DNA of 64,000 nt, taken from the IMG/VR virus record IMGVR_UViG_3300030329_004647, positions 168,029 through 232,028 of that record; one strand, given 5' to 3'. The stretch is from a virus. The position numbers and the translations under genes are program-made. Below the pieces are notes generated by a model. It made no database searches, was not told the origin of the DNA, and saw only the letters and a list, made by a program, of their open reading frames with translations. Shown here piece after piece: positions 1 to 64,000 of this stretch. Each line of letters opens with the position of its first letter. Within the stretch, counting starts at the first letter, position 1.

Positions 1-2
1 CG

Positions 3-737
3 TATCCAGTAGGATACCAAGCTCTTTTAATGAGTGGTGGTACTTTTTCTGGCACTGTAGAGTTTTTATCAGGAGCAACTTTTGGTGGGTTGACTGCTGA
101 TACAGGAAACTTCTTATCAGGAATGACATCTAGTACTGGTATATTTTCAGGTATTAGTACTGGTTTTATCACAGCAACTACAGGTGTCTTTACAGCGATA
201 ACAGCAACTGACGGCATAACTGGTGGTACAGGTTGTGTTTTCTCTGCTGTAACAGTAGCAGGTTCAGGTCTAACCGCTGATACTATATACGCTACAACAG
301 GTGTTACTGTAATAGGTGGATTAACAGCCACTACTAGTGGAACTACCTTCCCACCGAACCAAACAGTATCATTTACTACAGGAGCAACAATAAGTGCTTG
401 TGTTGAAACTTATATTTGTACAGCACAAACGCAGTCTTTAGTAATCGCACCATCCCCAACCTTAACAACTAGTAGTACGGGTACCACTGGCAGCTATTCT
501 TTCTATAAAGTTAATACTACTGGAGGTGATTTTGGTACTCAGTTACCAGACGCGGCAGATGGAGAATTAAAATATTTTGCTGTAGTAGCTGGGACTAATG
601 AATTTGCTATACATGGAGTTAATCTTAATGGCACAAAACTAGTTTTAGATGCTATAGGAGAAGGGGCTACCCTTATTTATGATTCTACTACTACTAAATG
701 GACTGTATTAGGCACAACAGGAACATTGACAGTTTAA
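3..737 (+). CDS. Fibre-like virion protein, 5'-truncated by the window edge
   Basis: The reading frame is open from the left edge, so the true start lies upstream; the first visible ATG at 30 is probably internal. The visible N-terminal half is a Gly/Thr/Ser-rich array with recurring phrases such as GLTADT, TGVF and SGATF, the low-complexity beta pattern of phage fibre shafts. The last 80 residues lose the repeats and look like a compact C-terminal knob (LPDAADGELKYF, then TLIYDSTTTKWTVLG). It lies 3 bases before the next gene on the same strand and was probably co-transcribed with it. The fibre or virion appendage role is inferred from composition; no specific family is recognised. Confidence 0.6.
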   Translation, partial: YPVGYQALLMSGGTFSGTVEFLSGATFGGLTADTGNFLSGMTSSTGIFSGISTGFITATTGVFTAITATDGITGGTGCVFSAVTVAGSGLTADTIYATTGVTVIGGLTATTSGTTFPPNQTVSFTTGATISACVETYICTAQTQSLVIAPSPTLTTSSTGTTGSYSFYKVNTTGGDFGTQLPDAADGELKYFAVVAGTNEFAIHGVNLNGTKLVLDAIGEGATLIYDSTTTKWTVLGTTGTLTV

Positions 738-740
738 ATT

Positions 741-1127
741 ATGGAATTTTTCGTTAGAAAAGAATCACTAGAACCAATTCTTAAGTTACAACTTGTACAA
801 GACGGTAGAAATGACTTTGATGCATTTTATGATAAGTTATCTAATTCTACTATAAAATTTTCTATGAGAAAAGTAGAAAATGGTGTTTATAAAATTTTAA
901 ATAGAGCCGGTGGAATTGTACAAAAAACAAAAGAAAGTATTAATGCTCCTACAGAATATTACATTTATTATAGATGGAGAAAAAGTGATGTTAACAAAGT
1001 AGGTAGATTTCAAGGAATGTTTTCTATATATTTACACGACGAGTGTACAGAACTTAAAGTACCAATCAGAGAAGACCTATTTATTAATATAACAGATTCT
1101 TTTGTTCAAACTTCTTGTGACTGTTAA
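741..1127 (+). CDS. Small probable structural protein, beta-sandwich-like
   Basis: 128 residues starting ATG 3 bases after the fibre-like gene, so probably in the same operon. The pattern is alternating polar and hydrophobic, beta-rich, with phrases FDAFYDKLSNSTIKFSM and YYIYYRWRKSDV, and the protein ends in a cysteine pair (CDC). The layout vaguely recalls the N-terminal immunoglobulin-like domain of BppU-type baseplate or fibre-adaptor proteins, but I cannot confirm the family from motifs. No signal peptide or membrane segment is seen. Position beside a fibre gene suggests a fibre adaptor or accessory; this is inference. Confidence 0.6.
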   Translation: MEFFVRKESLEPILKLQLVQDGRNDFDAFYDKLSNSTIKFSMRKVENGVYKILNRAGGIVQKTKESINAPTEYYIYYRWRKSDVNKVGRFQGMFSIYLHDECTELKVPIREDLFINITDSFVQTSCDC

Positions 1128-1158
1128 TTGAATTTCCAACTTTTTATTATTACTTTTA
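1128..1158 (+). promoter_or_regulatory. Candidate early promoter for DNA polymerase (Bacteroidetes type)
   Basis: TTG at 1128-1130, a 20-base spacer, then TACTTTTA at 1151-1158, which matches TAnnTTTG except for the last base. The ATG of the polymerase follows 25 bases later at 1184. This is the only intergenic space in front of the polymerase, and it lacks the TATTTAT element found before virion genes. Confidence 0.4.
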
Positions 1159-1183
1159 CAGTATAATATAAAAACGAAATTTA

Positions 1184-3904
1184 ATGCACATCCCAACTCA
1201 AAAAGACATAGAACAATTTCTACACGGTAATGACCCAGAAAAATACATAGTATCCTTAGAATTTGGTTATCGTTCAGGTAAAATATACAAAATTAAAGAG
1301 GACCCTAAAAGAGGAAAAATTGTAGAACCCGATACCTTTGTACCATTTTGTTGGGTAGGTGACCTAAGAAGTAAAAATTTTTACCAAAATAATAAAATCC
1401 TCCAAAAACAAGCAATTTCTAAATATGGAATTTTAATAGAGCCATTAGACACAGCTAATGATGAAAGATTAGAATCTGGATTAAAATACTTAGTAAAAAC
1501 AACCAAAACTTATAGAGACTTAGTTACGTTTTTTAGACAGGGTGGGTTGGAACCGTGGGCTCAAGACAATAGGGATACTATTCTTATTTTACCACCTATA
1601 GAACAATATTTAATACAAAAACAAAAAAGATTATTTAAAGGATTTGAAGATTATGATAATATCCATAGGTTTGTTTTTGATTTGGAGACCACAAGTTTAA
1701 GACCTTCAGATGGTAGAATTTTTATGATTGGTATGAAGGACAATAGAGGGTTCGAAAGAGTTATAGAAGTCAAAAACGATAATGAAAGTGAAAAAGACGC
1801 TATTATACAATTTTTTGAAACTATTGATGTAATACGACCAACAATTATTGGTGGTTATAATTCAGCAAACTTTGATTGGGATTGGTTATTTGAAAGAGCA
1901 CAAATTTTAGGTGTAGACACCACTAAATTTAAAACACTTAATCCAAATGAAGGATATAAATTAAAAAAAGGGGTTTTAAAGTTAGGTGCAGAAGTAGAAG
2001 AATACAATCAACTTAAAATATGGGGATACAATTCAATTGATATAGCACACGCGGTTAGAAGAGCACAAACTATTAATTCAGACATTAAAAGTTGGGGACT
2101 AAAATATATAACCCAATTCACCAATTCTGAAAAACCAAACAGGGTTTATGTTCCTGGTGATAAAATTGCGTCAACTTATAGTGAAAATAAAGAGTATTAC
2201 CTAAATAAAGATAATGGTAACTATAAGTTAACCACAGAACCAGGTTTACACAATTTAGATAAAAAATTTCCTAATGTTTATGAAAAGGTTAATGGTGAGT
2301 ATATTATAGAAAGATATCTTATGGACGATTTATGGGAAACAATGGAGATTGACGCTCAATTTAACCAAGCTTCCTTTCTACTAGCTTCTATGGTACCCAC
2401 TACCTATGAAAGAGTTTCTACTATGGGGACAGCTACATTATGGAAAATGTTAATGTTAGCTTGGTCCTATACAAATAATTTAGCTATCCCTAAGAAAAAG
2501 GAAAAAAGACCTTTTGTCGGCGGACTATCACGATTAGTTAAAACGGGTTACTCAACTAAAGTTTTAAAATTAGATTTTAGTTCACTATACCCTTCAATAC
2601 AATTAGTACACGACGTATTCCCAGAATGTGATGTTACTGGAGCTATGAAATGTATGTTAAAATATTTTAGAGATACTAGGATAAAATATAAAAATTTAGC
2701 TTCAGAATATTATGAAAAAGATAAAAAAAAGTCTGAATCTTTTGGGAGAAAACAACTACCTATTAAAATTTTTATTAATTCTATGTTTGGTTCTTTATCA
2801 GCACCTCAGGTATTCCCTTGGGGTGACATGGATAGAGGTGAAGAAGTTACTTGTACCGGAAGACAATATTTAAGACACATGATAAAATGGTTTATCTCAA
2901 AAGGATATAAACCTTTGGTGTTGGATACTGACGGTGTTAATTTCTCATCACCAGAAGGTGTCGAGTCACATTCATATGTGGGTGTCGGTAATAACGAATT
3001 GGTGAAAAACGGAAAGGAGTATACTGGTAGTGATGCTCATGTAGCTGAGTATAACGATTTATATATGGTGGGTGAAATGGGGTTAGATACAGACGGAACT
3101 TGGCCCTCTTGTATTAATGTAGCTAGAAAAAATTACGCTTTACTTACTGATAAAGGAAAGGTTAAATTGACGGGTAATTCTATTAAGTCTAAAAAAATGC
3201 AAGGATTTTTAGAAGATTTTATAGATAAAGGTTTAAGAATTTTATTAGAAGGTAGGGGTTCTGACTTTATAGAATATTATTATGAATATTTGACATTAAT
3301 ATTTAATAAAGAAATTCCATTAGCTAAAATAGCTAATAAGGCAAGAGTAAAACAAAGTATAGAAGCTTATAAAAAACGATGTACACAAAGAACCAAAGCT
3401 GGACATTTAATGGCAAGACAAGCTCATATGGAGTTAGCAATTAGTAAAAACTTAAAAGTAGATTTAGGAGATACAATACATTATGTTAATAATGGTAAAG
3501 TAATGTCTCATGGTGATGTACAAAGAAAAAAGAAAAAAGACGGTACTGAAGAAATTGTTTTAAATTGTTATTTAATTTCAGAAAATGAACTACAAAATGA
3601 AACAACAGGAGAATATAATGTACCAAGATGTATAGCCGCGTTCAATAAAAGAATCGAACCATTATTAGTTTGTTTTAAACCAGAAATTAGAGACAGTATT
3701 TTAGTTAAAAAACCAGAAGATAGACAATACTTCACAAGAAAACAATGTGAATTAATAAATGGTATAGCTAGAAGACAAGGGGACCAAGACTCTCTAGAAG
3801 AAATATTAGAGTTATCTCCAGAAGAAAAAATATTCTGGTCTCAAACTATGGGAGAAAGTGAAAATTATTTTCTTGAAAAATTAGGACTCTTTGATACCGT
3901 CTGA
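1184..3904 (+). CDS. gp43: Family B DNA polymerase with 3'-5' exonuclease
   Basis: 906-residue replicative polymerase, close in length to T4 gp43 (898). The exonuclease domain shows Exo I as DLE (D166, E168) and an Exo II-like YNSANFDWDWL around residue 223. The polymerase domain shows motif A DFSSLYPS (D464), motif B as KIFINSMFGSL near residue 530, and motif C LDTDG (D581, D583). Both active sites look intact, so proofreading and synthesis are expected. It should form the replisome with the SSB and helicase encoded 33 kb downstream. It has its own candidate early promoter at 1128-1158. Its last 24 bases overlap the 3' end of the convergent minus-strand gene, and no terminator separates them. 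Confidence 0.97.
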   Translation: MHIPTQKDIEQFLHGNDPEKYIVSLEFGYRSGKIYKIKEDPKRGKIVEPDTFVPFCWVGDLRSKNFYQNNKILQKQAISKYGILIEPLDTANDERLESGLKYLVKTTKTYRDLVTFFRQGGLEPWAQDNRDTILILPPIEQYLIQKQKRLFKGFEDYDNIHRFVFDLETTSLRPSDGRIFMIGMKDNRGFERVIEVKNDNESEKDAIIQFFETIDVIRPTIIGGYNSANFDWDWLFERAQILGVDTTKFKTLNPNEGYKLKKGVLKLGAEVEEYNQLKIWGYNSIDIAHAVRRAQTINSDIKSWGLKYITQFTNSEKPNRVYVPGDKIASTYSENKEYYLNKDNGNYKLTTEPGLHNLDKKFPNVYEKVNGEYIIERYLMDDLWETMEIDAQFNQASFLLASMVPTTYERVSTMGTATLWKMLMLAWSYTNNLAIPKKKEKRPFVGGLSRLVKTGYSTKVLKLDFSSLYPSIQLVHDVFPECDVTGAMKCMLKYFRDTRIKYKNLASEYYEKDKKKSESFGRKQLPIKIFINSMFGSLSAPQVFPWGDMDRGEEVTCTGRQYLRHMIKWFISKGYKPLVLDTDGVNFSSPEGVESHSYVGVGNNELVKNGKEYTGSDAHVAEYNDLYMVGEMGLDTDGTWPSCINVARKNYALLTDKGKVKLTGNSIKSKKMQGFLEDFIDKGLRILLEGRGSDFIEYYYEYLTLIFNKEIPLAKIANKARVKQSIEAYKKRCTQRTKAGHLMARQAHMELAISKNLKVDLGDTIHYVNNGKVMSHGDVQRKKKKDGTEEIVLNCYLISENELQNETTGEYNVPRCIAAFNKRIEPLLVCFKPEIRDSILVKKPEDRQYFTRKQCELINGIARRQGDQDSLEEILELSPEEKIFWSQTMGESENYFLEKLGLFDTV

Positions 3905-4846
3905 CGAAACAATCATCCAAGAAGACATAGGTTCATAATATCTAAACTCAACACAACTTTCAGGCAACATCTCTAAAGACTCCCATTGATTATCTATGTA
4001 ACCTTTATCTGGAAATACGTTACAATTTGCTAATGATTTAATAACATATTTTTTAGCAACATGACTGTCTAAGGTATAATCTACATCCTCATCTAAGACA
4101 ATAAAAACATCTTTTTCACAAAGACATTCTTTTTTAGTGGTTTCCGTTGAAGTATTAACCTTAGGTGTGTGACCCTTTTTAAGATATTCTATTATAGCTA
4201 GAGTAAGTAATTTATAGTTAACTCCTCTAGGGGTCTTACCATCTATTTCATATGATACAAAATCAGTTAGTCCTAAATCATGTACTTCTTCCGCTATTAA
4301 TCCTATAGCTTCTGTTTTATCTGCCTTCCACCTAAATCTTTTAGTTTCTAAACTTAATAAATTTTCTAAATTTAGAATATCCGTATTTCTAATATCGTAT
4401 TTAACTCTTTTTGTCGAGGTATCAATGTATATGTTACCATTAGAATCAATACCTAAAGCGTCTTTATCCGCAGCCAATAAATTACTTCTATTAATTTGTA
4501 GGCATGTAGCACTAAACGCGGGAACATTTGGGTTACTCCTATCAATTGGGTCTAAAGGTGCTTGACCAATAGATAAAACTGTAGTCGCACTTGTTATTCC
4601 TGAATATGTTGTTATAGCTACACCGTGAGTACAATCTTCAGTAAGATTTCCAGCACTATTATATATTGAACTACCAACTAACAGTGTAGCTCCACTAGAA
4701 CATCGTGTACATGCACTAGAATAACTAAATCCGTTATTCATAGCTCTGAAATTTCCTAAATAAAAAGTGTTACCAGATAATATAGCGGTTTGACCACTAT
4801 ATTGCCTCATTTGTCTACTATAATCTATCTTTGTATAAAATCCCAT
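3881..4846 (-). CDS. Fibre/spike protein with S74 intramolecular chaperone domain and C-terminal extension
   Basis: 321 residues. The N-terminal 140 residues are Ser/Thr/Gly-rich, like a short fibre tip. Residues of about 145-225 match the peptidase S74 chaperone domain: TKRVKYDI, then LETKRFRWK, then IGLIAEEVHDLGL, and a closing VNYKLLTLAIIEYLK. In this family the domain trimerises a beta-helical fibre and often cleaves itself off at a serine just before the (K/R)xK start; a Ser lies at that place (TSTKRVK), so processing is possible. Unusually, about 95 more residues follow the domain, including CLCEKD and an acidic stretch. It is the last gene of a leftward pair, one base from the neck-like gene, and tail-to-tail overlaps DNA polymerase by 24 bases. 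Confidence 0.8.
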   Translation of the reverse strand: MGFYTKIDYSRQMRQYSGQTAILSGNTFYLGNFRAMNNGFSYSSACTRCSSGATLLVGSSIYNSAGNLTEDCTHGVAITTYSGITSATTVLSIGQAPLDPIDRSNPNVPAFSATCLQINRSNLLAADKDALGIDSNGNIYIDTSTKRVKYDIRNTDILNLENLLSLETKRFRWKADKTEAIGLIAEEVHDLGLTDFVSYEIDGKTPRGVNYKLLTLAIIEYLKKGHTPKVNTSTETTKKECLCEKDVFIVLDEDVDYTLDSHVAKKYVIKSLANCNVFPDKGYIDNQWESLEMLPESCVEFRYYEPMSSWMIVSSDGIKES

Positions 4847-4847
4847 A

Positions 4848-5978
4848 TTAAATTACGTAAATACTTCCTGGATTCATTGGCCTATATCCTAATGATTTAT
4901 TTAGGTTTTCTGCCTCTAGAGCTTTTCTCTCTAACATTTTATCATTCCTTAATCTTTCTAATCTAGCTACTAACTCCTCTATTAATTTAGCATATTCATC
5001 TTTAGCTTCATTTAATAAACTATCATACTCTAAAGTAAGTTCTGAATCTGGTGTTTTTAAATTACCACCAAACTTTCCTCGGACACGACCTAATATTTCT
5101 TTAGATTTAGCGAAAAAATATCTTCTAACCCATGATTGAGCTGGAGGATTAAGTTCACCAAAATTAATTTCATCCAATCTTACATCACTAGGTAATAATA
5201 CAATATCTTTATTTTTTGCTAAACAATCGTCTCTATCACCACCAGTATCATAATACCAATAATAAACTCTGTGTTGGTTAACATCTATATTACCAAAATC
5301 AAATCTTCCACCAGGTACATTATATAGGTGTAGGTACTTAACTCCATTCACACCACCTGCTCCAGCTGTTATTCTATATGTTAATTCACCACCAATAATT
5401 CTATTTTTAAGATTTCTATCCTGCATTCTTAATAGGATATCAAAAGCAGGCATCATATAATAAGAACCTTGAATCCCCATTTGAGCAAATCCTCCAGGAC
5501 CACCAACACCCATTCCACCAAATCCACCAAAAGCACCTAAAAACGGGTCTAAAAAAGCTTCGTTTAATTCTGCACGACTATACCACAACACTTCATTAAT
5601 CTCTCGACCAGCTGGTATTTCATACATTTGTTGGTTATTAACTAAGGTTACATAGTCTTGTTTTAATTGGTACGGTCCTCCAGCTTGTAAACCTACAATC
5701 TTTGAGTATGCGTAAGTAAATGACGTTTCAAAGTTAAGGTCTCTAGTCATAAAAGCGTTGGTGAGAGAAATAACATCCTGGTCTTGACCATATAAAGAAG
5801 ACCATTGATTTTCTATCAACCAATCCTGTATATACTGACCATAATCCATTATAGCTACTTCTAATGCCGTATCTAACATTTCATCTTCTAATTCAACAGC
5901 TCTTATAGGAGCACCTAACATGTGCTTACACTGTTTAAATAATTTTTCTCTTTTTAAGGGGTCTATTGTTGGTTCCAT
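4848..5978 (-). CDS. Virion structural protein, probable neck protein (T4 gp13-like)
   Basis: 376 residues. The N-terminus (FKQCKHMLGAPIRAVELEDE followed by MLDTALEVAIMDY) fits the pattern of T4-like neck protein gp13, in which an LGAP motif precedes acidic helices. A glycine-rich loop at about residues 145-170 (FGGFGGMGVGGPGG) interrupts the middle, and the C-terminal third is a charged helical segment. It is preceded 17 bases upstream by a TATTTAT element on its own strand and lies 1 base before the S74 fibre gene. Neck proteins seal the head-tail junction. The gp13 call is by pattern memory; another head-tail connector is the main alternative. Confidence 0.55.
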   Translation of the reverse strand: MEPTIDPLKREKLFKQCKHMLGAPIRAVELEDEMLDTALEVAIMDYGQYIQDWLIENQWSSLYGQDQDVISLTNAFMTRDLNFETSFTYAYSKIVGLQAGGPYQLKQDYVTLVNNQQMYEIPAGREINEVLWYSRAELNEAFLDPFLGAFGGFGGMGVGGPGGFAQMGIQGSYYMMPAFDILLRMQDRNLKNRIIGGELTYRITAGAGGVNGVKYLHLYNVPGGRFDFGNIDVNQHRVYYWYYDTGGDRDDCLAKNKDIVLLPSDVRLDEINFGELNPPAQSWVRRYFFAKSKEILGRVRGKFGGNLKTPDSELTLEYDSLLNEAKDEYAKLIEELVARLERLRNDKMLERKALEAENLNKSLGYRPMNPGSIYVI

Positions 5979-5995
5979 AAGCTAATTCTTTTACT

Positions 5996-6002
5996 ATAAA
6001 TA
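5996..6002 (-). promoter_or_regulatory. TATTTAT element (candidate late promoter) for the neck-like gene
   Basis: TATTTAT read on the minus strand (ATAAATA on plus), ending 17 bases before the ATG at 5978. It lies just downstream of the leftward terminator at 6019-6042, as expected for a new transcription unit. Confidence 0.4.
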
Positions 6003-6018
6003 TTAGCAACTACGCATT

Positions 6019-6042
6019 AAAAAAGGTTCAAAAAGAACCTTT
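6019..6042 (-). terminator. Intrinsic terminator for leftward transcription
   Basis: An 8-bp perfect stem, AAAGGTTC at 6022-6029 with GAACCTTT at 6035-6042, has a five-A loop. On the minus strand it is followed by a run of T (6019-6024 read as A on plus). It ends the transcript of the 6067-6675 gene before the next TATTTAT element. Confidence 0.75.
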
Positions 6043-6066
6043 CTTATATAAATTAGAATAAATAAC

Positions 6067-6675
6067 TTAATCTTCGTCTGTAATCTTATATTCTAGCTCC
6101 TGTCCTACAAGAGGTTCTTCTTTTTCAATCTCTATATCAACTTCGGATTCTTCTTCAGTTGGTGGAGTCATCATTTCCTCATATTGTGTTAGTAAGTTTT
6201 GAACACCTCTACCAAACAAATCTTCATTACCTATATTATCTCTAAGGTCAAAAATATCTTGTACTAGTCTATCTTGAGGAGAAATAGCCACCTCTGTTTC
6301 TTCCATTACTCTATGGACTATTCTTTTAAGTGTAGACTCATTTATTTTTACAACTTTTTTAGATTCATTCATTCCTAATCCTTTAAATGTTCCATATCCT
6401 TCAGAGTTTTCATTTTTACCCTCAACCTCCATTTCTTTCATTTCTTCCATTTCAGTTTTTTCAGTATCCTCCATTTCAGCTATCTCATCAGCTATTTTTC
6501 GTTGTGCTTTTGTTAACTCCTTAATGTCTGCGTTATACTTACCATGATTTTTTAAACCTTCTTTTGCAATCTTAAGAGCGTTGTATGCTGCTTTTAAGTC
6601 TGTTTTAGTATTCTTTGAATCACCCTCGTATAGGTTCATTAGAGTTTTACGTAGTTTAGATTTTATATTTTCCAT
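6067..6675 (-). CDS. Unknown acidic protein with internal KINESTLKRIV segment
   Basis: 202 residues from the ATG at 6675. I prefer this start to an in-frame ATG 16 codons upstream because a TATTTAT element lies 17 bases before 6675 and would otherwise be inside the coding region. The N-terminal 80 residues are a charged, probably coiled-coil helix rich in Lys and Glu with methionine-glutamate repeats. At about residues 105-125 there is a short helix, KINESTLKRIVHRVMEE, that resembles segments in two other genes of this window (16935 and 17338). The C-terminus is very acidic. No enzyme motif is seen. It could be a scaffold or internal virion protein, but that is a guess. Confidence 0.65.
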   Translation of the reverse strand: MENIKSKLRKTLMNLYEGDSKNTKTDLKAAYNALKIAKEGLKNHGKYNADIKELTKAQRKIADEIAEMEDTEKTEMEEMKEMEVEGKNENSEGYGTFKGLGMNESKKVVKINESTLKRIVHRVMEETEVAISPQDRLVQDIFDLRDNIGNEDLFGRGVQNLLTQYEEMMTPPTEEESEVDIEIEKEEPLVGQELEYKITDED

Positions 6676-6692
6676 ACTGTTGTGTTTTAATA

Positions 6693-6699
6693 ATAAATA
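6693..6699 (-). promoter_or_regulatory. TATTTAT element (candidate late promoter)
   Basis: ATAAATA on plus, TATTTAT on minus, ending 17 bases before the ATG at 6675. The spacing matches that before the neck-like gene, which supports 6675 as the start. Confidence 0.4.
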
Positions 6700-6837
6700 T
6701 TTACTACACCAATAAAGATACATTAGGATTATAGTATAAATTTTTTCTTTATAAAAAAGCGGTATTTAATTATAATATTTTAATCACATTTAGAGCTAGT
6801 CTTTAAAAAGTAAAAAACAATAAAAAAATAGTTAAGT

Positions 6838-6943
6838 TTGTCGTAAAAATATTAACAACAGAAATAGTAACATAGCTAAACTTATGACAATTAGCTGTAA
6901 TTAAATAAAAATCACCCTAAAACCTTGACTTATTTTACGACAA
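6838..6943. repeat. 11-bp perfect inverted repeat with 84-base spacer
   Basis: TTGTCGTAAAA at 6838-6848 and its exact complement TTTTACGACAA at 6933-6943. The arms contain a CG step, which is uncommon in this AT-rich gap. They are too far apart for a simple terminator and could be a pair of protein-binding sites. Confidence 0.5.
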
Positions 6944-7124
6944 TTTTATATTAAAACTTGGAAAAATTAGAGTAAATTAGTGAAAATAATGGAAAATAAT
7001 TGATATTAAAAAAAATACGTCTAACGTGTGTATAAACGTAAGTTTTTTAATAATTAAAATTAAGTTTGTATTATTGACTACTATGGTTGGGGTTAAAATA
7101 TGGGTTTTTAGTAATAATAACGGG

Positions 7125-7131
7125 TATTTAT
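7125..7131 (+). promoter_or_regulatory. TATTTAT element before the small membrane protein
   Basis: Exact TATTTAT ending 33 bases before the ATG at 7165, in the sense orientation shared with the elements before virion genes. Confidence 0.3.
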
Positions 7132-7164
7132 GACTACCAATAACAGTTATAAAAAATAGTGATT

Positions 7165-7389
7165 ATGGATTCAGTATTTAAGTATGTAAATGGTTTTATT
7201 AGTGGAGTTGGAAGTCTTTTTATGGCTTTCATACCAGTAACGATTCTATGGTATGTATTGACTGGCGGTGCTGTGTTTAACATGGACGTAGTAGGAAACT
7301 TAACAAATCTTCTAACAAGTTTAGGTGACGGAGGTTTTGTTGGTTTAGTAGTATTAGTTATTCTAGCATCCTTTTTTACAAAAAAGTAA
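7165..7389 (+). CDS. Small two-helix membrane protein (holin-like size)
   Basis: 74 residues from the ATG at 7165; a GTG two codons earlier at 7159 is possible but less likely. Two hydrophobic segments are visible, about residues 15-35 (GSLFMAFIPVTILWYVL) and 54-70 (GFVGLVVLVILASFF), joined by a short polar loop, and the protein ends in a Lys pair (TKK). Size and topology resemble class II holins, but no family motif proves this and no endolysin gene lies next to it. It sits just upstream of the outer-membrane barrel gene, so both may act on the host envelope. Confidence 0.6.
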   Translation: MDSVFKYVNGFISGVGSLFMAFIPVTILWYVLTGGAVFNMDVVGNLTNLLTSLGDGGFVGLVVLVILASFFTKK

Positions 7390-7390
7390 A

Positions 7391-7424
7391 ATAAAAAAAG
7401 GTGAAGATAATTCTCTTACACCTT
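7391..7424 (-). terminator. Hairpin with T-run for leftward transcription
   Basis: AAGGTG (7398-7403) pairs with CACCTT (7419-7424), and additional pairs inside continue the stem with a bulge. On the minus strand it is followed by seven T. On the plus strand the hairpin is followed by A, so it should act only leftward. It would stop readthrough coming from the dismutase operon across the barrel gene. Confidence 0.45.
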
Positions 7425-7463
7425 AAAAAAAAATGAGAATATAAAAAGAGAAAAAATTTTAAT

Positions 7464-7871
7464 ATGAAAAATTTAATTTTAGCAGGGATTTTCAGTTTAG
7501 CCACTTTATGTGGGTATTCACAAACAAAGGGAGACTGGTATGTAGGAACAGGCGACATCGCGAACAGCGCTTGGACTGACTGGGCAGTATCACCAACGAT
7601 TGGATACGGAATTATGGACAACCTAATGATAGGAATGTCTGTATCACAAGCTGATTCTACTGTGGATATGGATTTGGATTTTCACGCAAGATACTTTACA
7701 AAAGGATATTTTGTGTATGTTGCAACAGATGGATTGAGTACTGACAACATGGTTTTAGGAGGTGGTAAAATGTTTGCCTTCAGAAACAATATGTACATCG
7801 ACCCAAAAATTGTATACAACATGGGTGAAAAGACCACAAACCTTACAATGGGATTTGGTTTCAAATTTTAA
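7464..7871 (+). CDS. Outer-membrane beta-barrel protein with signal peptide
   Basis: 135 residues. Residues 1-20 form a classic signal peptide (MKNLILAGIFSLATLCGYSQ), with Bacteroidetes-style cleavage near the final SQ. The rest alternates short beta strands and turns: DWYVGTGDI, SPTIGYGIMDNLMIGMSVSQ, LDFHARYFTKGYFVYVATDG and a final TMGFGFKF ending in Phe, the C-terminal signal for barrel insertion. The length suits an eight-strand barrel. It looks slightly richer in G+C than its neighbours, hinting at host origin. A phage-made barrel could mask receptors (superinfection exclusion) or alter host permeability; neither is shown. The gene is followed by a structured RNA region and a strong terminator. 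Confidence 0.8.
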   Translation: MKNLILAGIFSLATLCGYSQTKGDWYVGTGDIANSAWTDWAVSPTIGYGIMDNLMIGMSVSQADSTVDMDLDFHARYFTKGYFVYVATDGLSTDNMVLGGGKMFAFRNNMYIDPKIVYNMGEKTTNLTMGFGFKF

Positions 7872-7886
7872 CAAAATAGTAAAGGA

Positions 7887-8010
7887 TAAATAATTTAAGA
7901 CGGTTGCAAATTAGTGAAAGTTTTTTCCCGCAACCAAAAGATGGAAACTAATTACGGATTTTGAATTATTTAAGAGTTGCGAAGAACCCTGACGACGGTC
8001 AGGGTTTTTT
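7887..8010 (+). ncRNA. Candidate structured RNA with nested pseudoknot, ending in a terminator
   Basis: A closing helix of about 14 pairs joins 7887-7900 to 7959-7972, with two G-U pairs. Inside it, stem GGTTGC (7902-7907) pairs with GCAACC (7930-7935), and the loop segment AATTAGT (7909-7915) pairs perfectly with ACTAATT (7947-7953), forming an H-type pseudoknot. A second copy of GTTGC at 7976-7980 could compete for GCAAC at 7930-7934. The element is followed by the terminator hairpin at 7985-8006. It may be a structured 3' UTR of the barrel gene or a separate small RNA. No known RNA family is recognised. Confidence 0.5.
7985..8010 (+). terminator. Strong intrinsic terminator
   Basis: A 9-bp perfect stem, AACCCTGAC (7985-7993) with GTCAGGGTT (7998-8006), has a GACG loop, and its T-run extends through 8010. 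It ends rightward transcription from the barrel gene and RNA region. The T-run touches the stop codon of the convergent dismutase gene. Confidence 0.9.
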
Positions 8011-8662
8011 ATTGCTTAGACTTTAAAGTATCACTAACATTATTCCAGTTAACAACTTTCCAGAAATTTTTTATATATTTTTTTCTATCGGACATGTAAT
8101 TAAGGTAATAAGCGTGTTCCCACACATCTAAACCTAGTAGAGGTTCCCCTAATCCTTCCATTAAAGGATTATCTTGATTGGGTGTTGTAACTATTTTAAG
8201 TCGTCCATTTTTTAACACCAACCAACACCAACCAGAACCAAATACTTTACCTGACTCTTCGTCAAACTGTCTTTTAAAATTATCAAGACTACCAAAATCT
8301 TTATTTATTTTTTGTCTTAGTTCTTTAGACAAGTCTGTTTTGTTGGGGGTGATATAATCTTTAAAAAATAAACTATGATTATAATACCCACCAGCATTAT
8401 TCCTAGTAAAAGTATCATAATTTTTAATACCTTTAATAATTTTTTCTATGTCTTTTGGTGGGTTTTTTCTTTTAGATAGAGCTTCATTTAGTTTTGTTGT
8501 ATACCCCTTATAATGTTTATTATAATGTTCCCACATTGTTTCATAACCCACGAAATCTTTAACAGAATTATAATCATATGGTAGACTAACCCTCTTAAAA
8601 AATGATTTTTTAGCTTCCGCTATAATATTTTCGTTTAATATTTTCTTAATTAAATTTCTCAT
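8009..8662 (-). CDS. sodA: Fe/Mn-type superoxide dismutase, Mn-like, with N-terminal extension
   Basis: 217 residues that match the Fe/Mn dismutase fold along nearly the whole length. Metal ligands are visible as H46 (WEHYNKHY), H96 (NHSLFF), D179 and H183 (DVWEHAYY). Y54, the GSGWCWLV segment and the closing FWKVVNW are also conserved. The second-sphere Gln sits in NQDNPL (Q163), as in Mn enzymes, while the Fe-type Gln site carries Gly (GGYYNH). The enzyme converts superoxide to peroxide and oxygen. Unlike cellular enzymes, the usual LPY start is preceded by about 25 residues (MRNLIKKILNENIIAEAKK) resembling the start of the 41303 protein. The start codon overlaps the upstream gene by 4 bases, implying translational coupling. 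Confidence 0.93.
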   Translation of the reverse strand: MRNLIKKILNENIIAEAKKSFFKRVSLPYDYNSVKDFVGYETMWEHYNKHYKGYTTKLNEALSKRKNPPKDIEKIIKGIKNYDTFTRNNAGGYYNHSLFFKDYITPNKTDLSKELRQKINKDFGSLDNFKRQFDEESGKVFGSGWCWLVLKNGRLKIVTTPNQDNPLMEGLGEPLLGLDVWEHAYYLNYMSDRKKYIKNFWKVVNWNNVSDTLKSKQ

Positions 8663-9114
8663 TGTTTACTAACTTTTTGCCAATAAGGTGACCTTAAAAG
8701 TACTGGGTACAGCTTTTTAGCTATCTCTTTGAATACTTTATTAATATTATCCATGTCGTCAACGTCTTTTTTATTGTCATGAACAAATCTAAGAGCCGCT
8801 CTAGTAAAAATATCTCTTATCTCTTGTGCATTATCCCATAAATATTTAACAGGACCCTCTTGGTCCTCAAAAAAAGAATCTGTATTATAATCGCCAGTTT
8901 CCTTTCCTCGATTTAAAATATCAGAAGAAAAATGATGCTCCAAATTAGACTTACCGTCTGTTAAAAATGGTGAAAGGTCGGTCATTAACATATTATAAGC
9001 ACCCCATAGTCTAAGCTGTTCAATATATCTAGAGACCTCAAAACGGTCTTTTGTTGGTAGTAGTTCTAAAGCATCGTAATTATCTATTAGGTAGTCTATA
9101 TCTGATTTTGACAT
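8659..9114 (-). CDS. Unknown helical protein coupled to superoxide dismutase
   Basis: 151 residues, mostly helical and charged, with no recognised family. It contains phrases such as WGAYNMLMTDLSPFL, YLWDNAQEIRDIF and LYPVLLRSPYWQKV. The stop overlaps the dismutase start by 4 bases (ATGA type), so the two are translated together. A TATTTAT element lies 22 bases upstream. Its function cannot be stated; co-expression with the dismutase is the only clue. Confidence 0.7.
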   Translation of the reverse strand: MSKSDIDYLIDNYDALELLPTKDRFEVSRYIEQLRLWGAYNMLMTDLSPFLTDGKSNLEHHFSSDILNRGKETGDYNTDSFFEDQEGPVKYLWDNAQEIRDIFTRAALRFVHDNKKDVDDMDNINKVFKEIAKKLYPVLLRSPYWQKVSKQ

Positions 9115-9136
9115 ATAAATTAAGTTTAGTTTTTAA

Positions 9137-9143
9137 ATAAATA
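9137..9143 (-). promoter_or_regulatory. TATTTAT element before the dismutase operon
   Basis: ATAAATA on plus, TATTTAT on minus, ending 22 bases before the ATG at 9114. It suggests that the dismutase pair is expressed with the virion genes. Confidence 0.35.
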
Positions 9144-9144
9144 T

Positions 9145-10878
9145 TTAGAGAGACTGCATTTCCTGTAGTATTTCCGCAAACATGTCTTCTTCTTCCATGT
9201 TATCTCCCATTACAGTGTCTATAATTCTTTTTTTCTGTTGTACTATATTATATATAATACGTTCTATTGTATTTTCAAAAATAGGATATATACATGACAC
9301 ATTTTTCTTTTGTCCTATTCTAAATGCTCTATCTTCCGCTTGAGACATTGTAGCTGGAACAAAAGACAGGTCATTAAATATTACAACCTCAGCCTCTGTA
9401 AGAGTAATACCAACCCCACCAGCAACTATATTTGAAACAAATACTTTTACATTTGAGTCATTTTGAAAATCGTCTACACTTTTTTGTCTATCTTCTTTTT
9501 TCATTTGACCATATAATGGAACAGCTACCTTTTTATATTTTGAAAGAATTTGCATTAGAGGTTCAGTAAAGTTTGTAAAAACAATCACCTTTTTATCTTG
9601 TTCTAAACACTGGTCAATAAGGTCATATGTGTTTTTGAGTTTTTCTAGAGCAATAAGTTGTCTAACCTTCATTAGTTTGGACAGCTGTATTGTTAAACTT
9701 TTATTTTTGTTATCGTTTGCCCAATCCAAATACTCACCAACCTCTCTTTGATATTCCGTAGAATTTAACTCCAAAAAAATTGGCGTTATAATTTTATCTG
9801 GTAAATCTAATATTTCTTCTTTTAGTCTTCTTAAAACTTTTTGTTTAGTTCGGTCCCGTAATTCTTCTAGGTTGGATGCTCCATGAGTTAACCAAATTTT
9901 TCTATTCCCTTTTCTAATCTGATACCCATCACAATATCTTTTAACATAATGAACCCAGTTTTTCGCTACTCTAGAGTCTACTAACTTAAGAATATTATAG
10001 TAATTCATTGGTCTAGAAGTCATAGGTGTACCAGTTAATAACCAAACCTTTTTAATTTTAGAACATAAATTATTCACCAACTTAGTACGTTGAGCTTTAG
10101 GATTAGAAATGTAATGAGCCTCATCTATTATAATTAAATCAAAATTTTCATCTAAAATAGTCGTAATACTCTTATCTATAGAGTGAAAGTTTTTTAATAT
10201 ATCATAATTTATTATTACGAATTTACCACTTTTCCACTTCTTACCCTCAACAATTCCAATTTCTTCTTTACTATAATTTTCTATTTCTCTTTTCCAGTTT
10301 AATTTAAGTGTAGCTGGACATATTACTAATATTTTAGTTGACTTACTCTCAATAGCGGCTATTGTCCCACTAGTAGTTTTACCAACACCCATATCATCAG
10401 CTAAAATAAATTTATCATTACCTAATAATTTTTCTATAGCAATTTTTTGGTGGTCATAAGGCATTCTATGTGAATAAGGAGAGTAGTCTACAGAAACCTT
10501 TCTTTCTGTGTTAACAATAATTTGTGCTTTAGGCACCCAGAAGTCGTTTAAAGGATGAGTATCTATTATCTTCCCCCAAACATGGTAAGCTTTATCACTT
10601 TCACTTAATATTTTTTCTACCCATATTTTTTCTGGTTTTTTTTGTAAAAAGTTTTGTGACATAAGTGTTTCACTTAAATAATCATCTATCTCAATCCACT
10701 TACGAGCTATTTTAGGTACATTTTCATAATTTTTAATAATATAGTCTGCTTGTTTACGAGTGGGCAAAAAGTTTTTAGATAACTTTAAATTGTTTTTTAA
10801 TTTCAATATATAGTTATTTGCCCCCTCATATTTACTTAAGAGACTTAAAGATTCTATTTCAGGAAGTAAGTTATCCAT
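9145..10878 (-). CDS. SNF2-family (superfamily 2) DNA helicase/translocase
   Basis: 577 residues from the ATG at 10878; an in-frame ATG at 10914 would place the start inside a good promoter. The ATPase core shows Walker A DDMGVGKTTS near residue 160, DEAH near 252 and the LLTGTPM motif after it. The C-terminal half has KVIVFTNFTEPL, FVSNIVAGGVGITLTEA and the SNF2 signature QAEDRAFRIGQ near 510. About 120 N-terminal residues are unassigned. Such phage enzymes remodel replication forks or recombination intermediates, a role filled in T4 by UvsW. It faces the tail module across a 54-base divergent promoter region. Confidence 0.9.
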   Translation of the reverse strand: MDNLLPEIESLSLLSKYEGANNYILKLKNNLKLSKNFLPTRKQADYIIKNYENVPKIARKWIEIDDYLSETLMSQNFLQKKPEKIWVEKILSESDKAYHVWGKIIDTHPLNDFWVPKAQIIVNTERKVSVDYSPYSHRMPYDHQKIAIEKLLGNDKFILADDMGVGKTTSGTIAAIESKSTKILVICPATLKLNWKREIENYSKEEIGIVEGKKWKSGKFVIINYDILKNFHSIDKSITTILDENFDLIIIDEAHYISNPKAQRTKLVNNLCSKIKKVWLLTGTPMTSRPMNYYNILKLVDSRVAKNWVHYVKRYCDGYQIRKGNRKIWLTHGASNLEELRDRTKQKVLRRLKEEILDLPDKIITPIFLELNSTEYQREVGEYLDWANDNKNKSLTIQLSKLMKVRQLIALEKLKNTYDLIDQCLEQDKKVIVFTNFTEPLMQILSKYKKVAVPLYGQMKKEDRQKSVDDFQNDSNVKVFVSNIVAGGVGITLTEAEVVIFNDLSFVPATMSQAEDRAFRIGQKKNVSCIYPIFENTIERIIYNIVQQKKRIIDTVMGDNMEEEDMFAEILQEMQSL

Positions 10879-10884
10879 TATATA

Positions 10885-10914
10885 CAAATATAATAAATTC
10901 TCTAATATAAACAA
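10885..10914 (-). promoter_or_regulatory. Bacteroidetes-type promoter for the SNF2 helicase
   Basis: On the minus strand, TTG (10914-10912), a 19-base spacer and TATATTTG (10892-10885) fit the TTG-N19-TAnnTTTG pattern exactly. The predicted transcript would begin near the ATG at 10878, giving a leaderless or nearly leaderless mRNA. This decides against the upstream ATG. Confidence 0.5.
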
Positions 10915-10919
10915 TTAAG

Positions 10920-10926
10920 TATTTAT
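10920..10926 (+). promoter_or_regulatory. TATTTAT element before the neck/tail module
   Basis: Exact TATTTAT ending 6 bases before the ATG at 10933. It lies only 5 bases beyond the -33 box of the opposite-strand helicase promoter. Confidence 0.35.
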
Positions 10927-10932
10927 CTATAT

Positions 10933-11451
10933 ATGGCAAAACAGAAAAAAATACCTATTACAAGGATATCTCGATTTTTTGGGTCGGAAGATTTTGACCT
11001 AGAACAACAAATGGGGATGGAATGGTTACATGGTGACATGCATTTCACATTAGTATTATTTAGGGTAGATAGAAGACAATCAGACGTAGATGATGTTTAT
11101 GGTGAATCAGGTCCAGAAGAAATTAGATATTTTGCTCCTGTAGAATTTAACGCTTACGTCAAAATAGATGAACCACAAAATAAAAGCTACGCCGATGGAC
11201 TTGTAAATCAGATGGAGCCAGGAAATCTTACCTTTGGTGTTTATACTAAACATTTAGATGAATTAGATATTGATATTTCTTATGGTGATTACATTGGTTA
11301 TCAAGAAACCGAAGATAGGATGAGATATTATAGTGTAACTAATGATGGAAGAGTAACATCCGATTTAAAACACACCATTGGTGGATACAAACCTTTTTAT
11401 AGGACAATAAAATGTGCTTACGTAACACCAAATCAATTTAAAGGAATATAA
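10933..11451 (+). CDS. Virion neck protein, possibly T4 gp14-like
   Basis: 172 residues. The C-terminal half shows a small beta domain, YGDYIGYQE, then RYYSVTNDG, GYKPFYRTIKC and VTPNQF, which recalls the part of neck protein gp14 where a 'GD.I.F' turn precedes a position-specific beta strand. The N-terminus (PITRISRFFGSEDFDLEQQ) is charged. It is the first gene of the tail module and its stop overlaps the next start by one base. The gp14 role (head completion and tail joining) is inferred from position and weak pattern; a generic connector protein is the alternative. Confidence 0.5.
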   Translation: MAKQKKIPITRISRFFGSEDFDLEQQMGMEWLHGDMHFTLVLFRVDRRQSDVDDVYGESGPEEIRYFAPVEFNAYVKIDEPQNKSYADGLVNQMEPGNLTFGVYTKHLDELDIDISYGDYIGYQETEDRMRYYSVTNDGRVTSDLKHTIGGYKPFYRTIKCAYVTPNQFKGI

Positions 11452-12539
11452 TGGCATTACCTAAAAAAGTTAAAAAGAATTTAGATATTACTTCTAGAAA
11501 GGTACAAGAAGAGTATCCGTTTGGTTATAACGGAATACAAGTTCCTGACAGAAGAAAAGAATTAGCAGGACTCATAACAGAAGACGGTACATTTTTACCT
11601 AAATCGGTATTACATGAAGACCTAGACGGGGGTATGTTAAGTTTTGTACAAGAACAACTAAAAGTAGCACTTAACGGAAAACAACTTCCTGTCATAGATA
11701 GAATTTTAACCATTCAACGATGGGGAGAATTTGCACAAACTTGGAGTTTTGCTAATGAAGATAAAAATGTAGAACTACCTTTTATTGTTGTAGTAAGAAA
11801 ACCAGATGTACAATACGGTAGTAATCCAGCTTTAAGATATACAATCCCAAATAGAAAACAGTTTCATTTTGCCAAAGTACCAACTTGGGATGGAACTAGA
11901 AAAGGTATGGACGTTTATACAATTCCACAACCCGTACCTATAGACATTACTTATGATGTTAAAATCGTATGTAATAGAATGAGAGAACTTAACATTTTTA
12001 ACAGAAAAGTAATGCAAACTTTTACTTCTAGACAAGCCTATACTTTTGTTAAAGGACACTATGTTCCAATAATACTTAATTCTGTAGGTGATGAAAGTGT
12101 TATAGATACTGACGATAGAAGGTACTATCAACAAAATTATAGTTTTATCTTATTAGGATTTTTAATTGACGAGGAGGAGTTTGAAGTAAAACCAGCAATT
12201 ACCAGAAACTTAATGTTATTTGATTTTGATGTTAAAAATAAAAGAAAAAATATACAGGTTATGGATGGGAAGGTTAACCCATACAAATATAGAAGAAAAT
12301 TAAATTATGAAATAGGGTCAACAACCCCAGAAGTAGGAACTATAACTTATCAGTATAGAGCTAATATAAAAACTGTAAGAACAAGAAACGTATCGTCAGT
12401 AACATTTAAAATTAATGGTGTGACGGACAACTCACCAGAAATAGAAATAAAGAAGTTGGATAAATTAGAAGTGATTATTGATATAGACGATAACTCTAAA
12501 ACATCTATGGTTGTATTAGAAGAAACTCTTTTACCTTAA
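11451..12539 (+). CDS. Tail completion/terminator-like protein (T4 gp15-like candidate)
   Basis: 362 residues. The central region reads VPIDITYDVKIVCNRMRELN, then QAYTFVKGHYVPIILN, then RRYYQQNYSFILLGFLIDEE, in the style of T4-like tail terminator and proximal sheath-stabilising proteins. The last 80 residues (TYQYRANIKTVRTRN onward) look like a separate immunoglobulin-like beta domain. It overlaps the upstream neck gene by one base and directly precedes the sheath gene except for a minus-strand small gene. Assignment to gp15 is by position and pattern and is not certain. Confidence 0.5.
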   Translation: MALPKKVKKNLDITSRKVQEEYPFGYNGIQVPDRRKELAGLITEDGTFLPKSVLHEDLDGGMLSFVQEQLKVALNGKQLPVIDRILTIQRWGEFAQTWSFANEDKNVELPFIVVVRKPDVQYGSNPALRYTIPNRKQFHFAKVPTWDGTRKGMDVYTIPQPVPIDITYDVKIVCNRMRELNIFNRKVMQTFTSRQAYTFVKGHYVPIILNSVGDESVIDTDDRRYYQQNYSFILLGFLIDEEEFEVKPAITRNLMLFDFDVKNKRKNIQVMDGKVNPYKYRRKLNYEIGSTTPEVGTITYQYRANIKTVRTRNVSSVTFKINGVTDNSPEIEIKKLDKLEVIIDIDDNSKTSMVVLEETLLP

Positions 12540-12700
12540 CCCTCTCCGTATATATCACTTTTTTGTTTACAATTTTTTTCTATTAACTTTTCTATATACC
12601 TGGATAGGAGTAAACCATGTTTTTTACAATACCTTTTAAGTATTCTATGGTATTCTTCTCGAATCTTTAAATTTTTTATTTTTTTGTTGTTTTCTTTCAT
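12536..12700 (-). CDS. Small ribbon-helix-helix-like protein
   Basis: 54 residues on the minus strand, ATG at 12698-12700 and TAA at 12536-12538. The sequence reads IKNLKIREEYHRILKRYC, then KKHGLLLSRYIEKLIEKN, matching the ribbon-helix-helix pattern of a short beta strand (KNLKI), a basic helix and a second helix. Such proteins dimerise and bind operators. Its stop overlaps the end of the gp15-like gene by 4 bases, tail to tail. It is the only regulator-like gene in the tail module and could repress its own or the sheath promoter in the gap at 12701-12827. The function is inferred. Confidence 0.6.
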   Translation of the reverse strand: MKENNKKIKNLKIREEYHRILKRYCKKHGLLLSRYIEKLIEKNCKQKSDIYGEG

Positions 12701-12780
12701 AGGTAGAAAAAAGGTAGAAAATATTCATACTTTACAATAAATAGTACGTTTTTAGCAATACCTTTTCGGTTGGGAAAAAG

Positions 12781-12787
12781 TATTTAT
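12781..12787 (+). promoter_or_regulatory. TATTTAT element before the sheath gene
   Basis: Exact TATTTAT ending 40 bases before the sheath ATG at 12828. It is followed by an A/T-rich leader. Confidence 0.35.
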
Positions 12788-12827
12788 CTAATGATAAAAT
12801 AAATTTATTTAGTAAAAAAAGACAAAT

Positions 12828-15800
12828 ATGGCTAACGGTAATAATAGAGTATTCGTATCTCCAGGGGTATACACCTCGGAAAAAGATTTAAGTTTTGTAG
12901 CACAGAGTGTTGGTGTTACAACATTAGGTTTGGTCGGAGAGACCAAAAAAGGGCCAGCTTTTGAACCAATCTTTGTAAGTAATTATAGTGACTTTACAAC
13001 TAGATTTGGTAGTACATCAGCTGACAAATTTGTTGATACACAAATTCCTAAACACGAATTAGCATTTATAGCAAAATCTTACTTATCACAATCAAATCAA
13101 TTGTTTGTGACAAGAGTATTAGGATTAAATGGTTATGATGCAGGACCATCTTGGTCAATAACAACAATCGGTGAAGTAGACCCACTATACGTTTCTGCTG
13201 CAACATCAGCTCAAACAACGAGTAACTGGAGTGACATTATTTACATTCCAATGACCTCAACTACCGCTACGCCAGACGGAATATATTTAACATATAACTC
13301 TGCGACAGGAAAGTTTAGTGACCCTATCACTGATATGACAACATTTGGGGGTGCCAATTTCCCAATTCAAAATTACCAACTAACAGGCCAAACATTTATT
13401 AATGGGTATGGAACTACTTTAGGTACTTTTATTGATGAAATAACCTCTTTTGTTAACACAGTAAATGGTGGGGACAATATGTCTTGGGATGGTTCAGGAC
13501 TAAGTCAATACTGGTATTATGGTGTATTAGGTACAGGAACAACTGTTGGTGGTGAAGGAGCAAATAGTTTTTGTGAACATTACGCTAACACGTGGATGAC
13601 AGGTAATACATCAGGATTATCCATTCAAGCAATAGACCATGAAAATAGATTAGCTGTTGACGCTTCAAACTTCTATGATGACCAAAATGATGGTTGGTAT
13701 GACACTTTATTCGAGTATGAATATGGTGAAGGTGCTAACTGTTACTGTACTTCTTATTCAGGTTCTTCATTTGATATGTTTGGTTATTCAGCTTTAACAG
13801 CTCAAACATATATAGATGAAGTTGACTTAAGTACTAGTGGAGCAAGTACATTCTTTGCTGGTGGACAATTTAATAATGACCCAACATCAGGAGGAACAAG
13901 TACAGAATGGTCAGGAGCTACAGGAGTAAATGGAACAGGTGGACAAGCTGTAATATCGTTTACGGCTACTAGTAGTGGTGGTCCAGAAACTTGGGCATAC
14001 AGAATTGGTTCAACATCAGCTAACGCAACAGGTGTAGTAGCTAATGTATGGAGTTCCCTATACCAAACACCAGTGGGAACATATGATAGTATAGGACCTG
14101 TAACGACACATCCTTATGTACCATCTGATTTTGACGAGGTATTATCAGGAGGAACAGCATCCACAACAACAGTATTAAAGAGTAATCCATATCCAGTACC
14201 ATTAACGCCATTCGATTTCGCGAAGAGTGGTACAACTTGTGATACTAGTATAGGAGCTTACTCAGCTGTTTCAGTAATTTATAGTGGATTTGCTAATATT
14301 GGTAGTTTAGTAGGTGGTAACTTAGGTGGAGCAGGAACTGGATTCGACCAAGGTAATCTATCTTCAGGTATTTCACATACCTTTGTTGGTTTCTCTGGAG
14401 CTGACGGACCAAACTCATATTCTGGGACACTTGCTGTTAATATGGTATTCTATAGTGCTGATTGTCAATCACAAAATCTGTTAACATTACAATTAAGTGG
14501 TTGTGCAGCTGAATATCAAAATGTAAGTGCAGACACTGAATATCACAACTTAGTAGTGGCAACAATGAGAGCTAGAGGACAAAGTTCACTTTCTACAGGA
14601 GGACCAGTCTATACAATTAGTGGTTCATCATCATCCTCAACAGGAGCTTACGGTGATGTAACATTTAATTGTTTAGGAGCTTACCAACCAATAGTTGATG
14701 ACCCATTCTTTAATTTTGGTATAAGTGCTAGAACGGATGGTGGAGCAACATATAACTTTGATGTGAGCATGAATACATCATCTAAAAATTACCTACCAAA
14801 AGTATTAGGTAGAAATGTATTTGATAAAAAAATGGAGGAAGTTCCTATTTTTGTTGAGGAAGTTTACCCTAATATCCTAAAATATGGATTTAATAGAAAT
14901 AGAATTAGAGGCCTAAACTGTTGTTTATTAAAATTACCAGCAGCAAGATGGAACAATACAGGTATGGATTCTATAGGTTGGTACATGCAACAATGGCAAA
15001 CACCAGAAACACCTTACGTAGTTTCAGAATTACGAGGTGAGGATGTATATAGACTATTTAAATTTGTTTCTATTTCAGACGGTACAGAAGCAAATAGAGA
15101 ATATAAAGTATCAATTATAAACATTTCATTTGAAAGATTAGAGTTTGATGTATTAGTTAGAGATTTCTATGATAGTGACGCTAGTCCTGTTGTTTATGAA
15201 AAATTCACAAGATGTAGTTTAGACCCATCATTACCTTCTTTTATAGGAAGAAAAATAGGTACTTCAGATGGTCAATACGAATTAAGGTCTAAATACACAA
15301 TGTTATATTTAACTGAAGAGGTTTTAGATGGAACACTTAAAGACGCTGTTCCAGCAGGTTTTGATTACTACGATTTTAGAAATTATGAAAACGGTGCTGG
15401 TAAAACGTGTAGAGCTATTCCACCGATGTTAAAATATAAAACAAAATACTTTACGGCTGGAGAAGTAGTTTATGACCCACCTTATGATAACGCTGACGGA
15501 AGTGCTAACTCTTATATATCACCAGGTGACAATGTGAGAAAAACATATTTAGGTATTTCTGACACAGTAGGTGCAGCTATAGATTTTGATTTCTTCGAGT
15601 ATAAAGGTAAGAAAACACCAGTATCGGTTTGTACAGATGTTAATGGTGTAAGTTGGGGAACAATCAGAAAAGGTTTCCATATGGATTCAGGAGCTACAAT
15701 AATTGTTGCGGGTTCTGGAACGTATATAACACAATCGGGTACAACTCTTAGTGGTGACTCTATCTTTGAGGTGGGAGCAGCAGACTTTAGAGGTGAACCA

Positions 15801-16913
15801 GCATCAAGTAATCACCCATACAAAAAACTAAATTCTCGTAAATTTACTTTAGCACCTTATGGTGGTTTTGATGGATGGGATGAATACCGTAAGTTTAGAA
15901 GTAATGGTGATTCCTATAGACTTGGACTACAAGGATTCTTAAATGGAGCGTGTAATGACGCGGTTTACCCGTCAGCTGTAGGAGACGGTTCATTTAAAGC
16001 TCTAAGTAGTACTGAAGCAAATACGGATTATTTTGCATACCTTAGAGGTGTACAAACATTCCAAAACCCAGAAGCGGTTAATATTAATGTATTTGCTACA
16101 CCAGGTATTGACTACGTTAACAACCAATCTCTAGTTAAAGAATCTATAGATATGGTAGAAAGTCAAAGAGCTGACTCGTTATATATTACGACAACACCTG
16201 ACTTTAACATGTACGTACCAACATCTTCAGATGTGACAAATCAAATATCACCAACAGAAGCTGGAGATAATTTAGAGGACTCACTAATAGATTCTAACTA
16301 TACGGCAACGTATTATCCATGGATTTTGGTTAGAGATGACAATAGTAATAAACAAATCTATATACCACCAACATCAGAGGTTACTAGAAACTTAGCATTA
16401 ACTGATAATGTAGCATTCCCTTGGTTCGCTTCAGCAGGTTATACACGTGGTTTAGTAAACGCACAAAGAGCTAGAAGAAAACTGACTCAGGACGAAAGAG
16501 ATACGTTATATGTTGATAGAATTAACCCAATAGCGACATTCTCAGATGTAGGACCAATTATTTTTGGACAGAAAACTCTACAAATTAAAGAGTCTGCTCT
16601 TGACAGAATTAATGTTAGAAGATTATTATTACAAACAAGAAAACTAATTTCCGCGGTAGCTGTTAGACTACTATTCGAACAAAATGATGATGTAGTAAGA
16701 CAACAATTCTTAGACCTAGTTAACCCTATATTAGATTCTATTAGAAGAGATAGAGGTTTAACAGACTTTAGAGTTGTACTTTCTAACGACCCAGAAGAAA
16801 TTGATAGAAATGAATTAAATGGTAAGATTTACTTAAAACCTACAAGAGCGTTAGAGTTTATCTTCATAGAATTCTTGATAACACCAACTGGAGCAGAATT
16901 TGAATCAGTTTAA
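12828..16913 (+). CDS. gp18: Tail sheath protein, greatly enlarged (T4 gp18-like)
   Basis: 1361 residues, about twice T4 gp18 (659). The ends are typical sheath: FVSPGVYTSEKDLSF and LGLVGETKKGPA at the start, and ARRKLTQDERDTLYVDRIN, then LQTRKLISAVAVRLLFEQND and LEFIFIEFLITPTGAEF at the end. Between about residues 100 and 645 lies a Gly/Ser/Thr-rich region of tandem beta-like segments (GGTSTEWSGATG, SGSSSSSTGAYGD) that has no counterpart in the minimal sheath. Other long insertions are seen at about 880-1000. The conserved fold polymerises round the tube and contracts; the insertions probably decorate the outer tail surface. The TATTTAT element upstream fits late expression. Confidence 0.93.
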   Translation: MANGNNRVFVSPGVYTSEKDLSFVAQSVGVTTLGLVGETKKGPAFEPIFVSNYSDFTTRFGSTSADKFVDTQIPKHELAFIAKSYLSQSNQLFVTRVLGLNGYDAGPSWSITTIGEVDPLYVSAATSAQTTSNWSDIIYIPMTSTTATPDGIYLTYNSATGKFSDPITDMTTFGGANFPIQNYQLTGQTFINGYGTTLGTFIDEITSFVNTVNGGDNMSWDGSGLSQYWYYGVLGTGTTVGGEGANSFCEHYANTWMTGNTSGLSIQAIDHENRLAVDASNFYDDQNDGWYDTLFEYEYGEGANCYCTSYSGSSFDMFGYSALTAQTYIDEVDLSTSGASTFFAGGQFNNDPTSGGTSTEWSGATGVNGTGGQAVISFTATSSGGPETWAYRIGSTSANATGVVANVWSSLYQTPVGTYDSIGPVTTHPYVPSDFDEVLSGGTASTTTVLKSNPYPVPLTPFDFAKSGTTCDTSIGAYSAVSVIYSGFANIGSLVGGNLGGAGTGFDQGNLSSGISHTFVGFSGADGPNSYSGTLAVNMVFYSADCQSQNLLTLQLSGCAAEYQNVSADTEYHNLVVATMRARGQSSLSTGGPVYTISGSSSSSTGAYGDVTFNCLGAYQPIVDDPFFNFGISARTDGGATYNFDVSMNTSSKNYLPKVLGRNVFDKKMEEVPIFVEEVYPNILKYGFNRNRIRGLNCCLLKLPAARWNNTGMDSIGWYMQQWQTPETPYVVSELRGEDVYRLFKFVSISDGTEANREYKVSIINISFERLEFDVLVRDFYDSDASPVVYEKFTRCSLDPSLPSFIGRKIGTSDGQYELRSKYTMLYLTEEVLDGTLKDAVPAGFDYYDFRNYENGAGKTCRAIPPMLKYKTKYFTAGEVVYDPPYDNADGSANSYISPGDNVRKTYLGISDTVGAAIDFDFFEYKGKKTPVSVCTDVNGVSWGTIRKGFHMDSGATIIVAGSGTYITQSGTTLSGDSIFEVGAADFRGEPASSNHPYKKLNSRKFTLAPYGGFDGWDEYRKFRSNGDSYRLGLQGFLNGACNDAVYPSAVGDGSFKALSSTEANTDYFAYLRGVQTFQNPEAVNINVFATPGIDYVNNQSLVKESIDMVESQRADSLYITTTPDFNMYVPTSSDVTNQISPTEAGDNLEDSLIDSNYTATYYPWILVRDDNSNKQIYIPPTSEVTRNLALTDNVAFPWFASAGYTRGLVNAQRARRKLTQDERDTLYVDRINPIATFSDVGPIIFGQKTLQIKESALDRINVRRLLLQTRKLISAVAVRLLFEQNDDVVRQQFLDLVNPILDSIRRDRGLTDFRVVLSNDPEEIDRNELNGKIYLKPTRALEFIFIEFLITPTGAEFESV

Positions 16914-16934
16914 AACTAAATAAAAATTATTACG

Positions 16935-17219
16935 ATGGAATTGAATAAAGAAATTTTAATAGAAAGTTTAGGTGTGAAGTCGACTGGAGCTAAACATTTT
17001 ACTAATAATAAAAAACAATCAGTTATTATAAGTGAAAAACAACTCGAAAGATTAGTAGAAAAATATGTCAATGAAGATGAAAATGTTGTTAATATCGACA
17101 TACCATCGGGAAGTAACGTAGAAGTTACCCCAAAAGATGAAGATATGGCAGAAGATGTTGTAGCAGGAATCGACAATGACATGATTGATGAGGAAGAATC
17201 TTGTCCAGACGATGTTTAA
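16935..17219 (+). CDS. Small acidic protein with SEKQLERLVEKYV segment
   Basis: 94 residues, 21 bases after the sheath gene. A lysine-rich N-terminus leads into the short helix IISEKQLERLVEKYVNEDE (about residues 35-53), followed by a strongly acidic tail with many Asp and Glu. The helix resembles segments in the genes at 6067 and 17338. No fold or enzyme motif is recognised. A hairpin terminator follows, so it ends the sheath transcript. It may be an internal or accessory virion protein; this is inference. Confidence 0.6.
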   Translation: MELNKEILIESLGVKSTGAKHFTNNKKQSVIISEKQLERLVEKYVNEDENVVNIDIPSGSNVEVTPKDEDMAEDVVAGIDNDMIDEEESCPDDV

Positions 17220-17246
17220 TCTACATTAAGTTTACTTCTTAATATT

Positions 17247-17280
17247 ATATAAAAAACTCCTACACAGGAGTTTTTTATAT
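17247..17280 (+). terminator. Long bidirectional intrinsic terminator
   Basis: A 15-bp stem (17247-17261 with 17266-17280) with ACAC loop has the GC core CTCCT/AGGAG flanked by A on the left and T on the right. It ends the sheath operon and separates it from the HAD gene. Confidence 0.9.
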
Positions 17281-17325
17281 TATAACCATATAGTTTATGT
17301 AAGTTGTATTAACAAAATGTTTTAA

Positions 17326-17332
17326 TATTTAT
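17326..17332 (+). promoter_or_regulatory. TATTTAT element before the HAD-like gene
   Basis: Exact TATTTAT ending 5 bases before the ATG at 17338, directly downstream of the sheath terminator. Confidence 0.35.
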
Positions 17333-17337
17333 AAGAT

Positions 17338-18198
17338 ATGAGTAAAATTATCATAACAGCAAAACAACTAGAACATCTAAGTAATGTAGTTAAAGAACAA
17401 GCTAGAGCAAATAATGGTGCTGTAAGAGCTTATTCTTTTGATTGGGACGACAATATCCTCCATATGCCTACTAAAATTGCAATTGATTACAATAACGGCA
17501 CAGAATGGGTACCAACCCTCATAACCACTGAAATGTTTTCTAAGGTAAGAGAAAATGAAAATTTTAGGGTAAATGAAGATTCCTTTGTTAATTTTAGAAA
17601 TGATAATGTTTTTTTTGACGACCTTAATGAAGCTTTACAAAAAAGAAGTTTCGCTCCTTCTTTTGAAAAATTTAAAGAATCTTTAATATACGCTAATCCT
17701 TTTTCTATTATTACAGCAAGAGGACATACACCAGAAGTTTTTCCTAAAGGTATAAAAGTAATAATTGGAAATACTTTTAGTGAGGGAGAACTAGAAGATA
17801 TGTTATTTAACATTAAGAAGAAATATCCAGAAACTGTGGACTATTCACCGTGGGACGCGATTGATTTTTATTTAAATGAAAATGAATACCACCCTGTAAC
17901 ATCCGAAGAATTCGGTAAAAAATTCGGAAATAGGTTCATCAATACGGATAACCCTGAAGAAGCTAAAAAAACAGCACTTAGAAATTATATAGAAAAAGTT
18001 GTAAACGGTGTTAGTAAAATAGAAGATGGTAATTATTCACAATTATCTATAGGTTTTAGTGACGATGACTACGGTAATATAAGTGCTGTAATAAATTTAA
18101 TAAAAGATGAACTAAACCAAAAGTATCCACAAGTAAATTTTGTTGTATATGACACATCTAGTGGTGACATAAACAAAATTGTAGTTAAAAGAGAATAG
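17338..18198 (+). CDS. HAD-superfamily-like phosphohydrolase with N-terminal helix
   Basis: 286 residues. HAD motif I is visible as FDWDDN (D35, D37, D38), motif II as ITARGH (T126), and a motif IV-like DDDYGN at 242-247. These fit the Asp-nucleophile hydrolase fold; the substrate cannot be told. Before the domain, residues 1-22 form the helix IIITAKQLEHLSNVVKEQ that resembles segments in the 6067 and 16935 proteins. It has its own transcription unit between two terminators inside the tail module. It could be a nucleotide or polynucleotide 5'/3' phosphatase used in DNA or RNA repair; this is speculation. Confidence 0.7.
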   Translation: MSKIIITAKQLEHLSNVVKEQARANNGAVRAYSFDWDDNILHMPTKIAIDYNNGTEWVPTLITTEMFSKVRENENFRVNEDSFVNFRNDNVFFDDLNEALQKRSFAPSFEKFKESLIYANPFSIITARGHTPEVFPKGIKVIIGNTFSEGELEDMLFNIKKKYPETVDYSPWDAIDFYLNENEYHPVTSEEFGKKFGNRFINTDNPEEAKKTALRNYIEKVVNGVSKIEDGNYSQLSIGFSDDDYGNISAVINLIKDELNQKYPQVNFVVYDTSSGDINKIVVKRE

Positions 18199-18225
18199 AA
18201 ACAAGAAAGTTTTCAAATATAGATA

Positions 18226-18232
18226 TATTTAT
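18226..18232 (+). promoter_or_regulatory. TATTTAT element before the tail tube gene
   Basis: Exact TATTTAT ending 36 bases before the tube ATG at 18269. Confidence 0.35.
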
Positions 18233-18268
18233 AATAGTAAATAAAAGAAATTTTTAAAAATACACAAT

Positions 18269-18757
18269 ATGGCTGATTTATTAATGAAAATGCCCGTTCC
18301 TTATGAACCGAAAAGAAAGAATCGGTTTATTTTGAGATTTGATTCTTCACTGGGTTTAAACGAGTGGTACGTTGAAAGTACATCAAGACCACAAGTAACA
18401 ATAAATTCTGTAGAAATACCTTTCCTAAACACATCTACTTATGTGGCAGGAAGATTTACATGGAATACTGTTAATGTAACATTCAGAGACCCAATCGGTC
18501 CTTCAGCAGCACAAGCGTTGATGGAGTGGGTTAGACTACACGCTGAGTCAGTTACTGGTAGAATGGGATATGCTGCGGGATATAAGAAAAATATCGATTT
18601 AGAATTATTAGACCCTACAGGAGTTGTTGTAGAAAAATGGGTAATGCAAGGTGTATTTTTAACAGATGTTAATTTTAATGACTTATCTTATAGTGATGAC
18701 GGACTATCTAACATTTCTGCTACACTAAGACCAGACAGATGTATATTAGTTTACTAA
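18269..18757 (+). CDS. gp19: Tail tube protein (T4 gp19-like)
   Basis: 162 residues, almost exactly the size of T4 gp19 (163). Typical features are the start LLMKMPVPYEPKRKNRF, then NEWYVESTSRP, the central GRFTWNTVNVTFRDPIGPSA and EWVRLHAESVTGRMGYAAGY, and the end LSYSDDGLSNISATLRPDRC. It forms the stacked hexameric tube through which DNA passes. A TATTTAT element lies upstream, and a bidirectional terminator follows 21 bases after the stop. Confidence 0.95.
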   Translation: MADLLMKMPVPYEPKRKNRFILRFDSSLGLNEWYVESTSRPQVTINSVEIPFLNTSTYVAGRFTWNTVNVTFRDPIGPSAAQALMEWVRLHAESVTGRMGYAAGYKKNIDLELLDPTGVVVEKWVMQGVFLTDVNFNDLSYSDDGLSNISATLRPDRCILVY

Positions 18758-18778
18758 AACTATAAAACATACAATATT

Positions 18779-18804
18779 AAAAAACCCCAGTTATGGGGTT
18801 TTTT
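18779..18804 (+). terminator. Bidirectional terminator between tube and mom genes
   Basis: An 11-bp stem, AAAAAACCCCA (18779-18789) with TGGGGTTTTTT (18794-18804), has a GTTA loop. It ends the tube transcript rightward and the mom transcript leftward. The right arm also encodes the last codons of mom (KKTP and stop). Confidence 0.9.
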
Positions 18805-19417
18805 TATTTAAAGGGGCAACATTTTTATTTTTGGGATAAGGTTGTTTAATCCACTTAGTTTTAAGGGTTTTATCAAAAACTAACATGTATCTATGTTTTC
18901 TAGTCCTATCCCTCCATTCACCTCGTTTATTTTTTACGGGTCCTCGAGAATGTTTTATAAACGTACCATCACCCAACTCAAACCAAAAATCTTTCTTTTT
19001 ATCTGTTAATCCATAATACGAAAAATTGGTTGCCTGATAAATGTAACCATTATGTAGTTTGGAATCAGCATAAGATATTACAGCTTTAAGAACTGTTTCT
19101 TTTTTAAGAAGTTTAATAGATTTTGAGACGAACCAAGATAATAAATTTTTAAAATTGTGTTCGGGATGTACACACAGTCTTCCCAGTTCATATATTCCCT
19201 CCTGAGAACTCCTATCTAAACCAAAACAACCTTTAACTAATTCAGGCACAGAGGGAGCATGAAAGATACATACACTTATTAACTCATCTTGTTTAAAAAT
19301 TCCGTAATTAAAACCACATCTGAAACCTTTACTTTCTTTTGACAAGTAATGATATTCATTAAGTAGCTTAGCGCATTCGGATTTAGTAATAGCTCTAATG
19401 CTTAAATTTTGAAACAT
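18791..19417 (-). CDS. mom: Mom-like adenine hypermodification enzyme
   Basis: 208 residues that match the phage Mu Mom family, a GNAT-like enzyme converting adenine in DNA to N6-carbamoylmethyladenine. Visible motifs are NEYHYLS (H23, Y24), GFNYGIF, ISVCIFHAPS, YELGRLCVHP, SYADSKLHNG (S115 to D118) and YIYQATNFSYYG (Y125-Y135). From memory, His-Tyr, Ser and Tyr residues at such places are needed in Mu Mom. The product protects DNA from restriction. The gene is a single reversed cassette between tube and baseplate genes, closed by a terminator that overlaps its stop. No com-like regulator is seen. Confidence 0.85.
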   Translation of the reverse strand: MFQNLSIRAITKSECAKLLNEYHYLSKESKGFRCGFNYGIFKQDELISVCIFHAPSVPELVKGCFGLDRSSQEGIYELGRLCVHPEHNFKNLLSWFVSKSIKLLKKETVLKAVISYADSKLHNGYIYQATNFSYYGLTDKKKDFWFELGDGTFIKHSRGPVKNKRGEWRDRTRKHRYMLVFDKTLKTKWIKQPYPKNKNVAPLNKKTP

Positions 19418-19487
19418 ATAATAATTATATTTTATAATGTTGATATAAAATTATAATAAACTTAAATTAGTATTTAAACGCAAAAAT

Positions 19488-20249
19488 ATGGATTTACAAC
19501 AAAACACACCAGAAATGGAACCACAAGTAGCTTATGACATGGTAGAATTGCCTTCTAAGGGCGTATTTTATCCTGGCAATAAGAAAAGTGTAAAGGTTAG
19601 CTACCTCACAGCTGAAGATGAAAATATTTTAACAGCACCTAATCTTGTACAATCAGGAGAAATGATGGACATTTTATTAGGTAAGAAAATTTTAGATAAA
19701 GATATTGATATAGCAACTTTAGCTGAATGTGATAGACAAGCGGTCCTAATCTTTTTAAGAAACACCGCTTTTGGTTCGGAATACACTTTTAATCTTGTAG
19801 ACCCAGTAACTAATGAAAGTTTTGAACACATAGAAGACTTAAGTAATTTAACATTCAAAGAAGTTAAAATAAGTCCAAACAAAAAAGGAGAATACGAAAC
19901 CACACTCCCAAAAAGTGGACGAAAGGTAATGTTAAAAACCTTGTCACCAAAAGATGAACAAGAATTAAATGACCTTAGAAAAGCTTATGAAAATATTAAA
20001 ATACCACCATCAGTAACCAAAAGAATAGAAAAAATGGTAGTAGAAATAGATGGTATTAGAGACGTAGGTGAAATAGCAAGAACTGTTTCACAATTACCTA
20101 TTGCAGACTCTAAATATATTAGAAAATTTATCGCAGACGCTGAACCTGGATTAGATTTAAGAAGAGAAGTAGTTTCCCCAGCAGGAAACGCTGTATCGTT
20201 CCAGATTAACTTTGGCGTAGAGTTTTTTCGTCCTTTCTTCGGCGTATAG
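19488..20249 (+). CDS. T4 gp26-like baseplate hub/tail assembly protein
   Basis: 253 residues matching the T4 baseplate gp26 family pattern: MVELPSKGVFYPGNKKSV, LTAEDENILTAPNLVQSG, DIDIATLAECDRQAVLIFLR and AFGSEYTF. The family is needed for hub assembly in T4, and related proteins act as tail assembly chaperones. It sits just before a 54-codon gene and the tape measure, the usual place of chaperone genes. A run of six T (20223-20228) near its 3' end could allow a frameshift into the next frame. A weaker TATTTAA lies at 19471-19477. Confidence 0.75.
   Translation: MDLQQNTPEMEPQVAYDMVELPSKGVFYPGNKKSVKVSYLTAEDENILTAPNLVQSGEMMDILLGKKILDKDIDIATLAECDRQAVLIFLRNTAFGSEYTFNLVDPVTNESFEHIEDLSNLTFKEVKISPNKKGEYETTLPKSGRKVMLKTLSPKDEQELNDLRKAYENIKIPPSVTKRIEKMVVEIDGIRDVGEIARTVSQLPIADSKYIRKFIADAEPGLDLRREVVSPAGNAVSFQINFGVEFFRPFFGV
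20223..20229 (+). other. Possible frameshift site TTTTTTC
   Basis: In the gp26-like frame the codons are TTT TTT CGT. A +1 (or -2) shift here enters a frame that stays open through the ATG at 20257 and the following 54-codon gene, giving a fused product. The position before the tape measure is where many tailed phages use a frameshift in chaperone genes. This is only a candidate. Confidence 0.2.
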
Positions 20250-20256
20250 GGGCAGT

Positions 20257-20421
20257 ATGCTCGAGGAAATATACTACATAGCCCGACATCTTAATTTTAC
20301 CCGTTCAGATGTTTTAAGAATGCCTATTTTCGAAAGAAGATTCTATCTAAAAATGTTATCTGATGAATTTGAGAAAAAGAACAAAGCAATAGAACAAGCA
20401 AATCAAAAAGCGAGACGGTAA
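20257..20421 (+). CDS. Small tail assembly chaperone-like protein
   Basis: 54 residues, starting 7 bases after the gp26-like stop, with AGGGG about 4 bases before the ATG, one of few Shine-Dalgarno-like sequences in the window. The sequence is helical: MLEEIYYIARHLNFTRSDVL, then RMPIFERRFYLKMLSDEFEK. The MPIFERR phrase and the position directly before the tape measure recall small phage tail chaperone proteins. It could be made alone or as an extension of the gp26-like protein by frameshift. Function is inferred. Confidence 0.6.
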   Translation: MLEEIYYIARHLNFTRSDVLRMPIFERRFYLKMLSDEFEKKNKAIEQANQKARR

Positions 20422-20436
20422 AAATATCTTTGTAAA

Positions 20437-20443
20437 TATTTAT
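20437..20443 (+). promoter_or_regulatory. TATTTAT element before the tape measure gene
   Basis: Exact TATTTAT ending 15 bases before the ATG at 20459. Confidence 0.4.
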
Positions 20444-20458
20444 CAATAAAGATTTAAT

Positions 20459-22417
20459 ATGACTATAAATCAATATGACCAGCTCGTACAAGATGTTATC
20501 GCTAGTGGTAGAGCCTCCGACCAAGCGGGAGCGGAAAGATATATCCGTAGTACTTATGGTGTTTCACGACCTTCTGCTATAAGTTCATCACCACCTTCTA
20601 GTAGTAATGTTAGTGCTACAAATCCTCTCACCAAAACCTTACAAACTGTAGCTACTGAGTATAGAAAACAAAACATGGCTATGAACGATGTAATCGACCT
20701 TAGTCAAAAGTTAATATCTACAGACCCTTATGAAAAGTTAGACGCTTACAAAGAAATGGTTGAGTCTACCGACCAACTAAGAGTTGGGTTGTCTCAGACA
20801 TTCGGTATGACCGAACAGCTCATAATGGAAAATATGGCCCTTTATCAAGAAGGAGCTGAAGCGTTCGACCAGTTTGGTATCACCGCAAGAGACGTATTTA
20901 TGACGGTTTCTGATGCTACACAAGATATAGGTAGGAATTTAAGAATACCACCAGATGTAGCGGGTCAATTAACATTAATAGGTGATTTATATGGTACGGT
21001 AGCCCAACAATCCGTTCCAGTTTTTGTTGCTGGTTTTGAAAAAATAGGTAGAGGTTCTTATGAAGCAGCTGAAGCGATGGAAAACGCTATTGTTACTTCA
21101 CAAAAAATGGGACTGGTTACAGAAAAATTATTACCAGCAGTTGGTAAACAAATTGAAAAAGTTAATTTATACGGATTTAAAAATGGGGTACAAGGATTAA
21201 CCTCAATGGTGGCAGAAGCAGAGTTATTGGGTACAAACTTTGATAATGTAACACAATTAGCTGAAAAATTCTTTGACCCTGAAGCTGCAATAGATTTTGC
21301 TGCGGGAATGCAAATGATTGGTGGAACCAACATGACTGACCCCCTAAAATTAATGTACCAGTCTCTATATGACATAGATGGTTTAATGGATGACATGAAT
21401 GAGAACGCTAAAAGTTTCGCTACATTTAATGAAACTACTGGTGAATTCGAAATTGACCCAGCTAACATGATAAGAATGAGAGATTACGCTAAACTAACGA
21501 ATCAATCATTAGAAGAATTACAAACTACAGCTATAAGAGGTCAAAAAATGGACTTAGCAAAAAGTATGTTAAGTGGATTTGACGATGAAGAAGTTAAAGG
21601 ATTAATTGCTGGAATGTCAGATTTTGCTGAAATTGATGGTGAGAAAAAAATGGCGATTAGTTTACCTGGATATGGAGAAATACCACTAGAAAACTTAGCT
21701 AGTTTAATGGAAGAAGACGCGACAATCCTAGAAGCTTTAAGAGAACAAGCTCATACCGATTCCTTATCTAACGAACAAATATTCAAAGACCAATTAACAG
21801 CTAATAAGGCAACTGCAGTAGCTGCCGCTAATATAGAAAATATGATAACAGGTGGGGTGATAATGGAAGGTATGGAATCAGGTACTCTAGGTGCTGGACA
21901 AAACTTAGCTGAAAGTGTGTTAACTATGTCTAGAGACTTTTCTAATAAAATGTTACCAGGATTAGACACTTTAGTATCTGACTCTTTGTCTGGTATAGGA
22001 GATATTGTAGGCATGGTTCAAGCCATAGCTGATGATATAGGAGTACTAATTAAAACAGCTATAGATGCAAATACTATAGACCCCATAATAGTAAATGATG
22101 GTACTTTTGGACCAACTAGTGAGAAAAGAACTTTACAAATAGGACCCAAAGGTTCCAACCCAATTTATGAATTTTCACCAGACGACACAATTCAAGCTAG
22201 TACAGTAGTAAAAAGTTTTAGTGAACTAACACCACTTGGTGGTGAAGGAAATACCGGCGGTGGAGGCGGTTTAAGAGATATTAAAATGACCGTAAGTGGT
22301 AATGTAACTGTTAATGGTGGTGATAGCATATCAGGCAAAAAATTTGTACAACTGGTAAATGAAAACGCTAAAGATATTGTATATGCTATTGACGGAGCAA
22401 CTAGTTATGGTGGGTAG
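20459..22417 (+). CDS. Probable tail tape measure protein
   Basis: 652 residues, similar in size to T4 gp29 (590). It is long, largely helical and Ala/Met/Glu-rich (GQLTLIGDLYGTVAQQ, AAEAMENAIVTSQKMG), with hydrophobic Gly/Ala stretches (GIGDIVGMVQAIADDIGVLI). The C-terminus is a glycine-rich linker followed by a small beta domain, DIKMTVSGNVTVNGG and KKFVQLVNENAKDIV. Its place after the chaperone-like genes and before baseplate genes supports a tape measure that sets tail length and is ejected with DNA. There is no direct motif, so the call rests on context and composition. Confidence 0.65.
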   Translation: MTINQYDQLVQDVIASGRASDQAGAERYIRSTYGVSRPSAISSSPPSSSNVSATNPLTKTLQTVATEYRKQNMAMNDVIDLSQKLISTDPYEKLDAYKEMVESTDQLRVGLSQTFGMTEQLIMENMALYQEGAEAFDQFGITARDVFMTVSDATQDIGRNLRIPPDVAGQLTLIGDLYGTVAQQSVPVFVAGFEKIGRGSYEAAEAMENAIVTSQKMGLVTEKLLPAVGKQIEKVNLYGFKNGVQGLTSMVAEAELLGTNFDNVTQLAEKFFDPEAAIDFAAGMQMIGGTNMTDPLKLMYQSLYDIDGLMDDMNENAKSFATFNETTGEFEIDPANMIRMRDYAKLTNQSLEELQTTAIRGQKMDLAKSMLSGFDDEEVKGLIAGMSDFAEIDGEKKMAISLPGYGEIPLENLASLMEEDATILEALREQAHTDSLSNEQIFKDQLTANKATAVAAANIENMITGGVIMEGMESGTLGAGQNLAESVLTMSRDFSNKMLPGLDTLVSDSLSGIGDIVGMVQAIADDIGVLIKTAIDANTIDPIIVNDGTFGPTSEKRTLQIGPKGSNPIYEFSPDDTIQASTVVKSFSELTPLGGEGNTGGGGGLRDIKMTVSGNVTVNGGDSISGKKFVQLVNENAKDIVYAIDGATSYGG

Positions 22418-22442
22418 TTAAAATTAATAAAATAAAAAATAT

Positions 22443-25430
22443 ATGTTTTTAAATACAGAAATAAAATATCCGTGGACACAAGGAGACTTTAACATTTCCT
22501 TAGAAGGCACCCAACTTATTAGAGAAGCTCTTCTTAATAGAAATTTAGATGGAGCGTATTTGAACAGGGGTAATCCTATTCCACCTAATGGTGATATAGC
22601 TCCAGGTACTATTGTTTATACGAATTTATCCGATAAGTCAGTGAGAGACCAACCACAACCAGAGGACGTGACTAATCAGGACGGTATACCGTTACAAGAG
22701 GCTATGTATTTAAATAACAAATACGGACCAACAGACGGTTACGGAGGACTGACAATAATAGATGTTAATAAATTAGTTAGAGACACTCAACTAACATATA
22801 TAAACGCAAATACACTACTTCCTGAAGGATTTTTCTCATCTAGTTATACCGCGATAGAAGTAATGAACACTGTTAACATATCCAATGGTATTATTACTAC
22901 ATTAAACAGTAAAATCCTAGATGACTCTATGTTAATTAAAACCTCTTTTAGTCACTTAAGGAAAAATTTAGGATTCAATCAAGGACAATTTGAAATAAAA
23001 GACAAACCTGATGGGTTATTTAGTTTAAACATTACTAGTCCACCTAGCGAAATAGTAGACGATGATGAAAATTATTTATCTCGTTTAGAGCCATCATACG
23101 ACCCAGAATCTGTTATACCAGGAAGTTATTTTTTACCCACCCAACCACCTAATGTTAACACTTACTTAGAAAACCCAATTAACTTCAATTACTTTAGTAT
23201 AGTTGGTGGAGCAGAGTTTAATCAAATAAGTAATATATTCACACAAGGAAGTTCAATCCCAACCTCACCTTTCGCTACCCCAGCTCCTTCTGAGAGTTTT
23301 ATAGCTTACATGGGAGAAGAGCAACAATCGACTTTATTTGGTGTTTTAAATTATAACTTTTATAGACCAGATTATACACAATCACAAACAGCATTTGGTA
23401 TTGAGGTTCCTGTAGGAAATTATTATTTAGGTAGTAGAAATTTAGAACCAGGATTAATTCAGTCACCACTTGACGCGGTTCCAGCTGATAAATTTGGTCG
23501 ACCAGTACAAGCTTTAGTTTATGGTCCATTCGCTATAGCCCAACAGTATGAAACAGTAGACGGTCAAGCTTTATGGCAAAGATATGAAATGATGGACCAA
23601 GGAAGAGCTTATGTTAATGGAGGAGGTGTTAACGCTGGATTTACTTGGGTAGGAGCCCTTTCGGTACCAGTTACAGATACGAGTTCACAAAATCCTGGTG
23701 TAGCTTCAAATCTCATAATTAATCGTTCTGACGTTTTACCAAAAAAGAAAGGTTCTATTTTAGATGCAACTCAAGCTTTAATAGATTCTACACCAGCTTT
23801 TGGTGGAGCTAAATTTAAACACGCGGGTAACGCAATCGACCAAACAGCTAAAATATTTAATGATGGTTATAAAAATATATCCAAAGGTTCAAGAGTAACC
23901 AACTACCACGATGGAGACGTACCTTGGAATTGTATGGAGTATTGTAGAGTATGGACCAAAGACCAACCATTTATTACGTTTTCTGACTTACAACAAAGAG
24001 GAGTTCATAGAGGATATGTTTGTAGTACAGATTCAGTATTTGAAACACCGTATAACCTGAATATATACCCAACAAGAGGTAAAAGTACTTCTATGCCTAC
24101 AGGTAAAAATGTTAAAAAATATATGTTCTCTATTGAAAATTTAGCTTGGAGAGGTACCAATGAATTTAATAATTTACCCGCAGCAGAAAAAGGACCTAAT
24201 GGTGGAAGAATAATGTGGTTCCCACCTTATGATATTAGTATTGGTGATACTAATTCTGCACAATGGAATTCTACAAACTTTTTAGGTAGACCAGAACCAA
24301 TATACACATACAATTACGCTGAAAGAATTGGTACCTTATCCTTTAAAATAGTAGTAGACCACCCATCAGTACTAAATGTTATAACACAAACTAGACTGAA
24401 AGGTTTAACGGACGCTCAAGCAGACGCAGCTTTAAACGCGTTTTTTGTTGGATGTAAAGAATTTGATTTATTTGAATTGGCAGAAACCTACCAAAATTTT
24501 ACAATGGATGAGTTAAATTATTTATATAATGAAGCTAATGCTACAGATGATAATGATGTGTCTAATAATATAAATTACCAAAATACAGGACAAGATTATC
24601 CTGCTGGTGGTAATTTTACACAAAATGAGATAGATAATTTAGAAGCTCAAAATCAAAATAATCAAAATATATCTAATAGTGTTGATGGGCAACCACCCGC
24701 GGGTTCTGCCGCGGAGGACGCACAAAACTTCCAAGAACAAGAACAACTAACCCAACAGTTTGTATTAAAAAAACTATTAGGTGAAGCAAACTATTTTGAA
24801 TTTTTAGAAGAAAACAACCCATTCATATATAATTCTATAAGAGACCAACTAAAGTATTTCCATCCAGCTTTTCACTCTACTACACCAGAAGGATTAAATA
24901 GTAGATTAACTTTTTTAATACAAACTTGTAGACCAGGAAAAACAATACCTACCATAACAAAAGAAGGTACACAGATTATAGACGCTGATAATACCGCGTT
25001 TGGTCCCCCACCAATATGTGTACTAAGGATAGGGGATTTTTATCACACTAAAATAGTTATAGATTCGGTGAGTATATCTTACGAACCATTATTATTTGAT
25101 TTAAATCCTGACGGGATAGGCGTACAACCGATGATAGCGGATATACAAATGAACTTTAAGTATATTGGTGGACAAGGATTAAAAGCACCTATTAGTAGAC
25201 TACAGAATGCTTTATCATTTGACTATTTTGCTAATACAGAAATGTATGATGAAAGGTCTGGAGTCGAAGTAACCACTCAAACACCTACTAGTGAAGAGGT
25301 TAATAACGAAGTCCTAAATCAAGAAGGTGGTAGTAACCCAGAAGTAAGTAATACGTCAAATAATGCTGGAGGTGACGGTTCTAATCCTGAAATAATTGAA
25401 ACAGGAACAAACCCTGAAGTAACAGGATAA
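22443..25430 (+). CDS. Large baseplate/tail-tube-initiator-like protein
   Basis: 995 residues. The most conserved-looking part (about residues 490-680) reads DVPWNCMEYCRVWTKDQPF, then YMFSIENLAWRG, GRIMWFPPYDISI, EPIYTYNYAERIGTLSFKIV and DHPSVLN. This resembles hub or tube-initiator proteins that cap the tube at the baseplate. A Gln/Asn-rich linker follows, and after it a second beta domain (ICVLRIGDFYHTKIVIDSVS) typical of tail-tube folds. The end has repeats of the phrase NPEV/NPEI. It lies between tape measure and hub genes. A T4 gp48/gp54 equivalent is possible; not certain. Confidence 0.55.
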   Translation: MFLNTEIKYPWTQGDFNISLEGTQLIREALLNRNLDGAYLNRGNPIPPNGDIAPGTIVYTNLSDKSVRDQPQPEDVTNQDGIPLQEAMYLNNKYGPTDGYGGLTIIDVNKLVRDTQLTYINANTLLPEGFFSSSYTAIEVMNTVNISNGIITTLNSKILDDSMLIKTSFSHLRKNLGFNQGQFEIKDKPDGLFSLNITSPPSEIVDDDENYLSRLEPSYDPESVIPGSYFLPTQPPNVNTYLENPINFNYFSIVGGAEFNQISNIFTQGSSIPTSPFATPAPSESFIAYMGEEQQSTLFGVLNYNFYRPDYTQSQTAFGIEVPVGNYYLGSRNLEPGLIQSPLDAVPADKFGRPVQALVYGPFAIAQQYETVDGQALWQRYEMMDQGRAYVNGGGVNAGFTWVGALSVPVTDTSSQNPGVASNLIINRSDVLPKKKGSILDATQALIDSTPAFGGAKFKHAGNAIDQTAKIFNDGYKNISKGSRVTNYHDGDVPWNCMEYCRVWTKDQPFITFSDLQQRGVHRGYVCSTDSVFETPYNLNIYPTRGKSTSMPTGKNVKKYMFSIENLAWRGTNEFNNLPAAEKGPNGGRIMWFPPYDISIGDTNSAQWNSTNFLGRPEPIYTYNYAERIGTLSFKIVVDHPSVLNVITQTRLKGLTDAQADAALNAFFVGCKEFDLFELAETYQNFTMDELNYLYNEANATDDNDVSNNINYQNTGQDYPAGGNFTQNEIDNLEAQNQNNQNISNSVDGQPPAGSAAEDAQNFQEQEQLTQQFVLKKLLGEANYFEFLEENNPFIYNSIRDQLKYFHPAFHSTTPEGLNSRLTFLIQTCRPGKTIPTITKEGTQIIDADNTAFGPPPICVLRIGDFYHTKIVIDSVSISYEPLLFDLNPDGIGVQPMIADIQMNFKYIGGQGLKAPISRLQNALSFDYFANTEMYDERSGVEVTTQTPTSEEVNNEVLNQEGGSNPEVSNTSNNAGGDGSNPEIIETGTNPEVTG

Positions 25431-25441
25431 AAAAATATATT

Positions 25442-26551
25442 ATGGCTACAACAACAGAAAGAACAGGTATAGTAAAATATAAGAATCAATACAATCAATT
25501 AGTATCCGATTCAAAATACTATATATCAGTTTGTGATTCATTTGCGTCTGACATATATAGAAGATTTGGATTTGGTCATTTAGAATTTATGTATATAGAA
25601 AAAAGATATCACTATGGTGATTTTTTAGACAGTAACTCACATTTTTTAGGATTACCGTTTAAATTTTTAAGTAGATTAGATACCCAGTATAATAGTTTAA
25701 TAACCAATATTAATAGTGGACTAACACACATACAAAGTTTTATACCCAAAGGAGCTTCTATAGAAGACGAGGAGTATGTTAAAACAACTTTGTTAACTCA
25801 TGCACAGGAACAATTTAAATCATTAAAAACAACATACGTAAATAAATTTTTACAAATAAAAGATGCTCAATTAAACTGTAGTACAAGAATAGACAGATTC
25901 AATTTAGTCACTGGTAGTAGTAATGATGGTATAGCGAGTGGAGCTTCAGGTTCTAGAATTATCTGTATGACTTTAAGTGGTGATGAGATTACAACATTAA
26001 CAAATGATATTAGAAATGTAGGTTATAAAATAGAAAAATATACTAGTACATTAGAAAGTCTATTAGATGACTCTTACTTAACATTAGGTACTAAATTAGA
26101 AGAATATATATTCTTTAATAACATAATTTGCAACCAACAAACAATAAATAGAGTAAACGGGGTGGACTATACAGTAAATGCTGGTAAATTATTTGAATAT
26201 AGAAAAGCAATATTGATAGAAGACTTAACAACAACTAAAACTAACTTTAGAGACGGTATACATTCTTACTTAGTTCCACAATTTAAAAGTAGAATAGAAG
26301 AATTTGCTTCTGAACTTATTACTTTTGATGTTAAAAGATACGAACAAATATTTGATGTGGATTATGGATTAAATAAAATAGCTAAAAAACAAATTGATAA
26401 TCTTTTAACGTCGGATAACGATTATAGTGTAAACTATACAGGTAAAACCACAGAAATAAAAGAAGTTATGAAATATTTTGAAAACTCCAGAGTAGGGACA
26501 CTGTCTTCAGATTTTAATTTTAAAACTTCAGATAAAATTTTATTAAGTTAA
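25442..26551 (+). CDS. Unknown tail/baseplate protein
   Basis: 369 residues, 11 bases after the preceding gene in the hub operon. Mixed helical regions include RFGFGHLEFMYIEKRYHYG and a long C-terminal helical part, KTNFRDGIHSYLVPQFKSRI. No membrane segment, enzyme motif or known family is recognised. It sits between a tube-initiator-like protein and the gp53-like protein, so it is probably a baseplate component. Confidence 0.6.
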   Translation: MATTTERTGIVKYKNQYNQLVSDSKYYISVCDSFASDIYRRFGFGHLEFMYIEKRYHYGDFLDSNSHFLGLPFKFLSRLDTQYNSLITNINSGLTHIQSFIPKGASIEDEEYVKTTLLTHAQEQFKSLKTTYVNKFLQIKDAQLNCSTRIDRFNLVTGSSNDGIASGASGSRIICMTLSGDEITTLTNDIRNVGYKIEKYTSTLESLLDDSYLTLGTKLEEYIFFNNIICNQQTINRVNGVDYTVNAGKLFEYRKAILIEDLTTTKTNFRDGIHSYLVPQFKSRIEEFASELITFDVKRYEQIFDVDYGLNKIAKKQIDNLLTSDNDYSVNYTGKTTEIKEVMKYFENSRVGTLSSDFNFKTSDKILLS

Positions 26552-26555
26552 TATT

Positions 26556-26870
26556 ATGTATTATAACAGATATAAAGATTTTACACAAAATGGTGAAATA
26601 AAAACAGTACCATACATTACATTAGCCGATAAACCATCGGACAAATATGTGGTCTATAAACTTGGTAAAACTAGAATGGATAAATTATCACAACAATATT
26701 ATGGGACACCTTACTTCGGGTGGTTAATATTACAAGGCAACCAAAAGTATGGTTCACAAGAATGGAATATTCCTGATGGTACATTAATAAGAGTTCCTTT
26801 TCCCCTAATACCCTCTTTAGAAGAATATAAGTCGGAGCTACAAAATTATTTTCTTTTTTATGGTAGATAA
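26556..26870 (+). CDS. LysM/gp53-like baseplate protein
   Basis: 104 residues. The core YVVYKLGKTRMDKLSQQYYG, then YFGWLILQGNQKYG and EWNIPDGTLIRVPFPL, follows the LysM-like pattern found in T4 gp53, a baseplate wedge protein, and in small tail proteins of other contractile phages. It links hub and wedge in such tails. It lies 4 bases after the previous gene and 14 before the hub-peptidase gene. Whether it is a gp53 homologue or a generic LysM tail protein cannot be settled by eye. Confidence 0.65.
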   Translation: MYYNRYKDFTQNGEIKTVPYITLADKPSDKYVVYKLGKTRMDKLSQQYYGTPYFGWLILQGNQKYGSQEWNIPDGTLIRVPFPLIPSLEEYKSELQNYFLFYGR

Positions 26871-26884
26871 AAATCGGGTGAATT

Positions 26885-29800
26885 ATGAGTATTAGTGGAA
26901 ATGAAGATATCCTTACGGAAAAAATTGGTGGTAATCTAACGGTAATCAATCCTAATAAAGTAATAACTAATAAAGGGGTTAAAGATAGGTTAGTTAATCA
27001 TGAAGATTTAGTTATATACGCCAATTTAGTAGCAAAAATAGTACCTAGAAGTAAAATTCTTTTAGGAGACGCGGATACAGAATCAGAAGTTGCTATAGAT
27101 TTATTTGGGGGAGAAGTTAATTTCCTTAAACCAAAAGGTAAAAAAAGTTTAGACAGTTCTTGGACCGAAGCATTCACCAATCCAGATTTTAATAAAATTA
27201 CTTATAGTGAAAATGAAGATTTTGCACAGACAGGAGCGTACACTAAAAGTTTAAAAGAAGCTGAAGATTTTCAAGGGTTTGGAATTACCTCTATAAATGT
27301 GGTAATAAACCAATCATTTGTCCCTGAAGTAACTATAAATTTTACAGATATTAGGGGTAAAACCTTATTTGAACAAGGAGACACAGGTGGCCCTTATACA
27401 GCCTTTTTTCACATGCCTTATCCAGTATTCCACCTAACTTTAAAAGGTTATTACGGAACAGCAGTAAAGTACCAACTTAAATTAATGAAATTTAACGCAG
27501 CTTTCGACTCTAGTTCAGGTGATTATAATATTACGTGTAAATTTATTGGTAATCACTCAGCTTTACTAAATGATTTAAATTTACATCAAGCGATGATAGC
27601 TCCGTATATGTATCCGAGTCCAACTCGAGGTGAAGGTGGTGTTAGTACGGGATTAGGTATGCAAATTATGAACGAAGTCTATCAAACTTATGAAGATAGA
27701 GGTTTAATAAAAAAAGACTTTCCTAGATATACAATTTTTGCTTTAATGAATAAAGTAAATCAGTTTGAAACAGAATTAGCTAGTAATTTTAAAAAGGAAG
27801 ACCTACAATTCATGGATGATAAAAAGACCTATCAAGACGAATTAACAAAGTTTTACAATTCTATATTTGGTACTGGTCAATGGTTTGATACTTTTTTAGA
27901 TAAGACTACCGCGACAGTAATACCAACAAACGTTACAGCAAGCGCGGGAACAGAAAATATAGTTGCTTATCAATTGTTAGATGCTACTGACTCTGGTGTA
28001 GCCGCAGCAAACGACGCTTGGGTTAAAAGAAAGGACACCTATGTAGAAAGATTAAATAGTAATTTAACATTTGGTGAAACAGGTCAAAGACCTATAACAG
28101 TAAGTGGTAGATTTGATGTATCACATCAGATAGCTAGTGGTACCTCAAGTACCCTGGAAGGACCATATTGGTATATAGTAGATAAAAAATCGGAATCATT
28201 TGGAATTCAATGGTTAAACGTACAAAAAGAATTTGAAAAAAACTTTAATGAACTACAAACTGAAGTTAGTAAAAATTTAAATAAAACTTTTGTAGAAACA
28301 TTAGGGTTTTATCCATCTATAAGAAATTTGCACGCTGTTATTCTAGCAGGTTCAGATACCTTTATAAGGTTATTAGATAGAGTACATACAGAAGCCTTTA
28401 AACAAAGAAACAATCAAAAAAGATTAAGGGTGTTAGTTCCGGAAGATGTTAAAAATGAAGAAAAAACAGTATTTCCTTGGCCTATATATTATGAAGAAAC
28501 TGAAGACAATGAAAGAATATTACAATATCCAGGAGCTAGTAAAAGTTTATCTATTACAGGAGCATATGACGCTAAATTATGGCCTGAAGTAGAATTTGTT
28601 GAGGAGTATACTAAAGCTAGTGCATTTCACACGGAATCTATAAACGCTCCATTTGAAAACCAATTTGTAACAATAGATTATATACCACTAAGTGTTAGAG
28701 AATTTCCTTTTGATAATGAAGTTTATGGACAGAGTGCCGTTGATAAAATGGTGATGGAAATTTATGACCGTTCATTTGATTTATTAAATTATGGTAGTTT
28801 AACATGGCAAAACAGAAGTTCTGATGTTATACCAGCGATACAAGAACTAGCTCAATATGATGCTGAGGTTTTAGAAAAAAGAATAAAATTAAATAGTAAT
28901 TTAGCAACATTTTTCGGTAATAGTACAGTTACAGATATTAACAGTATTTTTGAATATTTTAATAATGAAAAAGGACAAGACGTTATTCTTAGATGGCAGT
29001 TAGGGTTACCTAATACATCTTATATCAGTCAAAGAAATATAGAAGGTAAAAATATACCAGGAACAAATTATGGTGTTTATCCTGGATATATAAGTTTTAT
29101 ACAATTAGTCGAAACAAAACCATACACCCAAGTACTAAATTATATTCATGACCAAAAATCTGATAGTACATTTGATATGTACCCACTAAGATGGGACATG
29201 GGTTCCGCGTGGATACAAGAAACATTAGCTAACGGACAAACTGCGGACGAAGGAAGTTTTTACACAACTAAAGAAATACAATTAGACCCAGAAGCTAAAT
29301 TATTCTCGACACAAAATCTTAAATATTTTTTATGTAATCATCATGTTATAAATGAAGACCCAACTAACGAAAGTATTATTAATGATGAAATAATAAGTAC
29401 TAAAGATTTAAAGACTAAAGAGGAATGGGAAAGTCATTACCAAGGTACAGACGGTAAACAAATAAAACATATAACTGAAGGTTTAAATCACAGTGGTGAC
29501 TACACAAAAGTTTTATCACTATTTAACACACCTTACTTTGCAAATGCTTTAGCTAAGGGTTATATAGAAAAAGACCAACCAGGAGCTTTTTTAAATTTAG
29601 GGTACATGTTTTTACAAAGTTTACCTATAGCCACAACTAAAGAAAAAATGTTATGGTCACCAGGAAATTACGGTAGTTACATATCACAAATTTTAAATCA
29701 ATTAGCTGCTCATCACCAGATACCTCTAGCTTTTGCATTAAAAATAGGGAGTATATGGTGGAGATATAAAACCGCGGGTATTACAAATCCTGATACAGAT

Positions 29801-32800
29801 GCTGACAATTGGGACGACGCTATAAACAGTGGTACTTTAGGATATTTTAACACAAGTATTAACACAGGTACAGGTCCTGAATTTCTATATACGGATTCAA
29901 TAATGGGATTAGGTTTTTCATACACCTTACCAGACGGAACAATAGCTACAGGAGATAATGGGTCAGAAATATCTTTAGGGATATATCCTAAGTTAATGGC
30001 CGCAGCTCATTATATGGTTACAGGTCAAGACGTTTTAAGTCCAGTAGTTGATGACGCAACATTACTTAATAATTTTAATATTAGTTCAGGTTTTAGTGTT
30101 AATGTTATAAAAGAAACTGACGCGTCATTTAATGCCAACAACCAACAAGTAAATTACTATACAACCTATGGTACAGGAAATTCAGTTACCGTACAATCCA
30201 CCATAGACACAGCGGTAAGTACAGCAGGAGTTCCTTCTGGTGATTATTATATTTTATATCCGTCAGCTGGTGGAATGTTATCTAACGAATTTGAGTCTGC
30301 CGCTGGAGTTACATCCTATAACAATCAAGTAGGTGGACACAACGGTTCCGTGAGATTTTTATGGTCGTTACCACAGTATGGTTATTTTTCAGGTGACACC
30401 TTCCCAGCTAGAGACCAATACTATAAGAAAATTTTTAATGACAAAGACGAACAAGATATTTTCGCTATAAGTAATGGTGGTACCGAATTGACGCAAAGAT
30501 ATTCTTATATTGATGAGTTACTAGCTGTATTTCCTACAGAAGTATTAAATTATTTTGAGGATATGTTTAAAAATTTCTGTCAAAGAAGAAACCCTTCTAC
30601 AGAAGAGATTGAAGGAGAATATACTAGTCTACACCAAGTTTTAGGACAAATACTATATGTTCCTTTAAGTGATGTTAAATTGCCAGACCAAGGAACGGGT
30701 AAGTTTACCTCTAATATTGCAGCGGCACAACACAAAAAAGCTATTAATATACTAGAAACCTTTACTCAACAAAAAGTGTTTTATAAAAAAGGGTCAGTAA
30801 ATAATCTAGATAACGTTATAAATATTGACGGTAACCCCATACAATCTTATCAAGCTTTGGTTTACTTATTAAGAGCTAATGGTACTAGTTCTATGTCTCA
30901 ATTACCAGAAGCTATACAACAAAGTTGGGACCAACCATTTAAAGATATTTTCTTCCCGTATAACAATAATTTACCACCCGACATACCCTTAGCAACCTTT
31001 ATGGTTAATAATCCAGGATTATATTCTACTTTTCAGTATTATTTCCCATCAGCTTTTGGGGGGATAGATATGGTGACCGTCACCAACTCACCGGTATATG
31101 AGTTTTTTAGAGAAATAAATATAGCACCAACAGAAGAAAATGTACCGCTATTTGCCCCAATTATAAGAACATATTATTCTAATGGTAATAACTTAGAAAG
31201 TTTGGGTGAACTAGAAACTACATTATCACAAACACAAAATCAGTACCTAGAACAACTTTTTAATAACTTAAAAAAAATAGAGCCAGATACAAAAGAGGAA
31301 GATGCTATTATTGAAGATGACAGACCACTAATTGTGGCGGACAATTTAAAATTAGAACTATACCAATCCTTCAAACACCTTAATGACGCTTGGATTGCTG
31401 GATTAACTGGTTTGGAAGATAGGACATTACTTGAAAAATTTTATTTTTTAGATAGAGCTAATGAGGATATTGGTGACGAAGCTGTAATTGATATTTTTAT
31501 TATGCAACAATTAGGTAATCCATTTACACCAGACCCTAGTGCATCAGTAGATAGAACTTTAAACAGTTTTCTAAGTAAAATAGCGATGGACAATAACTTC
31601 TTAAAGTTAGACTTACCTTCATATATTAACTTTTTTGGTGTGGGTGACGCAAATTCAAGCTCTCAAGGAAACGCTATGTTTGGTACTTTTACTGAAGTCG
31701 ACACAACTAAATCTGGTCCAGTATTTCTTTACATCTATATCGGAGAAGAATCAACACACTTATCTGTAAAAACGGATAATTATGGATTTAACAACGATTC
31801 TTTTGATTTAAATAAAACAACCCCTAATCCGTTGGTAAGAACAACACCATTAAGCCCAGAAAAACAAGCTAGAAGTAACGCGATAATGGCATACACAGTT
31901 GATTTTGGAATACCTAATCAAAATGTTTTTACTAGTATAAATTTAGACCAATCACAAAGTGAAAATACCTCAGAAAGTTATATTGTTCTAGATGATTTAG
32001 CTTTAGCGGGTGGTGGTAAAAATGTATCTACTAACTCATTAAATTTATTTAACGTTTATAAAACTAGGTCTTACAACTGTTCGGTAGAAGCTATGGGATG
32101 CGCGTTAATACAACCAACCCAATATTTCCAACTAAGATACGTTCCTATGTTTTCTGGTGTTTACATGATTAAAAGCGTTGAACACAGTATAGCTCCAAAT
32201 ACGATGACTACTAAGTTTGAGGGTGTTAGAATACCGATACCAAATCTACCTAAAGTAACTGATTTAATAACTAGAGTACAAACTAGTTTACTAGAAAAAG
32301 TTAAGAGTGCTGTTGAAAAAGCAGACTCACCAGAAGAAGTTCCAGGTGACATGTTTGATTTTACCGAAGAAGAATTAAATCGTGGACCAGAAGAAGAAGG
32401 CGGACCAACTAATCAAACAGCACCAATTGCTGGAATAACCTTTAGTGCACCTGTTGATATTTCTAAAGTTGAAGACCCTAGAACTATTGATAGTAGTAGA
32501 GTTTCAGGTGGCCCAGAAGTGGGAGACCCAAGAAGTGGAGGTAGAGTACATAAAGGTGTGGACCTATATCCTAAAACCGATTTCATGGGTGAAGAACTTG
32601 AAATTACTGCAGCACATAGTGGTAAAATAACCAAAATTGTTAGAAATTGTCTAGATGATAACACAGTTGGTTCTTGTGGTGGAGGTTATGGAAATCACGT
32701 CAGAATTGTAAGAGAAATTGTAGAATGGCCAAGTAATGTTACCTTAGCAGAAGGTACTATAATAAAGGTTGAGACAAGATATTGTCACCTAAAAAGAGGT

Positions 32801-32995
32801 AGTGTAGCCGCTGGTTTAAGTGAAGGTCAAGAAATAAATGATGGTGTATTTTTAGGTCACATGGGAGCTACAGGAAACGCTTCACCTGGTAAAGAACACC
32901 TACATTATGAAGTAAGGGTCACCAAATTAAATAGTAGATTAGCCCCTATAACTAAAGTAGCTGACCCGCTAGAAGGATATATTCCTGGACTATAA
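26885..32995 (+). CDS. Giant baseplate hub protein with C-terminal M23 peptidase
   Basis: 2036 residues. The first 250 look like a hub beta domain (NVVINQSFVPEVTINFTDI, HMPYPVFHLTLKGYYGTAV). A second hub-like part near residues 1720-1795 (CALIQPTQYFQLRYVPMF, GVYMIKSVEHSIAPNTM) resembles gp27/gpD-type hub ends. The C-terminal 150 residues are an M23/LytM endopeptidase: HKGVD (H1889, D1893), YCHL (H1968) and HLHYE (H2005, H2007), the four zinc-site residues expected. It should cut peptide cross-links of peptidoglycan during injection, replacing the T4 gp5 lysozyme. The middle 1400 residues are unassigned. Confidence 0.88.
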   Translation: MSISGNEDILTEKIGGNLTVINPNKVITNKGVKDRLVNHEDLVIYANLVAKIVPRSKILLGDADTESEVAIDLFGGEVNFLKPKGKKSLDSSWTEAFTNPDFNKITYSENEDFAQTGAYTKSLKEAEDFQGFGITSINVVINQSFVPEVTINFTDIRGKTLFEQGDTGGPYTAFFHMPYPVFHLTLKGYYGTAVKYQLKLMKFNAAFDSSSGDYNITCKFIGNHSALLNDLNLHQAMIAPYMYPSPTRGEGGVSTGLGMQIMNEVYQTYEDRGLIKKDFPRYTIFALMNKVNQFETELASNFKKEDLQFMDDKKTYQDELTKFYNSIFGTGQWFDTFLDKTTATVIPTNVTASAGTENIVAYQLLDATDSGVAAANDAWVKRKDTYVERLNSNLTFGETGQRPITVSGRFDVSHQIASGTSSTLEGPYWYIVDKKSESFGIQWLNVQKEFEKNFNELQTEVSKNLNKTFVETLGFYPSIRNLHAVILAGSDTFIRLLDRVHTEAFKQRNNQKRLRVLVPEDVKNEEKTVFPWPIYYEETEDNERILQYPGASKSLSITGAYDAKLWPEVEFVEEYTKASAFHTESINAPFENQFVTIDYIPLSVREFPFDNEVYGQSAVDKMVMEIYDRSFDLLNYGSLTWQNRSSDVIPAIQELAQYDAEVLEKRIKLNSNLATFFGNSTVTDINSIFEYFNNEKGQDVILRWQLGLPNTSYISQRNIEGKNIPGTNYGVYPGYISFIQLVETKPYTQVLNYIHDQKSDSTFDMYPLRWDMGSAWIQETLANGQTADEGSFYTTKEIQLDPEAKLFSTQNLKYFLCNHHVINEDPTNESIINDEIISTKDLKTKEEWESHYQGTDGKQIKHITEGLNHSGDYTKVLSLFNTPYFANALAKGYIEKDQPGAFLNLGYMFLQSLPIATTKEKMLWSPGNYGSYISQILNQLAAHHQIPLAFALKIGSIWWRYKTAGITNPDTDADNWDDAINSGTLGYFNTSINTGTGPEFLYTDSIMGLGFSYTLPDGTIATGDNGSEISLGIYPKLMAAAHYMVTGQDVLSPVVDDATLLNNFNISSGFSVNVIKETDASFNANNQQVNYYTTYGTGNSVTVQSTIDTAVSTAGVPSGDYYILYPSAGGMLSNEFESAAGVTSYNNQVGGHNGSVRFLWSLPQYGYFSGDTFPARDQYYKKIFNDKDEQDIFAISNGGTELTQRYSYIDELLAVFPTEVLNYFEDMFKNFCQRRNPSTEEIEGEYTSLHQVLGQILYVPLSDVKLPDQGTGKFTSNIAAAQHKKAINILETFTQQKVFYKKGSVNNLDNVINIDGNPIQSYQALVYLLRANGTSSMSQLPEAIQQSWDQPFKDIFFPYNNNLPPDIPLATFMVNNPGLYSTFQYYFPSAFGGIDMVTVTNSPVYEFFREINIAPTEENVPLFAPIIRTYYSNGNNLESLGELETTLSQTQNQYLEQLFNNLKKIEPDTKEEDAIIEDDRPLIVADNLKLELYQSFKHLNDAWIAGLTGLEDRTLLEKFYFLDRANEDIGDEAVIDIFIMQQLGNPFTPDPSASVDRTLNSFLSKIAMDNNFLKLDLPSYINFFGVGDANSSSQGNAMFGTFTEVDTTKSGPVFLYIYIGEESTHLSVKTDNYGFNNDSFDLNKTTPNPLVRTTPLSPEKQARSNAIMAYTVDFGIPNQNVFTSINLDQSQSENTSESYIVLDDLALAGGGKNVSTNSLNLFNVYKTRSYNCSVEAMGCALIQPTQYFQLRYVPMFSGVYMIKSVEHSIAPNTMTTKFEGVRIPIPNLPKVTDLITRVQTSLLEKVKSAVEKADSPEEVPGDMFDFTEEELNRGPEEEGGPTNQTAPIAGITFSAPVDISKVEDPRTIDSSRVSGGPEVGDPRSGGRVHKGVDLYPKTDFMGEELEITAAHSGKITKIVRNCLDDNTVGSCGGGYGNHVRIVREIVEWPSNVTLAEGTIIKVETRYCHLKRGSVAAGLSEGQEINDGVFLGHMGATGNASPGKEHLHYEVRVTKLNSRLAPITKVADPLEGYIPGL

Positions 32996-33019
32996 GTTGA
33001 CATTTTATAAAATAACAAA

Positions 33020-33026
33020 TATTTAT
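33020..33026 (+). promoter_or_regulatory. TATTTAT element
   Basis: Exact TATTTAT ending 16 bases before the ATG at 33043. Confidence 0.4.
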
Positions 33027-33042
33027 TATAAAAAAGAGTACT

Positions 33043-33279
33043 ATGATTAATCAAGATTTAAAATCAAAGTTAGATAATTTCCTAGGAAAGGACACCAACA
33101 TATCAGAAATTTCTAGTAATCCTGAAAGTGAAGAGGTGTGTGATTTAGATACGGGTATCTGTTATACTGTAAGAACTAGAGATGGTCTTATTGAAAGAGT
33201 TGAAAATAGTGTTAGAGTTAATAGAAAAATAAATGTAGAGTCACCAAGTGGTGATGTTAAACAACTTTTAAATGGATAA
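33043..33279 (+). CDS. Small unknown protein
   Basis: 78 residues. The N-terminus, MINQDLKSKLDNFLG, resembles the start of the next protein (MDNNLKNKLHEEL), hinting at a shared helical segment. The middle has EEVCDLDTGICYTVRTRDG with two cysteines and a short beta domain. The stop overlaps the next start by 8 bases, so the two are coupled. No family is recognised; a role in the virion is suggested only by the TATTTAT element. Confidence 0.6.
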   Translation: MINQDLKSKLDNFLGKDTNISEISSNPESEEVCDLDTGICYTVRTRDGLIERVENSVRVNRKINVESPSGDVKQLLNG

Positions 33280-34072
33280 TAATCTAAAAAACAAACTACA
33301 CGAAGAACTAAAAAGATTTAATAATATAGGAAACTATGTTAAAAATCTAGAAGAACAAATTGTATTAGGTACAGGAAGAAGTTCTGGATTCGTAGAAAAA
33401 CAAGGAAATTCACCAAGAGTAATTCAATTTGCTCAACGTCAAGAAATGGGAGAACAAGAAGAGGTAGCACCTGAAGAAGAGTTAGCGGTTGGAGACGAAG
33501 AGGTTGCTGATGAAGAATTAGCAGCTGTAGGAGATGAAGAAGTAGCAGCTGTAGGAGATGAAGAAGTAGCAGTAGGTGACGAAGCAGTTGGTGCTGAAGA
33601 AGAAGGTGACGCTGCTGTAGAAGATGAATTAGCAGTCGCAGATACAGGTGATACTGATACTGAAGATACTGTGGAAGTAGACGTTACTGATTTAGTTGAC
33701 AAACAGAAAGAAATTGAAACAGCTGTTAAAAGTAGTGAAGAAAATATTAGTGGGGCAAATGATAAGTTATCTAGTTTATTAGACAAACTAGATGAATTAG
33801 AAGGTACTTTAGCTGATATGGATTCACAATTATCTAAAATTGAAACACTAGAAAAAAAGATTGAACAATTCAGACCACGTACCGCTAGAGAAAAAGTAGA
33901 ACAAAGAAAAGATTTTGATAGTGGTCCATACAATACCTCACTTTCCGATTTTTGGCAAGAAGGACAAGAAAGATTTAAAAAACAAGGAAAAGAAGAATAT
34001 GTACTTACTCCTGATGAAGCTAAAGACTATAGTGAAACAGACATCCAACAAAGTTTTAACCCACCTAGTTAA
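33272..34072 (+). CDS. Acidic repeat coiled-coil protein
   Basis: 266 residues. Residues of about 60-130 are an extremely acidic array of Val-Gly-Asp-Glu-Glu-Val-Ala-like units encoded by tandem repeats. Residues 140-210 are a heptad-rich coiled coil (KLSSLLDKLDELEGTLADMD). The C-terminus, FDSGPYNTSLSDFWQEG, looks like a short conserved peptide. It is the last gene before the replication module, overlapping the 33043 gene by 8 bases. The layout suits a scaffold, a DNA mimic or an internal head protein; none can be proved. Confidence 0.65.
   Translation: MDNNLKNKLHEELKRFNNIGNYVKNLEEQIVLGTGRSSGFVEKQGNSPRVIQFAQRQEMGEQEEVAPEEELAVGDEEVADEELAAVGDEEVAAVGDEEVAVGDEAVGAEEEGDAAVEDELAVADTGDTDTEDTVEVDVTDLVDKQKEIETAVKSSEENISGANDKLSSLLDKLDELEGTLADMDSQLSKIETLEKKIEQFRPRTAREKVEQRKDFDSGPYNTSLSDFWQEGQERFKKQGKEEYVLTPDEAKDYSETDIQQSFNPPS
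33521..33568 (+). repeat. Perfect 24-bp tandem duplication in the acidic gene
   Basis: Two adjacent identical 24-base units, 33521-33544 and 33545-33568, begin GCAGCTGTAGGAG, with degenerate copies on both sides (about 33485-33600). The unit is a multiple of three, so the frame is kept and the array can expand or shrink by slippage. Confidence 0.85.
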
Positions 34073-34186
34073 ATATAGACATCATTTTTACCCCAACTAG
34101 TTGACATTACCATAACACTTTATTATTCTTTTTATAGATTATATTATGTATAAAAATTATGTATTAAAAAAGAAAATTAAAAAGTT

Positions 34187-35056
34187 ATGACAAATTCAAC
34201 AACAGACGCGGTTTTGCAACAATACGAAAAAAACAAAAACGCAGGGGGCTCATCTACCCAACAAAAGATGTCACAAGAAGAAAGAATGAAAAAATATTTC
34301 ACTACTATGTTACCACAGGGTGTTAGCAACGGTGAAAAAATGATTAGAATTTTACCAACAAAAGATGGTAGTTCACCTTTTAAGGAAGTTTGGTTTCACA
34401 ATATCCAGATTCAAGGAAGATGGCAAAAACTTTATGACCCAGGAAAAAATTCAGATGGTTCAGCTACAGGAGAAAGAAGTCCTCTAAATGAAGTAGAAGA
34501 AGCTTTAAGACTTGCTGGAGACGAACAATCAAAAGAATTAGCAAGACAATATCGTTCATCAAAATTTTATATTGTAAAAGTTATCGATAGAAACAATGAA
34601 GAGGATGGTGTAAAATTTTGGAGATTTAAACACAATTGGAAAGGAGATGGTGTTTTAGATAAAATTATCCCTATTTGGAAAAATAAAGGTGACGTTACAA
34701 ATCCTGAAGAAGGAAGAGACTTACTACTAACTTTACAAAAAGTTCCATTACCTAGTGGTAGAGGAGAATATACTACAGTTTCATCAATTATGTATGAAGA
34801 CCCAGCAGTATTATCTCAAGAAGAATCTAAAAAAACAGAATGGTTAGCTAATGATTTAACATGGAAAGATGTTTACGCACAAAAACCAGTAGAATTTTTA
34901 GAAGCTATATCTAAAGGATGTGAACCAGTATGGGATAATGAGTTAAAAAAATATACTTATGATGACCCATCAGCAAAAACCCAAAGTACAACCGAGGTAA
35001 CTCCATCAGCAGACCCACAAGCAGGTCAAAGTGTTGATAAGGATTTACCGTTTTAA
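34187..35056 (+). CDS. gp32: Single-stranded DNA-binding protein (T4 gp32-like)
   Basis: 289 residues, near T4 gp32 (301). The N-terminal basic region is followed by a core with IRILPTKDGSSPFKEVWFHN, FYIVKVIDRNNEEDG and FWRFKHNWKGDG. The end is a flexible linker and an acidic tip ending in DKDLPF, the classic SSB tail that recruits partner proteins. It coats single-stranded DNA in replication and recombination. The 114-base gap upstream (34073-34186) holds no gene and no TATTTAT element, and contains TTGACA at about 34101; it presumably carries an early promoter. UvsX follows 12 bases later. Confidence 0.9.
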   Translation: MTNSTTDAVLQQYEKNKNAGGSSTQQKMSQEERMKKYFTTMLPQGVSNGEKMIRILPTKDGSSPFKEVWFHNIQIQGRWQKLYDPGKNSDGSATGERSPLNEVEEALRLAGDEQSKELARQYRSSKFYIVKVIDRNNEEDGVKFWRFKHNWKGDGVLDKIIPIWKNKGDVTNPEEGRDLLLTLQKVPLPSGRGEYTTVSSIMYEDPAVLSQEESKKTEWLANDLTWKDVYAQKPVEFLEAISKGCEPVWDNELKKYTYDDPSAKTQSTTEVTPSADPQAGQSVDKDLPF

Positions 35057-35068
35057 TATATTACCAAT

Positions 35069-36070
35069 ATGCCATTGAAAAAAAGAAGTTTTGCGGATAT
35101 AAAAAATAAATTTTCTAAAAAAGCTAAATTTAAACCTGATAGATTTTTTGACCTTGGACCAGCATTCCTAGACGCCACAGGAATTCCTGGTCCAGCAATG
35201 GGTCATTTACAAATGTTTTTAGGTCACTCAGATACTGGTAAAACAACAGCATTAGTAAAAGCTGCTGCAGACGCTCAGAAAAAAGGAGTATTACCAGTTA
35301 TTATTATTACTGAACAAAAATGGGGTTTTGAACACGCTAAAATGTTAGGCCTCGAATGTGAAGAAGTAGTGGACGAAGAAACAGGACAAATAGATTGGGA
35401 TGGATTTTTCTTATTTAATAATAATTTTGAATATATTGAACAAATTACCGATTATATTAATGAGTTAATGGACGCACAAGATAAGGGTGAAATTGATTAT
35501 GATTTACTATTTTTGTGGGATTCTGTTGGTTCTATACCATGTAAAATGACGTATGATGGAAAAGGAGGAAAAATGCATAACGCTGCTGTTTTAGCAGACA
35601 AAATAGGAATGGGAATAAACCAAAGAATAGGAAAGTCTAGAAGAGAAGACTCTAAATATACAAACACGCTGGTTGTCGTTAATCAACCATGGGTAGAATT
35701 ACCAGACAACCCATTTGGTCAACCTAAAATTAAAGCGAAGGGAGGTGAAGCTCTATGGTTAAACTCTACTTTAGTTTTTAGATTTGGTAATCAAAAAAAC
35801 GCTGGTACAAATAACATTTCCGCTGTAAGAGATAAAAGAAAAGTTAAATTTGCAACAAGAACAAAAATTACTATCATGAAAAATCATGTAAATGGACTAG
35901 GTTATGAAGATGGTAAGATTTTAATTGCACCACATGGTTTTCTAGCAGCAAGAGAACCTTCAGAAGAAAAAAAATCAATCGAATCATACAAAAAAGAACA
36001 CGCTGAATTTTGGTCACAACAATTAGGTGTTGGTGGTGATTTTGATTTGAAAGAAGAAAAAGAATTGTAG
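35069..36070 (+). CDS. uvsX: UvsX/RecA-like recombinase
   Basis: 333 residues. Walker A is GHSDTGKTT at 52-60 and Walker B-like DLLFLWDSV at 145-153; NTLVVVNQPWVELPDNPFG and the KAKGGEALW segment after it fit the DNA-binding loops of UvsX/RecA proteins. It forms filaments on SSB-coated DNA and drives strand invasion. It lies 12 bases after the SSB gene and 19 before the FEN nuclease gene, a replication-recombination operon like that of T4-like phages. Confidence 0.92.
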   Translation: MPLKKRSFADIKNKFSKKAKFKPDRFFDLGPAFLDATGIPGPAMGHLQMFLGHSDTGKTTALVKAAADAQKKGVLPVIIITEQKWGFEHAKMLGLECEEVVDEETGQIDWDGFFLFNNNFEYIEQITDYINELMDAQDKGEIDYDLLFLWDSVGSIPCKMTYDGKGGKMHNAAVLADKIGMGINQRIGKSRREDSKYTNTLVVVNQPWVELPDNPFGQPKIKAKGGEALWLNSTLVFRFGNQKNAGTNNISAVRDKRKVKFATRTKITIMKNHVNGLGYEDGKILIAPHGFLAAREPSEEKKSIESYKKEHAEFWSQQLGVGGDFDLKEEKEL

Positions 36071-36089
36071 AACCCACTAATGTATAAAA

Positions 36090-37103
36090 TTGAAAACAAA
36101 AACATTAATAGTTGATGGTAATTCATTACTAAAATTAGGATTTCATGGTGTTAAATCTTTATTTGTTAAAGATAAGCACATTGGGGGTCTATTTCATTTT
36201 TTAAATACTCTTAGAAAATATATTGTTGAGGAATCTTTTAATAAGGTTGTAGTTTTTTGGGACGGTAAAAACAATAACGCTCAAAGAAGAGAAATATATA
36301 AAGAATATAAGAGTAATAGAAGAAATAGATTTAAAGACCAAGATGCAGAAAATTCATTTAACTATCAAAAAGTAAGGACTCAAGAGTATCTAGAAGAACT
36401 TTTTGTTAGACAAGGTATATTTGAAAAATGTGAAGCAGACGATTGTATAGCTTATTATTCACAAATTACCCCTAATGAAGAAAAAACCATTCTTACCGCC
36501 GACAAAGACCTAACTCAATTAATATCACCAACAGTTAAGGTTATACTAACTTCCACAGGCAAAGTTTATTCCGAAGGAGATTTAATTAAAATGAAAGATG
36601 TGAGCATACCTTCTTTTAATATTCCTTTGTATAAAATTATATGTGGTGACAGCTCAGATAATATTCCTGGTGTTAAATTAGTTGGTGGTAAAACATTAAT
36701 GAATTCTTTTCCTGAAATAAAAAATAAAAAAGTAGAAATAGAAGAAATATTAGATTTAACTTCTAAATTATTAGAAAAAAATAATAATTTTAGATTAAAT
36801 AATATTAAAAAAGGTGTAACGAGAAACGGAGAATTAGGCTCCACTCTTTATGATATTAACAAAAAATTAGTAGACTTATCAACACCTCTTTTAACAGAAA
36901 CAGCTATTAATAATATTAAATTAATATCTGAAGAAACCATCGACCCAACAGACAGGGGATGGAAAAACATTATCAAAATGATGATGGATGACGGAATGTT
37001 TGAAGTATTCCCGTCAAATGACGATGCTTGGATACAATTTATCCAACCATTTTTAAATATAATTAAAGTAGAAACTAAAAAATTTAAGAAAAATGAGAAA
37101 TAG
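36090..37103 (+). CDS. FEN-family 5'-3' nuclease (T4 RNase H-like)
   Basis: 337 residues. Metal-binding acidic residues are visible in IVDGNSL (D9), CEADDCIAYY (E115, D117, D118) and TADKDLTQL; the helix-hairpin-helix region CGDSSDNIPGVKLVGG follows. The enzyme removes RNA primers and 5' flaps. The only reasonable start in this frame is TTG at 36090: an in-frame stop lies at 36078 and no ATG is available. The 3' end overlaps the next gene by 11 bases. Confidence 0.88.
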   Translation: MKTKTLIVDGNSLLKLGFHGVKSLFVKDKHIGGLFHFLNTLRKYIVEESFNKVVVFWDGKNNNAQRREIYKEYKSNRRNRFKDQDAENSFNYQKVRTQEYLEELFVRQGIFEKCEADDCIAYYSQITPNEEKTILTADKDLTQLISPTVKVILTSTGKVYSEGDLIKMKDVSIPSFNIPLYKIICGDSSDNIPGVKLVGGKTLMNSFPEIKNKKVEIEEILDLTSKLLEKNNNFRLNNIKKGVTRNGELGSTLYDINKKLVDLSTPLLTETAINNIKLISEETIDPTDRGWKNIIKMMMDDGMFEVFPSNDDAWIQFIQPFLNIIKVETKKFKKNEK

Positions 37104-37527
37104 TGAAAATATGGACATGACAAAATTTGAATTCCTATTAAGTATGGGAAACAATATTATATGCCAAAGATACTTTATGGTTAGGTCACACATACCCCAA
37201 TCTTTAAAGTCGGTAGATTTATATGAAGTTATAAAAGAAATTTCTGATGACATTCAAGGTACATTAAAACTAAAAACCACAGATGTTTTAGAAATTTTTC
37301 ACAGAGAAGATATGTCAAAACTTCCTACAGAATCAAGCTATTTTACGATAAGCTTAAAAAAAGAAAACGAGATAATAATGCAAAGAATATTCCCCTCAAA
37401 CCTCTATCCCCCAAAGGTGAGGTATTCTGTGGATATTAGACCACAAATTTCTTATTTTCTCCACAGGCTTACTGACGTTTTGTCACGTAAAAAATTAGAA
37501 ACAATCTACCTAGACCAGGTGATTTAA
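37093..37527 (+). CDS. Unknown replication-module protein
   Basis: 144 residues, starting inside the last codons of the nuclease gene; ATGs at 37111 and 37117 are alternative starts. Mixed fold with KFEFLLSMGNNIICQRYFMV and VRYSVDIRPQISYFLHRLTD. No known family is recognised. The place between the FEN nuclease and the helicase suggests a replication accessory role, for example helicase loading, but nothing in the sequence shows it. Confidence 0.6.
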   Translation: MRNSENMDMTKFEFLLSMGNNIICQRYFMVRSHIPQSLKSVDLYEVIKEISDDIQGTLKLKTTDVLEIFHREDMSKLPTESSYFTISLKKENEIIMQRIFPSNLYPPKVRYSVDIRPQISYFLHRLTDVLSRKKLETIYLDQVI

Positions 37528-37536
37528 GAGAGTAAA

Positions 37537-38940
37537 ATGACTATTTATAATAACACAAATATGAGCAACGATATGACAGAAAATTTTGGATATTTAGGAT
37601 ACGTTTTCCAACAGAAACTTTTAAATATAATCATAACAGACAACTCATTTGCACAGTCAATTCTAGACGTTATTAAAGCAAAATATTTTGATAACCAATA
37701 TTTTAGATTAATAGTACAAATGATAAAAGAATATTATGAGACTTATGAAACTACACCTTCTTTTGATGGGTTAGACCAACTTACTAGGTTAGAGATTAGT
37801 TCTGAAATGGCAAGAAAATGTGTTTTTGATATGCTAAAAGAAATTAAAGACGCATCATTTGAAGACCATAACTTTATTAAAGAAAAATCTATAAAATTCT
37901 GTAAACAACAAGAACTAAAAAAGGCTATTAAAAAAGTAGAGTCTATTATGGAACAAGGAGATTTTGAAAGTTATGACAAATGTGAAGAATTTATTAGAGA
38001 TGCAATTCAAATAGGTGAAACTGATTCTAATAGCTTTGAAGTATTTAATGATTTAGAGGAAGTTTTAAGGGAAGATTACCGTCATCCTATCCCTACGGGG
38101 TTAAATGGGATAGATAATCTACTTAATGGGGGTCTAGCAAAAGGTGAAATTGGTGTTATACTAGCACCTACAGGAGTAGGAAAAACAACAATATTAACTA
38201 GATTCGCGAATACAGCTTATAATTTAGGTTATAATGTTTTACAAATATTTTTTGAAGACAATCCTAAAATCATACAAAGGAAACATTTTACTTGTTGGAC
38301 AGGTATAGTACCAGACGAACTTAGTAAACATAAAGAGGAAGTATTAAAAAAAGCTAGTGAAATAAAAAAGAATGGTGGTAGATTAGTATTAAAAAAATTA
38401 CCATCAGACGAACTAAATATATTACAAATAAAACACCAGTTAAGAAAACTTATTTCAGAAGGAATGAAAATTGACATGGTGGTTATTGACTATATAGACT
38501 GTGTCCTTCCAGATAGAAAACATAATGATGAATGGAAAGGAGAAGGTTCAGTAATGAGAAAATTTGAAGGTATGTGTCATGAATTAAATTTAGTAGGATG
38601 GACAGCTACACAAGGTAATAGGTCCTCTATTTCTTCAGAAGTTGTAACTACAGACCAAATGGGTGGTTCTATAAAGAAAGCTCAAGTGGGGCATGTCATA
38701 ATTTCAGTCGCTAAAACTCTACAACAAAAAGAAATGGGTCTAGCGACAATAGCACTAACAAAATCCAGATTAGGGCAAGATGGTATTATTTTTGAGAATT
38801 GTAAATTTGACAATTCTTTATTAGAAATAGATACCGAACAATCACAAACATTTTTAGGTTTCGAAGAAGACAAAACAGAAAGAAACCGACAAAGAGTATT
38901 AGACGCTCTACAAAGAAGAGAGAGAATAGTAAAACAATAA
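37537..38940 (+). CDS. gp41: Replicative DnaB-like helicase (T4 gp41-like)
   Basis: 467 residues, close to T4 gp41 (475). The RecA-like core begins IPTGLNGIDNLLNGGLAKGE with Walker A APTGVGKTT at 210-218; Walker B is MVVIDYIDC; the QGNRSS segment and KSRLGQDG follow. An N-terminal helical domain (residues 1-160) precedes it. It unwinds DNA ahead of the polymerase. Two starts are possible, ATG 37537 and ATG 37561; TATTTAT occurs between them (37541-37547), so the second cannot be excluded. No primase gene is seen in this window. Confidence 0.9.
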   Translation: MTIYNNTNMSNDMTENFGYLGYVFQQKLLNIIITDNSFAQSILDVIKAKYFDNQYFRLIVQMIKEYYETYETTPSFDGLDQLTRLEISSEMARKCVFDMLKEIKDASFEDHNFIKEKSIKFCKQQELKKAIKKVESIMEQGDFESYDKCEEFIRDAIQIGETDSNSFEVFNDLEEVLREDYRHPIPTGLNGIDNLLNGGLAKGEIGVILAPTGVGKTTILTRFANTAYNLGYNVLQIFFEDNPKIIQRKHFTCWTGIVPDELSKHKEEVLKKASEIKKNGGRLVLKKLPSDELNILQIKHQLRKLISEGMKIDMVVIDYIDCVLPDRKHNDEWKGEGSVMRKFEGMCHELNLVGWTATQGNRSSISSEVVTTDQMGGSIKKAQVGHVIISVAKTLQQKEMGLATIALTKSRLGQDGIIFENCKFDNSLLEIDTEQSQTFLGFEEDKTERNRQRVLDALQRRERIVKQ

Positions 38941-38967
38941 AAATAAAATAAATAATAAAATTAAAAT

Positions 38968-40872
38968 ATGGAGATTTCGAATAAAATTTTGTCTGATATT
39001 ACTGTTTACATGAAGTACGCAAAATATCTACCAGAACTAAACAGAAGAGAAACTTGGGAAGAGTTAGTAACGAGAAATAAAAATATGCACATCAAAAAGT
39101 ATCCACACTTAAAAGAGGATATTGAGGAGAAGTATAAGTTTGTTTATGATAAGAAGGTATTGCCATCTATGAGGTCTATGCAATTTGGTGGAAAACCAAT
39201 TGAGATAAGCCCAAATAGAATTTATAATTGTGCATATATGCCAATTGACCATATAGATTCTTTTGCTGAATGTATGTTCTTATTATTAGGAGGTACGGGA
39301 GTAGGTTATTCCGTACAAAAACACCACGTAGCTAAATTACCCGTAATTCAAAAACCATACCCAAAAAGAAAACGTAGATTTTTAATCGGTGACTCAATCG
39401 AAGGTTGGGCGGACTCGATTAAAGTTCTTATGAAATCATACATGAATGGTGGAGGAAGTAGAGTGGAATTTGATTATTCAGATATTAGACCTAAAGGAGC
39501 AAGATTAATCACATCAGGTGGTAAAGCACCAGGCCCACAACCATTAAAGGAGTGTCTGGTTAAAATAGAAGGATTATTAAACGCAAAAGAAAATGGAGAA
39601 CAACTTACAACAATTGAGGTACATGATATTATATGTTATATCGCAGACGCGGTATTGGCCGGAGGTATTCGTAGAGCAGCTCTTATTAGTTTATTTAGCG
39701 CTGATGACGATGCAATGATTGGATGTAAAGCTGGTAACTGGTGGGAACTAAACCCACAACGTGGTAGAGCAAATAACTCAGCTGTATTGATGAGACATAA
39801 GATAACTCAAGAATTTTTCTGGGAATTATGGAAAAGAGTTGAACTATCAGGAGCAGGAGAACCAGGAATATATTTCAATAATGATAAAGATTGGGGCACA
39901 AATCCTTGTTGTGAGATTGCTTTAAGACCCTATCAGTTCTGTAACTTATGTGAAGTAAATGTTTCAAACATTGAGTCCCAAGAAGATTTAAATATAAGAG
40001 TTAAAGCAGCGGCATTTATCGGAACACTTCAGGCAGGATATACAGCTTTTCATTATTTAAGAGATGTGTGGAGAGAGACAACAGAGAAAGATGCACTAAT
40101 TGGTGTTTCAATGACAGGTATTGGTTCAGGTAAAGTTCTTAATTATGATATGAAAAAAGCTGCTAGTTTAGTAAAAAGAGAAAATACCAGAGTATCTAAA
40201 TTACTAGGAATTAATCAAGCAGCAAGAACAACCACGGTTAAACCAGCTGGAACTACTTCATTAACGTTAGGAACATCATCAGGTATTCATGCGTGGCATA
40301 ATGATTTCTATATTAGAAGATTACGTGTTGGTAAAAATGAAGCGATTTATTCTTATCTTTCACAAAATCATCCAGAATTAGTGGAGGATGAATATTTCAG
40401 ACCACACGACACAGCAGTAATTAGTATACCACAAAAAGCACCTAAAGGTTCAATAATGAGAACAGAGTCACCATTTGATTTATTAGAAAGAGTTAAAAAA
40501 GTAGCTACTGAATGGGTTAACTCTGGACATAGAAAAGGTTCTAACTCTCATAATGTATCTGCAACTATTTCTCTAAAAGAAGGTGAGTGGTTATCAGCAG
40601 GTAAATGGATGTGGGAAAATAGAAAATATTATAATGGGTTATCTGTACTACCATATAATGGTGGAACTTATACACAAGCTCCATTTGAAGATATTACCGA
40701 AGAAAAATATAATGAAATGATGAAGTCATTAAAAGATGTAAATCTATCTAATGTGGTAGAGTTAGACGATAATACAGATTTATCAGGAGAATTAGCCTGT
40801 TCGGGAGGAAGTTGTGAAATTGATGTAGATTTAAAAACTATAGAAAAGGAAGAAGAGCTTGATGAAGCATAG
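38968..40872 (+). CDS. nrdJ: Class II (B12-dependent) ribonucleotide reductase
   Basis: 634 residues. The pattern is that of monomeric adenosylcobalamin-dependent reductases: YNCAYMP (C88), ECMFLLLGGTGVGYSVQ, the active-site NPCCEI (C314, C315), FCNLCEVNVSN, TVKPAGTTSLTLGTSSGIH and a C-terminal redox pair CSGGSC (C611, C616). It makes deoxynucleotides for phage DNA synthesis without needing oxygen or a second subunit, but needs the host's vitamin B12. Being shorter than the 739-residue Lactobacillus enzyme suggests loss of an insert. It overlaps the next small gene by 11 bases. Confidence 0.92.
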   Translation: MEISNKILSDITVYMKYAKYLPELNRRETWEELVTRNKNMHIKKYPHLKEDIEEKYKFVYDKKVLPSMRSMQFGGKPIEISPNRIYNCAYMPIDHIDSFAECMFLLLGGTGVGYSVQKHHVAKLPVIQKPYPKRKRRFLIGDSIEGWADSIKVLMKSYMNGGGSRVEFDYSDIRPKGARLITSGGKAPGPQPLKECLVKIEGLLNAKENGEQLTTIEVHDIICYIADAVLAGGIRRAALISLFSADDDAMIGCKAGNWWELNPQRGRANNSAVLMRHKITQEFFWELWKRVELSGAGEPGIYFNNDKDWGTNPCCEIALRPYQFCNLCEVNVSNIESQEDLNIRVKAAAFIGTLQAGYTAFHYLRDVWRETTEKDALIGVSMTGIGSGKVLNYDMKKAASLVKRENTRVSKLLGINQAARTTTVKPAGTTSLTLGTSSGIHAWHNDFYIRRLRVGKNEAIYSYLSQNHPELVEDEYFRPHDTAVISIPQKAPKGSIMRTESPFDLLERVKKVATEWVNSGHRKGSNSHNVSATISLKEGEWLSAGKWMWENRKYYNGLSVLPYNGGTYTQAPFEDITEEKYNEMMKSLKDVNLSNVVELDDNTDLSGELACSGGSCEIDVDLKTIEKEEELDEA

Positions 40873-41053
40873 AGTCTCTAAAGAAATTTTGTACCATTTT
40901 AGTTGTGGTAATTGTAATAAATGGTGGTCAATAGCTGACTACCATTTATTGTCTATAGACAACAATAAAGATTTAAATTATAATAATGAAATAACATGTC
41001 CTCACTGTGGACATAGAGAAAAATTAATAGAAATAAAAAATGATAAGAAATGA
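40862..41053 (+). CDS. Zinc-ribbon small protein
   Basis: 63 residues from the ATG at 40862, which overlaps the reductase end by 11 bases. Two cysteine pairs, CGNC and CPHCGH, separated by about 30 residues form a probable zinc ribbon. It may bind nucleic acid or assist the reductase; tight coupling is the only clue. The next gene starts inside its 3' end. Confidence 0.65.
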   Translation: MKHRVSKEILYHFSCGNCNKWWSIADYHLLSIDNNKDLNYNNEITCPHCGHREKLIEIKNDKK

Positions 41054-41282
41054 CGATTGGATAACAGAGTTATACCACCAAGAAGGAAGAAAAGTAGAAT
41101 TTAATCAAAAAGATTTTTATAAAAGCAAGGAAGGGGCTATGGTAATGACAGAGGATTATCATATTCGGAGAGGTAGTTGTTGTGGTAGTGGATGTAAACA
41201 TTGTCCATACTGGCCACCACATCAAAAGATGAATAGAGAGTTAAGAGAGGATTTAAAATCAAAAGACCACAGACTTATATAA
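41040..41282 (+). CDS. Cysteine-rich small protein (DUF5522-like)
   Basis: 80 residues with the cluster SCCGSGCKHCPYWP near residues 46-59, the CCG.GC.HCPY pattern of small DUF5522-type bacterial proteins of unknown function. The cysteines may bind a metal or act in redox. It overlaps the zinc-ribbon gene by 14 bases and probably belongs to the reductase operon. Confidence 0.65.
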   Translation: MIRNDDWITELYHQEGRKVEFNQKDFYKSKEGAMVMTEDYHIRRGSCCGSGCKHCPYWPPHQKMNRELREDLKSKDHRLI

Positions 41283-41290
41283 CAATTATA

Positions 41291-41297
41291 TATTTAT
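41291..41297 (+). promoter_or_regulatory. TATTTAT element
   Basis: Exact TATTTAT ending 5 bases before the ATG at 41303, in the first gap after the reductase operon. Confidence 0.35.
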
Positions 41298-41302
41298 AAT
41301 AG

Positions 41303-41503
41303 ATGAAACCATTAATTAAAAAGGTATTAAGAGAATATTGGGAAAAAGAACCAGATAAATGGGATTTGGTAGCTGAGGACCTTAAAGAATGCCTAGAAAA
41401 TATAATTCAAAAACATAAATCTAATTTTTATGACGACCAGTACGCGGTAATCAGTGCTATAGAGGATATAATGGAGAATATGTTCGCAAAAGTACCACGA
41501 TAG
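41303..41503 (+). CDS. Small helical protein with MKPLIKKVL start
   Basis: 66 residues, all helical and charged. The N-terminus, MKPLIKKVLREYWEKE, resembles the extension at the start of the phage dismutase (MRNLIKKILNEN). No function is recognised. It is flanked on both sides by TATTTAT elements and lies just before the baseplate wedge genes. Confidence 0.6.
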   Translation: MKPLIKKVLREYWEKEPDKWDLVAEDLKECLENIIQKHKSNFYDDQYAVISAIEDIMENMFAKVPR

Positions 41504-41504
41504 G

Positions 41505-41511
41505 TATTTAT
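41505..41511 (+). promoter_or_regulatory. TATTTAT element before the wedge operon
   Basis: Exact TATTTAT ending 14 bases before the gp25-like ATG at 41526. Confidence 0.4.
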
Positions 41512-41525
41512 AATAAAAACCAATT

Positions 41526-41987
41526 ATGCCATCAAAAAGATTTGGAATAGCGTTCCCATTTTCAGATAGTCCAGACGGATTATTTTTGAAAACTACTAAA
41601 ACACCTTCAGAAGAATTACGTGCTAATTTTATTCATTTAATACTTACTAAAAAAGGTAGTAGATATTTTTTACCTGATTTTGGGACGAGATTAATGGAAT
41701 ATGTTTTCGACCAATTGGATGAACCTACACTCAAGGCTATAGAATCAGAACTACAAGATGCGGTAGATAAGTACCTACCAAACCTACAAATTTTAGGTAT
41801 ACACGTTACCATTTTAAAAGACGCTAACGACGCAGAACTAAATCCAGTAATAAATAGTGATGAAGATGCTAGAGTTTTTAGAGTAGCTGGAACATCTGCT
41901 CAGGAACACACAGCTAAAATTAGAATAGAATATACTTTAAAAGATAATGTTTTTCAAACTAAAGACTTTGTAATTATTAATATATAA
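41526..41987 (+). CDS. gp25: Baseplate wedge protein gp25-like
   Basis: 153 residues (T4 gp25 has 132). The gp25/W family pattern is clear: ELRANFIHLILTKKGSRYFL, then PDFGTRLMEYVFDQLDEP and TLKAIESELQDAVDKYLPNL. It clamps the wedge and starts sheath assembly. It lies one base before the gp6-like gene, as in many contractile tails. Confidence 0.92.
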   Translation: MPSKRFGIAFPFSDSPDGLFLKTTKTPSEELRANFIHLILTKKGSRYFLPDFGTRLMEYVFDQLDEPTLKAIESELQDAVDKYLPNLQILGIHVTILKDANDAELNPVINSDEDARVFRVAGTSAQEHTAKIRIEYTLKDNVFQTKDFVIINI

Positions 41988-41988
41988 T

Positions 41989-43827
41989 ATGGCACAGAAA
42001 AAAATATCATATACGGAAAGAGATTTTTTGGGTCTAAGGAATGAACTTCTAAGACTAACAAATATCTATTACCCTGATTTAATTCAAGACGCGAGTGACG
42101 CTTCTATATATTCTTTATTTCTAGATTTAAATGCGGCGGTAGCAGACAATTTACACTATAGTATTGATAGAAGTTTACAAGAAACGGTTTTACAATTTGC
42201 CCAGGAAAGAAGTTCTTTATATAATATAGCTAGAACTTATGGTTTAAAAATACCAGGCAAAAGACCATCTGTTGCTTTATGTGACTTATCGGTTATTGTA
42301 CCAGCCAGAGGAGACCAAGAAGATACTAGATATCTTGGATTATTAAAAAGTGGTTCACAATTTAGAGGAGCGGGACAAGTTTTCGAACTTGTAAACGACT
42401 GTGATTTTTCTTCCCAATATTCCGTAGACGGTACACCTAATAGAACAAAAATACCTAATTTAGACGCTAACGGGATAATTGTTAATTATACCATTACAAA
42501 AAGAGAACCGGTAGTTAACGGAGTTACAAGAATCTTTAAAAAAGAAATAAGAGATATTGATTCTAAACCATTCTTTAAACTATTTCTTCCAGAAAGAAAT
42601 GTGTTAGGAGTTACAAATGTGATATATAAAGAGGGTACAAACTTCCAGTCTTTACCTTCTGGTTTAGAATTCATCAACTCACCTAACAAGTATTATGAAA
42701 TGCAGGCTCTTGCGGAACAAGATGTTTTTATTATAAATCCATCGATGCCTGCGGATGATGCTGGACTAAAAGTCGGTAACTATATCCAAACAGATAATAG
42801 GTTTATTACAGAACATACACCTGAAGGTTACTTCTTTTTAACTTTTGGTGGTGGTAATAATACACCACAAGAGTTATTGGACGATTTTAGTAGGTATGGA
42901 ATGCCTTTAGATTTAAATAGATTTATGAATACAGCCTCTATGGGTACCGCTGTTAGACCTAACACTACTATTTTTGTACAATATAGAGTTGGTGGTGGTA
43001 CCACATCCAATGTTGGTGCTGGAGCTATAAATTCTGTAGGTGTAATAGATTTTGTGGTTTATGGCCCAAATACAACTCAAAATAATAGAGTCATAAATAG
43101 TTTAGCTGTAAACAATGTTACAGCAGCTGTAGGTGGAGCAGACCAAATGACAGAAGAAGAAGTTAGAAATTACGTTTCTTTTAATTTTGCTGGACAAAAT
43201 AGAGCGGTAACTATTAATGATTATGTAAATAAAATCAGAACAATGCCTGCAGTATTTGGAGCTGCTGCTAAAGTAGGTGTTACTGAGATTGAAAATAAAG
43301 TTAAAATAGATATTTTATCATATAACCCAGATGGTACACTAACCTCTAATGTTAGTAATACACTTAAAAGTAATATAGTAACGTATCTATCCAACTATAG
43401 AATGTTAAATGATTATATAGAAATTGCTTCTGGTAATGTAATCGATTTAGCTTTTGAGGTTGATTTAATTATTGAACAAGGAGTAAATCAGTCTGAAATA
43501 ATAACTAATGTCATAACTAAAGTAGGTGATTACTTTGGTGTGAGTAAAGTTGAAATGGGAGCGCCTGTTAATATGGGTAACCTAAGAAGACAGATAATGG
43601 AACAACCAGGAGTAATAAACATAGTAGATATTAAAGTATTTAATAAGGTGGGTAATGGATACTCAAGCAGTGAAATTAGTCAAGCATATGTAGACCCAGA
43701 AACTAAACAAATAGCTTTAATTGACGAGACTATTTTTCTACAACCAAACGAGATAGCAGCCATCCGAGTACCGCAAGTAGACATCAACGTTAGATTTAAA
43801 CAACCTAGCCAACCTATAATATATTAG
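41989..43827 (+). CDS. gp6: Baseplate wedge protein gp6-like (baseplate J family)
   Basis: 612 residues (T4 gp6 has 660). The start ISYTERDFLGLRNELLRLTN, then ASDASIYSLFLDLNAAVADN, and the middle DQMTEEEVRNYVSFNFAGQN with NDYVNKIRTMPAVFGAAAKV are typical of gp6/J wedge proteins. It forms the iris ring that opens when the baseplate fires. It directly follows gp25 and is the last recognisable T4-type wedge gene before very long unassigned proteins. Confidence 0.9.
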   Translation: MAQKKISYTERDFLGLRNELLRLTNIYYPDLIQDASDASIYSLFLDLNAAVADNLHYSIDRSLQETVLQFAQERSSLYNIARTYGLKIPGKRPSVALCDLSVIVPARGDQEDTRYLGLLKSGSQFRGAGQVFELVNDCDFSSQYSVDGTPNRTKIPNLDANGIIVNYTITKREPVVNGVTRIFKKEIRDIDSKPFFKLFLPERNVLGVTNVIYKEGTNFQSLPSGLEFINSPNKYYEMQALAEQDVFIINPSMPADDAGLKVGNYIQTDNRFITEHTPEGYFFLTFGGGNNTPQELLDDFSRYGMPLDLNRFMNTASMGTAVRPNTTIFVQYRVGGGTTSNVGAGAINSVGVIDFVVYGPNTTQNNRVINSLAVNNVTAAVGGADQMTEEEVRNYVSFNFAGQNRAVTINDYVNKIRTMPAVFGAAAKVGVTEIENKVKIDILSYNPDGTLTSNVSNTLKSNIVTYLSNYRMLNDYIEIASGNVIDLAFEVDLIIEQGVNQSEIITNVITKVGDYFGVSKVEMGAPVNMGNLRRQIMEQPGVINIVDIKVFNKVGNGYSSSEISQAYVDPETKQIALIDETIFLQPNEIAAIRVPQVDINVRFKQPSQPIIY

Positions 43828-43877
43828 GTATTTACTTAAGCACCCCTAATTTTATCTTTAATTATTGAAGGAATAAA

Positions 43878-43884
43878 TATTTAT
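43878..43884 (+). promoter_or_regulatory. TATTTAT element before the long baseplate/fibre operon
   Basis: Exact TATTTAT ending 15 bases before the ATG at 43900. Confidence 0.4.
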
Positions 43885-43899
43885 TCTTAAAGACACAGA

Positions 43900-46800
43900 A
43901 TGCCTAGGAATATAAGAATTAGAACAAAAATTGGGGTAGACAAGGAAGTTAAGGTAAACCTCGACCAAGATTTTGATAGATTGGAGATATTAAGTTTGAA
44001 TCTCCATCAGTCTGACACATACAGAAGAGATTGTGCAGATTTTGGTGTTATAGCTGGTAGAGTTGTAACAAATGGAGGGTTTGGAGTACCAAATGCAAAG
44101 GTAGCTGTGTTTGTACCTTTAGACAATGAAGACGAAAGTAATCCAGTAATATCACAATTATATCCTTATAAAAGAACCAGTTTTAGAAACGAAGAAGGTT
44201 ATAGTTATAATCTACTATCCTCAACACCAAACTACGAAGGACACAAAGCAACTGGAACCTTCCCGACAAGAAGAGAAGTACTACTTAATCAAGATGTAGA
44301 GTACGTTTATAAAAAATACTATAAATTCACAGTTAAAACCAATCCAAGTGGTGATTATATGTTATATGGTATTCCTCCAGGAAACCAAACATTAATAATG
44401 AATTTAGATTTAAGTGACATGGGTTGTTTTTCATTAACACCAGAAGACTTAAAAAGAATGGGGAAACCTGAAGCACAATTTGATGGTGCGGATTTTATGA
44501 GTGGAACAACACTAGAAACTTTACCACAAATAGTATCACAAGCTAAGGTAATTGAAGTTAGACCATTTTGGGGTGATGACGAAGCTTGTAACGCTGCAAT
44601 AACAAGAGTAGATTTTGATTTAAGAGATTCTAGTATAGAAATAAAACCTGTAGCGGTTTTTATGGGGTCCTCAGCTAGTGATGATGGTAAAAACTCTGTT
44701 AATAAAAACTGTATTCCTAGAAGAAGACAAGGTAATTTATGTGAGCTAGTTACCGGACCAGGTGATATAGAATCTATAAGACACACAATAGCTTATACTA
44801 CTGGGGGTACGATAAACGCACCCCAAGTAACCCCAATTTTACAAAGAAAAGATTATCCTGGAGCTTTAGATGGGGATGGAGCTTTTTTAATAAATGTTCC
44901 TATGAATATGGACTATGTTTATACTAATGAATTTGGTGAACAAGTTTTAAGTCCAGACCCAAAAGTAGGGATACCAACAAAATCTAAAAGTAGATTTAGA
45001 ATTAAATTTTCACAAGATGGGTCAGGATTTAGATTAAGAAAACGTGGAGAATACTTATTACCTAATATTAAAGAGTACAACGCTATACCTGCCGATGCTG
45101 GAGAAAATGTTGTTAATGGTAATATTACAATAGAAGAAGCTTCATATTCATTTTCTACAGACATAGAAAACTATGCGTCTAAATACGATGTTTTAGCTAC
45201 TAATGATTATTTTTATACCTTTCGGTATAATAGAGTATACACCCCATCTTTATATTTACACAAACATAGAGACAGTATAAATATTTTAGGTTTTATACCT
45301 TTCGGTAATAACAAACATAGGTTTGTGGGTATAAAATCTATTAAACCAGACCCTAAAGACGCTTGTACAGATATTGTTACTGAGTTTCCAGCAAATGATG
45401 CGTATAGGGACACTAATTTGATGTTTATAATTGCACAACTAATGTTCATTTTTATGCAAATTATTTTTATAGTCTTATTTTTATATTTGGGTTATATCAC
45501 TATTAGTTGGTTATTAGCTTTTGCTGCAGGTATAGGTTCAGAAGTTTATTTTGGTACTTTACTAGGTGGTATTATGGCTTACGCGATTAATTCTATAGCT
45601 AGAGGGTTTGATGTTAATTTACCATTAACTAAGTATTCAGAATGTGAGTCGTGTGATTGTGGTGGTAATCCATTTTTCGACTTTAATCTTGGAGCGTTTA
45701 GTATGAGTTACGCCGCGTCAAGTGTGTCGATGCCTTCCGTAGACTCCTCATTTGTAGGGTCTAGTTTTTCTGCTCCACCAGGTCAATCAGGAAGTGCAGC
45801 CGCCGGGGGACCAACACCTAATGTAAGTTTAACCGCACCAACCAACGCAGAGGCAAACTGCGCAGATTTGGTACATTTACCAGCTGGAAACTGTAACGCT
45901 TGTGCTGGTGGGCTAAACACAAATTTCTATGATAACGGATGTTATCAACTATCTTTTGGTAATTACGGAATTATTAACACTGCTGGTAACGCGATAAATG
46001 GAACAATTGTAGCTATAACAGTAGCACTTGCACTTTATATATTTCTTTGTATTGTAGGTACAGTAGGTAGTTTTGGTACAGCTGGACCCATTATTTGTCA
46101 AGGTTTAAATTTCATAGTAGGACTAGTTACAATATTACTTTATATAGCTATTATAACTTTATTTGCTGGGTTTTTAATTGCGATATTCACTGGTACAGGA
46201 GGATGCAACAGTATTGTCCACCTAAGTAGTTTTTGGAGAGCTAGAAAAACAGTATATCAAGCACTATGTGGTGGGATAATTAATCAAATATTTGCTAATA
46301 ATTGGATACACGGATTTCTATACCACTTTCAATTTAAAGCTAAAACTATAACAGATGCTCAGGCAGCTAGTTTAAATTGGATACCTTTTGGCTGGGCTCC
46401 ACAAGCGGGGACTAAATTCTGTGAATCAGTAGTGTATCTATCCGATAAACAAAAAAAATATTATTATAGGAGTTCTAAATGGGCACCAGGAGCTAATTAT
46501 CCACAAGGAACGTTTAATAAATTAAGGTTTTCCACAACTGTAAGTGAAATAGGATTGACTAAAGGTTATTTATTAGACACATGTAACGACTTATCTATTT
46601 GTGATGATTGTTATGTATTACCAAAAATGGGGTCCACCTCAGCTCAAGATAATGATGATTTATTAGAATATATAGCCAATTCAAGGTACCAATGGGAAAT
46701 TGAAGATATTAATAACCCTTATTTCCTAGGGAGCGTTACCATTAGAAATTTATTCTTCAATATTAGAAATAACAGCAAAGTAGACGGTGATATAGCTCAA

Positions 46801-47406
46801 GCTATTTCACAAAACAATGAATTTGGAATGGCTCAGTTCGTTTCACCTGATGAACCAGGAAACTCACTCTCAAACCCAGGTTCACTTACAAACTTTGAAG
46901 TTGCTTTAACTAACCCATACTATTTTGAATTACTAGACTCATCTCAATGTCAAACACCGAATAGTGTTGGGTTTACAGGTCCTGAAGGTACCATAGATAC
47001 TAATGGTGGTGTTGTTACTATTCCATTCGCTGTAGAAGGTCCTGAAACAAGAGATTGTTTATTAGGAAAAGCAGATGGGTTTGATTGGAGTCAAGATACA
47101 TATTGGGGACATTGGTCAACAGCTGGTGGAGCTGGTGGATGGGGTGATAGAGGTAATGATTATTCATTAACATCTAATGATGGTGTACAAGCACCAGGGG
47201 GTATAACACAATTTGTTAGTCAACCAGGATACCAATATTCTCCTAACACTTTACCACCTATTGGACCAACAACCGCTGATGACATGAGAATAGCTAGACA
47301 TTTCCACTATTATTTCGGGCATAAAGTAGGTTTTACGTCCTATAATTTATTTGAAGAAAAGTACATAAATAAACCAGAAGATGATTTAGATTTAACAACA
47401 TTATAG
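43900..47406 (+). CDS. Very large baseplate protein with two hydrophobic membrane-type regions
   Basis: 1168 residues. The N-terminal region has a carboxypeptidase-regulatory-like beta domain (VIAGRVVTNGGFGVPNAKVA, then GDYMLYGIPPGNQTL). Two long hydrophobic regions follow, about 508-570 (FIIAQLMFIFMQIIFIVLFL and more) and 701-767 (IVAITVALALYIFLCIVG and more), each able to span a membrane twice or more. Between them is a Cys cluster (CESCDCGG) and a Gly/Ser/Pro-rich linker. The C-terminal 400 residues are soluble and Trp/Gly-rich. It occupies the place of T4 gp7 but T4 gp7 has no such regions. It may insert into the host envelope during injection; this is inference. Confidence 0.7.
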   Translation: MPRNIRIRTKIGVDKEVKVNLDQDFDRLEILSLNLHQSDTYRRDCADFGVIAGRVVTNGGFGVPNAKVAVFVPLDNEDESNPVISQLYPYKRTSFRNEEGYSYNLLSSTPNYEGHKATGTFPTRREVLLNQDVEYVYKKYYKFTVKTNPSGDYMLYGIPPGNQTLIMNLDLSDMGCFSLTPEDLKRMGKPEAQFDGADFMSGTTLETLPQIVSQAKVIEVRPFWGDDEACNAAITRVDFDLRDSSIEIKPVAVFMGSSASDDGKNSVNKNCIPRRRQGNLCELVTGPGDIESIRHTIAYTTGGTINAPQVTPILQRKDYPGALDGDGAFLINVPMNMDYVYTNEFGEQVLSPDPKVGIPTKSKSRFRIKFSQDGSGFRLRKRGEYLLPNIKEYNAIPADAGENVVNGNITIEEASYSFSTDIENYASKYDVLATNDYFYTFRYNRVYTPSLYLHKHRDSINILGFIPFGNNKHRFVGIKSIKPDPKDACTDIVTEFPANDAYRDTNLMFIIAQLMFIFMQIIFIVLFLYLGYITISWLLAFAAGIGSEVYFGTLLGGIMAYAINSIARGFDVNLPLTKYSECESCDCGGNPFFDFNLGAFSMSYAASSVSMPSVDSSFVGSSFSAPPGQSGSAAAGGPTPNVSLTAPTNAEANCADLVHLPAGNCNACAGGLNTNFYDNGCYQLSFGNYGIINTAGNAINGTIVAITVALALYIFLCIVGTVGSFGTAGPIICQGLNFIVGLVTILLYIAIITLFAGFLIAIFTGTGGCNSIVHLSSFWRARKTVYQALCGGIINQIFANNWIHGFLYHFQFKAKTITDAQAASLNWIPFGWAPQAGTKFCESVVYLSDKQKKYYYRSSKWAPGANYPQGTFNKLRFSTTVSEIGLTKGYLLDTCNDLSICDDCYVLPKMGSTSAQDNDDLLEYIANSRYQWEIEDINNPYFLGSVTIRNLFFNIRNNSKVDGDIAQAISQNNEFGMAQFVSPDEPGNSLSNPGSLTNFEVALTNPYYFELLDSSQCQTPNSVGFTGPEGTIDTNGGVVTIPFAVEGPETRDCLLGKADGFDWSQDTYWGHWSTAGGAGGWGDRGNDYSLTSNDGVQAPGGITQFVSQPGYQYSPNTLPPIGPTTADDMRIARHFHYYFGHKVGFTSYNLFEEKYINKPEDDLDLTTL

Positions 47407-49188
47407 ATGAGTTATAGTGAAGGAATAAGAATAGTAAGGGGAAGTAAACGTTTTATTGGAGGCGTTGACAAAGACGTATCGATACCATACGCTCTTGAAG
47501 CACAACAACTCAATTTAATTGAAGGCGATAGAAATAAGGTACTAGACTTAAGTGAACAGTTTTTAAGAGAAAGAGACTCGTCTTCAATATATAGATTTTA
47601 CGGTAAGATTTCACCTTTATATGAAAACTTTTTAACGGGGTGCACAGAGGACACAGTATTAATGCAACACCACATGGAGTTTACTTCTCCACACCCTAAC
47701 ACAGCTACTACTACCTGTGGATACCCATCTTTTGAGATATTTGATTTTGTACCTAGCACAGGATTTACAAACTCGTCCCTGCAAGGTTCACCCAACCCCT
47801 ATGAAGAACAATTAGCCTACCAATATAACTGGACAATTTATGAGTCTTACGTTTATAGTGCAGACACAGAAGAAAAAATGCATTGGGTAGCTCAATTTAC
47901 ACCACCAAACTACCAAATATTACAGTTTACCGCTCACGACGGAATACCTTTTACTGTTAACAATGTACAAGTAGAAGGTAAAAATTTATTAAAATGTACT
48001 TGCCCAGTAGAACATGGTTTAAATGTGGGAGAATATATACTTTTAGCAGATGGTACCACCAATAATGCAATTAATCAAAATCTAGTAACTATAATAAATG
48101 GAGACTCTTTAGTTCCAGTTTATTCTTTAGGTGATGCAACAGTAGGTTCCGATACAACTATATTTAACATCTTATTAGATGGTAGTAGTAACGTACCACC
48201 CAACTTCTCACTAGGAAATTTTAAAAGAGTTATTAACCCCGATAATTTAGAGGAAACAACCTCACAATATTATGTGCACCAACATAAATTAATAACAACA
48301 CCTAGGGATTATATTTTAGATAATTGTGCGTTTGAGTTAGGCATATATGACGCTGATAAAAAGGTTTATTGTGAACACGACTCACCACCTAACGGAATAC
48401 CACATAAAGTAACTAAACAAGAATATAGAAGTTTTTTATGGAACTTTACAAATGATTTAAACACAGCATTTTTATCTGACAATTTAAATAGACCTATAAC
48501 TGAAATATATACTAGTATTTTTGTTACCAATTACTATAATATATGGGACCAAATTACATTACTAAATTCACAACCAGCACCATACCTAGCAACAGGTTCA
48601 TCACCAGCTGGGTACGGATGGTCTTGGAATTTCCAACCAAATGGAACTCTAGATTCCTATCCAAGTAGCCACCCAACTAATCTACAAACACCAACTACAT
48701 ATCCTACAAGTGGTGACACCTTTAGAGGGGCATACGCAGAATATAATCCATCAGAAGTAAAAGAAAGAGTAGTTTCTGAAATTTATCATAAATTACAGTA
48801 CAATCTAGCTCTTATGGATATTGGAATTGAGTGGTATCCAGCTACTATGGGTGGACAATGGGACCACCCACCACCAGGATACTACTACCAACCTCATAAT
48901 AGAATGATAACTAGAAAATATTCTAACCAGATATCTACAAATCCAGATTATAACTACGCTCCGCCTTATGCTTATTATTCAGTATACGAAAATACTTTTA
49001 AGTGGAGAAATATTTTAGATTTGGGTTATTATGAATCTGAAACAAATGGGGTTAATTATCCTTTTTTAAACGGAATACAATATGTTTATAATAACATAAT
49101 GTTTAACATAAAACCATTACTTGGAGACCTAAGATTTAGAGGTGCTACAAGTCCAATAGAAATACCTGACTTTGATGACTGTCAATAG
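47407..49188 (+). CDS. Unknown baseplate/tail appendage protein
   Basis: 593 residues, starting on the base after the previous stop. The N-terminal part (GIRIVRGSKRFIGGVDKDVS, then YALEAQQLNLIEGDRNKVL) is helical, and the rest is rich in Tyr, Asn and Pro. The phrase FTAHDGIPFTVNNVQ and LKCTCPVEHGLNVGEY mark a beta domain with one Cys pair. No family is recognised. Operon position between the membrane-type protein and fibre genes suggests a baseplate-periphery part. Confidence 0.6.
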   Translation: MSYSEGIRIVRGSKRFIGGVDKDVSIPYALEAQQLNLIEGDRNKVLDLSEQFLRERDSSSIYRFYGKISPLYENFLTGCTEDTVLMQHHMEFTSPHPNTATTTCGYPSFEIFDFVPSTGFTNSSLQGSPNPYEEQLAYQYNWTIYESYVYSADTEEKMHWVAQFTPPNYQILQFTAHDGIPFTVNNVQVEGKNLLKCTCPVEHGLNVGEYILLADGTTNNAINQNLVTIINGDSLVPVYSLGDATVGSDTTIFNILLDGSSNVPPNFSLGNFKRVINPDNLEETTSQYYVHQHKLITTPRDYILDNCAFELGIYDADKKVYCEHDSPPNGIPHKVTKQEYRSFLWNFTNDLNTAFLSDNLNRPITEIYTSIFVTNYYNIWDQITLLNSQPAPYLATGSSPAGYGWSWNFQPNGTLDSYPSSHPTNLQTPTTYPTSGDTFRGAYAEYNPSEVKERVVSEIYHKLQYNLALMDIGIEWYPATMGGQWDHPPPGYYYQPHNRMITRKYSNQISTNPDYNYAPPYAYYSVYENTFKWRNILDLGYYESETNGVNYPFLNGIQYVYNNIMFNIKPLLGDLRFRGATSPIEIPDFDDCQ

Positions 49189-50107
49189 AATTAAAATATT
49201 AAGAAAAGATTTAGAACAAAACGACAAAAGAATTGTAGTGCCTTTTGCAACTGATTTTGATGAAGTAGGGAGAAATCAATTAGTGCAATTGTATGAAGAT
49301 TCTGAAATGCAAGATGCGATAAATTATATACAAGATTTTGAAACAGTAAGATATTCTCATGAGGAAACCCTTAATAATGCTGACAACAGTCATATATTTT
49401 ACGATATGAATTTTATAACAACTATTGGGGGTTTAGATTATACTAATTCTTATTCAGCGATGGACATATCAAATCAAGATGTAAGAGACGCACAAAACAG
49501 TTTTACTAAAAGTTTTTTTAAGTTTGATTTTTATAATACACCTAACAGGTCACAACAAAGACTTATGTTTTCTACAATTATGCCTTGCGACGCATCCAAA
49601 AAAGTTGAAGTTCCTATATCGAGTGACCCAAACGACATTAATTTTGACCCATTTGCCTATATCAACGCTATCTCATTAGACCCTACAAACGCCAATCCAA
49701 CCTATCTAATCAATCAAGCGTTATTTGATTTAGGGCCTCATAGAACTAATAACGAAAATTATTATCTTCATTGGTTAAAAGGAACCAATATATTTGATAG
49801 TGTAGAATTTTATATGTCTTGTACTTTCTTTAATGCACAAACAGGTGAATTTTATCCATTACTAACAACACACCAGTTTGATTTTAACGGAAACCTCACC
49901 CCAATGAATGATATATACACTTTTAATTTTGCGGATTGGAGATATTATAAAGTAACATTAGATAGAAATCATTTAGGTCAAAATGCTGATTATAGAAAAT
50001 ATACTTACAAAGTAGAAGAATATAATGAATCACAAGGAGGAGTTGGTAATAGAGTGGGAACCACCAGTGCCAATCCGATAAAGTTTTTTGAATACCAAAG
50101 CCCATAA
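49175..50107 (+). CDS. Unknown structural protein
   Basis: 310 residues from the ATG at 49175; a TTG one codon upstream is less likely. It overlaps the previous gene by 14 bases and the next by one. Beta-rich with many Asn, Asp and Phe (SFTKSFFKFDFYNTPNRSQQ, IFDSVEFYMSCTFFNAQ). No known family. Probably a baseplate or fibre-attachment part by position. Confidence 0.6.
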   Translation: MTVNRIKILRKDLEQNDKRIVVPFATDFDEVGRNQLVQLYEDSEMQDAINYIQDFETVRYSHEETLNNADNSHIFYDMNFITTIGGLDYTNSYSAMDISNQDVRDAQNSFTKSFFKFDFYNTPNRSQQRLMFSTIMPCDASKKVEVPISSDPNDINFDPFAYINAISLDPTNANPTYLINQALFDLGPHRTNNENYYLHWLKGTNIFDSVEFYMSCTFFNAQTGEFYPLLTTHQFDFNGNLTPMNDIYTFNFADWRYYKVTLDRNHLGQNADYRKYTYKVEEYNESQGGVGNRVGTTSANPIKFFEYQSP

Positions 50108-52728
50108 TGGACATTTATAAATACAGAGTACTCACAGGTAATATACCAGGCAAATACACTCCATTTCCTTGTGGAGATGTAATATATGGGTGTACAGATA
50201 CTGACGCGGTAAACTTTAACCCAGCGGCTACTGTCAATCAAGTTTCAGAAACTAATACCGCTAATCCCTGTACGTATACAGTTAATTTAAGTGGTATGTG
50301 TTGTGGGACTTGTTTAGACTGTTTTGACTTTACAGGTGATGGTGTTATTAGTGTAGGTGATTTAAATGTGTTTCTACAATACTATTATACAGTACAACCA
50401 GACTGTACAAATGGTGATGCTACAAATAGTGGTTATGTTAATGAAGAAGACTTAAATATATTTTTACAATGTTGGAATTTAACTAATAATCCTATAGATT
50501 GTCAAACCACTTTTGCTGGTCAACCAGATGCTATTCAGGCTTGTTTAGATGCAAATAGTGTAAGTGAAATCCCACAAGAAGAAGAAAAAGAATATTTGGT
50601 ACAAGTTTACCTAGACCAAGATTTTAATGATATAGGTCATTACTCACTTACAGATGGTAAAATACAACATAAAAGTGACTTTTCAAATTTTGCCGTATTT
50701 TGTGATGATACAAACCCAAATATGGTTACAGTTGAAAACTCAACAAATTTTAATTTATGGGCAGACACACAAAACTATGAATATACGATAGAATGGGGTG
50801 ACGGAACAACAACTGTCGCACAATACCCAACTATACTAAATAGTCATACGTATAATCCACCACCACCCGCATTTACTGGAACCTATGAGATTAACATTAC
50901 AATGGTAACCAACTGGAGTACTTTATCTGTAACACAAACTCACGCTATACCATGTGAGACACCAGATATAACTGGTAGTAATATAACTCAAACCTACCAA
51001 TTTACTCCATTAGGTGGAGCTCCAATAAGTTTAGATTGGTATAACACAAGTTGGGGTCCACTAGATAGTGGATTTTATGCAGAGGACTATATAACAGGTA
51101 ATTATACTACAACACCATTTATCATTACAGGTATAACTGATAGTGTGCTAAGTAATTTCCAAACTTATTCCCAAGCTCCATCTAATAACGCATATTTACC
51201 TAACGGTTATTTTGTAGGACCTAATTTTTTAGTTCCTTTTGGTGGTGAAGTCGCTATAGATAATGGTGGGGTTACAATATATGAAGATGGATTAGTAGGA
51301 TATATAATGAATGCAACACCAAACTATACAGCATATACCATAAGTGATGGTACAGGACAAAATGGTGGAATTGTACTAACCGACCAAATGATAGATGGAG
51401 AGTTAATTACAATTTATGAAGCGACTAGTGAAGGATTAAATCTACAAAATATGGGTTGGAAATATTGTTATAAACCTTGTGATGATTGTATGGGGCCACA
51501 AATGTGGATTAATGGTCAGATGGTTAACGTAAGTATTGAAGCGGGAGAATGGGATGAAAATGTATTATATAGTCAAGGTTCACTCGTAACATCTAAAGGG
51601 TGTTGTTATTTTAATTATGATACTGCTCAAGGTCAAAGTAATAATACTTCCAATACAGACATCTGGCAACCTTGTCCATCACAACCAAGCACATGTACTT
51701 CAGTTTTAGTTTGTGAATGTCAGGGATGGACAATCCAATATGGAGCAAGTCCACTCGCTACCATGTGTCAGGAATTTGACGCATTACAAGCTGCTGGATT
51801 TGGTTACCCAGCGGGGTCTATAGTTGAATTTCCAGTTGGTAGTGGTGTGTACTATTGGAACGTCATAGCTGAAGCTAACACCCCACCAAACGGTACTTGG
51901 GAATTGTGTGATGCTCCAGTTAACAGTCCTATAGTGGTAGAATTAAATTTAGAGTGTTGTGATTTAGTAGCAGAAGTAACCAATGGTATAGCACCATTTG
52001 AGTACACCTTTACGGATAATTTCAATAGTGGCGCTATTATAGTACAAGTACCAGGTGTATATAACACAACTCAAATGTTACAACAAAATTTATTTGCACC
52101 AGGACCAACTAATTTTTTAGTAGGTCAAAACATTACTGTTACTGTTACAGATTCACAAGGAAACACGTCGACTGATTCTATTAGTATAGCTGGATTACAA
52201 TGGGACCAAACAGGTAGTGTGATGTATCCACCAACAAATCAACAAGGAAATCAAGGTGGGTATACCGCACTTTTAACAGGGGGTGTATTTGATATTAATT
52301 GTGCACCAATATCTTTCTACTGGGCAGTATATCCACCTGCACAAGGAACTCCACCGACAACTACTTTTAACTACTCTACACAAGAAATATATATTGGATG
52401 GCACCCAACACAACAACCTAATGGTTTATTAGTGCCAGGACAGTACAATCTTAGAGTTGTAGATAGTTGTGGGACTAATATTGACGTGACCTTCATGGTT
52501 CCAAATATACCAAGTCCACCAGGGCCACAACAACAATATATTTTATACGATAACAATTGTCTGCCTTACTCATCACCTTTTGCTCAACAGTATATAGCTA
52601 ATGGTGGGGTTATATTTGATAGTCTACAAGCGTGTCAAGCTAATATTAGTCAAACACCACCACCTCCACCACCACAAAACGGTGCTGGCTGGTCACCCAA
52701 TAATCAAGGAAACTTATATAATACTTAA
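50107..52728 (+). CDS. Multidomain fibre/adhesin with dockerin-like, PKD-like and CBM-like modules
   Basis: 873 residues. In order: a GCTDTDAVNFNPAA module (28-56) of a kind common in Bacteroidetes surface proteins; a dockerin-like double calcium loop (74-123), DFTGDGVISVGDLNVFL and NGDATNSGYVNEEDLNIFL; a PKD-like beta domain with IEWGDGTTT near 230; then two segments resembling chitin-binding CBM5/12 modules near 480-522 and 570-605 (VEFPVGSGVYYW, GTWELC). Proline-rich PPPPPP linkers end the protein. These modules suit calcium-stabilised binding of host surface polysaccharide. Module names are by pattern only. Confidence 0.7.
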   Translation: MDIYKYRVLTGNIPGKYTPFPCGDVIYGCTDTDAVNFNPAATVNQVSETNTANPCTYTVNLSGMCCGTCLDCFDFTGDGVISVGDLNVFLQYYYTVQPDCTNGDATNSGYVNEEDLNIFLQCWNLTNNPIDCQTTFAGQPDAIQACLDANSVSEIPQEEEKEYLVQVYLDQDFNDIGHYSLTDGKIQHKSDFSNFAVFCDDTNPNMVTVENSTNFNLWADTQNYEYTIEWGDGTTTVAQYPTILNSHTYNPPPPAFTGTYEINITMVTNWSTLSVTQTHAIPCETPDITGSNITQTYQFTPLGGAPISLDWYNTSWGPLDSGFYAEDYITGNYTTTPFIITGITDSVLSNFQTYSQAPSNNAYLPNGYFVGPNFLVPFGGEVAIDNGGVTIYEDGLVGYIMNATPNYTAYTISDGTGQNGGIVLTDQMIDGELITIYEATSEGLNLQNMGWKYCYKPCDDCMGPQMWINGQMVNVSIEAGEWDENVLYSQGSLVTSKGCCYFNYDTAQGQSNNTSNTDIWQPCPSQPSTCTSVLVCECQGWTIQYGASPLATMCQEFDALQAAGFGYPAGSIVEFPVGSGVYYWNVIAEANTPPNGTWELCDAPVNSPIVVELNLECCDLVAEVTNGIAPFEYTFTDNFNSGAIIVQVPGVYNTTQMLQQNLFAPGPTNFLVGQNITVTVTDSQGNTSTDSISIAGLQWDQTGSVMYPPTNQQGNQGGYTALLTGGVFDINCAPISFYWAVYPPAQGTPPTTTFNYSTQEIYIGWHPTQQPNGLLVPGQYNLRVVDSCGTNIDVTFMVPNIPSPPGPQQQYILYDNNCLPYSSPFAQQYIANGGVIFDSLQACQANISQTPPPPPPQNGAGWSPNNQGNLYNT

Positions 52729-52744
52729 ATGAAAAATAATTAAA

Positions 52745-54175
52745 ATGGTAGAACCACAATTTCATATATACAAACTTTGTGACATGGATACAGGACAAGA
52801 CCCTGTTACTAACCAATATACTATGGCTAGTGCGTTCACCATGGGACACCAACACCTAGACCCACCTGGTGCACAACAATGGATTTTTGGGACATATGGT
52901 ATGGGTAGTGATAAGTGGGAAGTGGCACAAATGGGTGATGTTACTTACAACCTGTTATTTGGTCTATCTAATCCACCAAATCCTGGAGAGTTTATAAAAC
53001 TTCAAACCATGACATCCGCACAACTACCAACAGGAATTATTACCTGGCAAAATGTTGCTTACGGATACCCCGCGTATCCAGGATGTGATAACGACCCTAT
53101 AACCCAAAATCCTGATTGTTATAGTAGATGTTATCAGTACTTAGGAAAATATAGTTGTGGTGACACTATGATAGATGGGACCATTAATGAATGTTTTGGA
53201 TATGCACCAACTGGTCCTTTTCCACCAACAGCTATTATTAATGACCCAATACTTTACGTTCATTCAGTTCCAAATACACAAGCCAATCAACACATAGCGA
53301 CATGCTCAGAGTGTGCCGGTTTTGGTCCACCACCTCCACCACCACCTGTGGTTCCGTGTCCTGATGCTGCTGCACAAACCCCACCTGTTAGCACTACTTT
53401 TGTGGGTTCATGGACACTTCCAGGAACATATTATTTAGGTGATGTAGTAGAATACCCAACAAATTCGGGTGTTTATTATTGGCACAATAGCTATCCTGGA
53501 GGTTTTACATATTCGGACTTATCTGGTGGCGGGATGCAAACTTATAATCCACTTTTATTGACTCAATGGCAACCATGTGTACCAGTGGTTCCCCCACCAC
53601 CCCCACTATCAGTACCATGTACTTCAGCTCAACAACAATACCCTAATCAAACATTTTCTTTTTCAGGAGCTTGGGATTCCGTAGCGTATGCTAATGATAT
53701 TTGGTACTATAGTGCGTTTTCTATAGTAGAATTTCCTCCAGCTTCTGGAATATATTGGTGGACAGATAGTGGTAGTTCACAAGGACAACCTGATATACTT
53801 ACAAATAATAAATGGTATCTATGTGAACCAGGAGGAGGACCAGGACCACCACCAATAGCAGGATGTACAGACTCAACGGCTTTAAACTATGACCCCGCTG
53901 CAGACGGTTGTTTAGACCCTCAAGGAATTGTAGTACCGGGAGACTTTAGTTGTTGTTTATATCCACAACCTAAAGAAAAACATTGTTTACCTTATTTAGT
54001 AAAAGAAGAGTTTTTAATGAATGTTGCACAAGCACCAGAAACTCGTTCCAATGTATTTATTGAAAGAGGTAAAGCTTCTGTATTCCAAAGAGCACAACGA
54101 TTATCCGAAATTAAATCAATCGGAGATTTAGAAACTCATGGATATGGATATTATAAAATACAAAATGAAACTTAA
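52745..54175 (+). CDS. Fibre protein with CBM-like repeats and polyproline linkers
   Basis: 476 residues. Two repeats have the layout VPC...VEYPTNSGVYYW...WQPC and VPC...VEFPPASGIYWW...WYLC, each separated by linkers of 5-7 prolines, like small carbohydrate-binding modules. A GCTDSTALNYDPAADGC module follows, as in the previous protein. The last 65 residues (FLMNVAQAPETRSNVFIERG, then KSIGDLETHGYGYYKIQ) look conserved and may attach the fibre to the baseplate. The N-terminus, FHIYKLCDMD, has no signal peptide. Receptor binding is inferred. Confidence 0.7.
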   Translation: MVEPQFHIYKLCDMDTGQDPVTNQYTMASAFTMGHQHLDPPGAQQWIFGTYGMGSDKWEVAQMGDVTYNLLFGLSNPPNPGEFIKLQTMTSAQLPTGIITWQNVAYGYPAYPGCDNDPITQNPDCYSRCYQYLGKYSCGDTMIDGTINECFGYAPTGPFPPTAIINDPILYVHSVPNTQANQHIATCSECAGFGPPPPPPPVVPCPDAAAQTPPVSTTFVGSWTLPGTYYLGDVVEYPTNSGVYYWHNSYPGGFTYSDLSGGGMQTYNPLLLTQWQPCVPVVPPPPPLSVPCTSAQQQYPNQTFSFSGAWDSVAYANDIWYYSAFSIVEFPPASGIYWWTDSGSSQGQPDILTNNKWYLCEPGGGPGPPPIAGCTDSTALNYDPAADGCLDPQGIVVPGDFSCCLYPQPKEKHCLPYLVKEEFLMNVAQAPETRSNVFIERGKASVFQRAQRLSEIKSIGDLETHGYGYYKIQNET

Positions 54176-54180
54176 AAAAT

Positions 54181-55098
54181 ATGGCACTAGGAACTTACGG
54201 AATTAAAAGACCAGCAGACGTATCACCAGCAGACGTGGAAATAATTGTACACTACACGTCTACTAGAGATTATACTACAAATTATACATTAAGAAAATTA
54301 AATACATCTCAAGTATTAACACCATATCTACATAATGCACAGACAGGTGGAAACGCGGGAGTTGAAATCTTGGGAGGACTATATAATTTAAAATTACCAT
54401 CTTCTGTTTTTAATAAAAAAGGATATTATACGGTATACATAAGACCTATAGAAATAAGAACCAAAATAGTAGATTGTGGTATTTTATCATCTTTACCTAA
54501 TGTTAAAGGATTGGTATTTGACATAAACCAAGTACCGTCTTCATTTATTAATAGATTTGTTAATTCAGGTCTTGTAGGATATAGAATTGAGTATTTAGGA
54601 CAAGCAGGAACTAAGATACCAAACTTTTATAGATTAGTAACATCTAATTTTTATTGTGAACCTGTACCAGCTAATTTAACTAACCCAAATCAAGTATCAC
54701 CTAGATATGTTTATACTGATGGTACCAGTAATTTAATGTTTTGTACTTTAACACCAACAAGTGCACCAACAACTAAACCAAATGCTATTCCATTTATAGG
54801 TCAACCAAACCAAGATGTTATAATAACTAATACATTCTTTAATCCTATTATTTTAGATATAGAAATGGTAGACCATGATTTTGAAACACTTGCAATTGCT
54901 CTATATGGTAACCAAACTAAATCTATGGAAGATGGAATATACACAGTATACGATTTATCTGGTAACAATAACATTTATAAACAATACAACATATTTGAGA
55001 TTAGAAATGACTTCGATAATAAACTATTTGAGGTAAGACAAGATAGAGGAACCAATATCGATTTTTCTAAAAACTTTAATAGCGTTTTAACTAGTTAA
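54181..55098 (+). CDS. Unknown structural protein, beta-rich
   Basis: 305 residues, 5 bases after the CBM-like fibre gene. The N-terminus LGTYGIKRPADVSPADVEII and VHYTSTRDYTTNYTL, the middle NFYRLVTSNFYCEPVPANL and the end FEVRQDRGTNIDFSKNFNS have no known family. It is probably an adaptor between fibre and baseplate, because it lies between fibre and tail-protein-I-like genes. Confidence 0.6.
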   Translation: MALGTYGIKRPADVSPADVEIIVHYTSTRDYTTNYTLRKLNTSQVLTPYLHNAQTGGNAGVEILGGLYNLKLPSSVFNKKGYYTVYIRPIEIRTKIVDCGILSSLPNVKGLVFDINQVPSSFINRFVNSGLVGYRIEYLGQAGTKIPNFYRLVTSNFYCEPVPANLTNPNQVSPRYVYTDGTSNLMFCTLTPTSAPTTKPNAIPFIGQPNQDVIITNTFFNPIILDIEMVDHDFETLAIALYGNQTKSMEDGIYTVYDLSGNNNIYKQYNIFEIRNDFDNKLFEVRQDRGTNIDFSKNFNSVLTS

Positions 55099-55109
55099 TA
55101 CTAATTTAG

Positions 55110-58100
55110 ATGGCAAAATACTATTATCCACCAGCGCCACCGAGCGGAGAAGACACATTCAGTAACAACCTAGTAGGGTTACAGTTTGTTAATGGGTCAT
55201 CGCAAATGACGCTCGGTAATTTTAGTATGACCCAATCAACTGGTGGTAGGGATGAAAGAGGATATAGTTTAGGTAACTTTAGTGAACCAATTAACTTATC
55301 CAACCTAAGTATAGAAAATTTAAAATTAGCTCAATTAAATTTAAATTTTAATTTACAAATTTCTTTTAATTATAACTTAGAGTTCGTACAAGATTTTGTA
55401 TTATATGGTTCATTAAAAGAAAGATTTAGGGTTAGTACTAAAAATATAATTAATTTTTTTCCAGCTTCATTATATCTAAATAAAGTTGATAATGGAGGTC
55501 AGACAGGGTCCACAACACTATCATTACTGTATGATGATATAAATGATAGAACAACACTGGTAATACCAACCGCTAATATAAAAAATCCTTTTGGTATTGA
55601 AATCACAGATTTGGGTGTTAATAAAATTACTCTTACAGCTGGGGATGGTTTAATAGATACTTCAGACTTAACAGCTGTTAAGGCAGAAAGTGGACAAATA
55701 TCTGATTTAAGAAATTTTTCTCTACAATATAAAAGGTATGTAATTTCCTTAAGTGGTTCATCATTAGAAACAGAATACCCTATAATTGATTATACCCCTA
55801 TAAAAAGAACCGATGATAGATTAACTATTGTTGTTTCAGGGTCACCATTAGGTACCGCTGATACAGCTAGTACCCTCTCCTATTATATAAAACCAAATAA
55901 TTTAGAAACACAAACTAGTTTTAAAGAATTTGATGAAGTAGAAAATTTTTTACTAAATAGAGAAATTGTTCCAGAATACACAGCACAATTTAAGGTACCT
56001 AGAGAAAGTCAATTAGGTAGTACCTATCTAGAAACAAAAAACATAACTTGGCCTAAAGTAGACTTAGTTAATTTAGATATTGTAAGCACTGCTTATACTG
56101 AGTATCTTACATCTTTAGCAGAAATAGGTGATGAGTTTGATTCTTATAAAACAAACTTAGTATCAAGATTTCTAACCACGGACCCAATAAAAGAATTTGA
56201 CACAGGCAGTAGAAAAGTAGAAAAAACATTACAAATATACGGTAGAAGTTTTGACGATATTAAAAAGTTTATAGATGGTATAGCTTACATGACCCGTGTA
56301 ACTTACGACACTAAAAATAATATTCCAGATAACTTATTGAAAAAGTTTGCTAGAATGTTAGGCCTTAAGACACCTTCGGTAATTTCAAAAGAAGACTTTT
56401 TAAATTCTTTACTTACCCCAGCAATACCACAATTTTCAGGAACCACAATAGGTAAAACACCATTCCAACTGGACACCGAATTGTATAGAAAAATATTAAT
56501 GAATCTAGCTTACCTGTACAAATCTAAAGGTACTAGAACAGCTATAGAGTTTATTTTAAGATTTGTAGGTGCCCCAGAAGCATTAATAGAATTTGATGAA
56601 CACGTTGTTATAGCAGACTCTAAAATAAATCTTAATAAATTTAATCAGTATTTTAGTGTAATATCTGGTGGGTCCTACTGTAATTACACATATCACCAAA
56701 ATCCAGTAGATAATACGATTACGACAAGTTGTTCTACAGTTACACAAGGATTTCAGAGAGATGATTATCCTATGAATGATGAAGGATACCCAACTCAACC
56801 AAGAGAAACAACCAACTACTACTTCCAAAGAGGAGCTGGATGGTATGAAGAAACAATGGAACATAGAGGTGAAGTAGTATTAGATTTAGAAACTTCAACT
56901 TTTTCTGGATGTAGTCCTATAATTAATACAAAACTAAATCAATTTACATGGGGTGGTTTCTTTGGTGACGGTTCAAAAGCTAACGACCCAGGAGGACCTT
57001 ACCTAGAAAGATTTTTTAGATTTCCACATTTACATTTTGGTTATGGTACACATAAAATAGTAGATGATAAAAAAGCATGGTTTCAAACTACACAATACGA
57101 AACTAGAGAATATGACCTAGGAGTAAGATACGCCAACTATGATGTTAGAGACGAAAAATTAATTATTAATGTTAAAAATGTTGATATATTTTTGAATATA
57201 GGACAAGGATTGGTATATGACGTTTGGAATCCTAAACATAGTTTTTTAACTGGAACCACTTTACCTTACCCATATCCTAATATTGGAGGACCAGATTGGA
57301 CTCAACCTAAAACAGATAGCAGAGAAGTTAGTTTTAAACGATTTATAAAAGATTTTTGGAGATATTATATAAATGTTAAAAATAGATTAACTATAGACGA
57401 TGGAAAAACAGGAGGATACCCAACCCTACTTAAAATTTATTTAGATTATTTAAATCAAGTTTATAGTAAAAACAATCAATATACCTATCAAAAAATGATA
57501 GAGTATGCAGAGTCTTTAGGTGATTATTGGATTAAATTAATAGAACAATTTGTACCAGCTACTACATTATGGCAAGGAGGGGTAAAAATAGAAAATTCAT
57601 TATTCCACAGAGATAAATTTGTTTACAAACATTTTAATTTATTAACTGGGATTACCACAACCGCTGTAACTGGACAAACAGCTGGAATGTCAGCGTTTGG
57701 ATATTCGGGATATAGTTTAAGTATGCCAGACGACCCTTTAATTAGTGGGTCAACACAACAAACATCCTCAAAAGGATGTAATGTGGAAACAGACCTGATT
57801 GTGCAAATAAGGAAAAAAATAGCTCAACAAGGAATCTACGCTATAGATGATTATACATGTGATTCTACATGGTTCCCAACTGTAATATATACAGGACCAC
57901 AAAACCTACAACTTAATGGTAACGCAAGAGCGGGTGTACAAAATCAAAATTTATATTATAATAGCCAATTATATGCAACCAATACTCAAAAAATGGGAGG
58001 TATTAAACAACACGCTAAATCAGGTCCCTTACAAGGTGTTGTAAAAATCTCTAAACCACAAAAAGTATTGACTAATAATTACCCATGGGACTATAATTAC

Positions 58101-58112
58101 ATTATAAAATAG
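55110..58112 (+). CDS. Large baseplate protein with P2 gpI-like segment
   Basis: 1000 residues. Around residues 440-500 the text FQLDTELYRKILMNLAYLYK and SKGTRTAIEFILRFVGAPEA fits the tail protein I pattern, in which a 'KGT...I...LR..G.P' segment builds the wedge arm. The N-terminal 300 residues are beta-rich, and the C-terminal half has fibre-like Gly/Tyr/Trp-rich text. It may combine wedge and arm functions that T4 splits among several proteins. It is followed at once by the next gene (stop and start adjacent). Confidence 0.65.
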   Translation: MAKYYYPPAPPSGEDTFSNNLVGLQFVNGSSQMTLGNFSMTQSTGGRDERGYSLGNFSEPINLSNLSIENLKLAQLNLNFNLQISFNYNLEFVQDFVLYGSLKERFRVSTKNIINFFPASLYLNKVDNGGQTGSTTLSLLYDDINDRTTLVIPTANIKNPFGIEITDLGVNKITLTAGDGLIDTSDLTAVKAESGQISDLRNFSLQYKRYVISLSGSSLETEYPIIDYTPIKRTDDRLTIVVSGSPLGTADTASTLSYYIKPNNLETQTSFKEFDEVENFLLNREIVPEYTAQFKVPRESQLGSTYLETKNITWPKVDLVNLDIVSTAYTEYLTSLAEIGDEFDSYKTNLVSRFLTTDPIKEFDTGSRKVEKTLQIYGRSFDDIKKFIDGIAYMTRVTYDTKNNIPDNLLKKFARMLGLKTPSVISKEDFLNSLLTPAIPQFSGTTIGKTPFQLDTELYRKILMNLAYLYKSKGTRTAIEFILRFVGAPEALIEFDEHVVIADSKINLNKFNQYFSVISGGSYCNYTYHQNPVDNTITTSCSTVTQGFQRDDYPMNDEGYPTQPRETTNYYFQRGAGWYEETMEHRGEVVLDLETSTFSGCSPIINTKLNQFTWGGFFGDGSKANDPGGPYLERFFRFPHLHFGYGTHKIVDDKKAWFQTTQYETREYDLGVRYANYDVRDEKLIINVKNVDIFLNIGQGLVYDVWNPKHSFLTGTTLPYPYPNIGGPDWTQPKTDSREVSFKRFIKDFWRYYINVKNRLTIDDGKTGGYPTLLKIYLDYLNQVYSKNNQYTYQKMIEYAESLGDYWIKLIEQFVPATTLWQGGVKIENSLFHRDKFVYKHFNLLTGITTTAVTGQTAGMSAFGYSGYSLSMPDDPLISGSTQQTSSKGCNVETDLIVQIRKKIAQQGIYAIDDYTCDSTWFPTVIYTGPQNLQLNGNARAGVQNQNLYYNSQLYATNTQKMGGIKQHAKSGPLQGVVKISKPQKVLTNNYPWDYNYIIK

Positions 58113-61100
58113 ATGGCAGTAAAAAAATATAATAGTAGATTAGTATTCGGAGATTCTTATAATAGTTTAAGAATAAATGTTTATGCTACTGGAACATATA
58201 AACAAAAACATTATAAAAAAGACAGGTTTATAACGTTTATCTATGATATTAATTATCCAGTTGATGTTTATGTTGGGTGTGATAACAATGACACACCTTA
58301 TGAGTTATTTTTATACTTTAAAAAAGAAGGTATTAAGAATACAATTTGTCCACCTTTAAATAATTTAGAAAGTGATGTGGTACTAAAGATAAAACCAAAA
58401 AATCACTTATTCATACTTGAACAACTAAAAGGAAGTAGACTAACCACTCACGAATTATTTTTACCAGGAAAACAATCGGCTCTAAAAAAGTTTTCATCTC
58501 CTATAGCTGGAAAAAAACATCCTATAGAGATGGTTATACCGGGGATAGCGAATAAAATGTCAAACCAACTAAGTAATCTAGGTTTTGATATTGATTTAAC
58601 AATAAAAAATATTAACACCCCCATAACTAGATTAAATTTTGATGTTGATATTGATAGTAATATAGTTACGGTAGGTGACGTACCCAACATAAAATATTCT
58701 AATGTTAAAGGAACACCGAATATACCTGATTTACCAACTACCTATCTTCCTTTAAAAAATAGTGATTTAAACACAAGATACTTTAAGTTTAATTATGGGT
58801 CTTTTTTTAAGAAAAATAATTTTGATTTTGGTGATTTTAAATATTTGAATACACAGGTTTACGCTGTTCATAATGACGAAAAATATAATGTTAACGTTTG
58901 TGGTATATTAGAAAATGAACAAAAAGAAATTCCTTATAATATATCTAGATTTATTAACGATAAAAATGAAATAAAACCTACTTACCCTTCATATAAAAAT
59001 GGTATTAAAATGTACCCCTTAACCTGGGTAGATGAAATAAGAAATAATCAGTATTTTAATGACTGTAATAGATGTTTAGATATAGAATTTTATTGTAATA
59101 AACAATATGAAGCATTTAAAGCTGCATTAAAAGAGAATCAAATAGCTGAATTAGAGGAAGAATTTATAGTTTCAAATGATGTTCTAAGATATACTCCTAA
59201 ATTTTATACACATATAAATCAATGGATAGAAAGAACTACTTTAAATCCTTTTAATGATGTACAATTTTTTTATAAAGACGATGGTGAAATAAACTATATC
59301 AGAATTTGTCCAGAAAAAGAAATAAAAATAAATCAAAATGAAGACGAAAAAGGTAGGTGTAATTGTTGGTGTAGTGATGGGTATAATTACATACAACCAG
59401 TAGGGCCATATAGTAGAGATTGTGGTGACGAAGATTGTAATGATTGTTGTTGGGATTACTGTAAAAAAATAGGATATAAAGTTGGGGTTAGTGATGAAAT
59501 ATTAGCGCCATTATCTAATTTACGAACAGATTTAATGGCTACTACTTTTTCACCTTACTTAGAGACTTATACTGGTGAAACAATATCCTACACAGGTTAT
59601 AGTAGCACCACTAATGGGGTTTATATTGATACAGGTCAAAATAAAAACCCTGACTTTGATTTATACTTTGATTACGATAATTTTGTAGGTTCCACCCAGA
59701 TTCCAATAGGGGCGTTTGCTGATTCAGCTAAAAGATTACCATTAATTGGTGTACCAGACCTACGTTACCGACCTTACATAGACCCCACAATAAAATATCA
59801 AAGAGGTGGACCACTAAAAACAGGACAGAATGCTGACCTACATACAACATATACTACATTAAGTGCTGGAACTTTTAGGTTTACATACAATGCTTCATTA
59901 GATGTAAAATATTTAGATTCTACTTGGTGTCAATATCTAGCTACAAATTACTATTCTGGAGGAACAATAGATACTGGATTCCCAAATAACGACTACGATT
60001 TAAAAGGTTTAATAAACACTACTTTAATAGACGGAGGAGCTGGTAGTGGTGAAGTTATAAGAGAGGCCACGGACGGAAAATTTTATACGGGTAAAGATGG
60101 AATATCGGGAGATACCGGTATTCTAGATTTTAAATTTGAAATTAGTTTTATATCAACATCATCAGGAGGCACGGAAGAGACACTTAAAACATATAGTGTA
60201 GCTAATAGTGAACTTATCAATCCAGGGTTTGATGATTATCTTACTCTAGATAGAAACATAGTAGAAAAAAATTATAGTGGGTTTAATAGTTGTTACACTA
60301 GTGGTACCACAGGCAATACAATTTTTAGAAAAGATTTTGACATTAATTTGGATACAGGTTTAGTCGCTTTAGGTAGTGGAACTACAGTGGAATTAAAATA
60401 TACAGCTTCATGGAACACCAAGTCAGTATTTTTTGCTGGAAAACCTAGGGTGGTTGTAAATTTAGGACACAAATTAAATGTAAGTGGTGATAGTGAATAT
60501 GCACCGTGGTTAAGAATAACACAACAGGACCACAATCCCGTTCCGTTATCTAAAAAACTATTTTACAATGCCACTAAAAAATCTAGAGCGTTTAGGTTTT
60601 TTAAAGAAGACGAAAAAACAGAACGTAAAAGAAGTACAACTGGTACAATGTTTTTAATAGATAAAGAAAATGAACCTATTTCTATTCCTAATATTACTCA
60701 CGAAACTTTTAACAACCAATTAACTTTTATAGATAATAGTGCGTCTGAACATAGATTATTATTCGACGAAGTATCTTCTAGACCAACTAATAAGTGGCAA
60801 AGTCAAATAGAACAAGGAGAAGTAAAAGACTATTACTTACCTATGGGTAAAACAAAAATGATTGAACGTAATGATGATAGTATAGAATTTTACATGCCAC
60901 AATACGACCAATCGTTAAGTTTAAATTGTAATTACATATTTCCACAAATTAATCATAGTTATATTTTGAGGACAGAATTTATAACTCCTACACAAAATAC
61001 CTTTTATCATAATTTAGTTTTAACACCTAATAGTTGTTTTGACGTACCATGTGAAACACTACCTTTAAATGAAAAGTATAAAATAATACAATCACCTAAA

Positions 61101-61649
61101 TTTAATCCTAGACAATTAACCTATACTGATAATGTCTTAACTATTGATGGTGAACAAATTGTTATAAAAACTGGAACTCCTTCTAGAACAAATCCTCGTC
61201 ATAACGATGGTGGATTTGAGTGTAAGTATTATTGTATATGTGACCCATCTAGAGCTCCAAACACACACCCATTTTATGGCACAAGTGTGGTGTATAGAGA
61301 TGTAAACGCAACTAATTGTGATGAATGTAAACAAAAAGCAGAAAAACATTGTAAGGAACTATCCACAACATGTCTTGCAAAAGTATATTTAGATTGTAGT
61401 GAAGACGAATCTAATCTGTATACAAATGGTACAGAATATTTACTTCCTAATGGACAGAATTATGTTGGGTTTTATCATACACATGATGGTGTAGCAATGG
61501 TTGGAGCTTACCACACCACAAAACCACACGATACTTTAATTCCTATAGGACAGGATAGAAAAGATAGAGTTGGTAGAACGACAATAAGAACAAACACAAA
61601 TAATACAGGAAGTTCGTCTAATACGACTTCAACAACATCATCATATTAA
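58113..61649 (+). CDS. Large cysteine-rich appendage protein
   Basis: 1178 residues. Two cysteine-rich blocks at about 413-452 (CNCWCSDG, DCGDEDCNDCCWDYCKK) and 1035-1085 (CKYYCICDPS, NCDECKQKAEKHCKE) share the same spacing style and may be copies of one domain stabilised by disulfides or metal. Between them lie Gly/Thr-rich beta segments. The C-terminus is a Thr/Asn/Ser tail. No family recognised; the size and place suggest a fibre or baseplate arm. Confidence 0.6.
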   Translation: MAVKKYNSRLVFGDSYNSLRINVYATGTYKQKHYKKDRFITFIYDINYPVDVYVGCDNNDTPYELFLYFKKEGIKNTICPPLNNLESDVVLKIKPKNHLFILEQLKGSRLTTHELFLPGKQSALKKFSSPIAGKKHPIEMVIPGIANKMSNQLSNLGFDIDLTIKNINTPITRLNFDVDIDSNIVTVGDVPNIKYSNVKGTPNIPDLPTTYLPLKNSDLNTRYFKFNYGSFFKKNNFDFGDFKYLNTQVYAVHNDEKYNVNVCGILENEQKEIPYNISRFINDKNEIKPTYPSYKNGIKMYPLTWVDEIRNNQYFNDCNRCLDIEFYCNKQYEAFKAALKENQIAELEEEFIVSNDVLRYTPKFYTHINQWIERTTLNPFNDVQFFYKDDGEINYIRICPEKEIKINQNEDEKGRCNCWCSDGYNYIQPVGPYSRDCGDEDCNDCCWDYCKKIGYKVGVSDEILAPLSNLRTDLMATTFSPYLETYTGETISYTGYSSTTNGVYIDTGQNKNPDFDLYFDYDNFVGSTQIPIGAFADSAKRLPLIGVPDLRYRPYIDPTIKYQRGGPLKTGQNADLHTTYTTLSAGTFRFTYNASLDVKYLDSTWCQYLATNYYSGGTIDTGFPNNDYDLKGLINTTLIDGGAGSGEVIREATDGKFYTGKDGISGDTGILDFKFEISFISTSSGGTEETLKTYSVANSELINPGFDDYLTLDRNIVEKNYSGFNSCYTSGTTGNTIFRKDFDINLDTGLVALGSGTTVELKYTASWNTKSVFFAGKPRVVVNLGHKLNVSGDSEYAPWLRITQQDHNPVPLSKKLFYNATKKSRAFRFFKEDEKTERKRSTTGTMFLIDKENEPISIPNITHETFNNQLTFIDNSASEHRLLFDEVSSRPTNKWQSQIEQGEVKDYYLPMGKTKMIERNDDSIEFYMPQYDQSLSLNCNYIFPQINHSYILRTEFITPTQNTFYHNLVLTPNSCFDVPCETLPLNEKYKIIQSPKFNPRQLTYTDNVLTIDGEQIVIKTGTPSRTNPRHNDGGFECKYYCICDPSRAPNTHPFYGTSVVYRDVNATNCDECKQKAEKHCKELSTTCLAKVYLDCSEDESNLYTNGTEYLLPNGQNYVGFYHTHDGVAMVGAYHTTKPHDTLIPIGQDRKDRVGRTTIRTNTNNTGSSSNTTSTTSSY

Positions 61650-61650
61650 T

Positions 61651-64000
61651 ATGTTTATAAACAAATACATATCGACACCTAGTCAAACAACAAGTAATTT
61701 TCCACCTAGTGGCACTGACTTTTGTTCAGGTTCAATAGAAGTGTTAAATGTCTCTGGCCTTACTTCTTTAGCTACTGTATCTTGGACAGGTCCAGGAGGA
61801 TTTACTAGTGATGAATGGAACATAACTAATTTATGTGTGGGTTCCTATACTGGAATTAGTAGTACTCCTGATGGTGGTGATAGAGGACAGGTAATTGTAG
61901 ATGTATCTGGTTACACATTACCAGTTTTTTCAGCTGGTACATTTGACGACACAAAACCTACTGAAGATAATAACGCTTGTATAACAGACCCAACTAAGTT
62001 TTGTAAAGTTATAGTATATTCCGCAGCAAGCAATACTGGACAACCAACACTTAACTATAGTTTATACAAAGATGGTGAGTTGTTTAGAGAAAAAATAATT
62101 AATAGTGGTGATACTAGAGTAGAGTTTTCAGATTTACCTAATGGATTATATACCATAAGTGTAGGTGACACTAGTTTATTTGTTGAAGAAAGTAGAGTTA
62201 GTTCAGCATGTTCTGGGTCAAGTGAGGTATTAGGTTTACTTAATTCTGTAGTTTTTAGTTCTAACACAGCATTTAGTTCGATTACTTCTGCCGATACAGT
62301 GATTAATCAACTACAAATTCATCCAGGAACCGAGAAGAGTTACCAAAGAATATCTCCTAATGCTCCTGGAGTATTTAGATTTGATAGATTTGCAGCAACT
62401 CTAAGTGGCTCTGAGCTTGATGATGATGGAAGATACGGGCCTTTTGGAGCATTTAATTCAGGAATATGGAATAACGGGATTATTACCAATGACCCAAGTT
62501 TATGGTTATATACAGGAAGTAGTCCTAGTCAAGGGGTTAATATAAATGAGGACCCAAACACTGGTAGAACTACCGATAACTCAAAATATTGGTACTTAGG
62601 ACAATCCGCGTTTACAGAAACTCCTCTGGCCAACCAACAAGGTACACAAGGCCCTGATAGGGATTTGGCTGGAAATTCATTTTCCAACAATCCTATACCT
62701 TATGTAGGTTCTTTTTACTATAACACCATTTCGGAAAAGTTTATGATGCTTGACACCGTAAGTAGTGGTGGAACAGGATATGGGGGTAAATATAGTGACT
62801 ATGCTTGGAGAACAATTGAACCACTAATAGATGCTGGTTACTCTGGTAACCCAACATCATCTACAGGATATACCGCACTACTTGGTAGTTCTACTGGAAA
62901 TCGACATCATGTTTTTAGATTTTTAGGACAAGGTGGTGACACTCCATGGATGACGGGAATAGAACCTTGGGGTACAGCTCACAATCTCCAAACCTGGTAT
63001 GATATAAGTAATACTTGGGGGCTTGGAAACCAAATGGGACAACTATTAGTATGTAACCCAATTGTCAGACAAGGGCCACTTCACTATATAAGTCCTTGTC
63101 ATTACAACAATTATGAACACAAAGTATATTTCAGTATGAGTGGTAATAATGTAAATTTAACTTATAGTGCTGGACAGTATTTAGGTTCGGGTATTGGAGG
63201 ACCTACAACCACATCGGGAGGTTTAGTTTTAGCAGCTTTTAAAGATGATTCTGGTTTATACGGCACCAGTGGAGTTACACACACAATAACTTTAGAATTG
63301 GATAACATTTCTGGAGCGACCGTTTATCACAATAAAGGTAATGAGGCTCATGGTTTCCAAAGAAGTATAAGAGGTAGAGAAATTGTAGACAGTGATTACG
63401 CTAATCCTGAATCAGTTAAACCTACTACCACTAAACCTTATAAAACATCCACAACAGCAGTAAGAGAAACAACTTTTAGGGAGTTTAGTAATGTTATATT
63501 AAGAAATTGGGCATCAGGAGCAACAGACATGGGTCCTAATTTAGCTAGAGTGCATGATGTGGGTCCCTTTACAGCGAATAGCTATTATTATTCGGGTACT
63601 TTAGACGGAAACGATACAGTAAGAAACCAAGGACAAGTTTATATTGGGGTATCCCGTACAGGTCAATATGGACAACATTTCAAAATTCAGATGACTAAAA
63701 CAATGATGCCAAGTGGTGCCGGCCGTCCGTATAATAGAGCTCAAATACAGTCAGGTTCAAATAGGTTCTATCCTGATTACGAAATAAATTTTAACTTAAT
63801 GGATAAGACCACTTGGTCGGGAAGTGCACAGTCAGCTCCTAGTTGGACAGACGGTACCGAACTTTATAAATTTTTGGGTGGAACAAGAGTAGGTTATACT
63901 CATTCATCTAACGCACTAAGTGGTGTGAGTTATTGGTACGGTGCAGGATTTACTGGTACACCATCAAATAGTATTGTTAATGTGACGGAACCACCACTCG
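61651..64000 (+). CDS. Fibre/adhesin protein, 3'-truncated by the window edge
   Basis: Open from the ATG at 61651 through the right edge, 783 codons without a stop, so the gene continues beyond the window. It starts 1 base after the previous stop. Ser/Thr/Gly-rich beta text with immunoglobulin- or PKD-like phrases (ATVSWTGPGGFTSDEWNITN, YSLYKDGELFREKI) at the N-terminus and longer globular text later (HVFRFLGQGGDTPWMTGIEP). It is probably part of the tail fibre set; receptor specificity cannot be told. Confidence 0.7.
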   Translation, partial: MFINKYISTPSQTTSNFPPSGTDFCSGSIEVLNVSGLTSLATVSWTGPGGFTSDEWNITNLCVGSYTGISSTPDGGDRGQVIVDVSGYTLPVFSAGTFDDTKPTEDNNACITDPTKFCKVIVYSAASNTGQPTLNYSLYKDGELFREKIINSGDTRVEFSDLPNGLYTISVGDTSLFVEESRVSSACSGSSEVLGLLNSVVFSSNTAFSSITSADTVINQLQIHPGTEKSYQRISPNAPGVFRFDRFAATLSGSELDDDGRYGPFGAFNSGIWNNGIITNDPSLWLYTGSSPSQGVNINEDPNTGRTTDNSKYWYLGQSAFTETPLANQQGTQGPDRDLAGNSFSNNPIPYVGSFYYNTISEKFMMLDTVSSGGTGYGGKYSDYAWRTIEPLIDAGYSGNPTSSTGYTALLGSSTGNRHHVFRFLGQGGDTPWMTGIEPWGTAHNLQTWYDISNTWGLGNQMGQLLVCNPIVRQGPLHYISPCHYNNYEHKVYFSMSGNNVNLTYSAGQYLGSGIGGPTTTSGGLVLAAFKDDSGLYGTSGVTHTITLELDNISGATVYHNKGNEAHGFQRSIRGREIVDSDYANPESVKPTTTKPYKTSTTAVRETTFREFSNVILRNWASGATDMGPNLARVHDVGPFTANSYYYSGTLDGNDTVRNQGQVYIGVSRTGQYGQHFKIQMTKTMMPSGAGRPYNRAQIQSGSNRFYPDYEINFNLMDKTTWSGSAQSAPSWTDGTELYKFLGGTRVGYTHSSNALSGVSYWYGAGFTGTPSNSIVNVTEPPL

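Follow-up and report, generated by a model that had tools for sequence, protein, structure and literature searches.

A conserved structured RNA behind a predicted outer-membrane barrel gene, a candidate new 3'-UTR RNA family of phages

Introduction

Between the stop codon of a predicted outer-membrane barrel gene and a terminator hairpin, a phage genome carries a stretch of DNA that can fold into nested and competing helices. Is this stretch a functional RNA and, if so, what might it do? The window analysed here covers the final 64 kb of an IMG/VR virus record that is 232,028 bases long, from a phage that, judging by IMG sample numbers, is presumably marine. Salinibacter phages have relatives of its DNA polymerase (23% identity); this and the style of the signal peptides weakly suggest Bacteroidota hosts. 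An initial annotation of the locus had described a pseudoknotted RNA and offered three functions for it: a phage small RNA, a stable 3' UTR or a ligand-responsive switch.

Results

Organization of the locus

The RNA element is placed between the barrel-gene stop codon and the terminator hairpin. The features of the locus are as follows.

7165-7389, + strand: TM protein, 74 aa, with two hydrophobic stretches; first gene of a two-gene unit
7464-7871, + strand: barrel protein, 135 aa, with a signal-like helix and a C-terminal F; modelled as an 8-stranded barrel
7887-7972, + strand: structured RNA, outer helix P1 around a conserved core
7887-7900 with 7959-7972, + strand: outer helix P1, 14 pairs, two of them G-U
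7902-7957, + strand: core, 56 nt, 91-100% identity between the window and homologues
7902-7907 (GGUUGC) with 7930-7935 (GCAACC), + strand: helix S1, invariant in all homologues reaching it
7909-7915 (AAUUAGU) with 7947-7953 (ACUAAUU), + strand: helix S2, all Watson-Crick; an H-type pseudoknot with S1
7920-7926 (GUUUUUU) with 7936-7942 (AAAAGAU), + strand: alternative helix P3, which lies inside S2 and competes with S1; its apical loop, CCCGCAACC, is C-rich
7974-7980, + strand: conserved G(A/T)GTTGC between P1 and the terminator; its GTTGC (7976-7980) could pair with GCAAC (7930-7934)
about 7981/7984-8008, + strand: intrinsic-terminator-like hairpin, AACCCTGAC GACG GTCAGGGTT, followed by a T tract

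Every pairing of the initial annotation is present in the sequence where it had been placed: P1, S1 and S2, as well as the repeated GTTGC and the terminator. The terminator hairpin (7981-8008) also ends a SOD gene, which converges on the RNA locus from the other side. This phage-encoded Fe/Mn SOD (8009-8662, - strand) has an intact metal-ligand motif, DVWEHAYY, and matches Pfam Sod_Fe_C (1.2e-40) and no PHROG.

The TM protein (7165-7389) had no match in Pfam, PHROG or NCBIfam. Most of the collected related contigs have a member of its family next to the barrel gene; members (74 aa, hydrophobic) were seen in 223 viral stretches, usually by a small barrel gene, with the order flipped between lineages. 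The AlphaFold model of the barrel protein (pLDDT 75) has eight long strands, and among solved structures it comes closest to OmpA and designed transmembrane barrels (E ~2.5e-3), with avidins close behind. The outer-membrane location named in the initial annotation is likely but stays a prediction. The gap between the two genes (7390-7463) holds a hairpin (GGTGAAGATAATTCTCTTACACC), and hairpins of other sequence lie at the same place in contigs L004, L010, L055 and L068. Upstream of the TM gene are about 430 gene-free bases (6724-7158), which is long for a phage genome.

Folding compared with chance

The region 7872-8015 folds at -40 kcal/mol, as against -22.7 kcal/mol in shuffles (z -5.5), and beats 200 of 200 dinucleotide shuffles. 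A large share of this stability comes from P1 and the terminator. Of 2000 shuffled versions of 7872-7981, 7 gave a pseudoknot at least as strong as S1 plus S2, and so did 44 of the 6390 windows slid along the phage sequence; by itself the pseudoknot is unusual, not unique, and structure alone is only suggestive. Because similar pseudoknots occur in shuffles and in other windows, it is conservation, not structure alone, that makes the RNA convincing.

Homologues and selection on the core

A pattern search with the 18-mer GTTGCAAATTAGTGAAAG found five other IMG/VR contigs, and a 3' pattern together with relaxed patterns brought the set to 14 IMG/VR contigs besides the window, with one copy in each; the remaining pattern matches were coding or chance. 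The covariance model recovered all members (78-121 bits) and a second copy in no record. No further member came from loosening both core helices in the search pattern or from searching 76 further TM-protein loci with the model. One more weak model match (G018), which lies inside a gene and has no P1, was dropped. One of the carriers, the 99.6-kb phage contig L006, also has a tmRNA gene at 3635-4045 (Rfam 106 bits; ARAGORN tag AKLVTLGLVREESTVAVA).

At the identity given above, alignments of the core with that of the window contain 0-3 gapped bases, and in L006 and L007 it is identical at 56 of 56 positions. The window barrel has about 30% of its residues in common with the other carriers' barrels. 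Where the encoded amino acid is the same, third codon positions are 49-64% identical in the barrel gene (29% would be expected by chance from composition) and, between the window and other carriers, 38-48% in the TM gene. If the core evolved like such sites, at least 55 of 56 identical bases would have a p of ~1e-9 or less, a figure that treats sites as independent and presumes that the RNA and the genes descended together. A core so well preserved while its neighbours are near saturation bears the mark of function under strong selection. A coding reading of the core (RLQISESFFPQPKDGN) is ruled out by 1-nt indels, a stop in L012 and a frame that is not kept.

Evidence for the individual helices

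In 15 homologues, 96% of the P1 cells are paired; in the slid controls, pairing was 97% in register as against 22-48% out of register. Both-side changes affect two pairs and three cells (A-U/G-C and A-U/C-G exchanges), and 22 cells are G-U and none A.C. Since G-U cells occur and A.C cells do not, P1 appears to act as RNA on the + strand; this bias and the slid controls carry the argument, because the both-side changes are few and the sequences related. Comparison of the homologues indicates that 7887-7972 is conserved as a + strand RNA whose outer helix drifts around a nearly frozen core. The structured RNA first proposed for the barrel-gene 3' UTR is accordingly upheld by its conservation in 14 other contigs and by strand-specific pairing of P1.

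These data also bear on a reading without RNA function, in which the locus would serve as a site in the DNA, or be a terminator region that was exchanged recently and drifts neutrally. Contigs often have the terminator sequence in common too, and the near-identity of the core could partly reflect recent 3'-end exchange between phages. However, P1 and the flanks differ between the same contigs in which the core does not, which weakens the recombination account, and the G-U bias of P1 points to an RNA of one strand; we consider this reading improbable.

S1 is invariant, as are six pairs of S2, whose outermost (seventh) pair is lost in L055, L066 and L068. Covariation therefore neither proves nor refutes these two helices, which would rest on perfect complementarity instead. 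The compensatory changes that the initial annotation expected in three helices appeared in P1 and in neither S1, which never varies, nor S2, whose outermost pair is only lost.

S1 alone was recovered by RNAalifold on the alignment, whereas in every homologue the nested structure of lowest energy (MFE) is one long hairpin made up of P1, S2, a 4x4 purine loop (GAAA/GGAA), P3 and the loop CCCGCAACC, with S1 open. Variation in P3 comprises one U and one A lost together in L010 and L012 and a U.G replaced by U-A in L004 and L055; in L068, three purine-loop mismatches become U-A, A-U and A-U. Support for P3, a helix absent from the initial annotation, is modest, because the varying sites are also pseudoknot loop sites, free to change. 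As P3 competes with S1, two conformations may be open to the core. The H-type pseudoknot of the initial annotation stands in that the pairings of S1 and S2 are present and kept; that they make up one fold is not established, given this competition.

Could the core then be a ligand- or protein-binding switch, which alters transcript stability or termination by passing between the pseudoknot (S1+S2) and the extended hairpin (S2+P3)? S1 and the complete S2-P3 rod would be sterically exclusive, the nested alternatives are within a few kcal/mol of one another, and the pseudoknot and the hairpin lie near each other by hand-estimated energy. The paired indel and the Watson-Crick replacements fit P3, and S1 is invariant. 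Yet the support for P3 comes from few events, the pseudoknot energy is a hand estimate, and an expression platform upstream of a gene is absent, so we regard such a switch as unlikely.

Of 15 homologues, 13 keep the second GTTGC unchanged; it reads GTTGT in L068 and is destroyed (GTGTCAC) in L012. It is therefore not essential, and its proposed alternative pairing with GCAAC is contradicted by L012.

Genomic context of the RNA

In all 12 readable loci (11 contigs and the window), a barrel stop codon lies directly upstream of the RNA on the same strand, a few tens of bases from the core. The upstream side is unreadable in three of the 14 contigs (L003, L005 and L009), whose assemblies end inside the RNA; such breaks are expected if several phages of one sample share an identical core.

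Among the collected loci related to the TM and barrel genes, the RNA is present in 8 of 11 contigs with the TM-then-barrel order (window included) and in none of the loci with the barrel-then-TM order (25 loci plus L001; 58 classified loci, partly overlapping those). The barrel of L001 is 75% identical to that of the window, and the compared part of L001 holds no RNA. L014, L018 and L019 have the TM-then-barrel order and no RNA, so the RNA is dispensable. L014 and L019 carry a plain terminator instead, and in L018 a short hairpin whose arms resemble P1 (AAGTAACTAAATTACTT) stands without a core, which looks like core loss. In the tree of the TM protein, which is poorly resolved with most forks weak, the RNA carriers do not group. 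Terminators of other sequence follow the RNA in L010, L012, L055 and L068, though the core is kept. The genes downstream differ between contigs or converge; thus, the RNA appears to belong with the barrel 3' end and not with a regulated downstream gene.

This context would suit a cis-acting 3'-end module, in which P1 and the compact core stop 3'-to-5' exonucleases or processing and so keep the barrel mRNA abundant: the RNA sits between stop codon and terminator only where the barrel gene is last, and its fold is very stable. On the other hand, a roadblock requires structure rather than a sequence frozen down to its loops, and L014 and L019 seem to manage with the terminator hairpin alone. We see this module as possible but rather doubtful.

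Searches among known families, phages and bacteria

A scan of the window with Rfam 15 found no family at gathering score, and at E up to 10 gave only weak opposite-strand matches over the terminator; in the homologues, likewise, there was no match at the RNA element. With an outer helix that drifts and ~56 nt of frozen core, the element looks as a small ribozyme would, which brings up a self-cleaving ribozyme or other catalytic RNA. Such an identity is very improbable, because no Rfam ribozyme matched even at E 10 and there is no positive sign of cleavage.

Among the annotated phages of INPHARED, no relative of the RNA, the barrel or the TM protein was found. In 398 genomes from the order to which Mesonia belongs, there were only scraps of 19-40 nt (E 0.0008-0.01), in 24 genomes, matching different parts of the query and read as chance. 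A bacterial origin, raised by 19 pattern matches in GTDB, was rejected, as these were chance matches by eye. CRISPR-repeat mimicry, brought up by the GTTG..CAAC ends, was also considered; the RNA is single-copy and has no bacterial match in the genomes searched.

The longest antisense match to the core in the window is 14 nt, at ~10182 on the - strand in a helicase gene (AAAAAACTTTCACT); shuffled cores give 10-13 nt, and this low-complexity match is probably chance. No convincing antisense target of the core was found within the 64-kb window.

Discussion

Taken together, these comparisons make 7887-7972 very probably a functional RNA (about 93%), and its best reading is as a candidate new 3'-UTR RNA family absent from Rfam. 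Of the three functions first offered, the position speaks most for a small RNA or a 3'-UTR element and least for a classical riboswitch, because no gene consistently follows the RNA.

What this RNA may do is suggested by analogy. IpeX is the 3' part of a porin transcript (phage PA-2 / DLP12, E. coli). It is made as part of the phage porin transcript, needs processing, controls OmpC and is 167 nt long (PMC12197685). The RNA described here also lies 3' of a phage (predicted) outer-membrane barrel gene, on the same strand, in 12 of 12 readable loci. It differs from IpeX in size (~120-130 nt proposed here) and, as far as can be discerned, in host group, and is likened to it by position, not sequence. 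24B_1 from phage Phi24B is described as a small RNA that is cut from a longer transcript and adjoins an outer-membrane protein gene (lom region) (PMC4426718). The RNA here likewise lies beside a phage (predicted) outer-membrane protein gene; in contrast, 24B_1 is 20 nt long, belongs to a temperate phage and has another structure.

The frozen loops argue for sequence-specific recognition. Together with the position behind the last gene and the precedent of IpeX, they lead us to favour, tentatively and at somewhat less than even odds, a 3'-end-derived regulatory RNA that acts in trans; the cis-acting module and the two-state switch are the competitors to be taken seriously. The two-gene transcript of TM protein and barrel would carry the RNA in its 3' UTR and end at the terminator. 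Its 3' end, from ~7880 to the terminator, would then persist or be processed to a small RNA of ~120-130 nt, whose core would contact an RNA target or an RNA-binding protein sequence-specifically, with P1 as a replaceable clamp. The contact surface may be the C-rich loop CCCGCAACC, which GGUUGC would lock away in the pseudoknot and the formation of P3 would expose.

Two other pseudoknotted RNAs invite comparison. The T4/T2 gene 32 pseudoknot has a one-base first loop across a second stem of 6-7 bp. This leader is a phage H-type pseudoknot (PMC3014915). The RNA here would share that design, and the two-state switch considered above would be comparable to gp32 and its leader pseudoknot. However, the gene 32 pseudoknot is part of a 5' leader, where it nucleates gp32 close to the start site, whereas the RNA here has a long second loop (~14 nt) and, instead of leading a regulated gene, lies behind a stop codon with following genes that differ or converge. 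ToxI, a type III antitoxin, is a short pseudoknotted RNA unit in phage-related loci. It forms a tandem array followed by toxN; the RNA here is present as a single copy per record, with SOD or other genes as neighbours and no toxN.

Known structured RNAs from phages of marine bacteria are few, and the 56-nt core sequence provides a usable probe for metatranscriptomes and for pull-down of a binding partner. The bacterial RNA switches known so far are mostly in front of genes. It is a long shot that this RNA is a new class of phage switch in a 3' UTR, with a 56-nt core that would pass between pseudoknot and long hairpin when a metabolite, protein or RNA binds. If that were true, the switch would adjust how much is made of a membrane protein, one that would remodel the cell during infection.

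Follow-up and report, generated by a model that had tools for sequence, protein, structure and literature searches.

The adjacent open reading frames g50107 and g52745 are, with a probability that we put at about two in three, a single conserved baseplate-region gene split in two, which in a T4-like phage of Bacteroidota would serve as a two-chain carrier of glycan adhesins. The homology and synteny of the locus, the grouping of the split forms in a single clade, the presence of two ORFs, the conservation of the ends and the fast divergence of the modules are direct observations. The window, that is, the whole stretch of DNA analysed here, comprises the last 64 kb of the 232,028-base virus record IMGVR_UViG_3300030329_004647.

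The locus and its single-chain relatives

The ORF list gives g50107 (873 aa) at 50107-52728 and g52745 (476 aa) at 52745-54175, in agreement with the earlier note, which had placed a pair of neighbouring fibre genes at 50107-54175. Both genes are on the plus strand, as are all of their modules and the neighbouring and wedge genes mentioned below. The first half of the split gene, g50107, contains N-terminal modules, the core and post-core modules; the second, g52745, contains further modules and the conserved C-terminal segment (C-segment). A 16-nt gap (52729-52744) separates them. The open frames of the two chains do not overlap in any of the 11 split loci checked (11/11), therefore a programmed frameshift fusing the two ORFs was ruled out.

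By synteny, the upstream neighbour (49172-50107) and the downstream neighbour (54181-55098; 305 aa, 58-78% identity to 19 relatives) are conserved, and so is the next gene, g55110 (55110-58112; 1000 aa), which was paired with the 54181 gene for tree building. A gp7-like label for g55110 came from a motif likeness; neither Pfam nor PHROG profiles confirmed it, and the label is not claimed. The cluster is placed by two upstream genes, 41526-41987 and 41989-43827, that match PHROG baseplate wedge families (E 5.6e-12 and 3.4e-15), and PHROG matches on the record also include a tail sheath and T4-type replication genes. No PHROG family matched g50107 or g52745 at E 1; a fibre could still be encoded despite this missing match.

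The conserved 1168-aa baseplate-cluster protein encoded at 43900-47406 has strongly hydrophobic stretches at residues 504-546, 696-729 and 731-769, unusual in a virion protein, and a weak CarboxypepD_reg match (E 0.039). The best sheath stretch of the 1361-aa tail sheath gene at 12828-16913 is confined to residues 1065-1359, which leaves a very long N-terminal addition. Finally, the last ~70 residues of a 2036-aa protein (26885-32995) match a metallo-endopeptidase/endolysin family (E 7.9e-6); the protein may be a tape measure whose end is lytic.

Single-sequence searches with the full g50107 and g52745 proteins gave no direct relatives in viral contigs or phage records, so the two neighbouring genes were used as queries, which led to 93 loci. 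A further 80 were added through a profile of the 305-aa neighbour, among the matches listed; in viral contigs, at least 591 stretches, from 600 matches listed, were confirmed to encode that neighbour. In most relatives, a single ORF of ~360 aa occupies the place of g50107 and g52745 between the same flanking genes. It consists of a PKD-containing core and a conserved C-terminal segment of 57-67 aa: its first ~300 aa match residues ~165-416 of g50107, and its last ~58 aa match residues ~418-476 of g52745. Core and C-segment are found in one ORF at 120/142 loci carrying the downstream 305-aa gene and in two ORFs at 17/142, the remainder being a truncated C-segment ORF alone (n = 3), the core alone (n = 1) or neither (n = 1). 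Several loci in this count share a contig, and L094-L118 were excluded; L094 is identical to the window, and the CBM-like copies of g52745 are listed under it.

The two downstream genes (54181 and g55110) were used to build an unrooted tree of 115 distinct rows, for which midpoint rooting only was applied. The rows comprise 94 single-chain forms, three single-chain forms with an insert of ~190 aa, 16 split forms, one truncated form and one other; L028 is a long odd row among them. The 16 split rows and the truncated one form one clade (SH-aLRT 100), nested among single-chain rows in the midpoint-rooted tree. Midpoint rooting, the one basis for this polarity, suggests that the single-chain form is the ancestor. 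Nine rows inside the split clade make up a subclade in which a separate gene of 73-77 aa encodes the C-segment and follows a core ORF that can reach 2966 aa. The ~190-aa insert of L058, L065 and L066 is at the same core/C-segment junction but belongs to a clade other than the split one; this junction has thus been filled at least twice.

Two further arrangements were observed. In some relatives (L037:8175-8837, L120:9771-10406 and L147:9159-9776), an unrelated ORF of ~200-230 aa, nucleotidyltransferase-like on visual inspection only, separates the giant core ORF from the stand-alone C-segment gene. In L184, a 571-aa ORF before position 10001 appears to fuse the upstream neighbour to the core and C-segment, a single case that could be an assembly fault.

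Conservation is uneven along the gene. Between the window and L003, identity over aligned residues is 72% for the neighbour, 69% for the C-segment and 47% for the core, and falls to 30% for the post-core modules and 35% for the second-chain modules; counted over all columns, these two module regions reach just 9-16%. For the L027/L032 pair the values are 94.5% (neighbour), 95.8% (C-segment), 77% (core) and 70-82% (modules). In 9/9 pairs the post-core modules are less conserved than the C-segment, as are the second-chain modules in all six pairs that have them. The ends (flanking genes and C-segment) are therefore conserved while the modules between them diverge fast.

Core, PKD domain and sugar-binding-type modules

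The conserved core (50599-51426; g50107 residues 165-440) was defined by alignments A1/A2 with 32 relatives and has 15 invariant columns. It includes a PKD domain (50671-50961; residues 189-285), identified by AlphaFold2 (AF2) modelling and VIA-align. The pLDDT of this region is ~62-92, mostly above 75, and the model superimposes on solved PKD domains with a VIA Z of 9.7 (rmsd 1.9, 76 aligned; 7kv7) and 8.6 (4l9d). The single-chain short form has the same fold (VIA Z 9.3), and the closest solved PKD for both models is that of the Bacteroides fluxus surface glycan-binding protein B. For both proteins, the VIA rows are largely confined to the PKD part; rows for Fibronectin-III and cytokine-receptor domains rank below the PKD rows and reflect a general beta-sandwich likeness. 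The PKD-like module proposed earlier is thus confirmed by fold, although the Pfam match in g50107 is weak (PF00801, E 1.2, 9.6 bits, below the gathering score of 23.5). Being part of the core common to the short forms, the PKD domain is old in the gene and does not count as an acquired adhesin module.

The best AF2 models are otherwise weak, with a mean pLDDT of 47 and 52 and values below 50 for the dockerin stretch and the C-segment. The C-segment (53972-54172; g52745 residues 410-476) is continuous with the core in the short forms and stands alone (~73 aa) in the sister clade. Its pLDDT in the short-form model is 25-45, which fits a piece that folds only inside an assembly.

Four CBM5/12-like modules, two per gene, were mapped by iterated profile. 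Those of g50107 are at 51544-51675 (residues 480-523), a copy common to long-form relatives, and at 51805-51909 (residues 567-601), and those of g52745 are at 53405-53578 (residues 221-278) and 53708-53824 (residues 322-360). The profile A4, built from 12 modules, retrieved solved CBM5/12-bearing chains of the chitin-oligosaccharide-deacetylase type (E 1.1e-5; 3wx7, E 4e-4). Pfam CBM_5_12 (PF02839) was matched by five of the 12 members (best 9e-5), with no match to it at E 10 for the seven others. Module 1 is the sole window copy shown by score, at 14.3 bits, below the Pfam gathering score of 26.2. The CBM5/12 family likeness suggests chitin or a GlcNAc-type polysaccharide as a putative ligand.

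Each gene also has one GCTD repeat, at 50182-50280 in g50107 (residues ~26-58, motif at residue 28) and at 53861-53959 in g52745 (residues ~373-405, motif at residue 373); each motif was reached in 0/5000 shuffles, and the repeat recurs in another gene of the same phage record. Polyproline runs were mapped to 52657-52674 (g50107 residues 851-856), 53327-53347 (g52745 residues 195-201) and 53591-53605 (g52745 residues 283-287). The claim that both genes share GCTD and CBM-like parts joined by polyproline linkers is correct for the parts, but the runs stand between modules only in g52745, that of g50107 being near the C-terminus. SprB/Ig-like repeats at residues ~610-800 of g50107 were considered and are not claimed (best Big_6 E 0.072, Invasin_D3 E 0.081).

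The dockerin-like module and the cohesin search

A dockerin-like module with two calcium-type loops was found at 50326-50478 (g50107 residues 74-124), as the earlier note had proposed, on the basis of two profiles and a motif; the profile scores straddle the cut-off. NF041540, the GC-type dockerin domain, matched these residues by hmmscan with an E of 1.1e-4 and 22.5 bits against a cut-off of 29, and reached 33.4 bits, above that cut-off, with neighbours in the genome search. Pfam Dockerin_1 (PF00404) matched the window copy with an E of 0.0056 (17.3 bits, cut-off 22.9) and was matched by 5/5 members of alignment A6. A double calcium loop of dockerin spacing at residue 74 was reached in 2/5000 shuffles of g50107, and across all loci the double-loop motif was found in six distinct sequences against 0/45,200 shuffles. 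Because troponin C, calmodulin and other EF-hand proteins match the dockerin profile too, dockerin-like is the safe word.

Most giant-form records contain a similar module. NF041540 matched in six of the nine, and G006 was assigned by homology and motif, with no NF041540 match in the short fragments G021 and G022. In the relatives, a dockerin-like insert is present in a conserved tail-region protein of ~260 aa (L121:5185-5967, minus strand; L122:5289-6068; L214; L215), and this protein was found in 7/7 giant-form records covered, among the 21 records searched. The window dockerin is 36% identical to the dockerin of this protein over 74 aa (E 3.2e-9). By eye, the homologues in two split relatives have degenerate loops.

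The calcium loops had been suggested to dock to the host or to a cohesin-like partner in another part of the tail. The genome search revealed no cohesin in the phage's own 232-kb record and none in the seven dockerin-bearing relatives among the 32 records searched, an absence that carries little weight given that the records are fragments. Two cohesin matches were obtained among the 32 relative records, one above and one below the cut-off, neither in a dockerin-bearing record. The match above the cut-off, L203 (G018:C1:68074-68211), is in a 938-aa frame with a WGDG stretch seen by eye, and no dockerin was matched in G018 (0 matches). Because of the G018 match, a docking partner elsewhere in the lineage could still exist.

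Host, proposed mechanism and significance

The T9SS is a trait of Bacteroidota. A T9SS sorting domain above cut-off, encoded on the record, makes a Bacteroidota bacterium the most likely host. This domain (TIGR04183, 39.4 bits, cut-off 23; Pfam, 40.7 bits, cut-off 27) is part of a 1123-aa protein with a GCTD-repeat array and, by eye, an N-terminal signal-like stretch, encoded outside the window on the same record (G000:C1:26046-33928; L118, L230). The same region contains a complete 801-aa TonB-dependent receptor (Plug E 1.2e-23, barrel E 2.5e-22) and, by eye, lipoprotein-like and porin-like ORFs, with fibre-like ORFs on either side. Surface-protein genes recur in the phages of this lineage: a TonB-dependent receptor was also found in a second member, L232 (G012:C1:48294-49778), giving 2/17 records, and T9SS sorting domains above cut-off are present in 3/21 records, G000 included (G016:C1:197264-197467 and G017:C1:6608-6871). 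The modules had been likened to those of secreted Bacteroidota proteins, and the T9SS-sorted GCTD protein and the Bacteroides-type PKD bear this out, except that the PKD, being in the core, does not stand as an acquired adhesin module. Searches for cultured or host-assigned relatives gave little: the 305-aa neighbour had no match in 50,697 phage records, g55110 gave one weak phage match (E 0.6), the short form gave four weak PKD-like ones (E 0.6-0.8), and two scans of GTDB contigs gave no confirmed relative.

In the proposed scheme, the starting form would be a single chain of ~360 aa made of the PKD-containing core and the short C-terminal segment. In the split clade, CBM5/12-like, GCTD, Cys-rich and dockerin-like modules would have been gained both N-terminally and at the core/C-segment junction, where the reading frame would then have been broken into two genes. 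Both chains are predicted to be located in the baseplate or tail tip. The C-segment may be the anchor that plugs the second chain into the assembly site used by the single-chain form, and the intervening modules may face the cell and bind surface glycans in a reversible, multivalent adhesion step that precedes irreversible binding. These sugar- and calcium-binding-type modules, which resemble host-surface ones, probably help the virus adhere to its host. The dockerin-like module may be a calcium-stabilised domain used for structure or for protein-protein contact.

The two genes were previously regarded as independent tail fibres with common borrowed modules, and the separate ORFs and the GCTD modules, CBM-like modules and polyproline runs present in both agree with this picture. 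Their modules were correctly named and the ORFs are indeed neighbours, but by synteny they are the halves of one conserved baseplate-cluster gene: core and C-segment, divided here between the first and the second ORF, belong to a gene that is single in 94/115 distinct loci between the same neighbours, which makes independence very unlikely. It is also rather unlikely that the two-gene state came first and that the short form arose later by fusion and loss of modules, a scenario that would leave the present function unchanged. The stand-alone C-segment gene of the sister clade and a tree that is unrooted, with midpoint rooting only, would suit this order of events, but the midpoint root argues against it, as do the position of the split clade, nested within single-chain rows, and an insertion that arose independently at this junction in a clade of single-chain forms.

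Two other readings concern function. A cellulosome-style coupling of the protein, through its dockerin-like module, to a cohesin-like partner in the virion or the host is quite unlikely: the dockerin profile matches, the dockerin in the 260-aa tail protein of seven giant-form records and the cohesin match above cut-off in the 938-aa frame of G018 would fit it, but no cohesin was found in the phage's own record or in seven dockerin-bearing relatives among the 32 searched, G018 gave 0 dockerin matches, and the profile also matches ordinary EF-hands. It is highly improbable that both products are made for the host cell, to be secreted or displayed on its surface, rather than for the virion. Their modules do resemble those of secreted Bacteroidota proteins, one of which is encoded elsewhere on the record; however, neither an N-terminal signal-like stretch (by eye) nor a T9SS sorting match was detected in g50107 or g52745, and the genes are inside a conserved structural gene cluster. 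The two-chain glycan-adhesin carrier is thus the reading that we retain. A bolder version, to which we give very little credence, combines a plug-in baseplate site, where adhesin cassettes from host-surface repertoires are swapped between a conserved core and a C-terminal plug on one, two or more chains, with the dockerin modules of two tail-region proteins as a real cellulosome-like coupling device.

Similar designs have been described in other phages. In the parts of the study consulted, the Bacillus cereus myophages Vp4 and Deep-Blue have baseplate proteins with CBM folds that are missing from the homologue (wedge Gp119 vs Gp177), one CBM-rich spike protein of Vp4 corresponds to two Deep-Blue proteins, the receptor-binding proteins contain a PKD domain, and binding to cells was demonstrated (PMC11406892). 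The window gene differs in the gene concerned and in the host phylum; dockerin and GCTD are features of the window not seen in the portion of that paper available to us, and in the window lineage the conserved C-segment may be a separate small protein (PMC11406892). In the evolved Dit and evolved Tal proteins of siphophages, as far as the excerpt describes them, CBMs are inserted into a conserved baseplate protein whose core is kept (PMC7291167). There the insertions are in galectin-domain loops of one chain, whereas in the window they are at the N-terminus and the core/C-segment junction, over two genes; the likeness concerns the inserted CBMs, and no homology is claimed (PMC7291167). Gut phages of Bacteroidota have modular adhesins of the PKD/BACON/Ig type, which are described, in the sections consulted, as mediating adherence to mucus and epithelium (PMC13370021), and which resemble the window genes in modularity and PKD, a comparison of module types and not of homology. 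A 364-aa 'PKD domain-containing protein' of an uncultured Caudovirales phage (BFVD A0A6J5L9U6; Foldseek E 8.0e-13, 24% identity, 343 columns), a single chain named from its PKD domain only, is very probably an already deposited single-chain form.

Like the window copy, dockerins of the NF041540/Dockerin_1 type have two calcium loops; the window copy differs from the usual ones in its location in a phage structural gene, its hmmscan score below the curated cut-off and the lack of a cohesin partner in our searches. In the open-access literature searched, the only case seen of a dockerin in a phage tail protein is a dockerin-type carbohydrate module fold modelled in an E. coli siphophage protein, according to the part of the report consulted (PMC5967307), therefore dockerins in phages are not claimed here as unreported. 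From the portions of these sources available, CBM-bearing baseplate proteins (PMC11406892, PMC7291167) and PKD-bearing adhesins of Bacteroidota phages (PMC13370021) were already known. What is new, within the literature searched, is the particular gene, its split around a C-terminal piece able to become its own gene, and its dockerin-like and GCTD modules.

The odd modules thus fall into an ordered scheme: a phage lineage that is widespread, and for which the phage collection searched holds no match, keeps the ends of a baseplate-region gene and varies its middle. The locus is a direct place to seek what determines receptor binding in large Bacteroidota phages; it also provides a natural experiment on single-chain versus split proteins and a test case for whether dockerins work outside cellulosomes. 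If the plug-in and coupling version were true, virion parts would clip together, or onto host-surface scaffolds, by a dockerin-cohesin bond.
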